36,035 nucleotides of DNA, from IMG/VR virus record IMGVR_UViG_3300028800_000214, positions 1-36,035 of that record; one strand, 5' to 3'. Positions 1 through 36,035 of this stretch are shown piece by piece (position 1 is the first letter of the stretch; every line of letters starts with the position of its first letter). Source of the stretch: a virus. Below the pieces are notes generated by a model. The model saw nothing but the letters and a program-made list of their open reading frames with translations, had not been told where the DNA came from and did not search any database. The position numbers were made by a program, and so were the translations under genes.

Positions 1-147
1 CTTCTTGTTCTTCTTGAAGCTATGGATGGTCGCATAGAAAACAGCCGGCGTCATGTTGAACCGGGAGACAGCCTGGGCGCAGGTGATCCCCTTGCCGGAC
101 TCGAGGGCCTTCACGATACGGGTAGTCCTTGTTTTTTGGGTCTTCAC
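1..147 (-). CDS. Small basic HTH-like protein, truncated at the window edge
   Basis: This reverse-strand frame begins with GTG at 147 and is open for 49 codons to the window edge, so the C-terminus is missing. A GAAAGGA ribosome-binding site lies just upstream. The product is rich in Lys, Arg and Thr. A helix-turn-helix-like stretch, VKALESGKGITCAQAVSRFN, is followed by a second helix, which resembles small phage proteins that control access to DNA. It lies 11 bases downstream of another reverse-strand gene and is probably co-transcribed with it. A DNA-binding role is inferred from pattern only. Confidence 0.6.
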   Translation of the reverse strand, partial: MKTQKTRTTRIVKALESGKGITCAQAVSRFNMTPAVFYATIHSFKKNKK

Positions 148-158
148 GATATTTCCTT

Positions 159-329
159 TCAGGAGTTCTGGTTAACGGTGAGATCAGCCCAGTCGAGCCA
201 ATCGATTTCCTCAGGGGAGAGGACACCACCCTCCCTGACCCTGAGAACGAGTTCCCGACGAACCCGTTCTATGACGGTTTTCCCTTGTCCCTTTGTCGGA
301 AGGGTGTAGATATGCTGTACTTGCTGCAT
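159..329 (-). CDS. Hypothetical 56-residue protein
   Basis: A complete reverse-strand gene with ATG at 329 and TGA at 159-161, preceded by a GAGG-type ribosome-binding site. The product is mostly charged, with a predicted helix around residues 18-34 and an acidic C-terminal part containing PEEIDWLDWADL. No family is recognised. It diverges from the tail-tube-like gene and is followed closely by the HTH-like gene, so the two probably form a short transcription unit read away from the structural gene. Confidence 0.6.
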   Translation of the reverse strand: MQQVQHIYTLPTKGQGKTVIERVRRELVLRVREGGVLSPEEIDWLDWADLTVNQNS

Positions 330-366
330 CAGTCGCCTCTTCGGACGATCTCATCACGATCGTCAC

Positions 367-374
367 GATAAATA
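367..374 (+). promoter_or_regulatory. Candidate late promoter GATAAATA
   Basis: The octamer differs by one base from the T4 late consensus TATAAATA, which is read by RNA polymerase carrying gp55. It lies in the divergent gap 330-427, about 54 bases before the virion gene at 428, which is the expected class of target. gp55 itself is encoded at 3257-3898. Confidence 0.6.
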
Positions 375-427
375 AGGCGTTCCTGAGTGAACACAACTAT
401 TTTCATGCGTCATGAACGGGTGAAACC

Positions 428-952
428 TTGAGCCTATCAGAGCGTCAGCCTACGAACCCAAACTTCCTGTCGCCTCTAGGGTTTCGTTTCACCCTCCGCA
501 AGCTCCCGAACTTCGACTGGTTCGTGCAGAGCTGCAACCTTCCAGGCTTCAACCTGGGTGACACCAACCAGATAAAGAATCCCTTCTCCACCCTCATCAC
601 TGCAGGTGACCACATGACGTGGGAACCGCTGCAGATGTCGTTCAAGGTCGACGAGGACATGCAGTCATGGCGGGAGATCTTCGACTGGATCACCGCCCTC
701 GGTAGGCCGGAAGACGACGTAGCTATCTCACAGTTGCTCAGGGCAAAACCTGGTGAAGCCAACACGGAGATGAGTGACGCCTCCCTCGTCATCATGAACA
801 ACTCCGGGGTTCCGAACCTAAAGATGGATTTCTACGACGTCATCCCCTCGGGACTCGGGGGTCTCCAGTTCAGCACCACGCAGACTGATGTCCTGTACAT
901 GACGTGCACGGCACGTTTCCGGTACCGCTCGTATAGATACACGAAGCTCTGA
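428..952 (+). CDS. Tail-tube-like virion protein
   Basis: A 174-residue protein. The N-terminal segment with PNFLSPLGFRFTLRKLPNFD, a following LPGFNLGD turn, and the central MTWEPLQMSFKVDEDMQSW region match the layout of T4-type tail tube (gp19-like) and tube-initiator-like proteins, whose beta-barrels stack to form the tube. No ATG is available in this frame near the N-terminus, so TTG at 428 is taken as start; upstream ATGs at 405 and 412 run into stops. A late-promoter motif lies upstream. The exact virion role (tube, tube initiator or a gp19 paralogue) cannot be settled here. Confidence 0.65.
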   Translation: MSLSERQPTNPNFLSPLGFRFTLRKLPNFDWFVQSCNLPGFNLGDTNQIKNPFSTLITAGDHMTWEPLQMSFKVDEDMQSWREIFDWITALGRPEDDVAISQLLRAKPGEANTEMSDASLVIMNNSGVPNLKMDFYDVIPSGLGGLQFSTTQTDVLYMTCTARFRYRSYRYTKL

Positions 953-964
953 GGCTGTTATACG

Positions 965-1399
965 ATGAACGTTGAGGAACTCCAGGCGGAGTGGGAGAAG
1001 GATTCCATCCTGAACCCAACCGAGCTCTCATCTGAGAGCCTAAGGATCCCCCAGCTCCATGCCAAGTACCTGAGGGAACACACCAACGCAAGGCTGCTGC
1101 TCCGGAAACACGAGAAGGACTTCCGTGAAGTCTACCAGATCATGCATGACTACTACTCAGGAGTGTTGACACCGGAACAGCTGAGAGCTATCGGTAGGAA
1201 CCCCTACCCCAAGACCGTACTGAGGGCAGACGTCCGTGACCACGCCGAGGCGGACCCGAAAGTGGAGGAGATCCGCCTCAAGATCGAGTACCAGAAGGAG
1301 AAGGTCCTGATGCTCGAGAAGATCCTGGACTCGGTATCGAAGCGTGGGTACCAGATAAAGAACGCCATCGACTGGCAACGATTCATGGCCGGTTCATGA
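965..1399 (+). CDS. uvsY: UvsY recombination mediator
   Basis: A 144-residue helical protein close in length to T4 UvsY (137). Shared landmarks are the N-terminal ELQAEWEKDSILNPTEL, the central DYYSG segment and the C-terminal SKRGYQIKNAIDWQRFMAG. UvsY loads UvsX recombinase onto single-stranded DNA covered by the phage single-strand-binding protein, and so supports recombination-dependent replication. It overlaps the start of uvsW by four bases (ATGA), as expected for a co-translated pair, and its partner UvsX is encoded at 28300-29349. Confidence 0.92.
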   Translation: MNVEELQAEWEKDSILNPTELSSESLRIPQLHAKYLREHTNARLLLRKHEKDFREVYQIMHDYYSGVLTPEQLRAIGRNPYPKTVLRADVRDHAEADPKVEEIRLKIEYQKEKVLMLEKILDSVSKRGYQIKNAIDWQRFMAGS

Positions 1400-2859
1400 C
1401 GGACCGGGTCGTCGTCCACCCTTCAGACGCCAACTTCGTCTTCGTCGAGGCGCCACCCCATGTCTTCCGAGAGATACAGGACACCTTCACCGTCTATGCC
1501 CCAGGTTACAAGTTTTCTCCTCTGTTCAAGCAGGGGTTCTGGGACGGCAAGATACGGTACCTCCAGAGTGACGGTAGGATCTACAAGGGCCTGATGAAAC
1601 GTGTGGAGGACTTCTGTCTTGAATCTGGATATGAGTACCACAGTCTGGTTCCGAAACCAGACGAAACATTCACGGTAGCTGATGCCAGGGCCTTCGCGGA
1701 GAAACTAAACCTTCCGTTCAAGCCTGATGACTTCCAGGTAGAGGCCGTCTCACACGCCGTTGAGGAACAGAGAAGTCTCCTCGTTTCTCCTACGGCTTCA
1801 GGCAAGAGCCTCATAGCCTACATGATCGCCAGACACTATGACGCCAACACCCTGATAGTCGTCCCAACGGTCTCCCTCGTCAGTCAGATGGCGAAGGACA
1901 TCAGATCGTATGGATACTCTGATGGGATCCACGAGATACGCGCTGGTCAGAGCAAGGATTCGGTCGACAAAATTACGATCGCAACGTGGCAATCTGTGTA
2001 CAAGATGGACGAGAGTTGGTACACAAGGATCGCCGCTGTGATCGGCGACGAGGCGCATCTGTTCAAGGCCAAGTCGTTAGTCAAGGTCATGGGGAACCTC
2101 CCTCACTGCGATCTCCGTTTCGGCCTCACCGGAAGCCTGGACGGTACGGAAACTGGGCAGCTCCTCGTGGAGGGTCTTTTCGGACCTGTCTTCACGGTAG
2201 CGAAGACGATGGACCTCGTTGAATCCGGAAGGATCTCGGAGTTCACGATCGACGCCGTAAGGCTTACCTACTCAGACTCGGTGAGGAAGTACTTCACGAA
2301 ACAGAAGGACAAACCGAAGAAGACATACGCCGAGGAGATGAAGTTCTTCTCACAGTATGAAACCAGAAACAAGTTCCTCAGGCAGCTATCGCTATCCCTG
2401 GGTGGGGCAACCCTCCTCCTCTTCCACACGATAGAGCACGGTAAGAAGCTCTATGAGGACATCAGGAAGCACACGGATCGTCCGGTCTTCTTGGTACATG
2501 GGGCGGTCGAAGCTGAAGATAGGGAAAAGGTCAGGGAATCCGTCGCCAGGGGGGATGAACCCATCGCGATAGCGTCTTTCGGGACGTTCTCGACAGGCAT
2601 CGATATGCCGAACCTAAGGAATTTAATCCTGGGTGCCGGAGTCGGCAAGAGCCGGGTGCGAGTCCTCCAGTCCATAGGACGGACCATCAGGAAGCACCAC
2701 GGGAAGACCGTGGCGAGGATCATAGACGTCGGCGACGACGCAGGTCTGAAGGGTGGGATGAACCACTCCCTCAGTCATTTCAACCAGAGGCTATCCTTGT
2801 ACGCCAGGGAAGGCTTCAGGTATCGAATCCACGACGTAAAGATAGGAGAGCCAACGTGA
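1396..2859 (+). CDS. uvsW: UvsW RNA-DNA and DNA helicase
   Basis: A 487-residue superfamily 2 helicase. Walker A is SPTASGKSL near residue 133, motif II reads GDEAH near 218, and motif VI reads QSIGRTIRKHHGK near 426. The N-terminal 90 residues match the small UvsW accessory domain. UvsW unwinds R-loops and branched recombination intermediates and in T4 helps switch origin-dependent to recombination-dependent replication. Length is close to T4 UvsW (about 500). It overlaps uvsY and the Sm-like gene by four bases on each side. Confidence 0.93.
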   Translation: MTDRVVVHPSDANFVFVEAPPHVFREIQDTFTVYAPGYKFSPLFKQGFWDGKIRYLQSDGRIYKGLMKRVEDFCLESGYEYHSLVPKPDETFTVADARAFAEKLNLPFKPDDFQVEAVSHAVEEQRSLLVSPTASGKSLIAYMIARHYDANTLIVVPTVSLVSQMAKDIRSYGYSDGIHEIRAGQSKDSVDKITIATWQSVYKMDESWYTRIAAVIGDEAHLFKAKSLVKVMGNLPHCDLRFGLTGSLDGTETGQLLVEGLFGPVFTVAKTMDLVESGRISEFTIDAVRLTYSDSVRKYFTKQKDKPKKTYAEEMKFFSQYETRNKFLRQLSLSLGGATLLLFHTIEHGKKLYEDIRKHTDRPVFLVHGAVEAEDREKVRESVARGDEPIAIASFGTFSTGIDMPNLRNLILGAGVGKSRVRVLQSIGRTIRKHHGKTVARIIDVGDDAGLKGGMNHSLSHFNQRLSLYAREGFRYRIHDVKIGEPT

Positions 2860-3245
2860 CCAAAGAAGAAGAAAAAAAGCCGGTCGTCGTTTTCCGCATG
2901 ACCGACGGGTCCGACCTGATAGGCACTCTCGATCGGATAGTAATGGCTAACGACACCTTCGTCATCGGTAACCCGCTCTCCGTCATCTCTGGCTACAGCC
3001 AGGAGCACGACTCCAAGTATTTCTATTTCGAGCCGGCGTTGCCTCTGTCAGACGACACCGTGATCGTCGTCGACCAGAGCAAGGTCGTCTTCAGGGTTCC
3101 GGTCAGGGCCGACATCGCCAAGGCCTACGAGGACTTCCTGGGACACCAGGACAACGACGGCAAAGCCAAACCGCTGGCTGAAGCCATGCAGGAAACCATC
3201 GAGGAGCTATCAGCTCAGCTCCTCGGAAAGCGCACGATCCACTAG
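2856..3245 (+). CDS. Sm-like (LSm/Hfq-type) phage protein
   Basis: 129 residues, GTG start overlapping uvsW. The sequence VVFRMTDGSDLIGTLDR followed by VIGNPLSVI looks like an Sm1-type beta strand pattern, in which a bent sheet opens with a DG-x-x-x-G turn. A structurally characterised family of Sm-like proteins is known from T4-like cyanophages in the same neighbourhood, and this resembles it. Possible roles are RNA binding or ring formation near late transcription genes. The acidic, helical C-terminal half is not explained. It ends in TAG. Confidence 0.6.
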   Translation: MTKEEEKKPVVVFRMTDGSDLIGTLDRIVMANDTFVIGNPLSVISGYSQEHDSKYFYFEPALPLSDDTVIVVDQSKVVFRVPVRADIAKAYEDFLGHQDNDGKAKPLAEAMQETIEELSAQLLGKRTIH

Positions 3246-3256
3246 GAAGAGACACC

Positions 3257-3898
3257 ATGGCATCCAGAAAAAGAGACGTCCACTACGTGGACAACGCGGA
3301 GTTCTACCAGGCTCTCATCGACTACAGGAAGCAATGCAAGGAAGCAGAAGCCGCGGGGAAACCAAAACCTCGAGTATCATCCTACATCGGATCCTGCATC
3401 ATGAAGATCGCAGAGAAGTTCTCGCACCGCCCAAATTTCATCGGGTACTCGTATAGGGACGAGATGGTGGCCGACGCCATCGACAACTGCATCGCCTACG
3501 GCGTTGAGAAGTTCGACCCGGAGAAGAGCAACAAGCCGTTCTCGTACTTCACCCAGATCACCTTCAACGCCTTCCGTCTCCGTATCCAGAAGGAGAAGAA
3601 ACAGCAGTACATCAAGTACAAGAGCCTCGAGGTGGCCTCGACGAACGGGGACCTCGTGGAACATGCCGCATACGAGGAGAACTCCGGCGGTGGGGGAGTA
3701 TCCAGGTCCAACGACGGCAACGCCATCAGGTCGTTCGTCGAGAACGCCCAGCGCTTCGTCGGCACGTACGAGGAGAGCATGGAGAACAGGAAACAGAAGA
3801 GGAAAGGCGGCCTGGAGGCCTTCATAGATACCGACGGAACCCCCTCGGTGATCCCCACTGAGAAGAAAAGACGGTTCGGAAGGAAGAAGGCGTCATGA
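3257..3898 (+). CDS. 55: gp55 sigma factor for late transcription
   Basis: A 213-residue protein with the T4 gp55 layout. A central region reading YRDEMVADAIDNCI and FSYFTQITFNAFRLRIQKEK corresponds to sigma region 2, which melts the promoter. gp55 replaces the host sigma factor and directs RNA polymerase to TATAAATA promoters, activated by the DNA-loaded gp45 clamp. The C-terminus is strongly basic. In this window matching promoter motifs are seen at 367, 23389, 24110 and 34872. It has a stop overlap with the following 56-residue gene. Confidence 0.92.
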   Translation: MASRKRDVHYVDNAEFYQALIDYRKQCKEAEAAGKPKPRVSSYIGSCIMKIAEKFSHRPNFIGYSYRDEMVADAIDNCIAYGVEKFDPEKSNKPFSYFTQITFNAFRLRIQKEKKQQYIKYKSLEVASTNGDLVEHAAYEENSGGGGVSRSNDGNAIRSFVENAQRFVGTYEESMENRKQKRKGGLEAFIDTDGTPSVIPTEKKRRFGRKKAS

Positions 3899-4065
3899 AC
3901 GCGAACGCAGTACCGCCGTGGCTCGAGGACATGGTGAACAAGATGCACAGGAGGTCGGAACCTCAGTACGTTCGAGAGAACGTCAGGGCCACTCTCCTCA
4001 ACATCCAGGACTACCTCAGGGAGAACCTGGAACAGCATGACCGCAACCAGAAGTTGCGGAGATAG
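3895..4065 (+). CDS. Hypothetical 56-residue protein
   Basis: ATG at 3895 overlaps the gp55 stop (ATGA), indicating translational coupling. The product begins MNANAVPPWLEDMVNKMHRR and is predicted as helical and amphipathic, without membrane segments. No family recognised. The stop is TAG, and one sense codon later the next gene begins in the same frame. Amber readthrough would therefore fuse this protein to the 34-residue membrane protein that follows. Confidence 0.65.
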   Translation: MNANAVPPWLEDMVNKMHRRSEPQYVRENVRATLLNIQDYLRENLEQHDRNQKLRR

Positions 4066-4068
4066 CGC

Positions 4069-4173
4069 ATGCACCTCGACAAGAACGAACCGAATGAATG
4101 GAAAGCGGCTCTCGTCATCTGTGGGATCTTCCTGTCTATCCCTGTCGCCTTATTCCTGGCATCATTTCTTTGA
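4069..4173 (+). CDS. Tiny single-span membrane protein
   Basis: 34 residues: a charged N-terminal third (HLDKNEPNEWK) followed by a hydrophobic stretch ALVICGIFLSIPVALFLASF that reaches the C-terminus, so a C-tail anchor with the N-terminus in the cytoplasm is likely. It starts three bases after the TAG of the upstream gene, in the same frame. Function unknown; small membrane proteins of T4-like phages often affect lysis timing or superinfection, but nothing here identifies the role. Confidence 0.5.
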   Translation: MHLDKNEPNEWKAALVICGIFLSIPVALFLASFL

Positions 4174-4174
4174 A

Positions 4175-4501
4175 ATGAACCGAGTCTGGAACGTCAGGGA
4201 TCCTGACTGCCCGTTAGACGCCGTCTACGTCGGCAGGGGAACGCCTTATGGAAACCCGTTTCGTATCGGTGACCCCATGACGGAAGAACACTCGCTCCTG
4301 CTCTATGGCCGTAGAGTATTGGACGGAAGACCTATGACACGGAATGAGGTGATCTCCCTCTACGACCTGCTAGTTATCCCATCTCTCGACGTGTCTGGGT
4401 TGGTGGGAAAGGACGTGAAGTGTCACTGTAAACCCCTTCGATGCCATGGAGACCTCCTTGTCCAGAAGGCCTTTCCTGGTCTCAACCATTTCCTTGATTG
4501 A
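4175..4501 (+). CDS. DUF4326 family protein
   Basis: 108 residues from ATG at 4175; the frame is open further upstream, but this start follows the previous stop directly and gives the family N-terminus. The signature VYVGRGTPYGNPF near the start and the C-terminal KCHCKPLRCHGDLL are the defining motifs of the DUF4326 family, common in phages and bacteria. The clustered Cys and His residues suggest a metal or nucleotide site, but the biochemical function of the family is not established. Confidence 0.8.
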   Translation: MNRVWNVRDPDCPLDAVYVGRGTPYGNPFRIGDPMTEEHSLLLYGRRVLDGRPMTRNEVISLYDLLVIPSLDVSGLVGKDVKCHCKPLRCHGDLLVQKAFPGLNHFLD

Positions 4502-4643
4502 TTCCGTACCCTATACATGTGACGGCGGGGTGGATAGGCATGTTCTCCTATGTATAGCTAGTTATGTGACGCAGGGGGTAGGCCCTGCTGCAGATAAGTT
4601 GTATGCCGATCAACTATTTTCTCGTCTCGTAAGGAGTTCCTTC
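4502..4643 (+). promoter_or_regulatory. Leader region of the 47-46 operon with two inverted repeats
   Basis: A 142-base gap without a convincing gene. CTATACAT at 4511-4518 is repeated in inverted form as ATGTATAG at 4550-4557. GCAGGG at 4571-4576 pairs with CCCTGC at 4583-4588 across a six-base loop. A clear AAGGAG ribosome-binding site at 4631-4636 serves gene 47. Promoter, operator and attenuator are all possible readings. Confidence 0.45.
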
Positions 4644-5699
4644 ATGAAGGTCGCACTGATCACAGACCAGCATTTCGGTGCGCGAGGCGACAGCCCCCAG
4701 ATAGCAGACCACCAGGAGAAGTTCTATAGGGAGGTCTTCTTCCCGTACCTGGATGCCAACGGTATCCACGACGTGGTGGACCTGGGTGACACCTTCGACA
4801 GGAGGAAGTACACGAACCACCTGTCCCTGGACAGAGCTAAGAAGATGTTCTTCGACCCCATCCTGGAGAGGGAGATCAACCTGACGATCATCGTCGGAAA
4901 CCACGACATCTACCACAAGGACAGGCTCGACCCGAACTCCGTCGAGTTGTTCCTGGCTGGGAACTACAACTTCAACATCGTCACCGAACCCTACGAGACG
5001 ACGTTCGGAGCCGAGACCGTGATCCTCATGCCGTGGATATGTGACTCCAATCGCAAGAAGGCGTACGAGCTCATGGAGCGGTCCAAGGCGCAGGTGCTCT
5101 TCGGCCACCTGGAGCTGAAGGGGTTCGAGATGTACCGAGGCCTCCCTCAGGAGAACGGCGACGACCCCCTCGACTTCCAGAAGTTCGCCCTGGTGTGTTC
5201 CGGCCACTACCACCACAAGTCCACGTACGGGAACATCAACTACCTAGGATGCCCATACGAGATGACTTGGTCAGACTGGGACGACCAGAAGGGATTCCAC
5301 GTCTTCGACACGGAGACGAGGTCCATCGAGTTCGTCCCTAACCCCTACCGCCTCCACCACAAGCTCGAGTGGACCGGTCTGTCTGCAGACTTCGTCGGCT
5401 CGTATGGAAACTATGACCTCAAGGACCTCGAGGGGGCTTTTGTCAAGGTCGTCGTGCGAGAGCGTGGCGACGAAGGTGTTTTCGACGAATTCCTCAAGGC
5501 CGCCGAGGATATAGCTGAGAACGTGCAGGTGATCGACGGGCTCGAGAAGACGGAGCTGAAGGAGAACGAGGAGGCATTGGAATCAGAAGACACGCTCTCG
5601 CTCGTTCGCCGATACATAGACCAGCAGGACCTCGGTGCTCCGTCAGAAGCCGTGTACGGTCTCGTTCGTGATCTCTACGAAGAAGCCTCCCAAGGGTAG
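4644..5699 (+). CDS. 47: gp47 recombination nuclease subunit (SbcD/Mre11-like)
   Basis: 351 residues from ATG at 4644, chosen over upstream in-frame starts because of the AAGGAG site and the family N-terminus MKVALITDQHFG. The metallophosphatase motifs are all present in order: DQHFG, DLGDTFDR, GNHDIYH, FGHLELKG and SGHYHHKS. gp47 with gp46 forms the Mre11-Rad50-like complex that resects double-strand ends for recombination and helps degrade host DNA. The stop is TAG, and gene 46 starts two bases later in another frame. Confidence 0.94.
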   Translation: MKVALITDQHFGARGDSPQIADHQEKFYREVFFPYLDANGIHDVVDLGDTFDRRKYTNHLSLDRAKKMFFDPILEREINLTIIVGNHDIYHKDRLDPNSVELFLAGNYNFNIVTEPYETTFGAETVILMPWICDSNRKKAYELMERSKAQVLFGHLELKGFEMYRGLPQENGDDPLDFQKFALVCSGHYHHKSTYGNINYLGCPYEMTWSDWDDQKGFHVFDTETRSIEFVPNPYRLHHKLEWTGLSADFVGSYGNYDLKDLEGAFVKVVVRERGDEGVFDEFLKAAEDIAENVQVIDGLEKTELKENEEALESEDTLSLVRRYIDQQDLGAPSEAVYGLVRDLYEEASQG

Positions 5700-5701
5700 A
5701 A

Positions 5702-7405
5702 ATGCTCCTCATCAAGACAGCTCGATGGATGAACTTCCTCTCCACGGGCAACTATTGGAACGAGCTTCGGCTCGACACCCACCCGACAACCCTTATCGTA
5801 GGGTTGAACGGAGGTGGAAAGTCCACGTTCCTAGACGCGGTCTCCTTCGCTCTCTACGGCAAACCGTTCCGAAACGTTACCAAGAACCAGCTCGTCAATT
5901 CCATCAACCAGAAAGGTGCGATGGTGGAGATCGAGTTCCATAAGGAAGGGCACGAGTACCTGGTGCGTCGAGGCATCAAGCCAGGTGTCTTCGAGATCTA
6001 TCGGGACGGCGTCCTCATACCTCAGGACGCGTCCGTGAAGGACTACCAAGAGATCCTGGAGAGAGACGTCCTCAGGATGGACCACCGCTCCTTCTGCCAG
6101 GTCGTCACCCTCGGTTCCGCCTCCTTCGTCCCGTTCATGCAGCTACCTGCCGGGCACCGTCGAGAGTTCGTCGAGGACCTGCTCGACATCCGTGTGTTCT
6201 CCTCGATGGCGAAGGTCCTGAAGTCGAGGATGGACGACAACAAGACAGAACTCCTCTCCAAGAAGAAGGATCTCGACAACTCCGTGTCTTTCCTAGAGGC
6301 CTCTACCTCTGACTATAACAGGGTCCTTGAGAAGAACCAGAAGGCAAGATCTGACAACGCCGCCGAAGTCGCTCGGTTGAAGGGTGAGCTGAAGGCCCTC
6401 AAGGATGAGTACGAGACGTCACTCACCAAGGAGAAGGAACTCCGAGAAGCCATCTCAGATTCCGAGGACGTCTTATCCAGAAGGGACGCGGCCATCAAGG
6501 AGTTGGCCGGGCTCGAGCACAGAGAGAGGGACCTCAGTTCAGAGAGCCATTTCCTAGAGAGCGGGGAGGTCTGCCCGACCTGTAGACAAGGGATCGACCC
6601 GAGCCATGCCGTCGATCGGATGAGGGAACTCCTCCCGACCTACGAGGAGGTAACCGTCGGTATAGCTGAGATGAAGTTGATCATCAAGGAATGCGACGAC
6701 AGGATCGACTCCATCCAGTCCCTCAGCAATGAGGCGAATTCCTGGGTCCAGAAGAAATATATCGCAATGGTCAAGGCAGAGGAGACCTCCAAGGCCATCT
6801 CAGCTCTCCAGAAACCAGACCCATCCATAGACGAGGAGACGATCCTTGCGGATCGAATGAAGGGACAGGAAATTAAAACGAACCTCCTGAAGGAGGAGGT
6901 TTCTGGCCTCGTTGAGAAACGCAAGGTCATGGACTCCGCCTCAGTCCTCCTGAAAGATGGCGGCATCAAGACCCACATCGTTAGGCAGTACGTTCCTCTC
7001 ATAAACCGACTCGTCAACCGGTACCTCACCGACATGGACTTCTTCGTCCAGTTCGAACTAGACGAGGAGTTCAACGAGAGCATCAAGAGCCGATTTCGTG
7101 ACGTCTTCTCCTACGCCTCGTTCTCAGAGGGCGAGAAGCTCCGCATCGACTTGGCCCTTCTGTTCACGTGGAGAGACATCGCCAAGATAAGGAACTCGGC
7201 GTCTTGTAACCTCCTCGTCATGGATGAGATCCTTGACTCCAGTCTTGATTCCGGAGGCATCGAGGAACTCATAAAGGTCTTGAAGCACGTGACGCAAGGC
7301 ACCAACACGTTCATCATCTCGCATCGTGGTGATCAACTCGTCGATAAGTTCAACGAGGTCGTTCGTTTCAAGAAGGACGGTTACTTCTCAAGGAGGGTTG
7401 AGTGA
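5702..7405 (+). CDS. 46: gp46 recombination nuclease ATPase (SbcC/Rad50-like)
   Basis: 567 residues, close to T4 gp46 (560). Walker A GLNGGGKST lies near residues 34-42, a zinc-hook CPTC motif near 291 sits between long coiled-coil arms, the ABC signature FSEGEKLRIDLAL is near 473, and Walker B LLVMDEILDSSLD near 503. It forms a complex with gp47. It overlaps the next gene by four bases (GTGA), so the FkbM-type methyltransferase is translated with the recombination genes. Confidence 0.94.
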   Translation: MLLIKTARWMNFLSTGNYWNELRLDTHPTTLIVGLNGGGKSTFLDAVSFALYGKPFRNVTKNQLVNSINQKGAMVEIEFHKEGHEYLVRRGIKPGVFEIYRDGVLIPQDASVKDYQEILERDVLRMDHRSFCQVVTLGSASFVPFMQLPAGHRREFVEDLLDIRVFSSMAKVLKSRMDDNKTELLSKKKDLDNSVSFLEASTSDYNRVLEKNQKARSDNAAEVARLKGELKALKDEYETSLTKEKELREAISDSEDVLSRRDAAIKELAGLEHRERDLSSESHFLESGEVCPTCRQGIDPSHAVDRMRELLPTYEEVTVGIAEMKLIIKECDDRIDSIQSLSNEANSWVQKKYIAMVKAEETSKAISALQKPDPSIDEETILADRMKGQEIKTNLLKEEVSGLVEKRKVMDSASVLLKDGGIKTHIVRQYVPLINRLVNRYLTDMDFFVQFELDEEFNESIKSRFRDVFSYASFSEGEKLRIDLALLFTWRDIAKIRNSASCNLLVMDEILDSSLDSGGIEELIKVLKHVTQGTNTFIISHRGDQLVDKFNEVVRFKKDGYFSRRVE

Positions 7406-8070
7406 AAGACGGCGACTTCGAGTTTAGATCAGCATCCCTCCTGGGGAACATCACCACCTACCTGTGGCCTAGGTGGGACAAGGAGTGCTTCGATCATATC
7501 GCCAACGACTTCAACGATTTCATGCCTAGGGTCTTGGACAGGGTAAACCGTAAGGGCATCTGTGTCCAGGCGGGCGGCAACGCCGGAATGTACCCCATCG
7601 CCCTTGCAGATTTCTTTCAGGAAGTCCATACGTTCGAAGCAAACAGGGTTCTCCTGGAACTCCTCGTAGAGAACAAAGAACGCCTCTCGGCGGATAACGT
7701 CTATGTGCATAAAGGTGTCCTCTGGAACAGGGACGGTGCTGAGATAGCGCTATACAGCGACCGTCCCCAGAACACAGGCATGTACCTGACCCGTGAGCCC
7801 ACAGAGATCATGAAGAGCTTCGAGTTGGATCGTCTGACGACTTCCACGATAGATTCCCTTGGCCTCAAGGGCTGTGATTTCATCCAACTTGACATCGAAG
7901 GTGCCGAGTACGAGGCGATGGTCGGTGCTAAGGAAACCGTCATGAACTACCGACCGGTTGTCCTACTGGAACAGTCCTGGAAGATCAAGGAACTAGAAGC
8001 CCTCATGGATGGGTATGGATATGACCAGGTAGAAGGCCACAAGGCCGATCGTCTCTACATCCCGAGATGA
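7402..8070 (+). CDS. FkbM-family SAM-dependent methyltransferase
   Basis: 222 residues, GTG start inside the gene 46 stop. Motif I reads VQAGGNAGMYPIALA, an acidic post-strand-2 residue follows in FEANRVLLELL, and the family marker STIDSLGLKGCDFIQLDIEG is present near residue 150. FkbM enzymes usually methylate hydroxyl groups on sugars or small molecules. The substrate here is unknown; DNA-base, glycan and capsule substrates are all possible. Confidence 0.75.
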   Translation: MKDGDFEFRSASLLGNITTYLWPRWDKECFDHIANDFNDFMPRVLDRVNRKGICVQAGGNAGMYPIALADFFQEVHTFEANRVLLELLVENKERLSADNVYVHKGVLWNRDGAEIALYSDRPQNTGMYLTREPTEIMKSFELDRLTTSTIDSLGLKGCDFIQLDIEGAEYEAMVGAKETVMNYRPVVLLEQSWKIKELEALMDGYGYDQVEGHKADRLYIPR

Positions 8071-8342
8071 GGTACAGGATCGTATACTCCGTGCTCGTAG
8101 GGTCCGAGCCGGCGCGCATAAACTATCTAGTCTGGAACGTGGATGCAAAGAACCACCTGGACGCCATCACGGACTTTCGCAGAAATTTTCCTAACCAGAA
8201 GATGGAGTCGATCGTCAACGTGACGGCAGATAAGATCGTCTGGGATGCTTCCAACTTGGGACGTGAACTCTACCCCAACAAGGAATTGAAGGACTCAGTT
8301 GTCCTCGGCTTTAAGAAAAAGGAAACGAAGAACGATGAGTAG
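8067..8342 (+). CDS. Hypothetical 91-residue protein
   Basis: ATG at 8067 overlaps the methyltransferase stop (ATGA). The sequence starts MRYRIVYSVLVGSEPARINY, alternates strands with one central helix, and ends in a lysine-rich tail. No family recognised. The last bases overlap the gapR-like start, so it is part of the same tightly coupled operon. Confidence 0.65.
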   Translation: MRYRIVYSVLVGSEPARINYLVWNVDAKNHLDAITDFRRNFPNQKMESIVNVTADKIVWDASNLGRELYPNKELKDSVVLGFKKKETKNDE

Positions 8343-8583
8343 CTTGGAACAGACAAACGCCAAGGAAGAACTCCGAAGCATCGTCGAGCGCGTTGAACGC
8401 CTCGAAGAGGAGAAGGCTGGGTTGACCGCTGACATCAGTGAGGTCTACAAGGAGGCCAAGGGTCGTGGTTACGACGTCCCGACGCTGAAGACCGTGGTCC
8501 GCCTGCGCAAGCTTACCAGCGCCGAGCGCCAGGAAAAAGACGCCCTCCTCGACACGTACCTCTCCAACATCGGGATGACGTAG
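8335..8583 (+). CDS. gapR: GapR-like (DUF2312) DNA-binding protein
   Basis: 82 residues from ATG at 8335; an upstream in-frame ATG at 8299 lies inside the previous gene. The sequence follows the GapR/DUF2312 pattern: an N-terminal coiled helix LRSIVERVERLEEEKAGLTAD, then EVYKEAKGRGYDVPTLKTVV, then RLRK and AERQEKDALLDTYLSNIGM. GapR is an alphaproteobacterial nucleoid protein that binds AT-rich, overtwisted DNA ahead of replication and transcription. A phage copy could protect phage DNA topology or compete with the host protein. It ends in TAG and the next gene begins with the very next codon in the same frame. Confidence 0.85.
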   Translation: MSSLEQTNAKEELRSIVERVERLEEEKAGLTADISEVYKEAKGRGYDVPTLKTVVRLRKLTSAERQEKDALLDTYLSNIGMT

Positions 8584-8997
8584 ATGAAGCTCTGCATCGC
8601 AGGGTCGAGGCCTCCGAAGAACCCCTTCGAGGAAGCTAGGTGGCAGGCCAAGGTATGGCATGCGATGCAGAAGCACATGCCGTTCCTGGAACCGCACGTG
8701 ACGGAAGTCGTGTCCGGAAAAGCCAGAGGCGCCGACCAACTCGGCGAGCAGTGGGCATTCTCCAAGGGGGTTCCCATCAAGGACTTCAAGCCTGACTGGG
8801 TCAACCATCCCCACGACGCCCCCTTTCTCAGGAACATAGATATGGCGAACTATGCCGATGCAGCCGTTATTTTCTGGGACGGAAAATCAACAGGATCAAC
8901 ACACATGAGGGAACAGATGGAGAAACGCGGTAAGCCGTGCTTCGTCGTTCTCGTCGAGAAGGAAGAACACACGCATGGACTTCAAGCTCACGCCTGA
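8584..8997 (+). CDS. DUF2493 / SLOG-like nucleotide-binding protein
   Basis: 137 residues. The N-terminal MKLCIAGSRPP strand-turn, the central VVSGKARGADQLGEQWA and the segment RNIDMANYADAAVIFWDGKSTG are the hallmarks of the DUF2493 (YspA-type) branch of the SLOG Rossmann-like superfamily, which is thought to bind nucleotides or their derivatives. It starts directly after the gapR-like TAG codon and overlaps the next gene by 23 bases. Confidence 0.78.
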   Translation: MKLCIAGSRPPKNPFEEARWQAKVWHAMQKHMPFLEPHVTEVVSGKARGADQLGEQWAFSKGVPIKDFKPDWVNHPHDAPFLRNIDMANYADAAVIFWDGKSTGSTHMREQMEKRGKPCFVVLVEKEEHTHGLQAHA

Positions 8998-9340
8998 AGA
9001 AGTAAAGGCCCTCAGGTCCATCCAGGACAAGTGCTACGGCGTCGCCGTCGCTCGTGGATGGCATACGAAGCCGAGGGACTTCGGAACACTCGTTGCCCTC
9101 TGTCACTCGGAACTCTCCGAAGCGTTGGAGGGGGAACGCACTGGGTCCAACGACAAACACCTGCCGCATCGCCGAAGCGCCGAGGTTGAGTTGGTCGATA
9201 CCCTCATTCGAATCTTTGACCTAGCCGGCCGAGAAGGCTACGACCTAGGCGGAGCCTTCGTCGAGAAGCATGACTACAACATGGTTCGTGCAGATCACAG
9301 CATCGAGAACCGAATGGCGCCTGGCGGGAAGGTATTCTGA
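8975..9340 (+). CDS. MazG-like nucleotide pyrophosphohydrolase
   Basis: 121 residues. Metal-binding helices of the all-alpha NTP pyrophosphatase fold are visible as HSELSEALEGER and EVELVDTLIRIFDLAG, giving the ExxE and ExxxD pattern. Such enzymes hydrolyse noncanonical or regulatory nucleotides, and T4-like cyanophages carry similar genes. This is the first of three MazG-like genes in the window. Substrate unknown. Confidence 0.8.
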   Translation: MDFKLTPEEVKALRSIQDKCYGVAVARGWHTKPRDFGTLVALCHSELSEALEGERTGSNDKHLPHRRSAEVELVDTLIRIFDLAGREGYDLGGAFVEKHDYNMVRADHSIENRMAPGGKVF

Positions 9341-9891
9341 TGGCCTTGGACCTGGTAGCATACGACGACCCCATCCTCTACACCCCGGCGAAGCCGTTTG
9401 ACTTCTCCCAACATACCTCCGACTCCATCAGGGAGATGGTCGAGGGGATGACGAGGGTCATGCAGAAGAAGGGCGGTATCGGTCTCTCGGCCTGCCAAGT
9501 TGGCCTGCCACATCGGATGTTCATCATGAACTCCGATCCCATCACGGCGGTCTTCAATCCTCGTATCTCAGCTGTGCTCGGTGATGAGACAGAAGTAGAC
9601 GTCATGGATGAGGGATGCCTCTCGTACCCCGGGTTCTACATGAAGGTCGCCAGACCGAAGAAGATCAGGGTCACTTACCAGGACCACAACGGTGAGAACT
9701 TCACTCGGGTCTTCGTGGATATGACGGCTCGCGTCTTCCAGCATGAGATGGCTCACCTCGACGGAAAGGCCTTCTTCGCGGGTTCATCGCGTCTCAAGTT
9801 GAAGATGGCGGCAGATAGGTCCAGGAAGAAGTTCCGCAGGAACTACGAACTCAACAAACTCATGAAGAGGGCCGAACAACATGTCTCATGA
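9340..9891 (+). CDS. def: Peptide deformylase
   Basis: 183 residues with the three family motifs in order. Motif 1 is GGIGLSACQ (Ser and Cys replace the usual Ala and Pro), motif 2 is EGCLSYPG, whose Cys is a metal ligand, and motif 3 is QHEMAHLDG with HExxH near residue 135. The enzyme removes the formyl group from new proteins. All catalytic residues are present, so it should be active. Phage-borne deformylases are known in marine T4-like phages. The C-terminus is basic. It overlaps the next gene by 11 bases. Confidence 0.92.
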   Translation: MALDLVAYDDPILYTPAKPFDFSQHTSDSIREMVEGMTRVMQKKGGIGLSACQVGLPHRMFIMNSDPITAVFNPRISAVLGDETEVDVMDEGCLSYPGFYMKVARPKKIRVTYQDHNGENFTRVFVDMTARVFQHEMAHLDGKAFFAGSSRLKLKMAADRSRKKFRRNYELNKLMKRAEQHVS

Positions 9892-10300
9892 TTGGGTTCG
9901 AGACATCAACGGGATGCACCAGCACTACTCGTTCCACGAGCAGGTTGATCGGTTGCCCCCTGAGAAACTACTGGAGCTCTTGAAGTTCAGATCGAAGTTC
10001 CTCAGGGAAGAACTCAATGAGCTTGATAAGGCCATCGACGAAGGTGATGCCGAAGGCGTCGTTGACGCCCTGATAGACCTCGAGGTCGTCGCCATCGGCA
10101 CGGCCGATCTCTTCCACATCGACCAGTACAAGGCCTGGAACGCCGTGCTCCGGGCCAACCTGGGTAAGGCTCTGGGGGTCAAGCCAGGCCGCCCGAACCC
10201 CTTCGGTTTCCCAGATCTGATCAAGCCGGAAGGCTGGAAAGCTCCGACCCATGCCGGAAACCATGGGCTCGTCGCAGTAGCACTGGAGAAGAAACAATGA
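9881..10300 (+). CDS. MazG-like / phosphoribosyl-ATP pyrophosphatase-like protein
   Basis: 139 residues. RSKFLREELNELDKAIDEGD followed by VVDALIDLEVVAIGTADLF gives the EExxE...ExxD helices of the all-alpha NTP pyrophosphatase fold in the arrangement seen in phage PRA-PH-like proteins, and the following helix AWNAVLRANLGK is also typical. Likely nucleotide pool sanitation or hydrolysis of a modified nucleotide. This is the second MazG-like gene here, with little similarity to the first. Confidence 0.78.
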   Translation: MSHDWVRDINGMHQHYSFHEQVDRLPPEKLLELLKFRSKFLREELNELDKAIDEGDAEGVVDALIDLEVVAIGTADLFHIDQYKAWNAVLRANLGKALGVKPGRPNPFGFPDLIKPEGWKAPTHAGNHGLVAVALEKKQ

Positions 10301-10485
10301 CAGCGTGGCTCCTCGCCATCTGGCTCTGGGGCAGCAGCTCAAGCCCAAACGTCATCACCGTTCCAGGCATCCAGTCCTACGGTGACTGCGAGTGGTTGGC
10401 GCACAGGATCGCCCATGACCAAAGCAGGAACACGGCCGTCGCTCCTGAGATCTATTGCACCCCCTACAAGACGGTGGCTAAGTGA
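10297..10485 (+). CDS. Short, probably exported protein
   Basis: 62 residues. The N-terminus MTAWLLAIWLWGSSSSP is hydrophobic without a strongly basic start, compatible with a short signal sequence or membrane anchor. The rest is polar with two Cys residues (GDCEW and IYCTP) that could form a disulfide in the periplasm. No family recognised. ATG overlaps the previous stop. Confidence 0.55.
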   Translation: MTAWLLAIWLWGSSSSPNVITVPGIQSYGDCEWLAHRIAHDQSRNTAVAPEIYCTPYKTVAK

Positions 10486-10766
10486 TGGGGTTCTTCCGAA
10501 CGAAGCCAGTCGTCATCGAAGCCATCAGGTGGATGGGAGGTGACTACGAGATCTTGACCGTGTTTTGCGGGAGGAACTGGAGCAGGGCTGACGCCGTCGA
10601 CGAAGTCGGACCTCCCAACGATCCGGAAGGGGTCGTCGTCTACAACCCTCTTGAGTCCCAGTGGCTCAACGTTCCAGTCGGACACTGGATAATCCGTGGC
10701 ATCAGGGGAGAACTCTACCCCTGCGATCCAGACGTCTTCAATAAGACATACGAGATCGTCGAGTGA
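10485..10766 (+). CDS. Conserved phage protein of unknown function
   Basis: 93 residues. The opening KPVVIEAIRWMGGDYE, and the closing GHWIIRGIRGELYPCDPDVF and TYEIVE, match a small family widely found in tailed phages. These proteins usually lie among nucleotide or DNA metabolism genes, and no biochemical role is established. The start is either ATG at 10485, sharing bases with the upstream TGA, or GTG one codon earlier. Confidence 0.7.
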   Translation: MGFFRTKPVVIEAIRWMGGDYEILTVFCGRNWSRADAVDEVGPPNDPEGVVVYNPLESQWLNVPVGHWIIRGIRGELYPCDPDVFNKTYEIVE

Positions 10767-10978
10767 GCCACGACCGAGGTTGTTACTGCGGCCTCGACCG
10801 AGGCGAATACGACGACTGCAGGAAGAAGACCTGCGCAAGGAGATCATGGGCAACTTCGCAAGGGCACAAGGTGGTACCAAACGTGAGGGCGGTCGAAAGA
10901 AAAACGACTACTACCCCACTCCGCCGTTCGCAACGTACGCCCTCCTACACTCGACTTACGTCCCTCGACGAGTTATAG
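10763..10978 (+). CDS. Possible small Cys-rich protein
   Basis: GTG at 10763 overlaps the previous stop (GTGA), the same coupling used across this region. The first 25 residues, with CYCGLDRGEYDDCRKKTC, look like a small metal-binding motif and fill an otherwise unused 80-base gap. After that the frame runs into the methyltransferase gene and the product looks random, so this may be the remnant of a truncated gene. Confidence 0.3.
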   Translation: MSHDRGCYCGLDRGEYDDCRKKTCARRSWATSQGHKVVPNVRAVERKTTTTPLRRSQRTPSYTRLTSLDEL

Positions 10979-11475
10979 AGCCAGCTGCGGGTCGGGGATG
11001 GATGGCCAGGGAGCTGGCAGATTCCGGAAGGGAAGTCGTAGCTTCGGACCTCTTCGAATATAAAGTCCCACTTTTTCCGGTTCAGTTCGGTGTAGACTTC
11101 CTTAAGTCCCAAAAACTCCCAGACGTAGACGGGCTCGTGACGAACCCTCCCTATGCAAAGGGGATGGCACAAACCTTCATCGAGAAAGCCATCTCAGACG
11201 GGTACGACACTTCTGCATTCCTCTGCAGGTTCAGTCTCGCCGAGAGTGAGCAGCGCCTGAAGCTCTTCAAGGAAAGGCCGCCGGCGGAGGTACACGTCTT
11301 CTCTGGAAGGATGTCCTGTGACGAGGACTATTTCGATGACCCCCTCCGGGGGATGATCACCTTCGCCTGGTGGGTCTGGCGGGAAGAATCCTCCGCCGAC
11401 ACGAAGCTCAAGTGGATCGACAGCAAAGCCATGTACGAGAGGTGGAAACTTGACGTTGCCGCTAGAGGTCCGTAA
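10846..11475 (+). CDS. SAM-dependent DNA methyltransferase, N6-adenine type
   Basis: 209 residues from ATG at 10846, set by the AAGGAG site at 10837-10842. The SAM loop reads IEPAAGRGWMARELA, the acidic strand-2 residue lies in VVASDLFEY, and the catalytic motif is VTNPPYAKG. NPPY marks amino-methylating enzymes, here most likely adenine N6 in DNA. There is room for only a small target-recognition domain. It is followed at once by a PD-(D/E)XK-like protein, which raises the possibility of a restriction-modification-like pair. Confidence 0.78.
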   Translation: MGNFARAQGGTKREGGRKKNDYYPTPPFATYALLHSTYVPRRVIEPAAGRGWMARELADSGREVVASDLFEYKVPLFPVQFGVDFLKSQKLPDVDGLVTNPPYAKGMAQTFIEKAISDGYDTSAFLCRFSLAESEQRLKLFKERPPAEVHVFSGRMSCDEDYFDDPLRGMITFAWWVWREESSADTKLKWIDSKAMYERWKLDVAARGP

Positions 11476-11491
11476 GGACCGTCTGAAGCTG

Positions 11492-12055
11492 ATGAAGCCC
11501 ATCCTGGAGGAGACCTTCATCATCGACAAGAAGCTGATGGAAGACCACCGAGATCGGATGGCGGCTTCTATCTACGCCCGTTCTTGGACTCGACATAACA
11601 GAACCCTCGATGAGGTCAAGAAGTCGGTAAACCTCACGGCGGTGGAATTCGCCGTCGCCCAATATCCAGGATGGATGATGAACCCCATGGACTACGAGTC
11701 CAAGGACAAGTCCACGTGGGCGTTCGACTGCCTTTCCGATACCGGCCTCACTATGGAGTGCAAGCGCTGGAAAAGGAACTACGGGATGCTGAACTTCCAG
11801 AAGAAGAACTTCGAGACGTTCCTGGACCACGCAGAGGAATGGGTCGACTTTCTCTTCTCGGCTGAAGTAGAGGAAGACGATTCCATAGCCGTCGTTCGGC
11901 CACGCCTCATCTGCGACGCCCCTTCCTTCCACTCATACATAGGTCCATCGAGGTTCGATAACTTCAAGACTGGTGACGAGTACGTCTACAACGACCTCAA
12001 GGCCGTTCGAGACGGTCTTGCCTATACCAAAAAGAACCCCAAGAAGAAAAGGTAA
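11492..12055 (+). CDS. Putative PD-(D/E)XK-fold nuclease
   Basis: 187 residues from ATG at 11492; the frame extends upstream to a TTG at 11450 inside the methyltransferase. The segment WAFDCLSDTGLTMECKRW contains the D...ExK arrangement of PD-(D/E)XK nucleases (Asp, then Glu-Cys-Lys on the next strand), preceded by a helix with a conserved-looking Glu in TAVEFAVAQ. The rest is not recognised. Candidate roles are host DNA breakdown or the nuclease of a pair with the upstream methyltransferase. The fold call rests on a short motif. Confidence 0.5.
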   Translation: MKPILEETFIIDKKLMEDHRDRMAASIYARSWTRHNRTLDEVKKSVNLTAVEFAVAQYPGWMMNPMDYESKDKSTWAFDCLSDTGLTMECKRWKRNYGMLNFQKKNFETFLDHAEEWVDFLFSAEVEEDDSIAVVRPRLICDAPSFHSYIGPSRFDNFKTGDEYVYNDLKAVRDGLAYTKKNPKKKR

Positions 12056-12061
12056 AAGTTC

Positions 12062-12430
12062 ATGCCAGTGAAAGACACGAAGACGGCTCTCACCAACCCC
12101 CGTGAGAGCGTGAAGGTCTTGGAGGAATGCATCGACGTCCAGATCAGGAAGAGCAACGACTACCAGAACCCAAGCTCCAGGGTCAAACAGGCTGACTACT
12201 ACACCCACGGAATCGACACGATCCTGGACATCATGAAGGGGAAACTCCTTCGCCTGTACTCCGTGAGTGAAGCCATGGCGAACGATCCGGACTACCAGCC
12301 GAACTTCGAAAGCCTCGAGGACTCCTTCAAGGATTTGATCAACTACGCCAGTTTCGGTGTCTCCTACCTCAGGGGCAAGATCCCTGGACAGGACATCGAT
12401 CGTGACTTTCTGAACAGGAAGAAAGGATGA
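12062..12430 (+). CDS. Nmad1-like (DUF1599) nucleotide-modification-associated protein
   Basis: 122 residues, all-helical. KSNDYQNPSSRVKQADYY, MKGKLLRLYS and ESLEDSFKDLINYASFGVSY match the DUF1599 pattern of an NDY near the start, then KxxRL, then a DxxxDLINYA helix. This family is named nucleotide modification associated domain 1 because it sits with base-modification genes, and it belongs to the all-alpha NTP pyrophosphatase-like group. It lies directly before the hydroxymethylase-like gene, which fits. Confidence 0.6.
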   Translation: MPVKDTKTALTNPRESVKVLEECIDVQIRKSNDYQNPSSRVKQADYYTHGIDTILDIMKGKLLRLYSVSEAMANDPDYQPNFESLEDSFKDLINYASFGVSYLRGKIPGQDIDRDFLNRKKG

Positions 12431-12549
12431 TTCCACAGCTCTCGAACTCCGAGCTCGCCGTTCTCTACGTCGCCGGCTCCGTCATCTACTTCGTTTCATC
12501 TCTGATATGGTTCTACGTCACTAGAAAATGGGAGAGGTTGAACCAATGA
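12427..12549 (+). CDS. Small membrane protein
   Basis: 40 residues with ATGA overlaps at both ends, typical of a real gene here. A hydrophobic stretch LAVLYVAGSVIYFVSSLIWF forms one transmembrane helix, followed by a short basic tail VTRKWERLNQ that should stay in the cytoplasm. Function unknown. Confidence 0.6.
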   Translation: MIPQLSNSELAVLYVAGSVIYFVSSLIWFYVTRKWERLNQ

Positions 12550-13280
12550 AAGACTTTTCTGTATCCGACGTCAGGTCGTACATGTCGGATGCTCTGAGCT
12601 TCGAGGAGTTCGTCATCGACAAGACCGGAGTGAAGATGGTTGAATTCATCGGCGCCTCGTTCTTCGCCGATAAGCCAACCATCTTCGGTGAGGTCAACCA
12701 CGACTACGCAGAGAGGGAGATCCAATGGTACCTCTCCCAATCCCTGAACGTCAACGACATCCCTGGAAAGGTTCCGGAGATATGGAAGAAAGTCGCGACC
12801 CCGTCTGGTGAGATCAACTCGAACTACGGGTGGTGCGTCTTCTCCGACGGTAACTTCACCCAGGCAGAGAAGGTCGTCACCGAGCTTAAGAAGCACCCGT
12901 TCTCTCGTCGAGCCGTGATGATCTACACTCGTCCAAGGATGTGGTTCGACTACGATCGCGATGGGATGTCGGACTTCATGTGCACCAACGCCGTGCAGTA
13001 CCTAGTCCGAAACGGAAAGGTCTGGGCAGTGGTGCAGATGAGGTCGAACGATTCTGTCTTCGGATATAAGAACGATCGTCACTGGCAGGACTTCATGTTG
13101 AAATGGGTCGCCGAACACCTCAACCTTCCCGCCGGCGGTATCCATTGGCAGGTCGGAAGCCTCCACGTCTACGAACGCCACTTCTACCTGGTGGATCACT
13201 TCTCAAAGACTGGAGAAACAACGATCTCCAAGGCTGAATATAACCTCCTGTACCCCCATTCTCCCTGGGCTGATCGATGA
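12546..13280 (+). CDS. 42: Deoxycytidylate 5-hydroxymethylase (ThyA superfamily)
   Basis: 244 residues, matching T4 gp42 in length. It aligns without gaps to the core of E. coli thymidylate synthase: the catalytic Cys falls at residue 146 (DFMCTNAVQY), followed by MRSND for the phosphate-binding loop and the H-x-Y of GSLHVYERH. The residue equivalent to Asn177, which reads the uracil ring, is Asp (GYKND). Asp at this site is the known hallmark of dCMP specificity in T4 hydroxymethylase. The likely product is 5-hydroxymethyl-dCMP from dCMP and methylene-tetrahydrofolate. It sits between Nmad1-like and dCMP deaminase genes. Simple dCMP or dUMP methylation is the alternative. Confidence 0.8.
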   Translation: MKDFSVSDVRSYMSDALSFEEFVIDKTGVKMVEFIGASFFADKPTIFGEVNHDYAEREIQWYLSQSLNVNDIPGKVPEIWKKVATPSGEINSNYGWCVFSDGNFTQAEKVVTELKKHPFSRRAVMIYTRPRMWFDYDRDGMSDFMCTNAVQYLVRNGKVWAVVQMRSNDSVFGYKNDRHWQDFMLKWVAEHLNLPAGGIHWQVGSLHVYERHFYLVDHFSKTGETTISKAEYNLLYPHSPWADR

Positions 13281-13729
13281 CGAACTGGGACCAGCGCTGG
13301 CTGGATGCCGCCAAGTTCTACTCCGGATGGAGCAAAGACCCGTCTACCCAGGTCGGAGCCATAGCCGTCAGGGATAACGACGAGCTCTCCAAGGGCTGGA
13401 ATGGGTTCCCCAGGGGCCTGGCTGATACCCAGGAAAGGCTCGGGGACAGGAACCTCAAGCTCAGGCTGATCGTACACGCCGAGGCCAACTGCATCTACAA
13501 TGCTGGCCGCAAGGGGGTGTCACTCCTGGGTTCCACGATGTATATCCACGGGCTACACGTCTGTTCCGAGTGCGCCAAGGCCTGCGTCCAGGCCGGGGTG
13601 AAAAAGGTCGTCATGCGGTACAGGGAAATGGACTACCAGCGCTGGGCTGAGTCCTGCAACCTGGCTCAAGACATCTTCACCGAGGCAGGTGTGGATTGGG
13701 ACAGCGAACTCATCGAGGACAACACATGA
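13277..13729 (+). CDS. cd: Deoxycytidylate deaminase
   Basis: 150 residues of the cytidine deaminase fold. The zinc site is HAEANCIYNA (His and catalytic Glu) plus CSECAKAC (two Cys ligands). The N-terminus MTNWDQRWLDAAKFYSGWSK and STQVGAI are typical of dCMP deaminases. It converts dCMP to dUMP, feeding thymidylate synthesis and lowering dCMP. Because the upstream enzyme appears to use dCMP, the two compete for or balance the same pool. Overlaps both neighbours. Confidence 0.9.
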   Translation: MTNWDQRWLDAAKFYSGWSKDPSTQVGAIAVRDNDELSKGWNGFPRGLADTQERLGDRNLKLRLIVHAEANCIYNAGRKGVSLLGSTMYIHGLHVCSECAKACVQAGVKKVVMRYREMDYQRWAESCNLAQDIFTEAGVDWDSELIEDNT

Positions 13730-13929
13730 CTACCCAAGTTTTGATCATCAATAAGGGTCCTAAAACCGTCTACGTCGAAGGCGCCAATCGTACGGTACTC
13801 AAGCCCTACGAAGAAGCGACTTTGCACGTCTGGAAAGATGGCGAGCTCCGCATCGGAGAAGTCGAGGAGCTTACTTCAGAAGAAGTCGACCGTCTTTCGG
13901 CTGAAACTGAAAACCCCACGCTGAAATGA
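13726..13929 (+). CDS. Hypothetical 67-residue protein
   Basis: ATG at 13726 overlaps the deaminase stop. The product begins MTTQVLIINKGPKTVYVEG, has a beta-rich first half and an acidic C-terminal helix (TSEEVDRLSAE). It could be a small beta-sandwich or an adaptor. No family recognised; coupling on both sides supports it as a real gene. Confidence 0.6.
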   Translation: MTTQVLIINKGPKTVYVEGANRTVLKPYEEATLHVWKDGELRIGEVEELTSEEVDRLSAETENPTLK

Positions 13930-14168
13930 GCTCCCAGGCATACAAGGAAGGACATGACGCCTTCGTTCTCCTCGTCTCCACCGGTGATCTCAAGGAGAAC
14001 CCATACTCATCCCTGCTCAAATCTTCCCACAAGAAGTGGAATGAGGGGTACTGGAACGCCATGTACGAGTGGAAGCAACGGCTTACGCCGAACGACATCC
14101 ATCTCATAGTCCATGCCCTGATGGAGAACGGGTCTTCCCTCTCTTGGCATGAGGAGCACGTAGGATGA
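13926..14168 (+). CDS. Small protein with RMF-like pattern
   Basis: 80 residues. AYKEGHDAF, then NPYSS and later KWNEGYWNAMYEW, follow the pattern G-x-x-A, NPY, W-x-x-G-W-x-x-A seen in ribosome modulation factor-like proteins that are common in phages and proteobacteria. True RMF binds ribosomes and makes them dormant; whether this one does is unknown. ATGA overlaps on both sides. Confidence 0.5.
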   Translation: MSSQAYKEGHDAFVLLVSTGDLKENPYSSLLKSSHKKWNEGYWNAMYEWKQRLTPNDIHLIVHALMENGSSLSWHEEHVG

Positions 14169-14611
14169 CGGACACCGTAGTCTTCGGGATGGCACCGTCT
14201 TGGTTGAAGAAGGGCGGTCTCTGCAAGAGCCTGGTTCGACTGGCCGAGTGGGCTGAGAAGGTGGGACTCGTCAAGTACGAGTTCCACAACGTCATCCAGC
14301 ATCCCATCGATTCACCGAAGTTCGCCATGGTGGACCAGGAGTTCGTGCTGAGGCAGGCTGAAGGGAAGACTAAGATAGTCGCCCTTGGTTCATTCGTCTC
14401 GGATACCTTGAGGCGACTCGGCATACCTCACCACAGGATCTCGCATCCCTCGGCGAGGAACAGGCAGTTCAACGATCCAACCCACGAGTCCAGGATGCTC
14501 GAGGGACTGAAGGAGTACCTATGCGATACGGATATATCCACATCTGTGAAGAAAGACACCGCCAGATCCACGAGGAAGGGTGGACGGCAGAACGCGACGA
14601 CGAGTACGTAA
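14165..14611 (+). CDS. Uracil-DNA glycosylase-like protein
   Basis: 148 residues. VFGMAPSWLKKGG at the start, FHNVIQHP in the middle, KIVALGSFVSDTL and then RISHPSARNRQFNDP follow the layout of the UDG-like fold, with a GxAPS-type first loop and an HPS-type last loop. Phage relatives are usually annotated as UDG superfamily proteins. In a base-modification locus it may bind or excise an unusual base rather than uracil. The last 30 residues are low-complexity and overlap the next gene by 91 bases, so the native end may be near residue 118. Confidence 0.55.
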   Translation: MTDTVVFGMAPSWLKKGGLCKSLVRLAEWAEKVGLVKYEFHNVIQHPIDSPKFAMVDQEFVLRQAEGKTKIVALGSFVSDTLRRLGIPHHRISHPSARNRQFNDPTHESRMLEGLKEYLCDTDISTSVKKDTARSTRKGGRQNATTST

Positions 14612-14877
14612 ACGGTGAACTCTTCACCGCAGGCGTCCTCTACTTTCATTCGGGGGCAGGGATCCTTCCTCCCATGCAAGCCGACGGAACCCCGATGGGT
14701 TGGCCGTGGTCACCGGAGTGGTGGAAACCTAAGGGAAGTCTGCGAGACCTGACCCGTTCCGGGGCGCTCCTCCTGGCTGAAAAGGAACGCAGGCAACGAG
14801 CTAAATGGGACGCCGATACCTACATCGTCGACTTGAAGCTCGCGGAAGTCATCGGAGCTCTCGGTGAACTAAAGTGA
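14521..14877 (+). CDS. Conserved phage protein of unknown function
   Basis: 118 residues. EERHRQIHEEGWTAERDDEY near the start, the WPWSPEWWKPKG segment and the closing RDLTRSGALLLAEKERRQR are the markers of a small family spread through phages and prophages, function not established. The conserved ERxRQI starts within ten residues of the ATG, so the long overlap with the preceding gene is real at this end. Confidence 0.7.
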   Translation: MRYGYIHICEERHRQIHEEGWTAERDDEYVNGELFTAGVLYFHSGAGILPPMQADGTPMGWPWSPEWWKPKGSLRDLTRSGALLLAEKERRQRAKWDADTYIVDLKLAEVIGALGELK

Positions 14878-16094
14878 AAATTCAGACAACCAAGTACTAC
14901 GATGAGTTCCTGCGCTACCATGAGATGGCGAAGAAGCAACAGGAACTCTGCAACCTCGGCCTCACTCCGCATCATGAATCGGGCGTGGACGACCCACTCA
15001 TGGAGCACGTCCACCTCTACGACGTGGTTGAACGTAAGTACGCAGGTTTCTCCCAGATCATAAACGACGTCTTCTACGGGTACAGCAAACAGCACCCGTA
15101 TTGGTTCCAGATAGAAGCCGACAAGGCGTCACCCCAGCGCATGGAGATCACCAGGTCTTGGTCAGGAAAAAGACGTGACTTCACAGTCGCCGCATGGCTC
15201 TACGTCTTTATCGTGCATCGAGTGACCGGTTCAGGCATCAACTACGCCAGGAAGCCGAGCGGCTACAACAACACGATCCTTCCAAAACTGGCTGAAGCCA
15301 GGTCCATCGGTGACATGGCGGACATCATCTTCAAGCATCAGGACTGGGCGAAGTCGCCACCGATTTACACTTCCGTGGGCTATCAGTTTCCAGCCTTCCC
15401 GAAGCCGAAGGAGGGGTACAAGAGAGGCGGTGACTACTTCCTCTGTGAGTATGCCCCCCGTCTCGCTAAGGAACTGGAGGCCTACCTCTTCTCCAGTTAC
15501 GGCAGGAAGAGGACCCTCCGTGAGGTCGGAGACTTCATGCTGAACTGGAACGTCGCCAACGGTCTTCGTCAATACAAGTTCCAGTACGCAGCCGTCGTCG
15601 CCGACATAGCTGACTGGTTTCCTCAATTCGTCGACCGCACGTCGCCTTTCTACTACGGCTCCAACGCCGTGGAGTGCATCAACTATCTGGCGAAGCCGGC
15701 CAGTTCCAACGGCAGGCGGAATACGGAGTTCCTGGACGAGGTCATGGCCAAGGCCGCATCGGATACCGGAGGAGTTCCATACAACCTGGAGGACGTCGCC
15801 TGTGACTTCATCAGGTGGGTCGAGAACTACGTCAGGCCTGGTGCCGACTACGACCACGTGGACAGGGACAAGGTGTTCTCGTCCTGCAGGATCAAGGACC
15901 ACCCGTACGGCCGACAGAAAGCCATGCTGGACTTAGGGTTGGTGAAGAGCTTCAACGAGATCTCCGTGCATCCCTCGGACGACTACGTCATCTCCAGGGC
16001 AAAGCTGCACCCAGATCAGTACAGGATGAAGGTCGAAGAGTTCGAACAGGACCTCGCTGCAATCAGGAACTCCATGATGGGGAAAGATCTCTAA
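14874..16094 (+). CDS. Putative glycosylase-fold DNA base hypermodification enzyme
   Basis: 406 residues, mostly helical, GTG start overlapping the previous stop. Two stretches resemble the HhH-glycosylase-like enzymes of thymine hypermodification (aGPT-PPlase, AADT and the helical domain of 5-hmdU kinase). One is KFQYAAVVADIADWFP followed by FYYGSNAVECINYL, like their FxxYQ...DL...GxGA region. The other is LEDVACDFIRWVENYVR, like their CEfdKY helix. It lies beside a PLP enzyme and downstream of nucleotide-modifying genes, as those enzymes do. The assignment is by eye and moderate at best; an uncharacterised phage family is the alternative. Confidence 0.4.
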   Translation: MKIQTTKYYDEFLRYHEMAKKQQELCNLGLTPHHESGVDDPLMEHVHLYDVVERKYAGFSQIINDVFYGYSKQHPYWFQIEADKASPQRMEITRSWSGKRRDFTVAAWLYVFIVHRVTGSGINYARKPSGYNNTILPKLAEARSIGDMADIIFKHQDWAKSPPIYTSVGYQFPAFPKPKEGYKRGGDYFLCEYAPRLAKELEAYLFSSYGRKRTLREVGDFMLNWNVANGLRQYKFQYAAVVADIADWFPQFVDRTSPFYYGSNAVECINYLAKPASSNGRRNTEFLDEVMAKAASDTGGVPYNLEDVACDFIRWVENYVRPGADYDHVDRDKVFSSCRIKDHPYGRQKAMLDLGLVKSFNEISVHPSDDYVISRAKLHPDQYRMKVEEFEQDLAAIRNSMMGKDL

Positions 16095-16097
16095 ACC

Positions 16098-16997
16098 ATG
16101 AGCACTATGGACCACGCGAAGCACGTCGTAGACGGCTGGAACAAAGACATAGCCCCGACAGAATTCTATGACGACGCCGTGCAGCGACTCCTTGACCTGG
16201 CCGGCGACTGGAAGGACCCGTATCCTGACCCGGTTGTTGCCGTCCATGACGGGATCCACGTGGTTCGAGACGACATGCTGGCAGCTGGAACGAAACAGAG
16301 AGGCGGCGCTCTCTTCATGGAGAGGATGGAATCCGACACAGTCGTCTATGTACAACCGAGAGTCGGCCTCGCCGGCGTCTCCATCCTTGAGGCTGCTAAG
16401 CTCTACGGCAAGAAGGTCGTCCTGTTCATGCCGGCTTCGAAACGAATCTCCCTGCATCAGGCATGCACGATCGAACGCGGAGCTGTCCCCATGTTCAAGA
16501 GGATAGCAGCGATGCCGGTTCTCAATGCTGCAGCCAAAAAATGGGCCGAGGAGAACGGAGCGGCGTTCGTGCCACTCGGTCTCAAGCACCCTCTTGTCAC
16601 GGCCGCCATCATGAAGGCAGCGATGAAGATACCAGCTCCTGACGTCGCCTACGTAGCGACGTCTACCGGGGTTCTCACGAGATCCCTGCAGTTGGCATGG
16701 AAGAAAACGGAGTTCGTGTCCGTCTGCGTTGCACGCAACATGAAGGCTGGTGAATTGGGGAGAGCTACTCCCATCACGTACCCTCTCGAGTTTGCAAAAC
16801 CTGCTCCGCTTCGTATGCAGCCGCCGTTCCCGACGGTTCCGACCTACGACGCCAAGGTATGGCAGTACGCCGTCGAAGGGCTTCACGAGGTGGGAGGTGA
16901 GGAGAGCGCCGACGTCCTCATGTGGAATGTCGGAAAGGAGCCCGTTCTTCAGGACGAGACACTGCCGGATAGGATCGATTCCCGTCGGAACTGGTAG
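16098..16997 (+). CDS. PLP-dependent enzyme, fold type II (tryptophan synthase beta-like)
   Basis: 299 residues. VVRDDMLAAGTKQRGG near residue 57 matches the RED-x-x-x-GG-x-K-x-R motif of ACC deaminase and D-cysteine desulfhydrase-like enzymes, making Lys66 the probable PLP lysine. GLAGVSILEAAKLYGKKVVL corresponds to the phosphate and substrate loop followed by the Rossmann-like helix. It is somewhat shorter than free metabolic enzymes. Fold-type-II and other PLP enzymes are found in phage DNA hypermodification loci, where they act on amino acids attached to bases. The product here is unknown. TAG stop. Confidence 0.62.
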   Translation: MSTMDHAKHVVDGWNKDIAPTEFYDDAVQRLLDLAGDWKDPYPDPVVAVHDGIHVVRDDMLAAGTKQRGGALFMERMESDTVVYVQPRVGLAGVSILEAAKLYGKKVVLFMPASKRISLHQACTIERGAVPMFKRIAAMPVLNAAAKKWAEENGAAFVPLGLKHPLVTAAIMKAAMKIPAPDVAYVATSTGVLTRSLQLAWKKTEFVSVCVARNMKAGELGRATPITYPLEFAKPAPLRMQPPFPTVPTYDAKVWQYAVEGLHEVGGEESADVLMWNVGKEPVLQDETLPDRIDSRRNW

Positions 16998-17002
16998 AAG
17001 AA

Positions 17003-17031
17003 CGTGGGCCGCAGCTATGCCACGGCCCACG
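17003..17031. terminator. Hairpin between convergent genes
   Basis: A perfect nine-base stem, CGTGGGCCG at 17003-17011 and CGGCCCACG at 17023-17031, with an 11-base loop. It lies between the end of the PLP gene (forward) and the end of the 69-residue reverse gene, so it probably works in both directions. There is no clear T-run, so intrinsic termination may be weak. Confidence 0.6.
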
Positions 17032-17045
17032 CCAAGCCGGTCACG

Positions 17046-17255
17046 TTACGACCGCAGAGTGAAGTTGTACTCATTGCCGTCGGCCGACTCGATGGCCGTC
17101 ACGGCGCGCTTGTAGTTCTTCTCCAACACCTTCGGCGAACGGGCCGCCAGAGCGACCACCTTCGCGTTGGTCGGGGTCGGACGGTGCTTGAGGTTGCCGA
17201 GCGCCTGAGCGATCGTCAACGCCATCTGGATGTTGGCTTTCTTTGCCTTCGCCAT
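17046..17255 (-). CDS. Small basic helical protein
   Basis: 69 residues, reverse strand, ATG at 17255 with a GGAG site ten bases upstream and stop TAA at 17046-17048. Begins MAKAKKANIQMALTIAQALG and is rich in Lys, Ala and Asn, suggesting a nucleic-acid-binding or DNA-mimic-opposing role. It is an isolated reverse gene within a forward cluster, flanked by a hairpin and a divergent control region, so it is probably expressed on its own schedule. No family recognised. Confidence 0.65.
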   Translation of the reverse strand: MAKAKKANIQMALTIAQALGNLKHRPTPTNAKVVALAARSPKVLEKNYKRAVTAIESADGNEYNFTLRS

Positions 17256-17392
17256 AGTTCATTTTCTCCATTATCAAAAGCGGGGAGTATCCCCGAGTCA
17301 CGTAAGATATATCCCCTCTCGGGAATTAAGTACACAGCCCCCTCCGAGCTGACGATATATAGCCGATACCATCACGACTTCGGTGCATCGCA
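17256..17392. promoter_or_regulatory. Divergent control region with palindrome and ATAyATAG motif
   Basis: A 137-base gap between diverging genes, with no gene seen. CGGGGA at 17271-17276 and TCCCCG at 17280-17285 form a palindrome with a three-base centre, possibly an operator. GATATATAGCCG at 17354-17365 resembles motifs upstream of the polymerase (25720) and uvsX (28274) and may be the forward promoter. AAGATATAT at about 17303 is a possible second -10. Confidence 0.45.
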
Positions 17393-18427
17393 ATGAAACA
17401 ACTCCTAGTCAGCCCGGTCACACCCATCTCCCCAAGAGCGACCTCCCACAGAGGAGCCCAGGCTGAGATATATGCCGACCAGATCGAACGCCACACCGAC
17501 CATCCGGTTGAAGTAGCGTATTCCGGTCATGACCTTGACCCATCAGAGTACCAGGTCGTCTATACCTACCAAGGAAATGACTGGGGTGGTTCCCTCAACC
17601 TCTTCGGTGGCCTCGACGACCAGACGGCATTCAAGTCGATAACCTTCTTTTCTCGCCTGAAACCAGAGAAAATTTTCTCTCTAGCCATCAAGCATCCTAA
17701 CTACCGTGGCCTCTTCGAGGAACGGCTTATGAAGTCGAAAAGCCAAGACCAGGTTGAAAAATGGCACCAGGTGGACTGGAATCAACTCGACTTCCTGCAA
17801 CAGAATGCACAGGTCTGGGAGAGGGTCCCAGGCCCGACAGCAAAAAGTTCTATTGGTGACAGCCATGCCATCTGCCTGTACAGGCCTGGCAACGCCGTTA
17901 ACTCAATTCCGTTCAAGACTCTCCATGGCGCCCTCGATCACGGTCTCATCAATTTCTGGCCCATCGACCAAGGTTCCCCTGAGCACGTCGAGTTCTACTT
18001 CGGCAACATAGACATTCGTCACCATCTCTGCCGATATGACAGTGAAGAAACCATCCGTCTCGCCAAGGAGTACGTGCTTCAGGCAGAGATAGTTGCCAAC
18101 CTCACGAAAAAAGGTGTCTCGATCTATGAACCTCTACCCATAGAGAACGAGAGCAGGGTTGTTCCGAAAACCGGTTGGTACAAAGGAACACCGTTCTACG
18201 GTTCATGGGAAGAGCGTAACGGCCGTCGATCTCTGTTCATAGATACTCTGGACAGCCTCAAGAGCGATCGAGTGAAGATCGTCCACTGGACGAACTACTT
18301 GACTAACTCGAAGGGGGAACTTGACTTCAAACACATGGAGAAACCAAGGTCCGTGCACCTTGCCCGCAGTTCATATCCTTACTGGCTGGGAAGAAATTCT
18401 GAAACGAAACTGGAGACGTTCGCTTGA
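17393..18427 (+). CDS. SGNH-like protein of unknown substrate
   Basis: 344 residues. The central GDSHAICLYRPG resembles block I of the SGNH/GDSL hydrolase superfamily, and FYFGNIDIRHHLCR could be the later conserved block. The N-terminal 100 residues (MKQLLVSPVTPISPR, then VVYTYQGNDWGGSLNLFGG) look like a separate nucleotide-sugar or Rossmann-like domain. Such proteins hydrolyse or transfer acyl or sugar groups. Its place between the PLP enzyme and the dNMP kinase suggests a part in base decoration or glycan synthesis, but this is inference. Confidence 0.45.
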   Translation: MKQLLVSPVTPISPRATSHRGAQAEIYADQIERHTDHPVEVAYSGHDLDPSEYQVVYTYQGNDWGGSLNLFGGLDDQTAFKSITFFSRLKPEKIFSLAIKHPNYRGLFEERLMKSKSQDQVEKWHQVDWNQLDFLQQNAQVWERVPGPTAKSSIGDSHAICLYRPGNAVNSIPFKTLHGALDHGLINFWPIDQGSPEHVEFYFGNIDIRHHLCRYDSEETIRLAKEYVLQAEIVANLTKKGVSIYEPLPIENESRVVPKTGWYKGTPFYGSWEERNGRRSLFIDTLDSLKSDRVKIVHWTNYLTNSKGELDFKHMEKPRSVHLARSSYPYWLGRNSETKLETFA

Positions 18428-18948
18428 TTTTACCGAAGATCATGGTTGTTGGACACGCAAGGCATGGGAAAGACACAGTAGCAGAACTCCTCATGGAGAG
18501 AGGTTATACGTTCATCAGTTCCAGCATGGCCGCAGCCGAACGGGTCGTCCTGCCTTACCTCAAAGCCAAGGGTATCCACTACGACTCCGTCGAAGATTGC
18601 TTCCAGGATCGAGGTAACCATCGAGCTGAGTGGTACAATGCCATCACTGGCTACAATACCCCGGACAAGGCTCGTCTCGGACGTGAGATCTACAAGGACT
18701 ACGACGTCTACTGTGGTCTTCGCAATTCCCGAGAATTCCACGCCCTTCGCAACGAGGGAGCATTCGACGTCTCTATCTTCGTAGATGCCTCAGAGCGCCT
18801 TCCTCTGGAAGATAAATCCAGCATGGGGATAGAGCCTTGGATGGCTGACTATGTCCTCGACAACAACGGGACACTGGAAGAGCTTATCCCACTCTTCTTT
18901 AACCTCATCACGACCATCGAACGGAAGGCAGGACACACGTGCAGGTAA
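18424..18948 (+). CDS. 1: Deoxynucleoside monophosphate kinase
   Basis: 174 residues, TTG start overlapping the previous stop. The P-loop is VVGHARHGKDTVAELL at residues 8-23, with a short insert and Asp after Lys as in T4 gp1 and related phage dNMP kinases. The later YDVYCGLRNSREFHAL and SIFVDASERL fit the nucleotide-binding core. T4 gp1 phosphorylates dGMP, dTMP and 5-hydroxymethyl-dCMP, so this is the logical next step after the hydroxymethylase. Confidence 0.75.
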   Translation: MILPKIMVVGHARHGKDTVAELLMERGYTFISSSMAAAERVVLPYLKAKGIHYDSVEDCFQDRGNHRAEWYNAITGYNTPDKARLGREIYKDYDVYCGLRNSREFHALRNEGAFDVSIFVDASERLPLEDKSSMGIEPWMADYVLDNNGTLEELIPLFFNLITTIERKAGHTCR

Positions 18949-19775
18949 TAATCCCGGCTGCTGAGCTATCCGAACGAAAGCTCTTCGTCGCGACTCCCAT
19001 GTATGGCGGCCAGTGCGCCGGCGTCTACTGTAAGTCGACCAACGACCTCTCGGCTCAATGTGTCAGAAACAACATCGACACCAGGTTCTTCTACCTCTTC
19101 AACGAGAGCCTGATCACCAGGGCTAGGAACTACTGCGTAGACGAGTTCATGCGTTCGGATTTCACGAACCTGCTCTTCATCGACTCCGACATCGGTTTCA
19201 GCACGGATGCTGTCTTCACCCTCCTGGCCCTCCAGTCTGAGGAGTCCGAGTATGACATCATCTGCGGTACCTACCCCAAGAAGACCATCTCATGGGAGAA
19301 GATCAAGCAGGCAGTCGACAAGGGGGTTGCTGACCAGGATCCCCGTGTTCTGGAGAACTTCGTCGGTGACTTCGTCTTCAACCCGGCCCACACCGGGATG
19401 ATGAACCTCAACGAGCCGAACGAGGTCCTCGAGTCAGGTACCGGGTTCATGATGATCCGTCGTTCCGCCTTCGAGAAGTTCAGGGATGCGTATCCAGAGC
19501 GGTCCTACAAGCCAGACCACGTCCGCCAAGCGGAATTCGATGGCTCCAGGGAGATCCATGCCTTCTTCGACTGCGTGATCGATCCGACGACCCGTCGGTA
19601 CCTGTCCGAAGACTATCGTTTCTGCCAGGACGCTCGTGCCATAGGTCTCAAGGTGTGGCTGTGCCCCTGGATCCAGCTGACACACGTCGGTTCCTATAAC
19701 TTCGGTGGTTCCATGCTAGCGCTCGCCTCCATCGGCGCATCAATGACGGCCGATCCGTCAAAAATCAAGAGGTAG
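18939..19775 (+). CDS. GT-A type glycosyltransferase
   Basis: 278 residues, GTG start. Begins with a Rossmann-like strand (KLFVATPMYGGQ), has a DSDIGF metal-binding DxD motif at about residue 82 after NLLFI, and an acceptor-site stretch GTGFMMIRRSAFEKF near 168 followed by SEDYRFCQDARAIGLKVWL, all typical of GT-A enzymes of the GT2 kind. In T4-type phages glycosyltransferases may glucosylate hydroxymethylated bases or modify glycans. Ends in TAG; the next gene follows after one codon in the same frame. Confidence 0.8.
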   Translation: MQVIIPAAELSERKLFVATPMYGGQCAGVYCKSTNDLSAQCVRNNIDTRFFYLFNESLITRARNYCVDEFMRSDFTNLLFIDSDIGFSTDAVFTLLALQSEESEYDIICGTYPKKTISWEKIKQAVDKGVADQDPRVLENFVGDFVFNPAHTGMMNLNEPNEVLESGTGFMMIRRSAFEKFRDAYPERSYKPDHVRQAEFDGSREIHAFFDCVIDPTTRRYLSEDYRFCQDARAIGLKVWLCPWIQLTHVGSYNFGGSMLALASIGASMTADPSKIKR

Positions 19776-19778
19776 ACT

Positions 19779-20060
19779 ATGGCAAACCCTTTGGACTTAG
19801 ACTGGTCCTTCATGTCACTCATCGAGGGGCTTGGACCAGAAGCTAAGGATCTCTGGAGAGAATCTCCAGAGAAATTTATGGAAAATCTCGCTGAACTCTC
19901 GAGAAAAACCATCGTCGAGAAGGTGAGAAATACCATCGCTGATGTAAAGCAAACCATCAAGAACGGGGAGGATAAACTTTCTGGGTATCGAAAGATGCTC
20001 AATCAATACGAAACCATCCTGAAGCACTACGACACGCCCCCTAGTATCGACAATACATAA
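19779..20060 (+). CDS. Hypothetical coiled-coil protein
   Basis: 93 residues. Apart from a short N-terminal stretch (MANPLDLDWSFMSLIEGLGP) it is one long amphipathic helix, likely a coiled coil. It sits between the glycosyltransferase and the sliding clamp. It begins in the same frame as the glycosyltransferase, separated from its TAG by one ACT codon. The local A+T content is higher than its neighbours. No family recognised. Confidence 0.6.
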   Translation: MANPLDLDWSFMSLIEGLGPEAKDLWRESPEKFMENLAELSRKTIVEKVRNTIADVKQTIKNGEDKLSGYRKMLNQYETILKHYDTPPSIDNT

Positions 20061-20082
20061 TCCGACGAACAAGGAAGTCGCA

Positions 20083-20748
20083 ATGCATCTCTCCGACAAG
20101 ACCATCTCTATCCTCAAGAACTTCTCAGGCATCAACGAGTCCCTCCTCTTCAGGCAAGGCAACGTCGTCAGGACTATCGCTCCCGGCAAAGCCGTCATCG
20201 CCAAGGCGACCCTCGAGGAGAGCTTCGAGAAGGACTTCGGTATCTTCAACCTCTCCCGTTTCCTGGGTGTCATCTCCCTGTTCGACAAACCGGACGTGAC
20301 TCTCGGTGACACCAGCCTCTCCATCAAGGCTGGTAGAACGAAGCTCAGGTACACCTACGCCGATCCAACGACCTTCGCCACCATCATGAAGGACTTGAAC
20401 GTACCGGAACCGATCGTATCCTTCCCCTTGAAGGGCGAGGTCCTTCAGAAAATCCTGAAGGCCGGAACCGTTCTCCAGATGCCAGAAGTCGCCTTTGTAG
20501 GTGACGGGAAAACGGTGACGGTCAAGGCCTTCGATTCCACGAAGGACGAGGCATCAGACCAGTTCTCCACAGAGGTTGCTGACTCAGACAAGACCTTCAA
20601 GGCCGTGTTCAAGGTTGCCAACCTGAAGATGATTCCTGCCGACTATACCGTGAGTTTAGCCAAGAAGGATGATAACGCCATCTGCAGGTTCGAGAGCCCG
20701 AACCTGACCTACTGGGTCGCCCTGGAAGCTAAGCCCTCGAGGCTCTGA
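20083..20748 (+). CDS. 45: gp45 sliding clamp
   Basis: 221 residues versus 228 in T4. LSDKTISILKNFSGINESLLFR at the start and SRFLGVISLFDKPDVTLGD are typical, and the two-domain beta-alpha pattern follows. The clamp forms a trimeric ring that tethers gp43 to DNA and is also the activator of gp55-dependent late transcription. An AAGGAAG site precedes the ATG. It heads the 45-44-62-regA operon. Confidence 0.93.
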   Translation: MHLSDKTISILKNFSGINESLLFRQGNVVRTIAPGKAVIAKATLEESFEKDFGIFNLSRFLGVISLFDKPDVTLGDTSLSIKAGRTKLRYTYADPTTFATIMKDLNVPEPIVSFPLKGEVLQKILKAGTVLQMPEVAFVGDGKTVTVKAFDSTKDEASDQFSTEVADSDKTFKAVFKVANLKMIPADYTVSLAKKDDNAICRFESPNLTYWVALEAKPSRL

Positions 20749-20750
20749 TC

Positions 20751-21698
20751 ATGAACCCCATCGCAGAGCAGTTCCTGTGGTCAGAAAAATATCGACCGAG
20801 GACGGTGGAGGACTGCGTCCTCCCGTCAACGACGAAGAAGGTGTTTCTGGATTTCCTCAAGCAGGGGAAGCTTCCGAACTTCCTCTTCACGGGGGGTCCA
20901 GGTATCGGCAAGACGACTGTGGCCAAAGCCCTTTGCGACGAGCTTGGCTGTGACTACTACGTCCTAAACGGGTCGCTGAACGGCAACATCGACACGCTTC
21001 GAAACGAGATCACCAGCTTCGCTTCGACCGTATCTTTCACCGGTGGGAGGAAGTACGTCATCCTCGACGAGGCCGACTACCTGAACCCGTCGTCGACGCA
21101 GCCGGCTCTCCGCAACTTCATGGATGAGTTCTCGGCTAACTGTGGCTTCATCCTGACCTGCAACTACAAGGAAAGAATCCTCGAGCCGCTCAGGTCCCGA
21201 CTCTCCGTCGTCGAGTTCCGCATCGACCCCAAGGAGAAGCAGGAGATGGCCATAGCCTTCTTCAAGAGGGTAGTATCAATCCTGAAGGCAGAGAACGTCC
21301 AGTATGAACCGGACGTCGTAGCCGAGCTGATCAAGAGGCACGTCGGCGACTGGCGCAAGGTGCTCAACGAGCTCCAGCGCTACGCCGCAACGGGGAAGAT
21401 CGACTCAGGCATCTTCTTTTCCCACACAGCTGAGGCCATGTCAGGACTCGTCGCTGCTCTGAAAGAGAAGAACTACACAGCAATGAGGAAGTGGGTGGCA
21501 GAGAACGCCGACACAGACCCACGGGGTATATTCCGTCGTCTTTTCGACGTCGCCAAGGAGAAGATGGAGAACGAGAGCCTCCCCCAGCTGGGCATCACTC
21601 TAGCCAGATATGACTATCAGGCTGCGTTCGTAGCAGACCAAGAACTTAACCTCACAGCTGCCCTCACCGAGGTGATGGCAGATTCTACTTGGAAATAA
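20751..21698 (+). CDS. 44: gp44 clamp loader ATPase subunit
   Basis: 315 residues (T4 gp44: 319), AAA+ fold. Walker A GGPGIGKTTVAKAL near residue 46, Walker B VILDEADYLN near 104, a sensor stretch FILTCNYKERI and the arginine-finger PLRSRLSVVEF. Four copies with one gp62 form the loader that opens the gp45 ring. It lies two bases after gene 45. Confidence 0.95.
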   Translation: MNPIAEQFLWSEKYRPRTVEDCVLPSTTKKVFLDFLKQGKLPNFLFTGGPGIGKTTVAKALCDELGCDYYVLNGSLNGNIDTLRNEITSFASTVSFTGGRKYVILDEADYLNPSSTQPALRNFMDEFSANCGFILTCNYKERILEPLRSRLSVVEFRIDPKEKQEMAIAFFKRVVSILKAENVQYEPDVVAELIKRHVGDWRKVLNELQRYAATGKIDSGIFFSHTAEAMSGLVAALKEKNYTAMRKWVAENADTDPRGIFRRLFDVAKEKMENESLPQLGITLARYDYQAAFVADQELNLTAALTEVMADSTWK

Positions 21699-21699
21699 C

Positions 21700-22041
21700 A
21701 TGTCGAACATCCCTCCGGTAGATAGGACGAAAATCACCCTCACCGACGGTTCTCCTGTAACTTCTGACCACAAGGATCGCCTTCCCAATGGTCAACAGAA
21801 AGGGTACGTCGTTCTATCAGAAGATGAGCGAAAAAGGGGGTTCGTCAGGCCAGTCAGGAACTCCTACGTTCATAAGAAGTGCGGGGCAGTTACCACGATG
21901 GGAAATGCCCTGGCTGAAACGTATGCCCGTGATCCATACTTCTACAGCGGCACCTTCTGCGTTGGATGTGGTGCCCATTTTCCAGTAGGCCACGACGGTG
22001 AGTTCGTTTGGGATGGAACCAACGAGTTGGTTGGAACGTGA
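21700..22041 (+). CDS. Putative zinc-ribbon protein
   Basis: 113 residues. HKKCGAVTTM and later GTFCVGCGAHFPVG give a C...CxxC zinc-ribbon-like arrangement. The N-terminal part is polar. It is inserted between genes 44 and 62, a position that is empty in T4, but proteins of this sort occur in T4-like phages. Function unknown. Confidence 0.6.
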   Translation: MSNIPPVDRTKITLTDGSPVTSDHKDRLPNGQQKGYVVLSEDERKRGFVRPVRNSYVHKKCGAVTTMGNALAETYARDPYFYSGTFCVGCGAHFPVGHDGEFVWDGTNELVGT

Positions 22042-22109
22042 AGAAAATCCTCTTCGTCACTGCCTCAGGTCTCATCTGTGCTTTCCTGATGGTTGTCATC
22101 AACCTATGA
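22038..22109 (+). CDS. Possible 23-residue membrane peptide
   Basis: GTG at 22038 overlaps the preceding stop, and the TGA overlaps the gp62 ATG, so the reading frame exactly fills the gap with coupled translation at both ends. The peptide (MKKILFVTASGLICAFLMVV then INL) is a basic start followed by a hydrophobic helix. It could be a lysis-related or regulatory peptide, or simply a coupling device. Confidence 0.4.
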   Translation: MKKILFVTASGLICAFLMVVINL

Positions 22110-22498
22110 GCGACATCCCAAAACTGTTCGATTTCGTGGACGCGGTCAGTTCCTCTAAGGAGGACCTGATCGGTAACTCTGATGACGTCCAGGCAGCAGA
22201 GAAGGCCTATGACCCTTTCATGGTGGCTAGGGCCATGTCATATTTTCCTGACACCGTCCTCTACGCCAACGAGCTGAACATCTACCGGGACATGCCGAAG
22301 GTCTGGCACTTCGAGTACCTCCGGGGTTCTCTTAAACCCAGGAAGAGGTTCTCGAGGTGGTTCAAGAAGGAAAAGGACGAAAAGATCTCCTTCGTTGCCA
22401 ATACGTTCGGGACATCACGGGAGAAGGCAGCGATAGCCGCATCCCTGATGCTTGACTCCGACATAGAGTGGCTTAAAGCCCAGATGGAGGGCAAGTGA
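22106..22498 (+). CDS. 62: gp62 clamp loader small subunit
   Basis: 130 residues, clearly shorter than T4 gp62 (187). FMVARAMSYFPDTVLYANEL and HFEYLRGSLKPRKRFSRWFK match the family core. The N-terminal acidic leader is short and the C-terminal domain is reduced. Non-enteric T4-like phages often have such short versions. It combines with gp44 to load the clamp. It overlaps regA by four bases (GTGA). Confidence 0.85.
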   Translation: MSDIPKLFDFVDAVSSSKEDLIGNSDDVQAAEKAYDPFMVARAMSYFPDTVLYANELNIYRDMPKVWHFEYLRGSLKPRKRFSRWFKKEKDEKISFVANTFGTSREKAAIAASLMLDSDIEWLKAQMEGK

Positions 22499-22905
22499 AC
22501 GACGACGTCTTCGACGGGTACGGTATCGAGATTTCCCTGGCCAGCCCCAACGACTTCCTCAAGGTCAAGGAGACCCTGACACGTGTCGGCGTGGGTTCCA
22601 AAAAGAAGAAAACCCTGTATCAATCATGCCACATCTTCCACAAGAAAGGACGGTACGCCATCGTCCACTTCAAGGAGATGTTCGCTCTGGACGGTGTACA
22701 GGAAACCGAGCTCTCCGACGAGGACATCGGGCGTCGAAACTTGATCGCAACCATGCTCCAAGAATGGGGTCTCGTCAAGATCCTGGATGAGTTTGAACCA
22801 GATGAACCTATCTCAAAGGCCGGTGACGTCCTCATCATCCAGCATCGTGATAAGCAGGATTGGCAACTAGTCTCAAAGTACAAGTTCTCGAAAGGAAAAA
22901 AATGA
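22495..22905 (+). CDS. regA: RegA translational repressor
   Basis: 136 residues (T4: 122). EISLASPNDFLKVKETLTRV, then SCHIFHKKGRYAIVHFKEMF and RRNLIATMLQEWGLVKIL correspond to the T4 RegA fold. RegA binds start regions of early phage mRNAs and limits their translation, commonly including the clamp genes and regA itself. GTG start. It overlaps the endolysin gene by four bases. Confidence 0.9.
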   Translation: MNDDVFDGYGIEISLASPNDFLKVKETLTRVGVGSKKKKTLYQSCHIFHKKGRYAIVHFKEMFALDGVQETELSDEDIGRRNLIATMLQEWGLVKILDEFEPDEPISKAGDVLIIQHRDKQDWQLVSKYKFSKGKK

Positions 22906-23393
22906 CCGACTTCCCCCTTTGGTTCACAGTCATGAAGCCCATCACCATGAAGGCGGAAGGGTTCAGCCCAGAGCCATACCTGTGCCCCGCCAATCGATGG
23001 ACTATCGGATATGGAACGACTCGCTACCCGAACGGTGTCGCCGTCGCCCAGGGAGATCCGAGGATCACCGAGGCGCAAGCCGAGGAATACCTGCTCCATT
23101 CGGCCATGCGCGTCAACGCCGAGTTCATGAAGCTGATCCACGTCCAGCTAACGGTAAACCAGCAGGCGGCCCTGACCGACCTCGCCTACAACATCGGGGT
23201 CGGCGCCCACGACGGCGTCAAGGGAGACCTGGCGGACTCGACCCTGCTCGACCACCTGAACCGGGGTGACTTCGCCGCCGCCGCGTCCCAGATCCTGGTC
23301 TGGGACAAAGCCCACGTCAAGGGAAAGGTCGTTGCCCTCCCAGGCCTGACGGCTCGCCGTAAGGTGGACCACGATCTTTTCCTGAAGCCATAA
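22902..23393 (+). CDS. GH24 endolysin (T4-type lysozyme)
   Basis: 163 residues. The catalytic segment starts at KAEGFSPEPYLCPANRW and continues to TIGYGTT, placing Glu, then Cys nine residues on, then Thr. Cys replaces the usual Asp, a common variant in GH24. Later LTDLAYNIGVGAHDG and TARRKVDHDLFL match the C-lobe. It cleaves peptidoglycan at lysis. No signal peptide or SAR segment is seen, so a holin is needed for release; none is identified with certainty. Confidence 0.9.
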   Translation: MTDFPLWFTVMKPITMKAEGFSPEPYLCPANRWTIGYGTTRYPNGVAVAQGDPRITEAQAEEYLLHSAMRVNAEFMKLIHVQLTVNQQAALTDLAYNIGVGAHDGVKGDLADSTLLDHLNRGDFAAAASQILVWDKAHVKGKVVALPGLTARRKVDHDLFLKP

Positions 23394-23396
23394 ATA
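23389..23396 (+). promoter_or_regulatory. Candidate late promoter CATAAATA, four bases before a start codon
   Basis: It overlaps the endolysin stop codon and ends four bases before the ATG at 23401. If T4 geometry holds (octamer at -13 to -6), the RNA would start at about 23402, at the ATG. No ribosome-binding site is seen between. Confidence 0.6.
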
Positions 23397-23400
23397 TGGG

Positions 23401-24114
23401 ATGGCCACGCTACCGTTCACCCTCCAGTACCACGACGAGCTCAACCCAAAGATCTGGGATGGAGACCATCTCCGTCCGGAAGTCAGGGAAAAGCTCAAGC
23501 ACATCGCCCTTACCTGGGCCGAGTCGGCGAATATCCCTCTCGAAGACATCCACGACATCGTCATGACCGGCGGGAACGCCAACTTCAACTACTCCGACCA
23601 CTCGGACATCGATGTCCACCTCGTGGTCGACAAGGAGAAGATGGGCCCGAAGGACCTGATCGACGACTACCTCCACGACAAGAAGGTGGTGTGGGAATTC
23701 AAGCACCCCGACATCAGGGTGAGGGGGTACGGGGTGGAACTCTACGCCCAGGGAGTTGATGAACCATTCCCGACGCAGCAGGGTGTCTACTCGGTTGAGG
23801 ACGACACCTGGCACGTGAGACCCTCGCATGACCCAATCGACTATGGGTCTGACACCGGTCTGAAGAGGAAGGTGGACTACTATTCCCGCAGGATCGGGGA
23901 GCTCGTCAACGAACCTGGAAACGTGAAGGCCTTGAAGAACCTAAAGCTCAGGTTGCAGATCAAACGCGGAGCAGGGCTGAGGGCAGCCGGGGAACGTGCT
24001 ATCCCCAACCTTCTGTACAAAGAATTGAGGAACCGCGGAGTATTGGGCGCGGTTAATTTGTACATCCAGAAAAATAAGGATGCAGAACTTTCCCTTGAAA
24101 GTGTCTCCTTATAA
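23401..24114 (+). CDS. Nucleotidyltransferase-fold protein, 3' end replaced
   Basis: 237 residues. VMTGGNANFNYSDHSDIDVH has the GG/S...DxD motif of the polymerase-beta-like nucleotidyltransferase superfamily; similar proteins in T4-like phages are annotated as nucleotidyltransferases and are often late or virion-associated. There is a late-promoter motif before the ATG. From about 24040 the codons become A+T-rich and the protein ends AELSLESVSL. A second, GC-rich version of that end (AELSLEGVDRRQVR) is found at 24683-24727 after the HNH gene, so the present C-terminus was delivered by the insertion. Confidence 0.75.
   Translation: MATLPFTLQYHDELNPKIWDGDHLRPEVREKLKHIALTWAESANIPLEDIHDIVMTGGNANFNYSDHSDIDVHLVVDKEKMGPKDLIDDYLHDKKVVWEFKHPDIRVRGYGVELYAQGVDEPFPTQQGVYSVEDDTWHVRPSHDPIDYGSDTGLKRKVDYYSRRIGELVNEPGNVKALKNLKLRLQIKRGAGLRAAGERAIPNLLYKELRNRGVLGAVNLYIQKNKDAELSLESVSL
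24082..24105 (+). repeat. Recoded copy of the target gene end (pairs with 24683-24706)
   Basis: These 24 bases encode AELSLESV. Bases 24683-24706 encode AELSLEGV. They agree at 16 of 24 positions and all but the Ser/Gly codon differ only at third positions. The pair brackets the HNH gene and marks the insertion boundaries. Confidence 0.75.
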
Positions 24115-24117
24115 ATA
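24110..24117 (+). promoter_or_regulatory. Late promoter TATAAATA before the HNH gene
   Basis: A perfect T4 late consensus four bases before the HNH start codon, at the junction brought in by the mobile element. The expected RNA start is at about 24123. Confidence 0.65.
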
Positions 24118-24121
24118 AGAG

Positions 24122-24727
24122 ATGCTGCCAGAACCAAAGCATCCAAGGTACCTTGATCGTTACTATTGGTTAATAGAATACTCCAGGAATCATCCTCCAA
24201 CAGGTTATCTGGAACGCCATCACATCCATCCCAGATCGATGGGTGGCTCCAATGATTCTTCGAATATCATAGCACTGACAGCAAGACAACACTTCTTAGC
24301 ACATTGGCTCCTATGGAAAGCTTACAGGAATCGAAAAACTGCGTTCGCATTCAGAATGATGTGTCAGGCTAAGCGTGGATACCAAGAGAGATACTCGAGG
24401 ATCTCCTCTCGTCTATATGAAGCAATCAATTCTGATGTTTCTCACTCAGACGCGACGAAACAGAAGATGTCTCAGTCTGCAAGAGGCAAACCAAAATCTA
24501 ATGAACATCGAAGAAACATCAGTATTGCCAACAGAGGCATAGGAAAGGGGAGAAAGCAAGATCCAGAATGGATAGCTAAGAGAACTGCCCATAGACGAGG
24601 AGAAGTTGCTCCACGGGTTTCATGCGTTCTATGTCATAAAGAGGTCGATGTTAGAAATCTCTCAAGACACCATAAACACGCCGCCGAGCTCTCACTCGAA
24701 GGCGTTGACCGGCGCCAGGTTCGATAG
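24122..24727 (+). CDS. HNH homing endonuclease (with NUMOD3-like motif)
   Basis: 201 residues. The HNH core is LERHHIHPRSMGGSNDSSNI followed by ALTARQHFLAHWLLWKAY. A NUMOD3-like DNA-binding region reads SDATKQKMSQSARGKPKS and a C-terminal zinc finger reads CVLCHKEVDVRNLSRHHKH. Codon use is A+T-rich, unlike all neighbours, as expected of a recently arrived mobile gene. The last 15 residues (AELSLEGVDRRQVR with one Ala before) are the original end of the invaded nucleotidyltransferase gene, read in a new frame relationship and now fused to the nuclease. Confidence 0.9.
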   Translation: MLPEPKHPRYLDRYYWLIEYSRNHPPTGYLERHHIHPRSMGGSNDSSNIIALTARQHFLAHWLLWKAYRNRKTAFAFRMMCQAKRGYQERYSRISSRLYEAINSDVSHSDATKQKMSQSARGKPKSNEHRRNISIANRGIGKGRKQDPEWIAKRTAHRRGEVAPRVSCVLCHKEVDVRNLSRHHKHAAELSLEGVDRRQVR

Positions 24728-24875
24728 GGCTGTAGCTCCTATCGTCTAAAGCTTTTTGCAGGTCCCTCTCTGACTGCGGCAAGCCGTCGTAGTCGAACAT
24801 CTGTTCGGCACTATAGAGGTCGCCGATGTAGATCGTCGAACGAGCGATGGACCAGTCCATCTTGTCGCCGTCCAT
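24651..24875 (-). CDS. Hypothetical protein with 3' end in the HNH insertion
   Basis: 74 residues, ATG at 24875 sharing bases with the upstream TGA. It begins MDGDKMDWSIARSTIYIGDL and contains SERDLQKALDD. The final 25 or so residues are Arg-rich and are encoded antisense to the end of the HNH gene, so the tail is probably new and the native protein ended differently. Last gene of the reverse operon, convergent with the nucleotidyltransferase and HNH genes. Confidence 0.6.
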   Translation of the reverse strand: MDGDKMDWSIARSTIYIGDLYSAEQMFDYDGLPQSERDLQKALDDRSYSPIEPGAGQRLRVRARRRVYGVLRDF

Positions 24876-25345
24876 CACACCTTCTCCTTCCACGACTTCG
24901 GCAACGGCCGTTGACGCAGGCCTTTCTTGTGACCCTCGTCGTCCTTGACGTCCTTGTGTTCCCATCCAACCGGGATACGCTGTCCGGGAGGCAAGCACCA
25001 GAGGTGGTACTTGTTCGAGGTATCGACGAGACGAGATTCGGCTGGGTAGAGCTCGATCGCTTCCACCTCAGGGCCGACGAGTTGGTTCTTGATGTCCTGG
25101 AACTCACGCCAGTCCCTGAAGATGACGTTACCGTCCCTGCGCCTGATGTTCAACTGGGTCCAGCCGGTAGGGTTCCTGCGGACCTCGACCTGGTAGGTTT
25201 CGTTGATCCAGACCTCGACATTCGCCTGATCTTCATCAATCCACTGGATGGCGCCGGCCTCGTCGAGACCGTATTGTTCCATGGTCACCTTGATGAGCTC
25301 ATGAGAGAGCGGCTTGAACGAAGTGGCTTTCTGGAGAGGCTGCAT
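24875..25345 (-). CDS. DUF7694-like phage protein
   Basis: 156 residues. MEQYGLDEAGAIQWIDEDQ and EVWINETYQVEVRR in the first half, and QDIKNQLVGPEVEAIELYPA followed by ESRLVDTSNKYHLW in the second, fit a family found widely in phages and prophages, of unknown function. One base separates it from the upstream gene, and it shares stop and start bases with the downstream one. Confidence 0.7.
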   Translation of the reverse strand: MQPLQKATSFKPLSHELIKVTMEQYGLDEAGAIQWIDEDQANVEVWINETYQVEVRRNPTGWTQLNIRRRDGNVIFRDWREFQDIKNQLVGPEVEAIELYPAESRLVDTSNKYHLWCLPPGQRIPVGWEHKDVKDDEGHKKGLRQRPLPKSWKEKV

Positions 25346-25346
25346 C

Positions 25347-25640
25347 TTACTTCTCGGCGGCGAGTTTGATGAGGTCGGCAAGATCGTTGAAATAGAGGGC
25401 GATCTCGTTCCACCCAGAAGAATGGCCACTGTCCCAGGCGATGCTGAAGGCCTTATCGAGGACCTTCTTAGGGAAGCTGATGACTCCATGGAATTCGAAC
25501 AGGTCCTTCTTGAACTGGTCGTATAGACGGTCGTTTTCGGCCTTGTAGGCCTCCCATACAGCTCGGTCCTTAGACCGAGGGGAGTACGGTAGCTTGTTCT
25601 CGTAAGCCTTGGCGTCAATCTGGTCAAAAATGTTCGTCAT
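25347..25640 (-). CDS. Conserved hypothetical protein
   Basis: 97 residues, ATG at 25640 with an AAGGAAGG ribosome-binding site. It starts MTNIFDQIDAKAYENKLPYS and has a C-terminal helix pair AFSIAWDSGHSSGWNEIALY and FNDLADLIKLA, resembling small phage proteins of unknown function. First gene of the reverse operon, reading away from the polymerase gene. Confidence 0.65.
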   Translation of the reverse strand: MTNIFDQIDAKAYENKLPYSPRSKDRAVWEAYKAENDRLYDQFKKDLFEFHGVISFPKKVLDKAFSIAWDSGHSSGWNEIALYFNDLADLIKLAAEK

Positions 25641-25751
25641 GGCGGTATTCCCTTCCTTGATTCTCCCCCATCCTATTCTCGTTTCCGAAAAAAGTAAACA
25701 GCGGTCTCGCGCATCGACGCATACATAGGCCGAACCCACCCACAGGTACAC
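25641..25751. promoter_or_regulatory. Divergent promoter region, polymerase gene and reverse operon
   Basis: 111 bases without a gene. Forward: CATACATAGGCCG at 25720-25732, nearly identical to the motif before uvsX, lies 20 bases before the gene 43 ATG. Reverse: the complement of an A-rich tract at 25686-25700 precedes GAATAGGAT, a possible -35/-10 for the operon starting at 25640. Confidence 0.45.
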
Positions 25752-28268
25752 ATGAGATTCTACACCTCCGCGTTCGCTCGTGGCGACAACGTCTATGTCC
25801 GTTTCGTGGAGGACGGGAAGCGCTTCCAGAGGAAGGTGAAGTACGCGCCGTACCTGTTCCTCCCCACAGACGAGCCAGATGCAGAGTACCACACTATCTA
25901 CGGTAAGCCGGTCCGGAAGAAGGACTTCGATGGGATGTGGGAAGCCAAGCAGTTCTTGAAGGAGTTCGAGGACGTGGAGGGGTTCGAGGTCTACGGCATG
26001 GACGACTTCGTCTACTGCTTCCTCAACGACGCTTTCCAGGGCGAAGTGGTCTATGACAGGAACCAACTCAACATCGGAACCATCGACATCGAGGTGGAGT
26101 CCGACGACGGGTTCCCTGACATCCGAAAGGCAGAAAAGGCCGTCACGGCCATCACCCTCTCGATACGGGGCCACTGCTACTCCTTCGGATGCGGTGAGTT
26201 CAGGACTGACAACCCGAACGTCACGTACTGGAAGTACTCAGATGAGTCGACGATGCTCCAGAGCTTCCTCCACTTCTGGGAGGAACAGAACCTCGACGTC
26301 GTTACCGGTTGGTATATCGAGTTCTTCGATATGCCGTACCTCGTCAACAGGCTCCAAAGGATCCTAGGGGAGGACTACGCCAAGAAGCTGTCGCCGTGGC
26401 AGACCCTCTTCGAGAGGGAAGTCGTCGTCAACGACCGGCCTGTGCAGGTGTTCACTCCGGCGGGCATCGCCGTCCTGGACTACATGCGCCTCTACAAGAA
26501 GTTCCGGTTGGTGCCGCAGGAGTCCTACACCCTCAATCACGTCTGCCAGCAGGAGATCGGGGAAGGTAAACTCGACTACTCAGAGCACGACGACCTCTTC
26601 AGCCTGTACAAGCACGACTTCCAGAAGTTCATGGCGTACAACATCAAGGACGTCGTGCTCGTCGACAAGCTCGATGCCAAGCTGGGCCTCCTCGACCTGG
26701 CCTTCACCCTGGCGTACGACTCCAAGATCAACCTCGACCAGGTGTTCGGTCCGGTGAAGATGTGGGACGTCATCGTCCACAACTACCTGATCGAACGCAA
26801 CATCGTCATCCCGATGTTCAAGAAGGGCGACAAGTTCGGTGAGTTCGAGGGCGCCTTCGTGAAGGAACCCCTTCCGGGTATGCACGAGTGGGTGGCGTCT
26901 TACGACGTCAACGCCCTGTACCCATCCCTCATCGTCCAGCACAATATCTCACCGGAGACCTTCCGAGGTTTTTATCCCAGGAGCTTCGACGAGAAGACCG
27001 AGCTCCTCAAGGGAGCACACATCAAGGACGAAGTTCTCCAGGCACGCCTGCGCGACGAAAACTTGTCATTCTGCATGAACTCTACGCTCTGGGACAGGTC
27101 AAAGGCAGGAGTTTTCCCAGAGCTCGTCGAGAAGTTCTTGGCTGACCGAAAGGTCTTCAAGAACAAGATGAAGGAAGCCGAGAGGGCAAACGCCGCCAAC
27201 CCGTCCAGGGAACTGGAGTTCGCCATCTCCAGGTACCACAACCTGCAGAACACCAAGAAGGTCCAGCTCAATTCCCTGTACGGCGCCCTGGGAAACCAGT
27301 ATTTCCGCTGGTACAAGCTGGCGTTCGCAGAGGCCATCACCAAGACCGGCCGGATCGTCATCCAGACGGTAGAGCAGGACGTCAACACCTATCTCAACAA
27401 GGTGCTCGATACCGGTAACAAGGACTACGTCATCGCCATCGATACCGACTCCAACTACATCGGTCTCGGAGGGGTGTTCGACAAGTTCGTGAAGCCGATG
27501 GGTAAGGTCCCCATGAAGACCGTCATCGACACCATCGACTACTTCTGCTCAGTCAGGTTGGAGGCACAGATCAACAAGTGCTTCGCCAGGGTTGCCGTCG
27601 AGACCAACGCCATGAAGCCTTTCCTCCAGATGAAGAGGGAAGTCATCGCCGAGCGTGGCGTATGGACCGCCAAGAAAAAGTATGTCCTGAATGTTTGGGA
27701 CCAGGAAGGCATTCGATACGACAAGCCGAAGCTCAAGGTCACCGGTCTAGAGCTGATCAAGTCTTCAACGCCTGCCATCTGTCGAGAGCGCCTCAAGGAA
27801 GCCGTGTCCATTATCATGTCGGGGACCAACAAGGAACTCATCGAACACATCGATAGGTTCAGGGAGGAGTTCCGAACCCTCCGTTTGGACGAGATAGGGA
27901 AGCCACAGGGTATCCACGGAATGTCTCAGTACACGGATGCGAGGACCATGACTCCAGTAAAAGGTTGTCCCATGCACGTCCGTGGTGCCATTGCCTTCAA
28001 CAGGATGTTGGCTGAGAAAGGACTCGAGGGTAAGTACCATCCGATCCGTGATTCCGACAAGATCAAGGTATGCTACCTTCGTGAACCAAATCCCCTCAGG
28101 GAGAACATCATCTCCGTCCTGACCGTGCTGCCCAAGGAGTTCGGTCTCGACGGGTACATCGACTACGATACCCAGTTCGAGAAGTCCTTTGTTTCGCCGA
28201 TCACCCTCATCACCAATCGCATCGGCTGGACCACGGAAGTGAAGGCGTCGCTCGACGCCTTCATGTGA
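25752..28268 (+). CDS. 43: gp43 family-B DNA polymerase
   Basis: 838 residues (T4: 898). Exonuclease motif I is TIDIEVES and motif III is YNIKDVV. In motif II, GWYIEFFDMPY, the usual Asn is Tyr at residue 188. Polymerase motif A is SYDVNALYPSLI, motif B KKVQLNSLYGALGN, motif C IDTDSNY with Asp564, and KKKYVLN follows. It replicates phage DNA with proofreading. One continuous gene, with no intron or split as seen in some T4-like phages. Confidence 0.95.
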   Translation: MRFYTSAFARGDNVYVRFVEDGKRFQRKVKYAPYLFLPTDEPDAEYHTIYGKPVRKKDFDGMWEAKQFLKEFEDVEGFEVYGMDDFVYCFLNDAFQGEVVYDRNQLNIGTIDIEVESDDGFPDIRKAEKAVTAITLSIRGHCYSFGCGEFRTDNPNVTYWKYSDESTMLQSFLHFWEEQNLDVVTGWYIEFFDMPYLVNRLQRILGEDYAKKLSPWQTLFEREVVVNDRPVQVFTPAGIAVLDYMRLYKKFRLVPQESYTLNHVCQQEIGEGKLDYSEHDDLFSLYKHDFQKFMAYNIKDVVLVDKLDAKLGLLDLAFTLAYDSKINLDQVFGPVKMWDVIVHNYLIERNIVIPMFKKGDKFGEFEGAFVKEPLPGMHEWVASYDVNALYPSLIVQHNISPETFRGFYPRSFDEKTELLKGAHIKDEVLQARLRDENLSFCMNSTLWDRSKAGVFPELVEKFLADRKVFKNKMKEAERANAANPSRELEFAISRYHNLQNTKKVQLNSLYGALGNQYFRWYKLAFAEAITKTGRIVIQTVEQDVNTYLNKVLDTGNKDYVIAIDTDSNYIGLGGVFDKFVKPMGKVPMKTVIDTIDYFCSVRLEAQINKCFARVAVETNAMKPFLQMKREVIAERGVWTAKKKYVLNVWDQEGIRYDKPKLKVTGLELIKSSTPAICRERLKEAVSIIMSGTNKELIEHIDRFREEFRTLRLDEIGKPQGIHGMSQYTDARTMTPVKGCPMHVRGAIAFNRMLAEKGLEGKYHPIRDSDKIKVCYLREPNPLRENIISVLTVLPKEFGLDGYIDYDTQFEKSFVSPITLITNRIGWTTEVKASLDAFM

Positions 28269-28273
28269 CCGGA

Positions 28274-28286
28274 GATACATAGGCCG
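28274..28286 (+). promoter_or_regulatory. ATACATAGGCCG motif before uvsX
   Basis: GATACATAGGCCG lies between gene 43 and uvsX, 13 bases before the uvsX start, which has its own AAGGAG site at 28289-28294. The same 12-base core occurs before gene 43. A phage-specific promoter or a binding site for a regulator is possible. Confidence 0.4.
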
Positions 28287-28299
28287 CCAAGGAGAACCA

Positions 28300-29349
28300 A
28301 TGTCAACCGATCTCGTCAAGAAGCTGCTGAAGAACACAACCATAGACGATACCTCCCTCCTGGAGGAGTCCAAGCTCTTTACGGAAAAGGACATGATCAC
28401 GACCGTCATCCCGATGCTGAACGTGGCGTTCTCAGCAAAGCTTGACGGTGGCTTCGTCCCAGGTCTCACCATGTGGGCCGGCCCCTCGAAGCACTTCAAG
28501 ACTCTCTTCGCCCTCATCCAGGCGCAGACCTACATGAAGAAGTACCCTGACTCGGTGTTCCTCTTCTACGTCTCCGAGTTCGGTTCCCCTGAGGCCTACT
28601 TCAAGAGCCTGAGGATGGATACCTCCAGGATCGTGATGACTCCTCTGCTGGACGTCGAGCAGCTCAAGCACGACGTCATGAACCAGCTCAACGGCCTCGA
28701 CAGGGGAGACAAGGTATTCGTCGGCATTGACTCCATCGGAAACTTGGCCTCCCGCAAGGAGGTCAACGACGCCATCGCCGGTGAGGACAAGGCGGACTTC
28801 ACCAGGGCGAAGCAGTTCAAGAGCCTCTTCAGGATGGTGACCCCACACCTGACACTGAAGGACATCCCGATGTCGGTGGTCAACCACACCTACAAGGAGA
28901 TGACCATGCACCCTCGCCAGATCGTCGGCGGCGGAACAGGTGGTTACTACTCTTCTGACACAATCTTCATCGTCGGGCGCCAGCAGGAACAGGACAAGGA
29001 GAAGGACCTGACTGGCTACAACTTCATCATCAACGTGGAGAAGAGCAGGTACGTACGGGAGAAGTCGAAGATCCCGATTGAGGTCAGGTTCGATGGGGGA
29101 GTTTCTCCGTGGTCAGGACTGCTGGAGGTCGCGATCGAGACCGGCCACGTCACGAAACCAAAGGCGGGTTACTACCTCGGGGCTGGCGACAAAGCCGTCT
29201 CAAAAGCTGAGACCGACTCCATCGATTTCTGGCGTCCCATCCTGACGGATACTTCTTTCCAAGAAGCTGTCACCAACATGTTCGCCGTGAGCGGCACCGG
29301 GGAGATCCTCTCCGAAGCCGGGTCTATGGAAACCATCGGGGACGAATAA
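28300..29349 (+). CDS. uvsX: UvsX recombinase (RecA-like)
   Basis: 349 residues. Walker A is the UvsX-type WAGPSKHFKTLFALI near residue 49, Walker B is KVFVGIDSIGNLAS near 137, and KSLFRMVTPHL and VVNHTYKEM lie in the core, with the DNA-binding loop near GGTGGYYSSD. UvsX forms filaments on single-stranded DNA and carries out strand exchange, loaded by UvsY. Confidence 0.95.
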   Translation: MSTDLVKKLLKNTTIDDTSLLEESKLFTEKDMITTVIPMLNVAFSAKLDGGFVPGLTMWAGPSKHFKTLFALIQAQTYMKKYPDSVFLFYVSEFGSPEAYFKSLRMDTSRIVMTPLLDVEQLKHDVMNQLNGLDRGDKVFVGIDSIGNLASRKEVNDAIAGEDKADFTRAKQFKSLFRMVTPHLTLKDIPMSVVNHTYKEMTMHPRQIVGGGTGGYYSSDTIFIVGRQQEQDKEKDLTGYNFIINVEKSRYVREKSKIPIEVRFDGGVSPWSGLLEVAIETGHVTKPKAGYYLGAGDKAVSKAETDSIDFWRPILTDTSFQEAVTNMFAVSGTGEILSEAGSMETIGDE

Positions 29350-29350
29350 G

Positions 29351-30733
29351 TTGCAGGAAAAACTCATCCTATCACACCTGCTCCTGAACGAGGAGTATGG
29401 GCGAAAGATCGTGCACTTCCTCAAGCCTGAGTACTTCTCAGACAGGGTGGAGCGCAAGGTATATGAACTCATCGAGCGACACGTCAAGCGCTACAACGCC
29501 TTCCCAACGAAGGAAAGCCTGGCGTCGATCCTTGCCGGAGAGAACGGCATGGATGAAGCCCTGTTCACGGGAGCCCTCGATCTTACAGAGAGTCTGGAGA
29601 TCGAGAAGGCAACCGACCAGCGATGGCTCATCGACGAGACCGAGAAGTTCTGCAGGTTCAAGGCCCTCACCAACGCCATCTCGGAGAGCATCAAGATCCT
29701 GGAAGGCAAGGACCCAAAGGACCATCGAACTCCGGATGTGTTGCCTCAGCTTCTCACCGATGCCCTCTCTGTGTCGTTTGAAGTGGCTATCGGTCACGAC
29801 TACTTCGCCGATGCAGATCGTCGTTTCGATTTCTACCACGTCCAGGAAACCCGTATCCCATTCGACCTGAGGATGCTGAACCGCATCACCAGAGGTGGAC
29901 TACTCAAGAAGACCCTCACGGTTCTCCTGGCTTCTACCGGCGTCGGCAAGACGATGTTCATGTGCCACCTCGCCGCGTTCAACTTGATGTCTGGAAAGAA
30001 CGTCCTCTACATCTCAGGTGAGATGCAGGAAGAGAAAATCTCGGAGCGCATCGACGCCAACCTCCTCGGCATCACGACCGAGGAACTGCGTGCCTTGTCG
30101 CGTGAGGATTTCCAGAAGAAGGTCTCAGCCGTTCACGCCAAGACGAAGGGCAACCTCGTAGTCAAGGAATTCCCGCCGGCGTCAGTCCACTCCGGCCACA
30201 TCCGTCACCTCATCCAGGAACTGAGGGTCAAGAAGAAGTTCATTCCAGACGTCATCTACGTCGACTACCTCAACCTCTTCACTTCCGCCAGGATGAAGAT
30301 GGGAGGATCGGTAAACACCTACGTCTACATCAAGTCCGTCGCCGAAGAGATCAGAGCCCTGGCAGTGGAGTTCGACGTTCCCGTCATCACCGCCACCCAG
30401 TCGAATCGAGAAGGTTTTGGGAACTCAGACCTGGACCTGGACAACACCTCTGAGTCCTGGGGTCTCCCGGCGACCGCCGACCTGATGCTGGCCCTCATCT
30501 CCAACGAGGAGCTGGAGGAGATGAGGCAGATCATGGTGAAACAATTGAAGAACAGGTACGACGACGTCTCCAGGAACAAGCGTTTCACCATCGGGATGGA
30601 TCGTTCCAGGATGAAGTTCTACGACCTCGACGTACAGGACGGGGGAGATAAATACAAGGCTCCTACCCCCACATCCAGGCCACAATCCGGCACCGGAGGT
30701 GGGGTGATAGAGGGCTCAAAGTTCCAGTTCTAG
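29351..30733 (+). CDS. 41: gp41 replicative helicase (DnaB-like)
   Basis: 460 residues, TTG start one base after the uvsX stop. Walker A is LLASTGVGKTMFM near residue 193, Walker B DVIYVDYLNLF near 299, then ITATQSNREGFG and an Arg-rich MDRSRMKFYDL near the end. It is a hexameric 5'-3' helicase that drives the fork and carries primase. No gene 61 primase or gene 59 loader is in this window. TAG stop. Confidence 0.94.
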   Translation: MQEKLILSHLLLNEEYGRKIVHFLKPEYFSDRVERKVYELIERHVKRYNAFPTKESLASILAGENGMDEALFTGALDLTESLEIEKATDQRWLIDETEKFCRFKALTNAISESIKILEGKDPKDHRTPDVLPQLLTDALSVSFEVAIGHDYFADADRRFDFYHVQETRIPFDLRMLNRITRGGLLKKTLTVLLASTGVGKTMFMCHLAAFNLMSGKNVLYISGEMQEEKISERIDANLLGITTEELRALSREDFQKKVSAVHAKTKGNLVVKEFPPASVHSGHIRHLIQELRVKKKFIPDVIYVDYLNLFTSARMKMGGSVNTYVYIKSVAEEIRALAVEFDVPVITATQSNREGFGNSDLDLDNTSESWGLPATADLMLALISNEELEEMRQIMVKQLKNRYDDVSRNKRFTIGMDRSRMKFYDLDVQDGGDKYKAPTPTSRPQSGTGGGVIEGSKFQF

Positions 30734-30744
30734 GGGAGGGCGGA

Positions 30745-31230
30745 TTGAAGGTTCTCGTCAGCGGTCTGAGGAAGCAATCCAAGATCGACGAGGTCCGAAA
30801 TTCTCTGGAATTCTTCGCATCCCGCCTCATGACCAAGAGGCTCTCCAAGACACTGACGATCAAGGTCCAGTTCCTCGAGGAACTCGAGGGAGGATACGCC
30901 GGGACCTGTGAATCCCTGGTCGACGGTGTCCGTCCGAAGAAATTCGGAATCCAGCTAAAGCGTTCCCTACCCAGATCTAAGCTCCTCAGGACCCTCGCCC
31001 ATGAGATGGTCCACGTCAAGCAGTACGCCAGGGGCGAACTGGACCAGTACGTCAGGAACAACGGGAAGGTTCGCTGGAAGGACAGGTACTACGCTGACGA
31101 CTCCGAGGTGGACTTCCGGACCATGGCCGACGAGTACTGGGACTCCCCGTGGGAGATAGACGCCTACGGCCGAGAGGAAGGCCTCTACAAGCGGTACCTC
31201 AAACACCTGAAGCTGTGTACGGCTCCGTAA
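30745..31230 (+). CDS. SprT-like zinc metalloprotease, copy 1
   Basis: 161 residues, TTG start after a GGGGAGGG site. HEMVHVKQ near residue 89 has the HExxH zinc motif, and DSPWEIDAYGRE near 145 supplies the distal acidic residue, as in SprT-like proteases. Host or DNA-bound phage proteins are possible substrates. A second, related gene lies at 31941-32432. Confidence 0.7.
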   Translation: MKVLVSGLRKQSKIDEVRNSLEFFASRLMTKRLSKTLTIKVQFLEELEGGYAGTCESLVDGVRPKKFGIQLKRSLPRSKLLRTLAHEMVHVKQYARGELDQYVRNNGKVRWKDRYYADDSEVDFRTMADEYWDSPWEIDAYGREEGLYKRYLKHLKLCTAP

Positions 31231-31394
31231 TACCGTGCTACCATTCCCCGGTCAACGGCGGGAACCTCAAAACCTAGAGTAACCAAGGGTTTACCATCAG
31301 GACCCATGGACTGATTCTCAGGGGTGTACAAGTCCGCGGGAAGGAGGTATATGTCTCCTGAAACGCAGGGCTTTGCCCTCGAGTAGAGAGTCAC
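31185..31394 (-). CDS. Possible reverse-strand protein
   Basis: 69 residues from GTG at 31394. The middle (SGDIYLLPADLYTPENQSMG, then LVTLGFEVPAVDRG) looks like real protein and fills a 170-base gap between forward genes. No ribosome-binding site is clear, and it overlaps the end of the SprT-like gene. Could also be an upstream region for the next gene. Confidence 0.3.
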   Translation of the reverse strand: MTLYSRAKPCVSGDIYLLPADLYTPENQSMGPDGKPLVTLGFEVPAVDRGMVARYYGAVHSFRCLRYRL

Positions 31395-31400
31395 AACACC

Positions 31401-31787
31401 ATGAGTACGCGTAAGCCATACAGGACCCACTTCAAGGTGTCCAAGAAATTCGAGCTCGTCGGAGAGCCGAAGGCCTTCTACGGAACGAAGCTCCGGCGCA
31501 TCCGCGCCCTTCGTAGCTTCCCGGGTGTGAAGGCAGGCGACCTCGGCGGATACGTCGAGACCGAGAAGAACCTCGACCAGCGAGGGTCTGCCTGGATATT
31601 CGACGATGGCAAGTCATACGATGACGCCGTCGTGACCGGATCGGCACAGGTACGGGACAAAGCCCGAGTGTTCGGCCGCGCAAGGATAGGCGGCAAGGTC
31701 GTCGTCACCGGCAAAGCCGCGCTGGGCGGCGACGCGGCGGTCATGGGTGAAGCCAAGGTCGTCGAACCAGAGCAGTTGGTAGCATAG
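31401..31787 (+). CDS. Beta-helix (hexapeptide-like) repeat protein
   Basis: 128 residues. From about residue 70, short repeats VVTGSAQVRDKARVFGRARI and then GGKVVVTGKAALGGDAAVMG follow the pattern of stacked left-handed beta-helix turns. The front, SFPGVKAGDLGGYVETEKNL, matches phage proteins with such helices. Possibly a virion decoration or a trimeric scaffold. The stop is TAG, and the frame then stays open through the next gene. Confidence 0.6.
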   Translation: MSTRKPYRTHFKVSKKFELVGEPKAFYGTKLRRIRALRSFPGVKAGDLGGYVETEKNLDQRGSAWIFDDGKSYDDAVVTGSAQVRDKARVFGRARIGGKVVVTGKAALGGDAAVMGEAKVVEPEQLVA

Positions 31788-31799
31788 CTTCTCATTTTT

Positions 31800-31837
31800 C
31801 CGGAACCGTGCTGCCCCTTCCAAAAAGACGGTTCCGG
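31800..31837. repeat. Ten-base perfect hairpin
   Basis: CCGGAACCGT at 31800-31809 pairs with ACGGTTCCGG at 31828-31837. It starts 13 bases after the TAG stop of the beta-helix gene. It lacks a following T-run, though a T-run precedes it. Terminator or mRNA structure near the stop codon. Confidence 0.55.
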
Positions 31838-31876
31838 CTTCCTGTGCGAGACCTCCCCCGGCCCGCACGGAAAAGT

Positions 31877-31923
31877 CGAACCCCTGTGTACTCGCACCCC
31901 TGGGTGTGTTACACAGGGGTTCG
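31877..31923. terminator. Fourteen-base perfect hairpin with inner stem
   Basis: CGAACCCCTGTGTA at 31877-31890 and TACACAGGGGTTCG at 31910-31923 are exact complements; the loop contains a further CACCC/GGGTG stem. GTGCTTTT follows, giving a short T-run. A terminator before the second SprT-like gene, or a structured leader that exposes its ribosome-binding site. Confidence 0.55.
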
Positions 31924-31940
31924 TGCTTTTGAAGGGGCTG

Positions 31941-32432
31941 ATGATGCAGAGATGCAAGGTGCGCGAGCTTGCGTGCCGCACGTTTATCGGTGGAAGTTTC
32001 CACCATACTCCACTCTCAAAGTTCAAGAACTACGGTCCCATAGTCGAAGCCGGCGTCAGTATCCTCCGACAGGAGCTGGACGTACCAGAGACGACGGTCG
32101 TCGTTCTCGACAAGATTTCCGATGAGACGTCCGTAGCCTACTACATGTTCGACGCCAAGATGTGCGTCATCGATCCTCGCCGCCTCGGCATGATCCACAA
32201 TAATCCATACAGAGCCCTCACCCTTCTCCTATCGCATGAGTTCGTCCATGCGGAGCAGTACCACACGAAACGTCTTCGTCAGGAAGTCGTCGGTGAGGAC
32301 TTCAGGTTCTTCTGGGAGGGTACGATCCAACCTCTCGAGATCATCACCAACGACCTGTACCTCAAGGCTCCTTGGGAAGTAGAAGCCTGGGGTCGTCAGG
32401 ATGCCCTGGCTGATCTGCTCATGAAACGATAG
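31941..32432 (+). CDS. SprT-like zinc metalloprotease, copy 2
   Basis: 163 residues from ATG at 31941, set by AAGGGG at 31932-31937. HEFVHAEQYHTK near residue 97 carries the HExxH motif, and KAPWEVEAWGRQ near 146 the distal acidic residue. It resembles copy 1 at these two motifs and in overall order but is otherwise divergent, so an old duplication or separate acquisition is likely. Ends in TAG, 11 bases before the tRNA. Confidence 0.7.
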   Translation: MMQRCKVRELACRTFIGGSFHHTPLSKFKNYGPIVEAGVSILRQELDVPETTVVVLDKISDETSVAYYMFDAKMCVIDPRRLGMIHNNPYRALTLLLSHEFVHAEQYHTKRLRQEVVGEDFRFFWEGTIQPLEIITNDLYLKAPWEVEAWGRQDALADLLMKR

Positions 32433-32443
32433 ATACGACATCA

Positions 32444-32520
32444 GTCCTCGTAGCTCAGTTGGATAGAGTATCGGTTTCCTAAACCGAGTGTCGCAGGTTC
32501 GAATCCTGCCGAGGACGCCA
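32444..32520 (+). tRNA. tRNA-Arg (anticodon CCU)
   Basis: A complete 77-base cloverleaf. Acceptor stem GTCCTCG/CGAGGAC, D-arm, anticodon stem TCGGT/ACCGA around the loop TTCCTAA with anticodon CCT, T-arm GCAGG/CCTGC around TTCGAAT, G discriminator and encoded CCA, then TTTTT. It reads AGG, a codon used very often by the phage genes here. Confidence 0.92.
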
Positions 32521-32536
32521 TTTTTGGAGAACGTAC

Positions 32537-32704
32537 ATGCGCCCAACATTCGAAGACGCCCTCGGTGACCTGCTGGCTGAATACCACGACCGTCCGATCG
32601 ATGAACTCATCTCGGCGCTGGAGATCCAGGTCTCGGCTCTGAATGATCAGAAAAATTCAGGGATGCCAGAGGTTGACCACAACGACCCTTATGGAAACGC
32701 GTGA
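32537..32704 (+). CDS. Hypothetical 55-residue acidic protein
   Basis: ATG at 32537, 16 bases after the tRNA. The product starts MRPTFEDALGDLLAEYHDRP and continues with a helix DELISALEIQVSALNDQ. No family recognised. The stop is overlapped by the GTG of the next gene, which supports it as a real gene. Confidence 0.55.
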   Translation: MRPTFEDALGDLLAEYHDRPIDELISALEIQVSALNDQKNSGMPEVDHNDPYGNA

Positions 32705-33027
32705 AGCCGGAGGAAGTCATGATAAAGGCGCCGTTCACGGACGAGCAGATCAAGAACCTCATGGAGTACCAGAGGGGAGAAGGTGGATGGGCGGCATCCC
32801 CGATGCACCCGTTCACTTGCATCAACCACGGCCGGTCGGACCACATCCTCCACCCCGACTACCTCGTTGCAACCCATGATGGCTGGGTCTGTCCTGCCTG
32901 TGACTACACCCAGGACTGGGCGCATTCCTTCATGGCCGAAAAGAGGGTGTACAATCCTCTTACGGCAAGATATTTCGGGATCCTTGGAAAAGGGAAGGGC
33001 TATGGCGAAGGAAAAAAGGAAACCTAG
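32701..33027 (+). CDS. Hypothetical protein with Cys/His motif
   Basis: 108 residues, GTG start overlapping the previous stop. FTDEQIKNLMEYQRGEGGWA followed by FTCINHG and GWVCPACDYTQDWAHSFM form a possible zinc site, a layout common in phage proteins of unknown function. Ends in TAG; it overlaps the start of the next gene. Confidence 0.6.
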   Translation: MKPEEVMIKAPFTDEQIKNLMEYQRGEGGWAASPMHPFTCINHGRSDHILHPDYLVATHDGWVCPACDYTQDWAHSFMAEKRVYNPLTARYFGILGKGKGYGEGKKET

Positions 33028-33349
33028 GAAAGCGGCCGTCGTCCGTCTCGGCAAGTACGGCACCGAGATGGGTGATCCCATGGACAACCTCTTCGAGGAG
33101 GCGTCAGAGATCATCCAGGCCGTCGGTAAGTACTACCGTTTCTCCCCTCCCCATGACGTCAATCCCCGGAACGGCAAGAACACGATCCAGAACATCGAGC
33201 AGGAGATCGGAGACCTGAACGTCATGGTCCGAATCCTGATCAAACGGAAAATCCTATCCAAGAAACGTATCGCCAAAGCCGAGCGCGACAAGATCGCCAA
33301 GCTGAAGCATAACTATGGGTACGACTTCAAGAAAGACAGGCACGTGTGA
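33002..33349 (+). CDS. MazG-like nucleotide pyrophosphohydrolase
   Basis: 115 residues from ATG at 33002. LFEEASEIIQAVGKYYRFSP and IEQEIGDLNVMVRILIKRK give the two acidic metal-binding helices of the all-alpha NTP pyrophosphatase fold. Basic termini. The third MazG-like gene of the window, not closely similar to the other two. Confidence 0.72.
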   Translation: MAKEKRKPRKAAVVRLGKYGTEMGDPMDNLFEEASEIIQAVGKYYRFSPPHDVNPRNGKNTIQNIEQEIGDLNVMVRILIKRKILSKKRIAKAERDKIAKLKHNYGYDFKKDRHV

Positions 33350-33633
33350 TGGGCATCCAGAACCTGTTGATCATCTTATATTTCCTGCTGAAAGCGGGAA
33401 TCATCGCCCTCGTCAACGCAATGTTGTTCATTGCCCTTGCTTTTGGGGCCGTATACGTCCTGGCTTTCCTGTGCACCCTCGCCTACGGCGTGGTCTTTTT
33501 AGTCGGGTGGGCCTGTGTACAGACCTTCAGGAAAGCATATATATTGGTGGCCGGGTTGGTGTCAACGGTAAACACGTCTGACTCTAAATCGGAAACTACG
33601 GGTTCGAATCCCGTACTCGGCGCCAACAACTAA
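33349..33633 (+). CDS. Membrane protein overlapping a tRNA gene
   Basis: 94 residues (or one more with GTG at 33346). Two to three hydrophobic segments: LLIILYFLLKAGIIALVNAM, then LFIALAFGAVYVLAFLCTLA and YGVVFLVGWACVQTF. From residue 67 on the frame runs through the tRNA at 33550-33625, so the last 28 residues are tRNA-derived. A holin is possible given the topology, but unproven. Confidence 0.55.
   Translation: MGIQNLLIILYFLLKAGIIALVNAMLFIALAFGAVYVLAFLCTLAYGVVFLVGWACVQTFRKAYILVAGLVSTVNTSDSKSETTGSNPVLGANN
33550..33625 (+). tRNA. tRNA with CUA anticodon (amber suppressor)
   Basis: A 76-base cloverleaf. Acceptor GCCGGGT pairs with ACTCGGC, including one G-T pair. D-stem is GTGT/ACAC. The anticodon stem TCTGA/TCGGA encloses the loop CTCTAAA with anticodon CTA at 33584-33586. 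T-arm is ACGGG/CCCGT around TTCGAAT, then G and encoded CCA. CUA reads UAG. The D-loop CAACGGTAA resembles tRNA-Gln, and one base change would restore the Gln CUG anticodon. The amino acid carried is not known. Confidence 0.88.
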
Positions 33634-33645
33634 GGAGAATGAACC

Positions 33646-33669
33646 ATGATGACCCACGACCACTTCTAG
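33646..33669 (+). other. Possible seven-codon leader ORF ending in TAG
   Basis: MMTHDHF then TAG, with an ideal AAGGAG at 33632-33637. It begins 20 bases after the amber tRNA. If TAG is read, the peptide extends by eight more residues to TGA at 33694-33696. It may be a leader that senses amber reading, or a chance ORF. Confidence 0.35.
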
Positions 33670-33742
33670 CTCCCCCGAGCTCCTCCTGTTCTCTGACAAT
33701 GGACTGTGAGTGAACCAACGAAAAAACAGGAAAGAGCAACCA

Positions 33743-34237
33743 ATGACAGATTCAACCAACGACAAAGAACGCCAAGCCACGCCTCACGCGACCCAGGACC
33801 TGGGAAAACGTGGGGCTTACACTTCACTCGAACTCCGCATCAAGGGGTTCACCCTGGCCCAGGAAGCCAGGATCATCCGCAGGTACGAGAGGCGGCTGGC
33901 CAAGGCCGCCCGCTACGTCCCTCTCCTGGGAGCCAAGCGCGAGAGCCTCTATCGGCATCGTAAGGACGTCGTCCAACCGGAAGCCAGGGCGACCTATCTC
34001 GCCTTCGGGTTCCTTCGTGGCATGCCGTACTCCTCGATCGAACAGAAGCGCTACACCGATCCGGACTGGGCCAAGATCGAGACGATGGTCAACCGGTACG
34101 GCGAAGGCGACTCGCGTGACCGCCTCCAGCGCTTCGCATCCTGGAAGGACTCGGCTCCGCCGCTGTCTGAGCACAGCGGCTTGCCGCGCGAGAAGAAACA
34201 GCGGGTGAGTAACGGACCGAAGCCTGTCGCCGCATAA
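33743..34237 (+). CDS. Hypothetical basic protein
   Basis: 164 residues from ATG at 33743, preceded by an AGGAAAG site; an in-frame GTG lies upstream at 33710. Begins MTDSTNDKERQATPHATQDL, then a strongly basic helical region (QEARIIRRYERRLAKAARYV) and a Pro-rich end. No family recognised. The charge suggests nucleic-acid binding. It ends 23 bases before a strong terminator. Confidence 0.55.
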   Translation: MTDSTNDKERQATPHATQDLGKRGAYTSLELRIKGFTLAQEARIIRRYERRLAKAARYVPLLGAKRESLYRHRKDVVQPEARATYLAFGFLRGMPYSSIEQKRYTDPDWAKIETMVNRYGEGDSRDRLQRFASWKDSAPPLSEHSGLPREKKQRVSNGPKPVAA

Positions 34238-34259
34238 GAACTGGGTGGGAGTCCGGAGG

Positions 34260-34291
34260 AAAAGGGTGGTCCCGTGAGGGGCTGCCCTTTT
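34260..34291. terminator. Rho-independent terminator
   Basis: Bases 34260-34273 pair with 34278-34291 to give a 14-base stem (with a few G-T pairs) closed by a GTGA tetraloop. The stem begins AAAAGGG and ends CCCTTTT, so it works in both directions. It separates the hypothetical gene from the HAD phosphatase gene. Confidence 0.8.
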
Positions 34292-34306
34292 CTGCATAAA
34301 TGGGTC

Positions 34307-34876
34307 ATGATCCTCTGTGTCTATGACCTGGACGACACCCTCGTCCACAACTCAGCTCGAGTCCGTCTCAGTCGTTCCGATGGAACTTCCCGCAGGTTCC
34401 AGACCGCCCTTGAGTATCGAGAGTATAGTCTGAAGGACGGTGAGTCCTTCGACTACGTCGAGTACGAAGACCCCGCTCTCTTTGAGCACAACACCGACCT
34501 GCTCCCCTTCTTTGATTTCGCCAAGGACAGATCCCTGTATCCGGATCGATACAGGTCGATAGTCCTGACAGCCCGAAAGCATATTCCGGGGGATGAGGTC
34601 GTCCCCCAGTTCCTGAGCCGCCACGGGCTCACGATCCCCAACCACAGGTACTACGCATCTGGAGGCATACACGGAAACCCGTGTGTCGCAAAGCCGGCCT
34701 TCCTCAAGGCCTACCTCAGGATCTCGGCCGAGAGAGGCGTCATGTTCAAAGACGTCCACGTCTACGACGACAGGCCTGACGTCCTTCAGGCCATCAAGAG
34801 CGCGATCCCCGTGACCAACCCAGTCCTGGTCGAGAACCTCCATACCTATTCGTTCCGGTTGAAACCGATCCTATAA
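34307..34876 (+). CDS. HAD-superfamily phosphatase
   Basis: 189 residues from ATG at 34307; an upstream start at 34274 lies inside the terminator. Motif I is VYDLDDTLV, motif II SIVLTARKH, and motif IV DVHVYDDRPDVLQAI. A Lys in HGNPCVAKPAFLK may be motif III. It could remove phosphate from nucleotides or nucleic acid ends. T4-like phages often carry such single-domain HAD proteins, with substrates rarely known. Confidence 0.75.
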   Translation: MILCVYDLDDTLVHNSARVRLSRSDGTSRRFQTALEYREYSLKDGESFDYVEYEDPALFEHNTDLLPFFDFAKDRSLYPDRYRSIVLTARKHIPGDEVVPQFLSRHGLTIPNHRYYASGGIHGNPCVAKPAFLKAYLRISAERGVMFKDVHVYDDRPDVLQAIKSAIPVTNPVLVENLHTYSFRLKPIL

Positions 34877-34879
34877 ATA
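34872..34879 (+). promoter_or_regulatory. Late promoter TATAAATA, five bases before a start codon
   Basis: A perfect T4 late consensus overlapping the HAD stop codon. The expected RNA start falls at the A of the ATG at 34885. No ribosome-binding site is seen between, so a leaderless late message is likely. Confidence 0.7.
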
Positions 34880-34884
34880 GGCCC

Positions 34885-35406
34885 ATGGCGGCCAAGGAAA
34901 ACGAAACGAACAAGGATCGTAAGAAGGACGAGCTCGAGGGCGGCAAGGCTCCCGAGAAGAAGTCCGATTCCAAGCCACCGGAGAAGAAGTCTTCCGGCAA
35001 GAGGGACGGGAAGAAACCGGACCCGAAGTCAGACAAGAAGAAGCCCGGGGCGAAGCAGCCCAAGAAACCCCAGAGCCTCGTCGCCGTCGTCCAGGCGATA
35101 CTCAATGCGGCCAAGGGCATCTCCCCCGACGGGCTCACCATGACCGGTGAACCGCTCGAGAAGGTCGAGATCAACCCGCCGATCGACTCCATGAAGGTCG
35201 AGGCCTTCGCCGGTCCCGTCACCTCCAGGGCCTTCCAGCAGAAGAACCCAGACGGCACCCAGACGGTGAAGGATCCGACTCCTCCACCGCCTCCACAGAA
35301 CGGCGGTACCTCCTTCCAGAACACCGAGAAGACGACCATCAACTTCAAGCGCAGGCCTGGGGGACTGACGTCTTCCGCCGGCGCTCCTACCAACTCAATG
35401 GAGTAG
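34885..35406 (+). CDS. Lys/Pro-rich protein, probable virion component
   Basis: 173 residues. The first 65 are a low-complexity Lys-, Pro- and Glu-rich tract, probably disordered. Then comes a helix SLVAVVQAILNAAKGIS, a short structured part, and a tail with PPPPPQNGG. The late promoter and position next to a probable structural gene suggest a head or internal protein. No family recognised. Confidence 0.6.
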   Translation: MAAKENETNKDRKKDELEGGKAPEKKSDSKPPEKKSSGKRDGKKPDPKSDKKKPGAKQPKKPQSLVAVVQAILNAAKGISPDGLTMTGEPLEKVEINPPIDSMKVEAFAGPVTSRAFQQKNPDGTQTVKDPTPPPPPQNGGTSFQNTEKTTINFKRRPGGLTSSAGAPTNSME

Positions 35407-35411
35407 TACAG

Positions 35412-36029
35412 ATGAGTACTGTCAAAGAATCCACTAAGCTTCACGAGATCTCGAAGAAGACCCTTGGCACCTACCTCAGGAAAGCTCATGCCTCCGCACT
35501 TGAAGCCGAGAAGGGCATGGGTGAAAATGAACCGTTCACCGGTGACGAAGACACCGACAATGCATACTGGGATTCCGTAGAGACTGGGGTAAAGCGCAAG
35601 AAAGGAATCGAAAGAGCCATGAATCGCCTCACCAAGGAGGACGTCGAACCCCTATCCGAGATCTCAAAGAAGACTTTGGGTAGTTACGTCAAGAAGGGTA
35701 CTGCGAGCATAGAACATCTAGGGCGTAAATCCGAAGAACTCTGGGACGAGGATGACGAAATTCCTGGTTCTGGAGGAGATACGTATGGTCAGCGCATAGA
35801 CAGGAAACTAGAGCGTAGGAGAGCTGGAGTGGAGAAAGCAGTCAATCGTCTCACCAAGGAGGACGTCGCCGCATCCATCCACGCCATGATCCTCGAGGGT
35901 CGTGGTCGGAAGCGCAAGGACGGTACCTCGGCCGAGGACGCAGATCGCCTAGGTATCCACGCCGCTCTCCTGAAGCACAAGGACCAGGGCGAGAGGGGCC
36001 ACGGCTTCATCCAGTTCGCCTCAGGCTAG
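35412..36029 (+). CDS. Repeat-containing probable virion protein
   Basis: 205 residues. HEISKKTLGTYLRKAHASAL near the start is repeated as SEISKKTLGSYVKKGTAS near residue 78, a helical motif seen in many phage structural proteins. A second pair is ERAMNRLTKEDV and EKAVNRLTKEDV. The C-terminus is AALLKHKDQGERGHGFIQFA. Six bases follow the previous gene, so it shares the late promoter. Ends in TAG just inside the window edge. Confidence 0.7.
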   Translation: MSTVKESTKLHEISKKTLGTYLRKAHASALEAEKGMGENEPFTGDEDTDNAYWDSVETGVKRKKGIERAMNRLTKEDVEPLSEISKKTLGSYVKKGTASIEHLGRKSEELWDEDDEIPGSGGDTYGQRIDRKLERRRAGVEKAVNRLTKEDVAASIHAMILEGRGRKRKDGTSAEDADRLGIHAALLKHKDQGERGHGFIQFASG

Positions 36030-36035
36030 AAGATC

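Follow-up and report, generated by a model that had tools for sequence, protein, structure and literature searches.

A putative cytosine hypermodification cassette with candidate amino-acid-type parts in an uncultivated phage of the T4 superfamily

Gene content of the locus

We analysed a window of 36,035 nucleotides (positions 1 to 36,035 of IMG/VR virus record IMGVR_UViG_3300028800_000214) from a virus that, like the relatives of its X406 gene, is uncultivated. The window contains a cassette lying entirely on the plus strand (Table 1), and every open reading frame was found at the position given by a sequence-only reading of this DNA. The gp42, deaminase and gp1-like genes are surrounded by T4-type replication genes. 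Minus-strand frames opposite the X406 and PLP genes (15933-17030, high G+C) were judged to be antisense artefacts. The genes proposed in the sequence-only reading were recovered, with firm assignments for the dCMP hydroxymethylase and its Asp, the dCMP deaminase and the fold-type-II PLP enzyme, and with weaker but supportive profile matches for the Nmad1-like, UDG-like, SGNH-like, gp1-like and GT-A-like proteins.

Table 1. Genes of the cassette and the principal evidence for each
Feature	Position	Strand	Evidence or remark
Nmad1/DUF1599-like small protein	12062..12430	+	nucleotide-pool associated; upstream end of the cassette
dCMP hydroxymethylase, T4 gp42 type	12528..13280	+	PDB 1b49 E=5e-105, dCMP-type Asp
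dCMP deaminase	13277..13729	+	PF00383 E=4e-17, phrog_174 E=2e-37
UDG-superfamily-like protein	14165..14611	+	PF03167 match of relative L064
X406 (406 residues), candidate base-modifying transferase	14874..16094	+	family without a profile match
Fold-type-II PLP enzyme, M6 gp52 family	16098..16997	+	hhalign, phrog_7093, Lys66
SGNH/GDSL-like protein	17393..18427	+	phrog_13881 E=4e-48; GDSH, G(N/S)IDxRxH and SVH blocks
T4 gp1-like deoxynucleoside monophosphate kinase	18424..18948	+	PF21448, phrog_139
GT-A-like glycosyltransferase, accessory	18939..19775	+	phrog_1574 E=2e-60, NCBIfam HpsN E=1.9e-5

Entry enzyme and nucleotide-pool genes

The hydroxymethylase matches phrog_160 (E=3e-56) and is 58% identical to gp42 of a Klebsiella T4-like phage, and its profile (A4) reaches T4 gp42 structures in PDB with E-values down to that of 1b49, versus about 1e-19 for thymidylate synthases. 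Its motif RSNDSVFGYKND holds the dCMP-type Asp, Asp183, at the position of thymidylate synthase Asn177. This residue is invariant in profile A4, in 54/54 hydroxymethylases linked to X406 and in all 21 sister-cassette loci (described below) with a readable hydroxymethylase, and an Asp at the same position marks experimentally enriched contigs of modified-cytosine phages (PMC8670742). Judged by its sequence, the entry enzyme is of the dCMP type, presumably preferring dCMP by virtue of its Asp.

The hydroxymethylase gene lies within 3 kb upstream of X406 in only 40 of 89 loci, and a gp42-like gene was not found in three of 12 large X406 contigs, all three of which are possibly incomplete. A search of the contigs without gp42 for TET/JBP oxygenases, as another origin of 5hmC, gave no match, yet the control gave no signal either, making the search uninformative. 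The Nmad1-like protein reaches Pfam DUF1599 at only E=0.05 and phrog_1485 at E=6e-12, and has relatives in 46/136 X406 loci and 8/61 sister loci; the UDG-like protein, whose relative matches PF03167 at E=0.0012, recurs in 57 of the 136 X406 loci. The gp1-like kinase scores 26.7 bits against DNMK (cut-off 27.1), with E=5e-6 for PF21448, just under the cut-off, and E=8e-13 for phrog_139. It has no BLAST match to the HMUDK of Pseudomonas phage M6 (gp54), and a search of the large X406 contigs for T4 gp1-type DNMK detected none, its sensitivity being as doubtful as that of the TET/JBP search.

The PLP enzyme

The PLP enzyme matches PALP (3.5e-4) and phrog_7093 (E=7e-36) and has an invariant Lys66 as the Schiff-base residue. 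Comparison with M6 gp52 by hhalign gave E=8e-8 (probability 94.5, 214 columns) over the full length, taking in the C-terminal signature PFPxxxxYDxKxW...WN(V/I)G, and the PLP lysine stands in a K-x-R-G context in both (GTKQRGG in the window, SFSKIRGV in M6 gp52). Searching its alignment against PDB profiles found no relative. By this comparison the protein belongs to the same phage family as M6 gp52, which takes part in thymidine hypermodification. We propose, going beyond what the sequence shows, that it may act on a DNA-bound amino acid, perhaps by decarboxylation. This family membership and the conserved Asp of the entry enzyme together bear out the sequence-only reading that a cytosine-specific entry step is joined to parts of the thymidine-hypermodification type.

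X406 and its neighbour fam3

X406 is encoded in at least 266 IMG/VR stretches. The glycosylase-fold features ascribed to it were not confirmed in that wording: searches of Pfam, PHROGs, NCBIfam and PDB with X406 and its relatives gave no profile match worth weighing, only a single shared motif being found. X406 and the neighbouring family fam3 matched nothing by BLAST among 50,697 phage records, and PDB profile searches with both found no relative. The motif, EDVACDFIRW at residues 306-315 of X406, follows a pattern, [ED]xxxCx[FWY], that is common to X406, fam3, ADDT, HMUDK_hel and the OC protein of the sister cassettes and occurs in 0/52 unrelated control families.

Sixteen X406 members did not match the ADDT profile (PF18724), the X406-ADDT profile-profile comparison gave E=0.15, and comparison with profiles A6 and A7, bearing on membership of the AADT/aGPT-PPlase/HMUDK group, gave E=0.15-0.18, within background. 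Comparisons of X406 and fam3 with ADDT and HMUDK_hel were all non-significant, by hhalign with single and joint profiles and by profile Smith-Waterman with column shuffles; a joint profile placed X406 above unrelated families at a P of only about 0.025, other scores being at background. Profile comparison therefore does not prove homology of X406 to the ADDT/5-hmdU-kinase-helical (PF18723) superfamily, with which it has one conserved motif in common. The proposed profile-profile check was accordingly positive for the PLP enzyme, whereas membership of X406 in the AADT/aGPT-PPlase/HMUDK group was not demonstrated. With fam3 as query, X406 ranked first among all families (z=3.1 with shuffles, P=0.016 only), and by sequence the two are likely paralogous. 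We regard X406 as a candidate transferase.

Linkage of the parts

Linkage was counted over 136 X406 loci, 80 of them with 5 kb downstream, and 61 sister (OC) loci. PLP is present in 80/80 of the loci with 5 kb downstream, SGNH in 79/80 and fam3 in 63/80. The X406-PLP-SGNH block recurs over 29 clusters defined at 90% X406 identity, and since the same block returns in so many contigs, the grouping is far beyond chance. Glycosyltransferase genes were found in only 18/136 X406 loci, so that a sugar is not the core of the system and the earlier suggestion of sugar decoration does not hold as a constant part.

Twelve large related contigs, some of them possibly incomplete, gave no match to HMUDK (PF18748), ADDT or HMUDK_hel; a different activating step would thus be needed if an amino acid is installed. 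The absence of HMUDK here fits the observation that 5hmC is not a substrate of the 5-hmdU kinase (PMC6457204).

The SGNH protein and sister cassettes

An alignment of 12 diverse members of the SGNH family shows invariant residues of catalytic type, G155-D156-S157-H158 with the Ser of the GDS block and H322 in the C-terminal block. Block III reads G(N/S)ID rather than the canonical GxND and the Asp of DxxH is absent; a relative reaches Lipase_GDSL at only E=0.024, and against PDB profiles only a chance match (E=2) was obtained.

The same gene occurs in sister cassettes with a hydroxymethylase, myo-inositol-1-phosphate synthase (MIPS) and OC, a true member of the HMUDK_hel/ADDT superfamily. The SGNH gene is beside OC in 60/61 sister loci, 22 of which have a dCMP-type hydroxymethylase, and MIPS is found in 59/61. 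In Aeromonas phage 44RR2.8t, ORF233c is a fusion of SGNH with an HMUDK_hel-like protein and is adjoined by an SSF symporter, while a related SGNH cassette of Aeromonas phage 25 includes a UDP-galactopyranose mutase; a scan seeded from phage 25 returned just three close relatives. The SGNH component is present in the genomes of cultured Aeromonas phages 44RR2.8t, 31 and 25 and Stenotrophomonas phage IME13, so the content of their DNA can be tested now.

Interpretation and alternative explanations

Based on these analyses, cytosine in the phage DNA is most likely replaced by 5-hydroxymethylcytosine (5hmC), which is then decorated, probably with an amino-acid-derived group. The cytosine part of this reading has good support and its amino-acid part is a proposal; we consider the full reading, in which a T4-superfamily phage carries a cassette for cytosine hypermodification with amino-acid-type decoration of 5hmC, to be about evenly balanced between right and wrong.

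We infer the order of the steps and the nature of the added group as follows. The gp42-type enzyme would make 5-hydroxymethyl-dCMP, which the gp1-like kinase would pass into dNTP synthesis, with the nucleotide pool shaped by the dCMP deaminase and the Nmad1-like protein, so that 5hmC would replace cytosine during replication. After replication, X406, with fam3 in most relatives, may put a small amine- or amino-acid-type group on the 5-hydroxymethyl, and the M6 gp52-like PLP enzyme may next trim that group, most simply by decarboxylation. The SGNH protein could contribute another step common to the cassettes, either acyl transfer or hydrolysis, and in some relatives the glycosyltransferase possibly adds a sugar. 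The end product, a cytosine bearing an amino group, would keep restriction enzymes from acting.

Possible, although we think it unlikely, is a decoration of 5hmC by something other than an amino acid, with a polyol, sugar or acyl donor for X406 and a PLP enzyme that makes or processes the free donor metabolite. The SGNH gene is common to cassettes with MIPS, the SSF symporter and the UDP-galactopyranose mutase, so the shared chemistry may concern a polyol or a sugar, and the window itself has a GT-A gene. However, glycosyltransferases are rare among the X406 loci, the PLP enzyme shares its family with one that M6 uses in an amino-acid pathway, and MIPS is never present in X406 loci (0/136) nor PLP in OC loci (0/61), an exclusivity that is no more than indicative because the same genes served to select the loci. 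We give a still lower probability to an ordinary T4-like phage, with 5hmC plain or glycosylated by the GT, in which X406, PLP and SGNH form an adjoining operon that serves some other purpose, for instance host takeover or nucleotide metabolism. The gp42, dCMP deaminase and gp1-like genes are indeed standard in T4-like phages, X406 is in no assigned family, and among loci with 3 kb of upstream sequence roughly one in two lacks an adjacent hydroxymethylase; yet X406, PLP and SGNH stay together across the 29 clusters, SGNH is linked anew in other cassettes to a dCMP-type hydroxymethylase and an HMUDK_hel-superfamily protein, and the PLP family is again that of M6.

A cytosine reading would be wrong altogether if a T4-like phage used the 5-hydroxymethyl-dU route of M6, to which the PLP enzyme's family and a possible supply of dUMP through the dCMP deaminase would be suited. 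We reject this highly improbable route because the specificity residue is Asp, not Asn, in every linked enzyme (M6 gp58 has GAYGAN, the Asn form by eye) and HMUDK and ADDT, like HMUDK_hel, were not detected in the 12 large contigs, some possibly incomplete. Carbamoylation was considered too, but the window cassette has no carbamoyltransferase domain.

Phage thymine is known to receive groups derived from amino acids, whereas cytosine, to our knowledge, has so far been found decorated only with sugars or a carbamoyl group. If true, such a decoration of cytosine would extend the range of natural DNA chemistry, provide new 5hmC-acting enzymes that could serve in 5hmC labelling and sequencing, and account for possible restriction evasion by an abundant set of uncultivated phages. 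More tentatively, and with less confidence than in the cassette itself, we suggest that cytosine hypermodification in T4-type phages may be modular. A dCMP hydroxymethylase and the SGNH protein shared by the cassettes would form the base, to which could be joined a module for amino acids (X406, fam3, PLP), one for inositol (MIPS with an HMUDK_hel-like protein) or possibly one for galactofuranose; in that case the window would hold the first amino-acid-type cytosine hypermodification, with a new transferase family and an activation that is kinase-free or new.

Comparison with known systems

The gp51-55 cluster of Pseudomonas phage M6 consists of gp51 (ADDT), gp52 (PLP, PALP), gp53 (radical SAM), gp54 (HMUDK) and gp55 (HMUDK_hel), and the product of its thymidine hypermodification is 5-(2-aminoethyl)dU. 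The window resembles it in having a PLP enzyme of the same family and clustered genes of post-replicative type along with a thymidylate-synthase-like hydroxymethylase, but its entry enzyme is of the dCMP rather than the dUMP type, and X406/fam3 and SGNH stand in place of HMUDK, ADDT and HMUDK_hel. With T4 and RB69, which have glucosyl and arabinosyl 5hmC, it shares the gp42-type hydroxymethylase, dCMP deaminase, gp1-like kinase and T4-type replication genes, whereas the place of the T4/RB69 transferases is taken by X406, PLP and SGNH as the constant genes for decoration, with a GT in a minority of loci.

The cassettes of 44RR2.8t and those of the MIPS/OC/SGNH type in uncultivated T4-type phages, which are without X406 or PLP, presumably decorate through OC, with MIPS or an SSF symporter, and are alike in the SGNH family and in a dCMP-type hydroxymethylase in the genome. 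The uncultivated 5hmC carbamoyltransferase phages found by MetaGPA have a thymidylate synthase homologue with Asp177 beside a dCMP deaminase (PMC8670742); in contrast to these, the window has PLP, X406 and SGNH and no carbamoyltransferase domain, while both have a dCMP-type Asp enzyme adjoining the deaminase and an enzyme, putative in the window, that decorates 5hmC.

Genomic setting and nucleotide-pool genes

The window spans the complete virus record of 36,035 bases, its gene content is of the T4 type, and the cassette is flanked by gp46/47 genes and gp45/44 genes. All open reading frames named in the sequence-only reading were recovered in place. A DNA-level search of the phage collection returned no near relative of the window. 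TAG is the stop codon of 12 of the 49 listed window genes, which gives no clear sign of a simple recoding of TAG in the window.

The thymidylate-synthase homologue of the window is a dCMP hydroxymethylase of the T4 gp42 type. A profile built from 13 relatives matched T4 gp42 structures with E down to 5e-105, against about 1e-19 for thymidylate synthases, and the window enzyme shares 58-59% identity with gp42 of Klebsiella T4-like phages. Its specificity residue is Asp (RSNDSVFGYKND), the same as in T4 gp42, and Asp was found in 54/54 hydroxymethylases read at loci encoding X406 (the 406-residue protein), the window included; the divergent copies that were read carry it too. Direct experiment on environmental phage DNA has shown that Asp at this position marks modified-cytosine contigs (PMC8670742). 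Among loci fetched by X406 or by fam3, a second protein that usually neighbors it, 40 of the 89 with sufficient sequence have a hydroxymethylase within 3 kb upstream, and nine of 12 large X406 contigs (118-261 kb) encode one somewhere. The grouping is real, and the cytosine-specific entry proposed earlier is well supported by the gp42-type profile match and the uniform Asp.

The dCMP deaminase assignment is firm (phrog_174, E=2e-37); the gp1-like kinase lies slightly below the Pfam cut-off and is supported by phrog_139. The Nmad1, UDG and SGNH labels have weak profile scores, backed by relatives or conserved residues. The glycosyltransferase label derives from phrog_1574 and a weak HpsN match; present in 18/136 X406 loci, this gene is accessory. 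In addition, the small protein between the UDG-like gene and X406 matches nine PHROG families (phrog_6628, E=1.4e-24), in most cases towards the C terminus of the family, and was found by tblastn in 0/80 X406 loci.

The X406 block and its link to phage M6

Linkage counts are for loci retrieved with X406 or fam3. Where 5 kb of downstream sequence was available (n=80), the PLP enzyme was present in 80, the SGNH protein in 79 and fam3, directly downstream of X406 in most relatives, in 63; the window lacks fam3. At a 90% identity threshold, the 136 X406 sequences fall into 29 clusters. PLP is seen in 28 of these, SGNH in 25, fam3 in 23 and the hydroxymethylase in 17; many of the loci are short fragments. 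The hydroxymethylase of dCMP type, the M6-type PLP enzyme and the SGNH protein make up the block that recurs with X406. Within the window, the 395-base PLP-SGNH gap holds a 69-residue basic reading frame (MAKAKKANIQMAL...) with a plausible ribosome-binding site; in relatives with the same gene order the two genes are close together. C5-cytosine-methyltransferase-like genes (PF00145, E about 1e-17) occur near SGNH in five X406 loci and in 17 loci of the sister cassette described below.

The PLP enzyme matches Pfam PALP (3.5e-4) and phrog_7093 (7e-36). Phage M6 DNA carries 5-(2-aminoethyl)deoxyuridine (PMC6449724). The M6 gene order is gp51 (ADDT, amino acid:DNA transferase), gp52 (PALP), gp53 (radical SAM), gp54 (HMUDK, 5-hmdU DNA kinase) and gp55 (HMUDK_hel, the HMUDK helical domain). 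A profile of the window's PLP family aligned to gp52 over 214 columns (E=8e-8, probability 94.5), with a common C-terminal signature, PFPxxxxYDxKxW...WN(V/I)G, and the PLP lysine kept (GTKQRGG in the window, SFSKIRGV in M6). Of all the sequence evidence, this alignment ties the cassette most strongly to the thymidine systems. Lee et al. 2022 reportedly found that M6-type PLP enzymes decarboxylate an amino acid attached to the base. HMUDK, ADDT and HMUDK_hel genes were undetectable in the 12 large X406 contigs, and therefore amino-acid activation, if any, must differ from the M6 route.

X406 represents an unnamed but highly conserved family, its lineages sharing about 60% identity. At least 266 IMG/VR stretches encode close relatives, and copies in four metagenome-assembled bacterial genomes probably sit on phage contigs. 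Alone or with 15 relatives, X406 gave only scattered weak, unrelated matches in Pfam, PHROGs, NCBIfam and PDB, and none in 50,697 phage records. Against alignments of relatives of M6 gp51 (ADDT) and gp55 (HMUDK_hel), neither X406 nor fam3 scored above the level given by 52 unrelated families. The two resemble each other weakly in the same register: X406 came top of all families when fam3 was the query (P=0.016), with z=3.1 against column shuffles. Three positions of a motif, [ED]xxxCx[FWY or hydrophobic], are at least 80% conserved in X406, fam3, ADDT, HMUDK_hel and the OC region of the sister cassette and in 0/52 other families, a pattern spotted post hoc. When the known families were combined into one profile, X406 also scored above all unrelated families (P about 0.025). 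X406, earlier read as a hypermodification protein with glycosylase-fold features, is thus a family without assignment in which one motif is suggestive; motif and rank point to an ADDT/HMUDK-type protein without proving it, and X406 is a candidate member of that superfamily.

A sister cassette and related genes in cultured phages

Cultured T4-like Aeromonas phages carry members of the SGNH family as well. In 44RR2.8t, SGNH is fused to a C-terminal region, OC, with a weak HMUDK_hel match (E=0.0036), and a scan with this region returned 60 loci. By hhalign, HMUDK_hel ranked first of all families (E=8e-6 over 236 columns) and ADDT second; on these alignments OC is a real relative of both. The 61 OC loci include SGNH in 60 and myo-inositol-1-phosphate synthase in 59 (PF01658, E=1e-23 at one locus). 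A hydroxymethylase occurs in 22, with Asp in 21/21 readable. This gene set, often joined by a C5-methyltransferase-like gene, suggests an inositol-derived cytosine modification. X406, fam3 and PLP were found in 0/61; the mutual exclusion of X406 and OC is indicative only, the loci having been fetched by these very genes. Phages 44RR2.8t and 25 each encode a gp42-type hydroxymethylase with Asp, and SGNH, shared by OC cassettes and these phages, therefore has a place in 5hmC biology that does not depend on X406. The decorating module around SGNH appears to be exchanged between cassettes.

Coordinates of features in the window and in comparison loci (L numbers)
Feature	Position	Remark
UvsW	1396-2859	
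SbcD-like phosphoesterase and SMC-type ATPase	4446-7405	Match gp47/gp46
Small protein before X406	14521-14877	
X406	14874-16094 (+)	
PLP enzyme	16098-16997 (+)	
Basic 69-residue frame	17046-17255 (-)	
SGNH protein	17393-18427 (+)	
gp45-like clamp adjoining gp44-like clamp loader	20083-21698	
Family B DNA polymerase	25752-28268	
UvsX	28300-29349	
DnaB/gp41-type helicase	29351-30733	
tRNA-Arg(CCT)	32444-32520	
tRNA, anticodon CUA	33550-33625	ARAGORN call Pyl; possibly amber suppressor
Sister cassette examples	L264:3897-10065, L237:1950-7197, L225:1066-9601	About 57 further loci, L207-L266
Aeromonas phage 44RR2.8t	L151:9190-13170	SSF symporter precedes SGNH-OC fusion
Aeromonas phage 25	L267:3776-7047	Free SGNH; UDP-galactopyranose mutase two genes before; 358-residue protein without assignment
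C5-methyltransferase-like genes	L061:6737-7933, L044:12591-13790, L264:8851-10065	Examples
SLOG/LOG-type gene ('possible lysine decarboxylase')	L178:9068-9739	PF03641 E=3e-31; between fam3 and PLP in one X406 lineage
Microcystis phage Mae-JY30 (cultured cyanophage)	L269:4384-6702	PLP gene of window's family after two ParB/sulfiredoxin genes; annotated 'DNA modification methylase'; similar genes in two Erythrobacter phages

Proposed pathway

Following established pathways, gp42 would make 5hmdCMP, the gp1-type kinase would phosphorylate it and the phage polymerase would incorporate it. X406, with fam3 where present, may then put an amino-acid-type group on 5hmC in DNA, which the PLP enzyme would trim, and the SGNH protein could perform acyl transfer or hydrolysis. 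The phage DNA very probably contains 5hmC or a derivative, and the X406/PLP/SGNH block is likely to act on one of these in DNA; whether the group is amino-acid derived is evenly balanced. Overall, the proposed cassette would be a variant of phage pyrimidine hypermodification, with a product approachable through cultured phages and purified enzymes.

Follow-up and report, generated by a model that had tools for sequence, protein, structure and literature searches.

A free-standing HNH homing element that very probably replaces the 3′ end of a nucleotidyltransferase gene in a T4-type phage replication block

Two neighboring genes with related ends

The window, by which we mean the whole stretch of DNA analyzed here, is a 36,035-base IMG/VR virus record that includes a T4-type replication block. 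The genes of this block are those for the sliding clamp, the clamp loader, gp62, regA, a lysozyme, a nucleotidyltransferase (NTase), an HNH protein, the DNA polymerase gp43, UvsX, and a DnaB-like helicase. The GC content of the window is about 55%, with a dip at 24.0-25.0 kb. The features that we discuss are collected in Table 1.

Table 1. Genes in the window, and the segments into which we propose to divide the NTase and HNH genes
Feature	Position	Strand	Description or evidence
NTase open reading frame	23401-24114	+	237 aa; ends NLYIQKNKDAELSLESVSL, then stop; last residues AELSLESVSL
HNH open reading frame	24122-24727	+	201 aa; ends RHHKHAAELSLEGVDRRQVR, then stop; final part AELSLEGVDRRQVR
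Resident part of the target gene (nucleotidyltransferase-like, phrog_36119)	23401-24052	+	phrog_36119 match, GC3, SDxDxH
Proposed replacement 3′ end of the NTase gene (NLYIQKNKDAELSLESVSL, stop)	24053-24114, left edge uncertain (23990-24070)	+	low GC, conserved LSLE, helix position
T4-type late-promoter-like motif TATAAATA between the NTase and HNH genes	24110-24117	+	sequence motif
HNH homing endonuclease body (HNH and NUMOD3 motifs)	24122-24678	+	phrog_655, PF01844, PF07460, alignment
Proposed displaced old NTase end (AAELSLEGVDRRQVR, stop), in-frame C-terminus of the HNH protein	24680-24727	+	GC3, codons, motif survey, L126/L440 parallel
Two tRNA genes	32444-32517, 33550-33622

The NTase matches the profile phrog_36119 with an E-value of 2.7e-66, and the SDxDxH motif is invariant among its relatives. 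Its predicted fold resembles the small nucleotidyltransferases, with a best Z of 7.0 to 2rff, which is a middling value, and its whole-chain Foldseek matches are poor. The majority of 22 NTase relatives share a conserved LSL end, after which there is usually an E or K and a short remainder of a few residues.

The HNH protein belongs by its nuclease sequence to the phrog_655 homing endonucleases (E 1e-42). It scores above the cut-off of PF01844, and PF07460 is also matched. Most of the aligned HNH relatives end in a zinc-finger-like C..C...H...CK and a few residues. In the protein of the window the final Cys-Lys is absent and what we take to be the old NTase end is there instead; without the last Cys of the zinc-finger-like end, this protein may be inactive. 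The motif TATAAATA sits just before the HNH start and has a putative late-promoter role. In the surveyed loci this motif is enriched ahead of homing endonuclease gene (HEG) starts: ATAAATA is present within 40 bases upstream of 57 of 157 HEG starts vs. 37 of 498 other gene starts.

A sequence-only reading of this DNA had claimed that the NTase gene ends in AELSLESVSL with a GC-poor tail, that a GC-rich copy of this end is fused to the end of the HNH protein some 600 bases on, and that the two copies differ almost only at third codon positions. All of this holds. The copies of the shared stretch start at 24082 and 24683, a spacing of 601 bases. Across the eight codons of AELSLE(S/G)V there are six synonymous differences and one change of residue, and a single codon is the same in both copies. 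The NTase gene has a GC3 of 0.79 in its body and of 0.45 in its tail; the HNH body is at 0.38, and the second copy at 0.69.

Could the second AELSLE be a chance match, or the natural end of an HNH protein? By plain local alignment, the two 25-residue ends reach only a moderate score (one matched by 100 of 200,000 shuffles), and a three-frame survey of repeated coding ends gives P ~0.06 for the window, both of which leave room for that explanation. The alignment score alone is too weak as proof, and the case for the repeat in the window is built on the family motif, the composition, and the codons. Among 5,854 open frames of at least 60 codons, we find ELSLE at 16 residues or fewer from the stop in nine, namely the two of the window and seven ends of NTase relatives, and nowhere else. 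That is, the window's HNH gene is the only one outside the NTase genes to carry it. Moreover, a GC boundary falls at the same place, HNH relatives have other ends, and the arrangement recurs in the sister elements described below. We therefore regard a chance or natural end as highly improbable.

The composition was modeled by a two-boundary likelihood fit to GC in which the repeat is not used. The fit beats a uniform composition by 18.5 log units, and it places a low-GC segment from 24053 to 24676/24678, with 2-unit ranges of 23990-24070 for the left boundary and 24653-24687 for the right one. The left edge is within the NTase gene and the right edge is just before the second copy. Because the low-GC boundaries and both gene ends coincide, the insert appears to consist of a replacement NTase end and the HNH gene; the displaced old end would be the GC-rich copy. 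The replacement begins about 29 bases upstream of the shared stretch (at about 24053). Some 9-10 replaced codons upstream of the shared stretch are without any displaced copy, and for that reason the event in the window was not a clean insertion.

The replacement end preserves the conserved LSLE of the NTase family. In the predicted structure of the NTase, residues 214-230 form the last helix, of which the replacement end covers the second half. By this model the element replaced half of this helix and the tail, and an NTase without the substitute would have been truncated there.

Two other histories would also put related ends on the two sides of an HNH gene. In one, the gene end was first duplicated locally in tandem, and the HNH gene then entered between the copies that now flank it. 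The synonymous differences at six of the eight codons, and the GC3 of 0.45 vs. 0.69, point instead to a divergence under selection, in separate lineages, before the two copies met. In addition, in the sister locus L126 the downstream copy is the native allele and it is the upstream copy that is foreign, so that we consider a tandem duplication very unlikely. The other supposes a group I intron that carries the HNH gene, the second AELSLE (GCCGAGCTC) being the second exon, and HNH genes are indeed frequent in phage introns. However, the NTase frame is complete without splicing, and the HEG-less alleles of the sister locus need no splicing either. Intron families give no match in 23900-24900 at E-values up to 5, although highly divergent introns could escape this search, and at the gathering score there is none in the window or in five sister loci. 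An intron at this position is scarcely conceivable.

Scans with the NTase against viral_contigs and genome_contigs for close relatives of the window's phage have a best match at 46%, and one partial match, while a scan with gp43 also gives 46% as the best among the matches listed. The HNH motif seen here is present near the gene in none of the 26 NTase relatives checked. These scans turned up no phage that is closely related to that of the window and lacks the HNH gene, so that we infer the native NTase end of the window.

Sister elements and alleles without the endonuclease gene

Related HEGs were surveyed for coding ends that are repeated, and this identified other loci in which HEG-less alleles do exist. 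As an example, the target in L126 codes for 73 aa and has the portal gene on one side and a gp67-like gene on the other. This target gene ends in QYAPPAAPAGL, and the HEG behind it ends in YAPPAAPPGL. This type of HEG is present in six contigs, and 75 relatives are HEG-less. In L440, which is a near-allele of L126 without the HEG, the gene ends in QYAPPAAPPGL. The last bases of L440, GTATGCTCCCCCGGCCGCCCCTCCAGGCCTTT, are identical to the end of the HEG in L126, and the sequence downstream is alike in both. The L126 gene itself equals L440 over positions 118-194 and then has nine differences in the last 28 positions, its own end being different from that of L440 mostly by synonymous changes. 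Comparison with HEG-less relatives, which the sequence-only reading had put forward as the way to check its proposal, thus comes out in its favor in this sister element: L440 carries exactly the displaced end of L126, and not the replacement. The end duplication in L126 is clean.

Where does a replacement end come from? That of L126 is within the variation of the HEG-less alleles (the nearest, L460, differs at 4 of 24 bases), and therefore a foreign allele fits better than a recoding. The sequence-only reading had described the NTase gene as restored with a recoded end; that a replacement end was supplied stands, but it is probably a natural allele of another phage lineage, carried along with the HEG, and not one made for the purpose.

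A small gene with FDPANTDYQAYLKWLAEGNTPLPAD, which defines what we call the KWLxEGN group, is a repeated HEG target. Upstream, L199 and L200 show no relationship (0.35-0.45). Their identity is about 0.9 over the gene tail and the HEG and is lost again at the displaced end, and on both outer sides they are unrelated. Between L203 and L205, it is the first part of the gene that is shared (87%), and the tail and the HEG are not. The ends of the HEG-less relatives (58 different tails) are of the displaced type, and an EEGG end occurs in this group only where there is a HEG. At seven of the eight loci, the HEG-less profile is matched better by the displaced end than by the end that the gene has now. 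Given that tail and HEG travel jointly, and that the HEG-less relatives have the displaced type, the mobile unit is therefore the replacement end plus the HEG. L205 has in addition, at 1059-1223, a second and HEG-less copy of the target gene, ending in AYLRWLEAGNQPLPAEQPE.

The displaced end forms an in-frame C-terminus of the endonuclease in almost every 3′ case (24659-24727 in the window, L126, L170, L198-L201, L203, L205, and L334). The exception is L130, in which the HEG has its own stop and the displaced end is in a separate frame.

For the sister elements, the comparison of allele sequences demonstrates what the native end is, that the displaced end is identical with it, and that replacement end and HEG travel jointly. 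These results bear on one more explanation for the window, which is an accident of co-conversion: a HEG residing behind the NTase gene of another phage would have entered by homologous repair on its left and been joined by chance, on its right, within the recipient's NTase end, as a one-off. The window does have the look of a ragged one-sided event, with a replacement that reaches back beyond the shared stretch and an old end of which a part has no displaced copy. Flank co-conversion is well known for T4 HEGs (excerpts of PMC2988022), and something similar must have happened when any such element first inserted. But the arrangement recurs at several unrelated target genes, the end duplication is clean in L126, and joint movement of replacement end and HEG between phages is seen in the KWLxEGN group. 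We consider a one-off accident unlikely.

Further targets and a proposed mechanism

Similar repeats were found at four more targets, one at a 3′ end and three at 5′ ends. The 3′ case is a virion-structural-type gene (L334). In the 5′ cases, which are gp43 (L274), a tail-sheath-type gene (L026), and a heptose/cytidylyltransferase-like gene (L174), it is the gene start that is repeated on both sides of the HEG. The repeat in L274 agrees at 17 of 17 residues, and 12 of the 17 codons differ. In L174 (about 3118-3165), the restored gene start shifts the frame after MKIVLATGGF; as the sequence reads, the cytidylyltransferase-like gene would be broken, or else this is a sequence error.

In the first HEG set, repeated coding ends are present at 5 of 91 HEG loci besides the window, and such frequencies are lower bounds because the survey is of one HNH family and its test is too weak to flag the window itself. 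A hint of frequency can be taken from this first set only, since the null of the survey is inflated by homologous targets, and the later sets were drawn with the positives as queries. Some survey matches were dropped. In L180 and L338 the repeat is a terminator, a terminator-like stretch CACCTTCGGGTGGTTTTTTTGT present on both sides of the HEG (2507-3265 of L180), which is perhaps a restored terminator. L192, L296, and L146 look like low-complexity matches.

We propose the following sequence of events. The endonuclease would cut the resident NTase end in alleles without the element, and repair would then copy the donor's gene end together with the HNH gene. The replacement end would keep the NTase at full length, and it would escape cutting owing to its different codons. 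The resident end would be pushed downstream to a position directly behind the HNH gene, here in frame, so as to become a new C-terminus of the HNH protein. In later rounds, the displaced end may provide the homology on the right-hand side. Co-conversion on the left side would account for the roughly 9-10 extra codons replaced in the window.

Thus, the segment 24053-24678 is very probably a free-standing HNH homing element, in which the mobile unit is the replacement 3′ NTase end plus the endonuclease gene, swapping ends as it spreads. The claim that an element at the 3′ end of the NTase gene supplied a replacement end, and that the old end became the C-terminus of the HNH protein, agrees with the composition, the conserved family end, and the reading frame. 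Beyond the window, we think it likely that there is a widespread phage HNH class of end-swapping elements, made of a substitute gene end and a HEG, at 3′ or 5′ gene ends, with the displaced end as endonuclease C-terminus in several of the 3′ units, and that this class has arisen apart from the fungal WHO elements and mORFs. Its 3′-end targets would be the NTase gene, the small gene between gp20 and the gp67-like gene, the KWLxEGN gene, and the virion protein gene; its 5′-end targets would be gp43, the tail-sheath-type gene, and the cytidylyltransferase-like gene.

Under this proposal, a homing endonuclease needs neither an intron nor an intein to occupy a gene's coding end, as it brings a substitute end. 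That substitute would make the element immune to itself, and it would be a vehicle for exchanging gene ends between phages. The end swap looks like a general route by which these genes can spread and leave their target intact.

Comparison with known systems

The element e14, at E. coli icd, is an integrative element that restores the 3′ end of its target by a substitute coding end, most of whose differences are synonymous, and it uses an integrase and attachment sites. The window has in common with e14 an insertion at a gene end with a mostly synonymous substitute, but the insert here carries the HNH gene only.

With the Mob-type HNH homing endonucleases of T4-like phages, the window element shares the type of phage, the HNH and NUMOD3 motifs, a zinc-finger-like end, and a free-standing gene between phage genes (excerpts of PMC2988022). 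The T4 HEGs covered there sit between genes or split a gene, as mobE does in Aeh1 nrdA. Those excerpts do not mention a substitute target end or a displaced end for the T4 cases. A phage case of an end swap appears neither in the excerpts of that review, nor in those of a study of phage nuclease genes (PMC10448857) and of a survey of Skunavirus HNH genes (PMC12724721), nor in the titles and abstracts of further open literature, by which its absence is not proven.

The closer parallels are fungal. mORFs have been described for atp6, atp9, cox2, and nad3 of Glomus and for atp6 of Allomyces, and consist of an inserted foreign C-terminal part, an endonuclease ORF, and the native C-terminal part displaced downstream, with the protein conserved and the DNA diverged (excerpts of PMC3630166). 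The window has an inserted C-terminal end, an endonuclease ORF, and a displaced native C-terminal end in this same order. The mORFs, however, are in fungal mitochondrial genes and have other endonuclease families (LAGLIDADG at atp6), while here we have HNH in a T4-like phage replication block.

In the WHO elements at the yeast aldolase gene FBA1, the endonuclease gene is downstream of the target and is itself followed by a leftover fragment of the old 3′ end; cleavage has been demonstrated for WHO6 (excerpts of PMC7282813). The likeness is twofold. The 3′ end of the target is replaced by a divergent end beside the endonuclease gene, as the composition suggests for the window and as HEG-less alleles show for L126 and the KWLxEGN group. 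And the displaced old 3′-end fragment is downstream of the endonuclease gene, both in the window and in L126 when compared with L440. The differences are that WHO elements have an HO/VDE-type endonuclease at a yeast nuclear gene and the elements here have HNH at phage genes, that the displaced end here is often fused in frame to the endonuclease, and that 5′-end versions also exist. These elements offer a phage system in which the WHO/mORF mechanism could be tested. The element in the window works like a WHO element, but it is not one.

Follow-up and report, generated by a model that had tools for sequence, protein, structure and literature searches.

The phage DNA analysed here (36,035 bases, the whole of a complete IMG/VR record, hereafter the window) carries an amber-decoding tRNA gene, and twenty bases downstream of it starts a short leader ORF that is interrupted by an in-frame UAG. 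We consider it likely that this mini-ORF, acting as a translational attenuator, is the target for which the tRNA serves as a dedicated amber suppressor. At the level of sequence, the association between leaders of this type and CUA tRNAs is strong and held up in a test on isolates; readthrough, stalling and the job of the output protein are what we infer. The features concerned are listed in Table 1.

Table 1. Features of the tRNA-leader region in the window
Feature	Coordinates	Strand	Basis
Amber-decoding tRNA gene, anticodon CUA at 33584-33586, encoded CCA	33550-33625	+	ARAGORN, Rfam, inspection by eye
Shine-Dalgarno (SD) AAGGAG of the leader, 8 bases upstream of its ATG	33632-33637	+	
Amber-gated leader ORF MMTHDHF-UAG-LPRAPPVL-UGA (final TGA at 33694-33696)	33646-33696	+	sequence
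In-frame amber codon of the leader	33667-33669	+	
Arg-Ala-Pro-Pro codons (arrest-type motif), read only on amber suppression	33676-33687	+	motif data, PMC12992588
Predicted masking helix, 5' arm (UCCUGU), within the codons for Pro-Pro and Val	33684-33689	+	prediction
3' arm of predicted masking helix, ACAGGA, containing the SD core AGGA (33728-33731) of the next gene	33726-33731	+	prediction
Gene presumed to be regulated; encodes a helical protein of 164 aa with homologues in DLP5 (DLP05_071) and behind amber-PP leaders of other phages	33743-34237	+	

The window derives from a phage of the T4 superfamily and is a fragment comprising a replication block, in which genes for a UvsW-like helicase, the late sigma factor 55, 47, 46, 45, 44, RegA, polymerase 43, UvsX and 41 were recognised. 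The CUA tRNA is preceded, at a distance of 1.0 kb, by a second tRNA, Arg(CCU). No relatives of the neighbouring genes were found in IMG/VR by protein patterns. Within the otherwise plus-strand replication block there is a minus-strand gene pair (24875-25640). A 94-aa membrane-type ORF on the plus strand (33349-33633) is TGATG-coupled to the preceding gene and runs stop-free across the entire tRNA gene; tRNA processing would strip the stop codon from its mRNA. Among isolates, the polymerases of the Sinorhizobium phages phiN3 and phiM12 are the nearest (44% identity). The closest isolates by polymerase (phiM12, L300; phiN3, L301; phiM19 and phiM7, L317 and L318) have ochre-decoding UUA tRNAs at one common site. 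In phiM12 and phiN3 clearly different tRNA bodies bear an identical anticodon, as though it were the anticodon that is kept and not the tRNA. No matching amber leader was found in phiM12.

The complete tRNA with encoded CCA and CUA anticodon described in the initial annotation was confirmed with both ARAGORN and Rfam. ARAGORN called it on the plus strand at the coordinates of Table 1 with the anticodon cta and the label "Pyl", which it owes to the anticodon alone, and the match to the Rfam tRNA family RF00005 scored 55.7 bits (E 1.5e-9), above the curated cut-off of 29. By eye, the acceptor stem has 7 bp (GCCGGGT/ACTCGGC, one G-U), and the anticodon arm consists of a 5-bp stem and a 7-base loop, CTCTAAA, with U33, CUA and A37. 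A 4-base variable region, the conserved T loop TTCGAAT, G73 and the encoded CCA complete the molecule. Its single irregularity is an additional D-arm base (GTGTCAACGGTAAACAC), a D-arm pattern that also occurs in the phage tRNA L100 (Trp); otherwise the cloverleaf can be drawn without strain. The unconstrained minimum free energy fold differs from the cloverleaf, as is common for unmodified tRNA. Judged by its anticodon, the tRNA is amber-decoding. An identity as tRNA-Pyl, which has a 6-bp anticodon stem and a very short D loop and variable region, was ruled out by the 5-bp anticodon stem, the ordinary D arm and the 4-base variable region, and no pylS was recognised among the annotated window genes.

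The window tRNA was matched best by two genes annotated as tRNA-Sup, in Tenacibaculum phage pT24 and in Stenotrophomonas phage DLP5, and by tRNA-Glu(CUC) of the Gordonia phages GMA2 and Boopy, so that nothing points to an origin from a glutamine tRNA (supE). The earlier comparison with supE-type glutamine suppressors proved not to be specific, CUG being just one among several anticodons that are one step from CUA, and the nearest sense tRNAs found were the Gordonia phage tRNA-Glu(CUC) rather than a tRNA-Gln. The window tRNA pairs G1-C72, C2-G71 and C3-G70, which differ from the identity pairs of E. coli tRNA-Gln.

TAG remains a normal stop codon in the window alongside this tRNA, as had been proposed: the estimate of about 15 TAG-ended genes compares with a count of 16 among the 56 plus-strand genes, 47 and 41 included. 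Standard-code ORFs cover 96% of the window, and general recoding of TAG was rejected, with coding coverage unchanged when TAG was read through; with no coverage gain and this share of TAG-ended genes, the fragment does not look like code 15. Fusions of a TAG-ended gene with the next gene were also rejected, since only 3 of 7 close neighbours are in frame, which is the chance level (1 in 3). Readthrough would extend genes 47 and 41 by 10 and 4 codons only, and no pattern was seen among the TAG-ended window genes in the next in-frame stop or in the frame of the next gene. The record lacks the late genes of this phage, and the code assignment covers the 36-kb fragment. Beyond the window, almost no TAG-specific coding gain was found among about 38 other phage loci with CUA tRNAs, and TAG remains a stop in ten CUA-tRNA phages of which either wide samples or the whole genome were examined; the clearest local gain from TAG readthrough was in G032. 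A separate case is L461, where an HNH homing endonuclease-like frame with two in-frame TAGs follows a CUA tRNA near 1530-1700, and this phage may really recode TAG. Broad late amber readthrough and an answer to host recoding, two of the roles first suggested for the tRNA, are thus not supported, given the lack of a coding gain and of an excess of in-frame neighbours and the apparently standard code of nearly all examined CUA-tRNA phage contigs. The suggestion of alternative extended proteins holds in spirit, but the evident target is the specific amber-interrupted leader beside the tRNA, which the first reading had not listed.

This leader, absent from the annotation, has an SD, an ATG, the TAG, a Pro-Pro pair near the second stop, an adjacent CUA tRNA and a gene further on. 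If the UAG is read, it encodes RAPP, the sequence of an arrest peptide, and stalling there is predicted. RAPP and RGPP cause robust arrest and RDPP partial arrest (PMC12992588), and the RAPP arrest resists EF-P (PMC12992588, PMC10951233). Among the leaders, these tested motifs are found in the window (RAPP), in DLP6 and L421 (RGPP) and in L194 (RDPP). The window leader is atypical in having VL after the Pro-Pro, which is placed two codons ahead of the stop, and a C after the UAG.

For most leaders, the next gene's SD is predicted to pair with sequence close to the leader end, and in the window with the Pro-Pro codons themselves. We predicted SD accessibility with the ribosome at the UAG and at the end of the Pro-Pro codons, and found a rise of the mean from 0.20 to 0.58 across 17 leaders, compared with a mean change of 0.05 for shuffled spacers. 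For the window, the predicted rise was from 0.05 to 0.85, which was reached in 0 of 200 or 2 of 100 shuffles in two runs. By prediction, the window leader therefore qualifies as a translational attenuator; the hairpin effect is weak or absent in L418, L448, DLP3 and Summit. The distance from the leader stop to the start of the next gene is mostly 46-71 bases, with 17 in L194 and 90 in BUCT-ZZ01. For the protein of the presumed regulated gene, AlphaFold2 gave a helical model with a mean pLDDT of 83, and a structure search with it returned no PDB match and two viral homologues only. Its homologues stand behind leaders in DLP5 (38%, 2e-20), L122, L491 and L457, and another set of leaders stands before a second, non-homologous protein group. 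Some of the output proteins have a C-terminal domain that weakly resembles the peptidyl-tRNA hydrolase PTH2, and the matches of these fused domains (PF01981, E 0.0032 to 0.09, below the cut-off; phrog_3668, 2.8e-7; PDB peptidyl-tRNA hydrolase 24bt, E 0.035) make the PTH2 assignment suggestive only. Weakly PTH2-like ORFs with a TAG in frame ahead were also noticed downstream of CUA tRNAs in L467 and L433.

The amber-PP leader pattern was first seen when the sequences behind CUA tRNAs were inspected and the window and DLP6 showed it alike. DLP6 belongs to the T4 superfamily, is similar in G+C and carries tRNA-Sup-CTA and tRNA-Arg-CCT. In members of the class, an SD is followed by an ATG, a short run of codons, the TAG, a second short run, Pro-Pro and a stop. 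With asterisks marking in-frame stops, the leaders read MNDMNGW*NHHAEFG*NICRGPP in DLP6, MK*VYKPP in DLP5 and ML*FKPP in RHph_I1_18, and MRNKQL*QVRGPP, MRNYS*IIRPP, MEKLVA*IRPP, MKEFNS*ITKPP and MT*IFKPP are among the others. Many of them carry KPP rather than the tested RxPP, and a basic residue before the Pro-Pro is common. Phage loci were scanned for an SD, ATG, up to 10 codons, a first stop, up to 12 codons and Pro-Pro near a second stop. In 1.09 Mb of CUA-tRNA loci the first stop was TAG in 22 matches (about 19 of them genuine, the 22 including two overlapping-start duplicates, in the window and L484, and at least one clear chance match, MTWP*PP on the window minus strand), TAA in one and TGA in none. 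In 0.81 Mb of comparable loci that lack a CUA tRNA, the corresponding numbers were one, one and zero. Counted by tRNA, 7 of 106 CUA tRNAs have a TAG-first short ORF with Pro-Pro in the 250 bases behind them, versus 4 of 1166 other tRNAs, the listed non-CUA cases being mostly the same leaders counted from a neighbouring tRNA; no TAA- or TGA-first short Pro-Pro ORFs were found within 250 bases downstream of CUA tRNAs. No amber leader was found in the whole genome of pT24 or in the 320 of 385 kb of XacN1 that were scanned.

Since the leader pattern had been found post hoc, isolates were searched with the downstream protein of the window alone, and the upstream sequence was inspected afterwards. 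This is the sole independent test of the motif. Six further isolate groups were retrieved by tblastn, five of which possess an amber-PP leader together with a CUA-type tRNA. The leaders are MKS*IRPPP in DSS3_MAL1, MK*VYKPP in Summit and DLP3, VIEPL*IKKPP (GTG start) in OLIVR1 and MGGDAS*INLKPP in BUCT-ZZ01. Because DLP3 and Summit are close relatives of DLP5, the independent groups number about three, namely DSS3_MAL1, OLIVR1 and BUCT-ZZ01. The CUA-type tRNA is annotated as tRNA-Glu in DLP3 and as tRNA-Val in OLIVR1, and it is absent from the annotation of BUCT-ZZ01. In the Agrobacterium phage OLIVR1 (L571, 1069-1145) it has an 8-base anticodon loop (CCUA) and stands directly before the leader. 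In the sixth group, phage NCTB, neither a clear leader nor a tRNA was found in the stretch read; an RGPP-encoding stretch in another frame lies upstream of the window-gene homologue (L569, upstream of 1486).

A second, unrelated family, widespread in phages, was found downstream of other CUA tRNAs. It is a protein of about 188 aa with the motif FHFNKKHL, and in all 80 retrieved loci an SD-led ATG is followed by an in-frame TAG no more than about ten codons on; in most of the 80, a CUA tRNA lies within 2.5 kb. Across all loci, the TAG precedes the conserved part in 72 of 76 distinct sequences, and the remaining four have another stop with an apparently normal start afterwards. In a sample drawn by tRNA only, the family was present in 12 of 39 records, and nine of the copies that could be resolved are clearly TAG-gated; apparently ungated copies occur in a few contigs of the CUA scan (L454, L483). 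RHph_I1_18 holds both this gate and an amber-PP leader. Its family member reads MSEFM*NESCREVIFHFNK, is unannotated and is followed by a tRNA annotated Pyl(cta); the copy lies at L418 near 1477-1720, and the family is also found in L337-L416. An uninterrupted homologue of the FHFNKKHL domain lies near a PTH2-type gene in Agrobacterium phage Atu_ph07 (L417), which is reported to carry an opal-decoding UCA tRNA (PMC6102473). Altogether, 41 of 120 CUA loci have a recognised gate within 2.5 kb (leader 21, FHFNKKHL family 21, both 1), a count that includes the window and DLP6, retains near-identical contigs and contains many incomplete loci.

We propose that, when RF1 terminates at the UAG, the hairpin would form and the next gene would stay off. 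When charged tRNA-CUA reads the UAG instead, the ribosome would proceed to R-A-P-P and dwell there, holding the hairpin open so that the next gene could be translated. Since RAPP and RGPP arrest ribosomes and the SD is predicted to be unmasked at the end of the Pro-Pro codons, UAG suppression should bring the ribosome to a gene-opening pause site, and with opening dependent on suppression, the downstream gene would thus be expressed in proportion to amber suppression. Stalling at KPP-stop in the other leaders is a further assumption. As a guess, the purpose would be to sense how suppressor activity fares against RF1, or to feed back on it. A widespread and hitherto undescribed regulatory principle of phages also appears likely, in which the own suppressor tRNA serves as a private key and a few genes, locked by a conserved early UAG, would be made only when suppression beats release factor 1; the lock would be either an arrest leader (the window, DLP5, Summit, DLP6, DSS3_MAL1, BUCT-ZZ01) or within the gene (the FHFNKKHL family, RHph_I1_18).

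The amber codon could also be read without any arrest, the terminating ribosome being moved to the second stop so that coupling opens the SD, with the Pro-Pro codons retained mainly because they base-pair (CCUCCU with AGGAGG) or slow termination. This fits the window, whose Pro codons themselves pair with the downstream SD, the use of CCTCCT for the Pro-Pro in the window, DLP6 and L194, and the many leaders with KPP, which is not a tested arrest motif. However, the Pro codons of most leaders are different ones (CCACCG, CCGCCC, CCACCC) and the SD is masked there by post-stop sequence, and therefore the amino acids, rather than the bases, appear to be conserved; a basic residue ahead of the Pro-Pro is also common, and we regard this explanation as unlikely. 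Far less probable still is that leaders and second family alike have a true stop in their UAG, followed by reinitiation, with a CUA tRNA nearby by coincidence. The codon after the TAG is indeed usually AUU, AUC or AUA in the FHFNKKHL family, and ungated copies begin with ATG at about that place, yet any stop would serve reinitiation, and TAG was found at all 80 family loci and in 22 of 23 leader matches. Moreover, AAC follows the TAG in RHph_I1_18, and the pattern is tied to CUA tRNAs.

Two further explanations would leave the leader incidental or deprive the tRNA of a role in reading amber. In the first, the tRNA would serve TAG-recoded late genes outside the 36-kb record, as in code 15; the record consists mainly of replication genes, and CUA tRNAs are carried by code-15 phages (PMC13037316). 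Against this stand the 16 TAG-ended genes of the window, the ten other CUA-tRNA phages without general TAG recoding, and terminase genes (eight records) and capsid genes (six records) of CUA-tRNA phages, all free of internal stops, which together make such a use extremely improbable. Phages often acquire tRNAs, and this one could be neutral, having come along with other tRNAs, or a bait for host tRNA-cutting defences. Its anticodon, loop, stems and CCA are nevertheless intact, and paired leaders with the corresponding stop recur in unrelated phages and beside unrelated tRNA bodies; we judge a neutral or decoy role very unlikely.

If the whole pattern is confirmed, the pairing of tRNA and leader would itself be a new kind. 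No description of an amber-gated phage leader was found in the open-access literature, subscription papers and preprints lying outside the scope of the search. The authors' explicit searches for targets of the suppressor tRNAs of Summit (PMC9022506) and XacN1 (PMC5852040) failed, and AP-J-162 is likewise recorded with a suppressor tRNA in a standard-code phage (PMC11242549). A specific target class would answer this recorded puzzle for a good share of standard-code phages, and suppressor tRNAs would have a regulatory function in addition to recoding. Where a UAG interrupts them, conserved genes and leaders of phages escape the gene callers. The leaders supply natural amber switches, as well as a route to ask what phages gain by sensing suppressor tRNA against RF1.

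Taken together, the window resembles the annotated phage amber suppressors (DLP5, Summit, DLP6, Xanthomonas XacN1, Sinorhizobium AP-J-162, Tenacibaculum pT24) in combining a CUA tRNA with the standard code as far as tested. Beyond what those annotations state, DLP5, Summit, DLP3 and DLP6 have leaders, whereas none was found in pT24 or the scanned part of XacN1. The code-15 crAss-like and jumbo phages likewise carry a CUA suppressor tRNA, whereas TAG is a common stop in the window. As in trp-type attenuation, a leader codon would report the availability of one charged tRNA; in contrast to it, the codon in the window is a stop, the tRNA is encoded by the phage, and the ribosome is predicted to read past the codon rather than to stall at it. 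The arrest-leader attenuators (ErmBL/ErmCL, SecM, TnaC, and the RAPP peptides ApdA, ApdP and ApcA) share with the window a short translated leader, an arrest-type motif near the C-terminus and a structure that masks the SD, but the trigger in the window would be UAG suppression by the tRNA next door rather than a drug, a metabolite or the state of secretion, a trigger that we did not find described. Compared with leader-peptide attenuation, the sole new feature would thus be the input, namely, nonsense suppression by a cognate phage tRNA.
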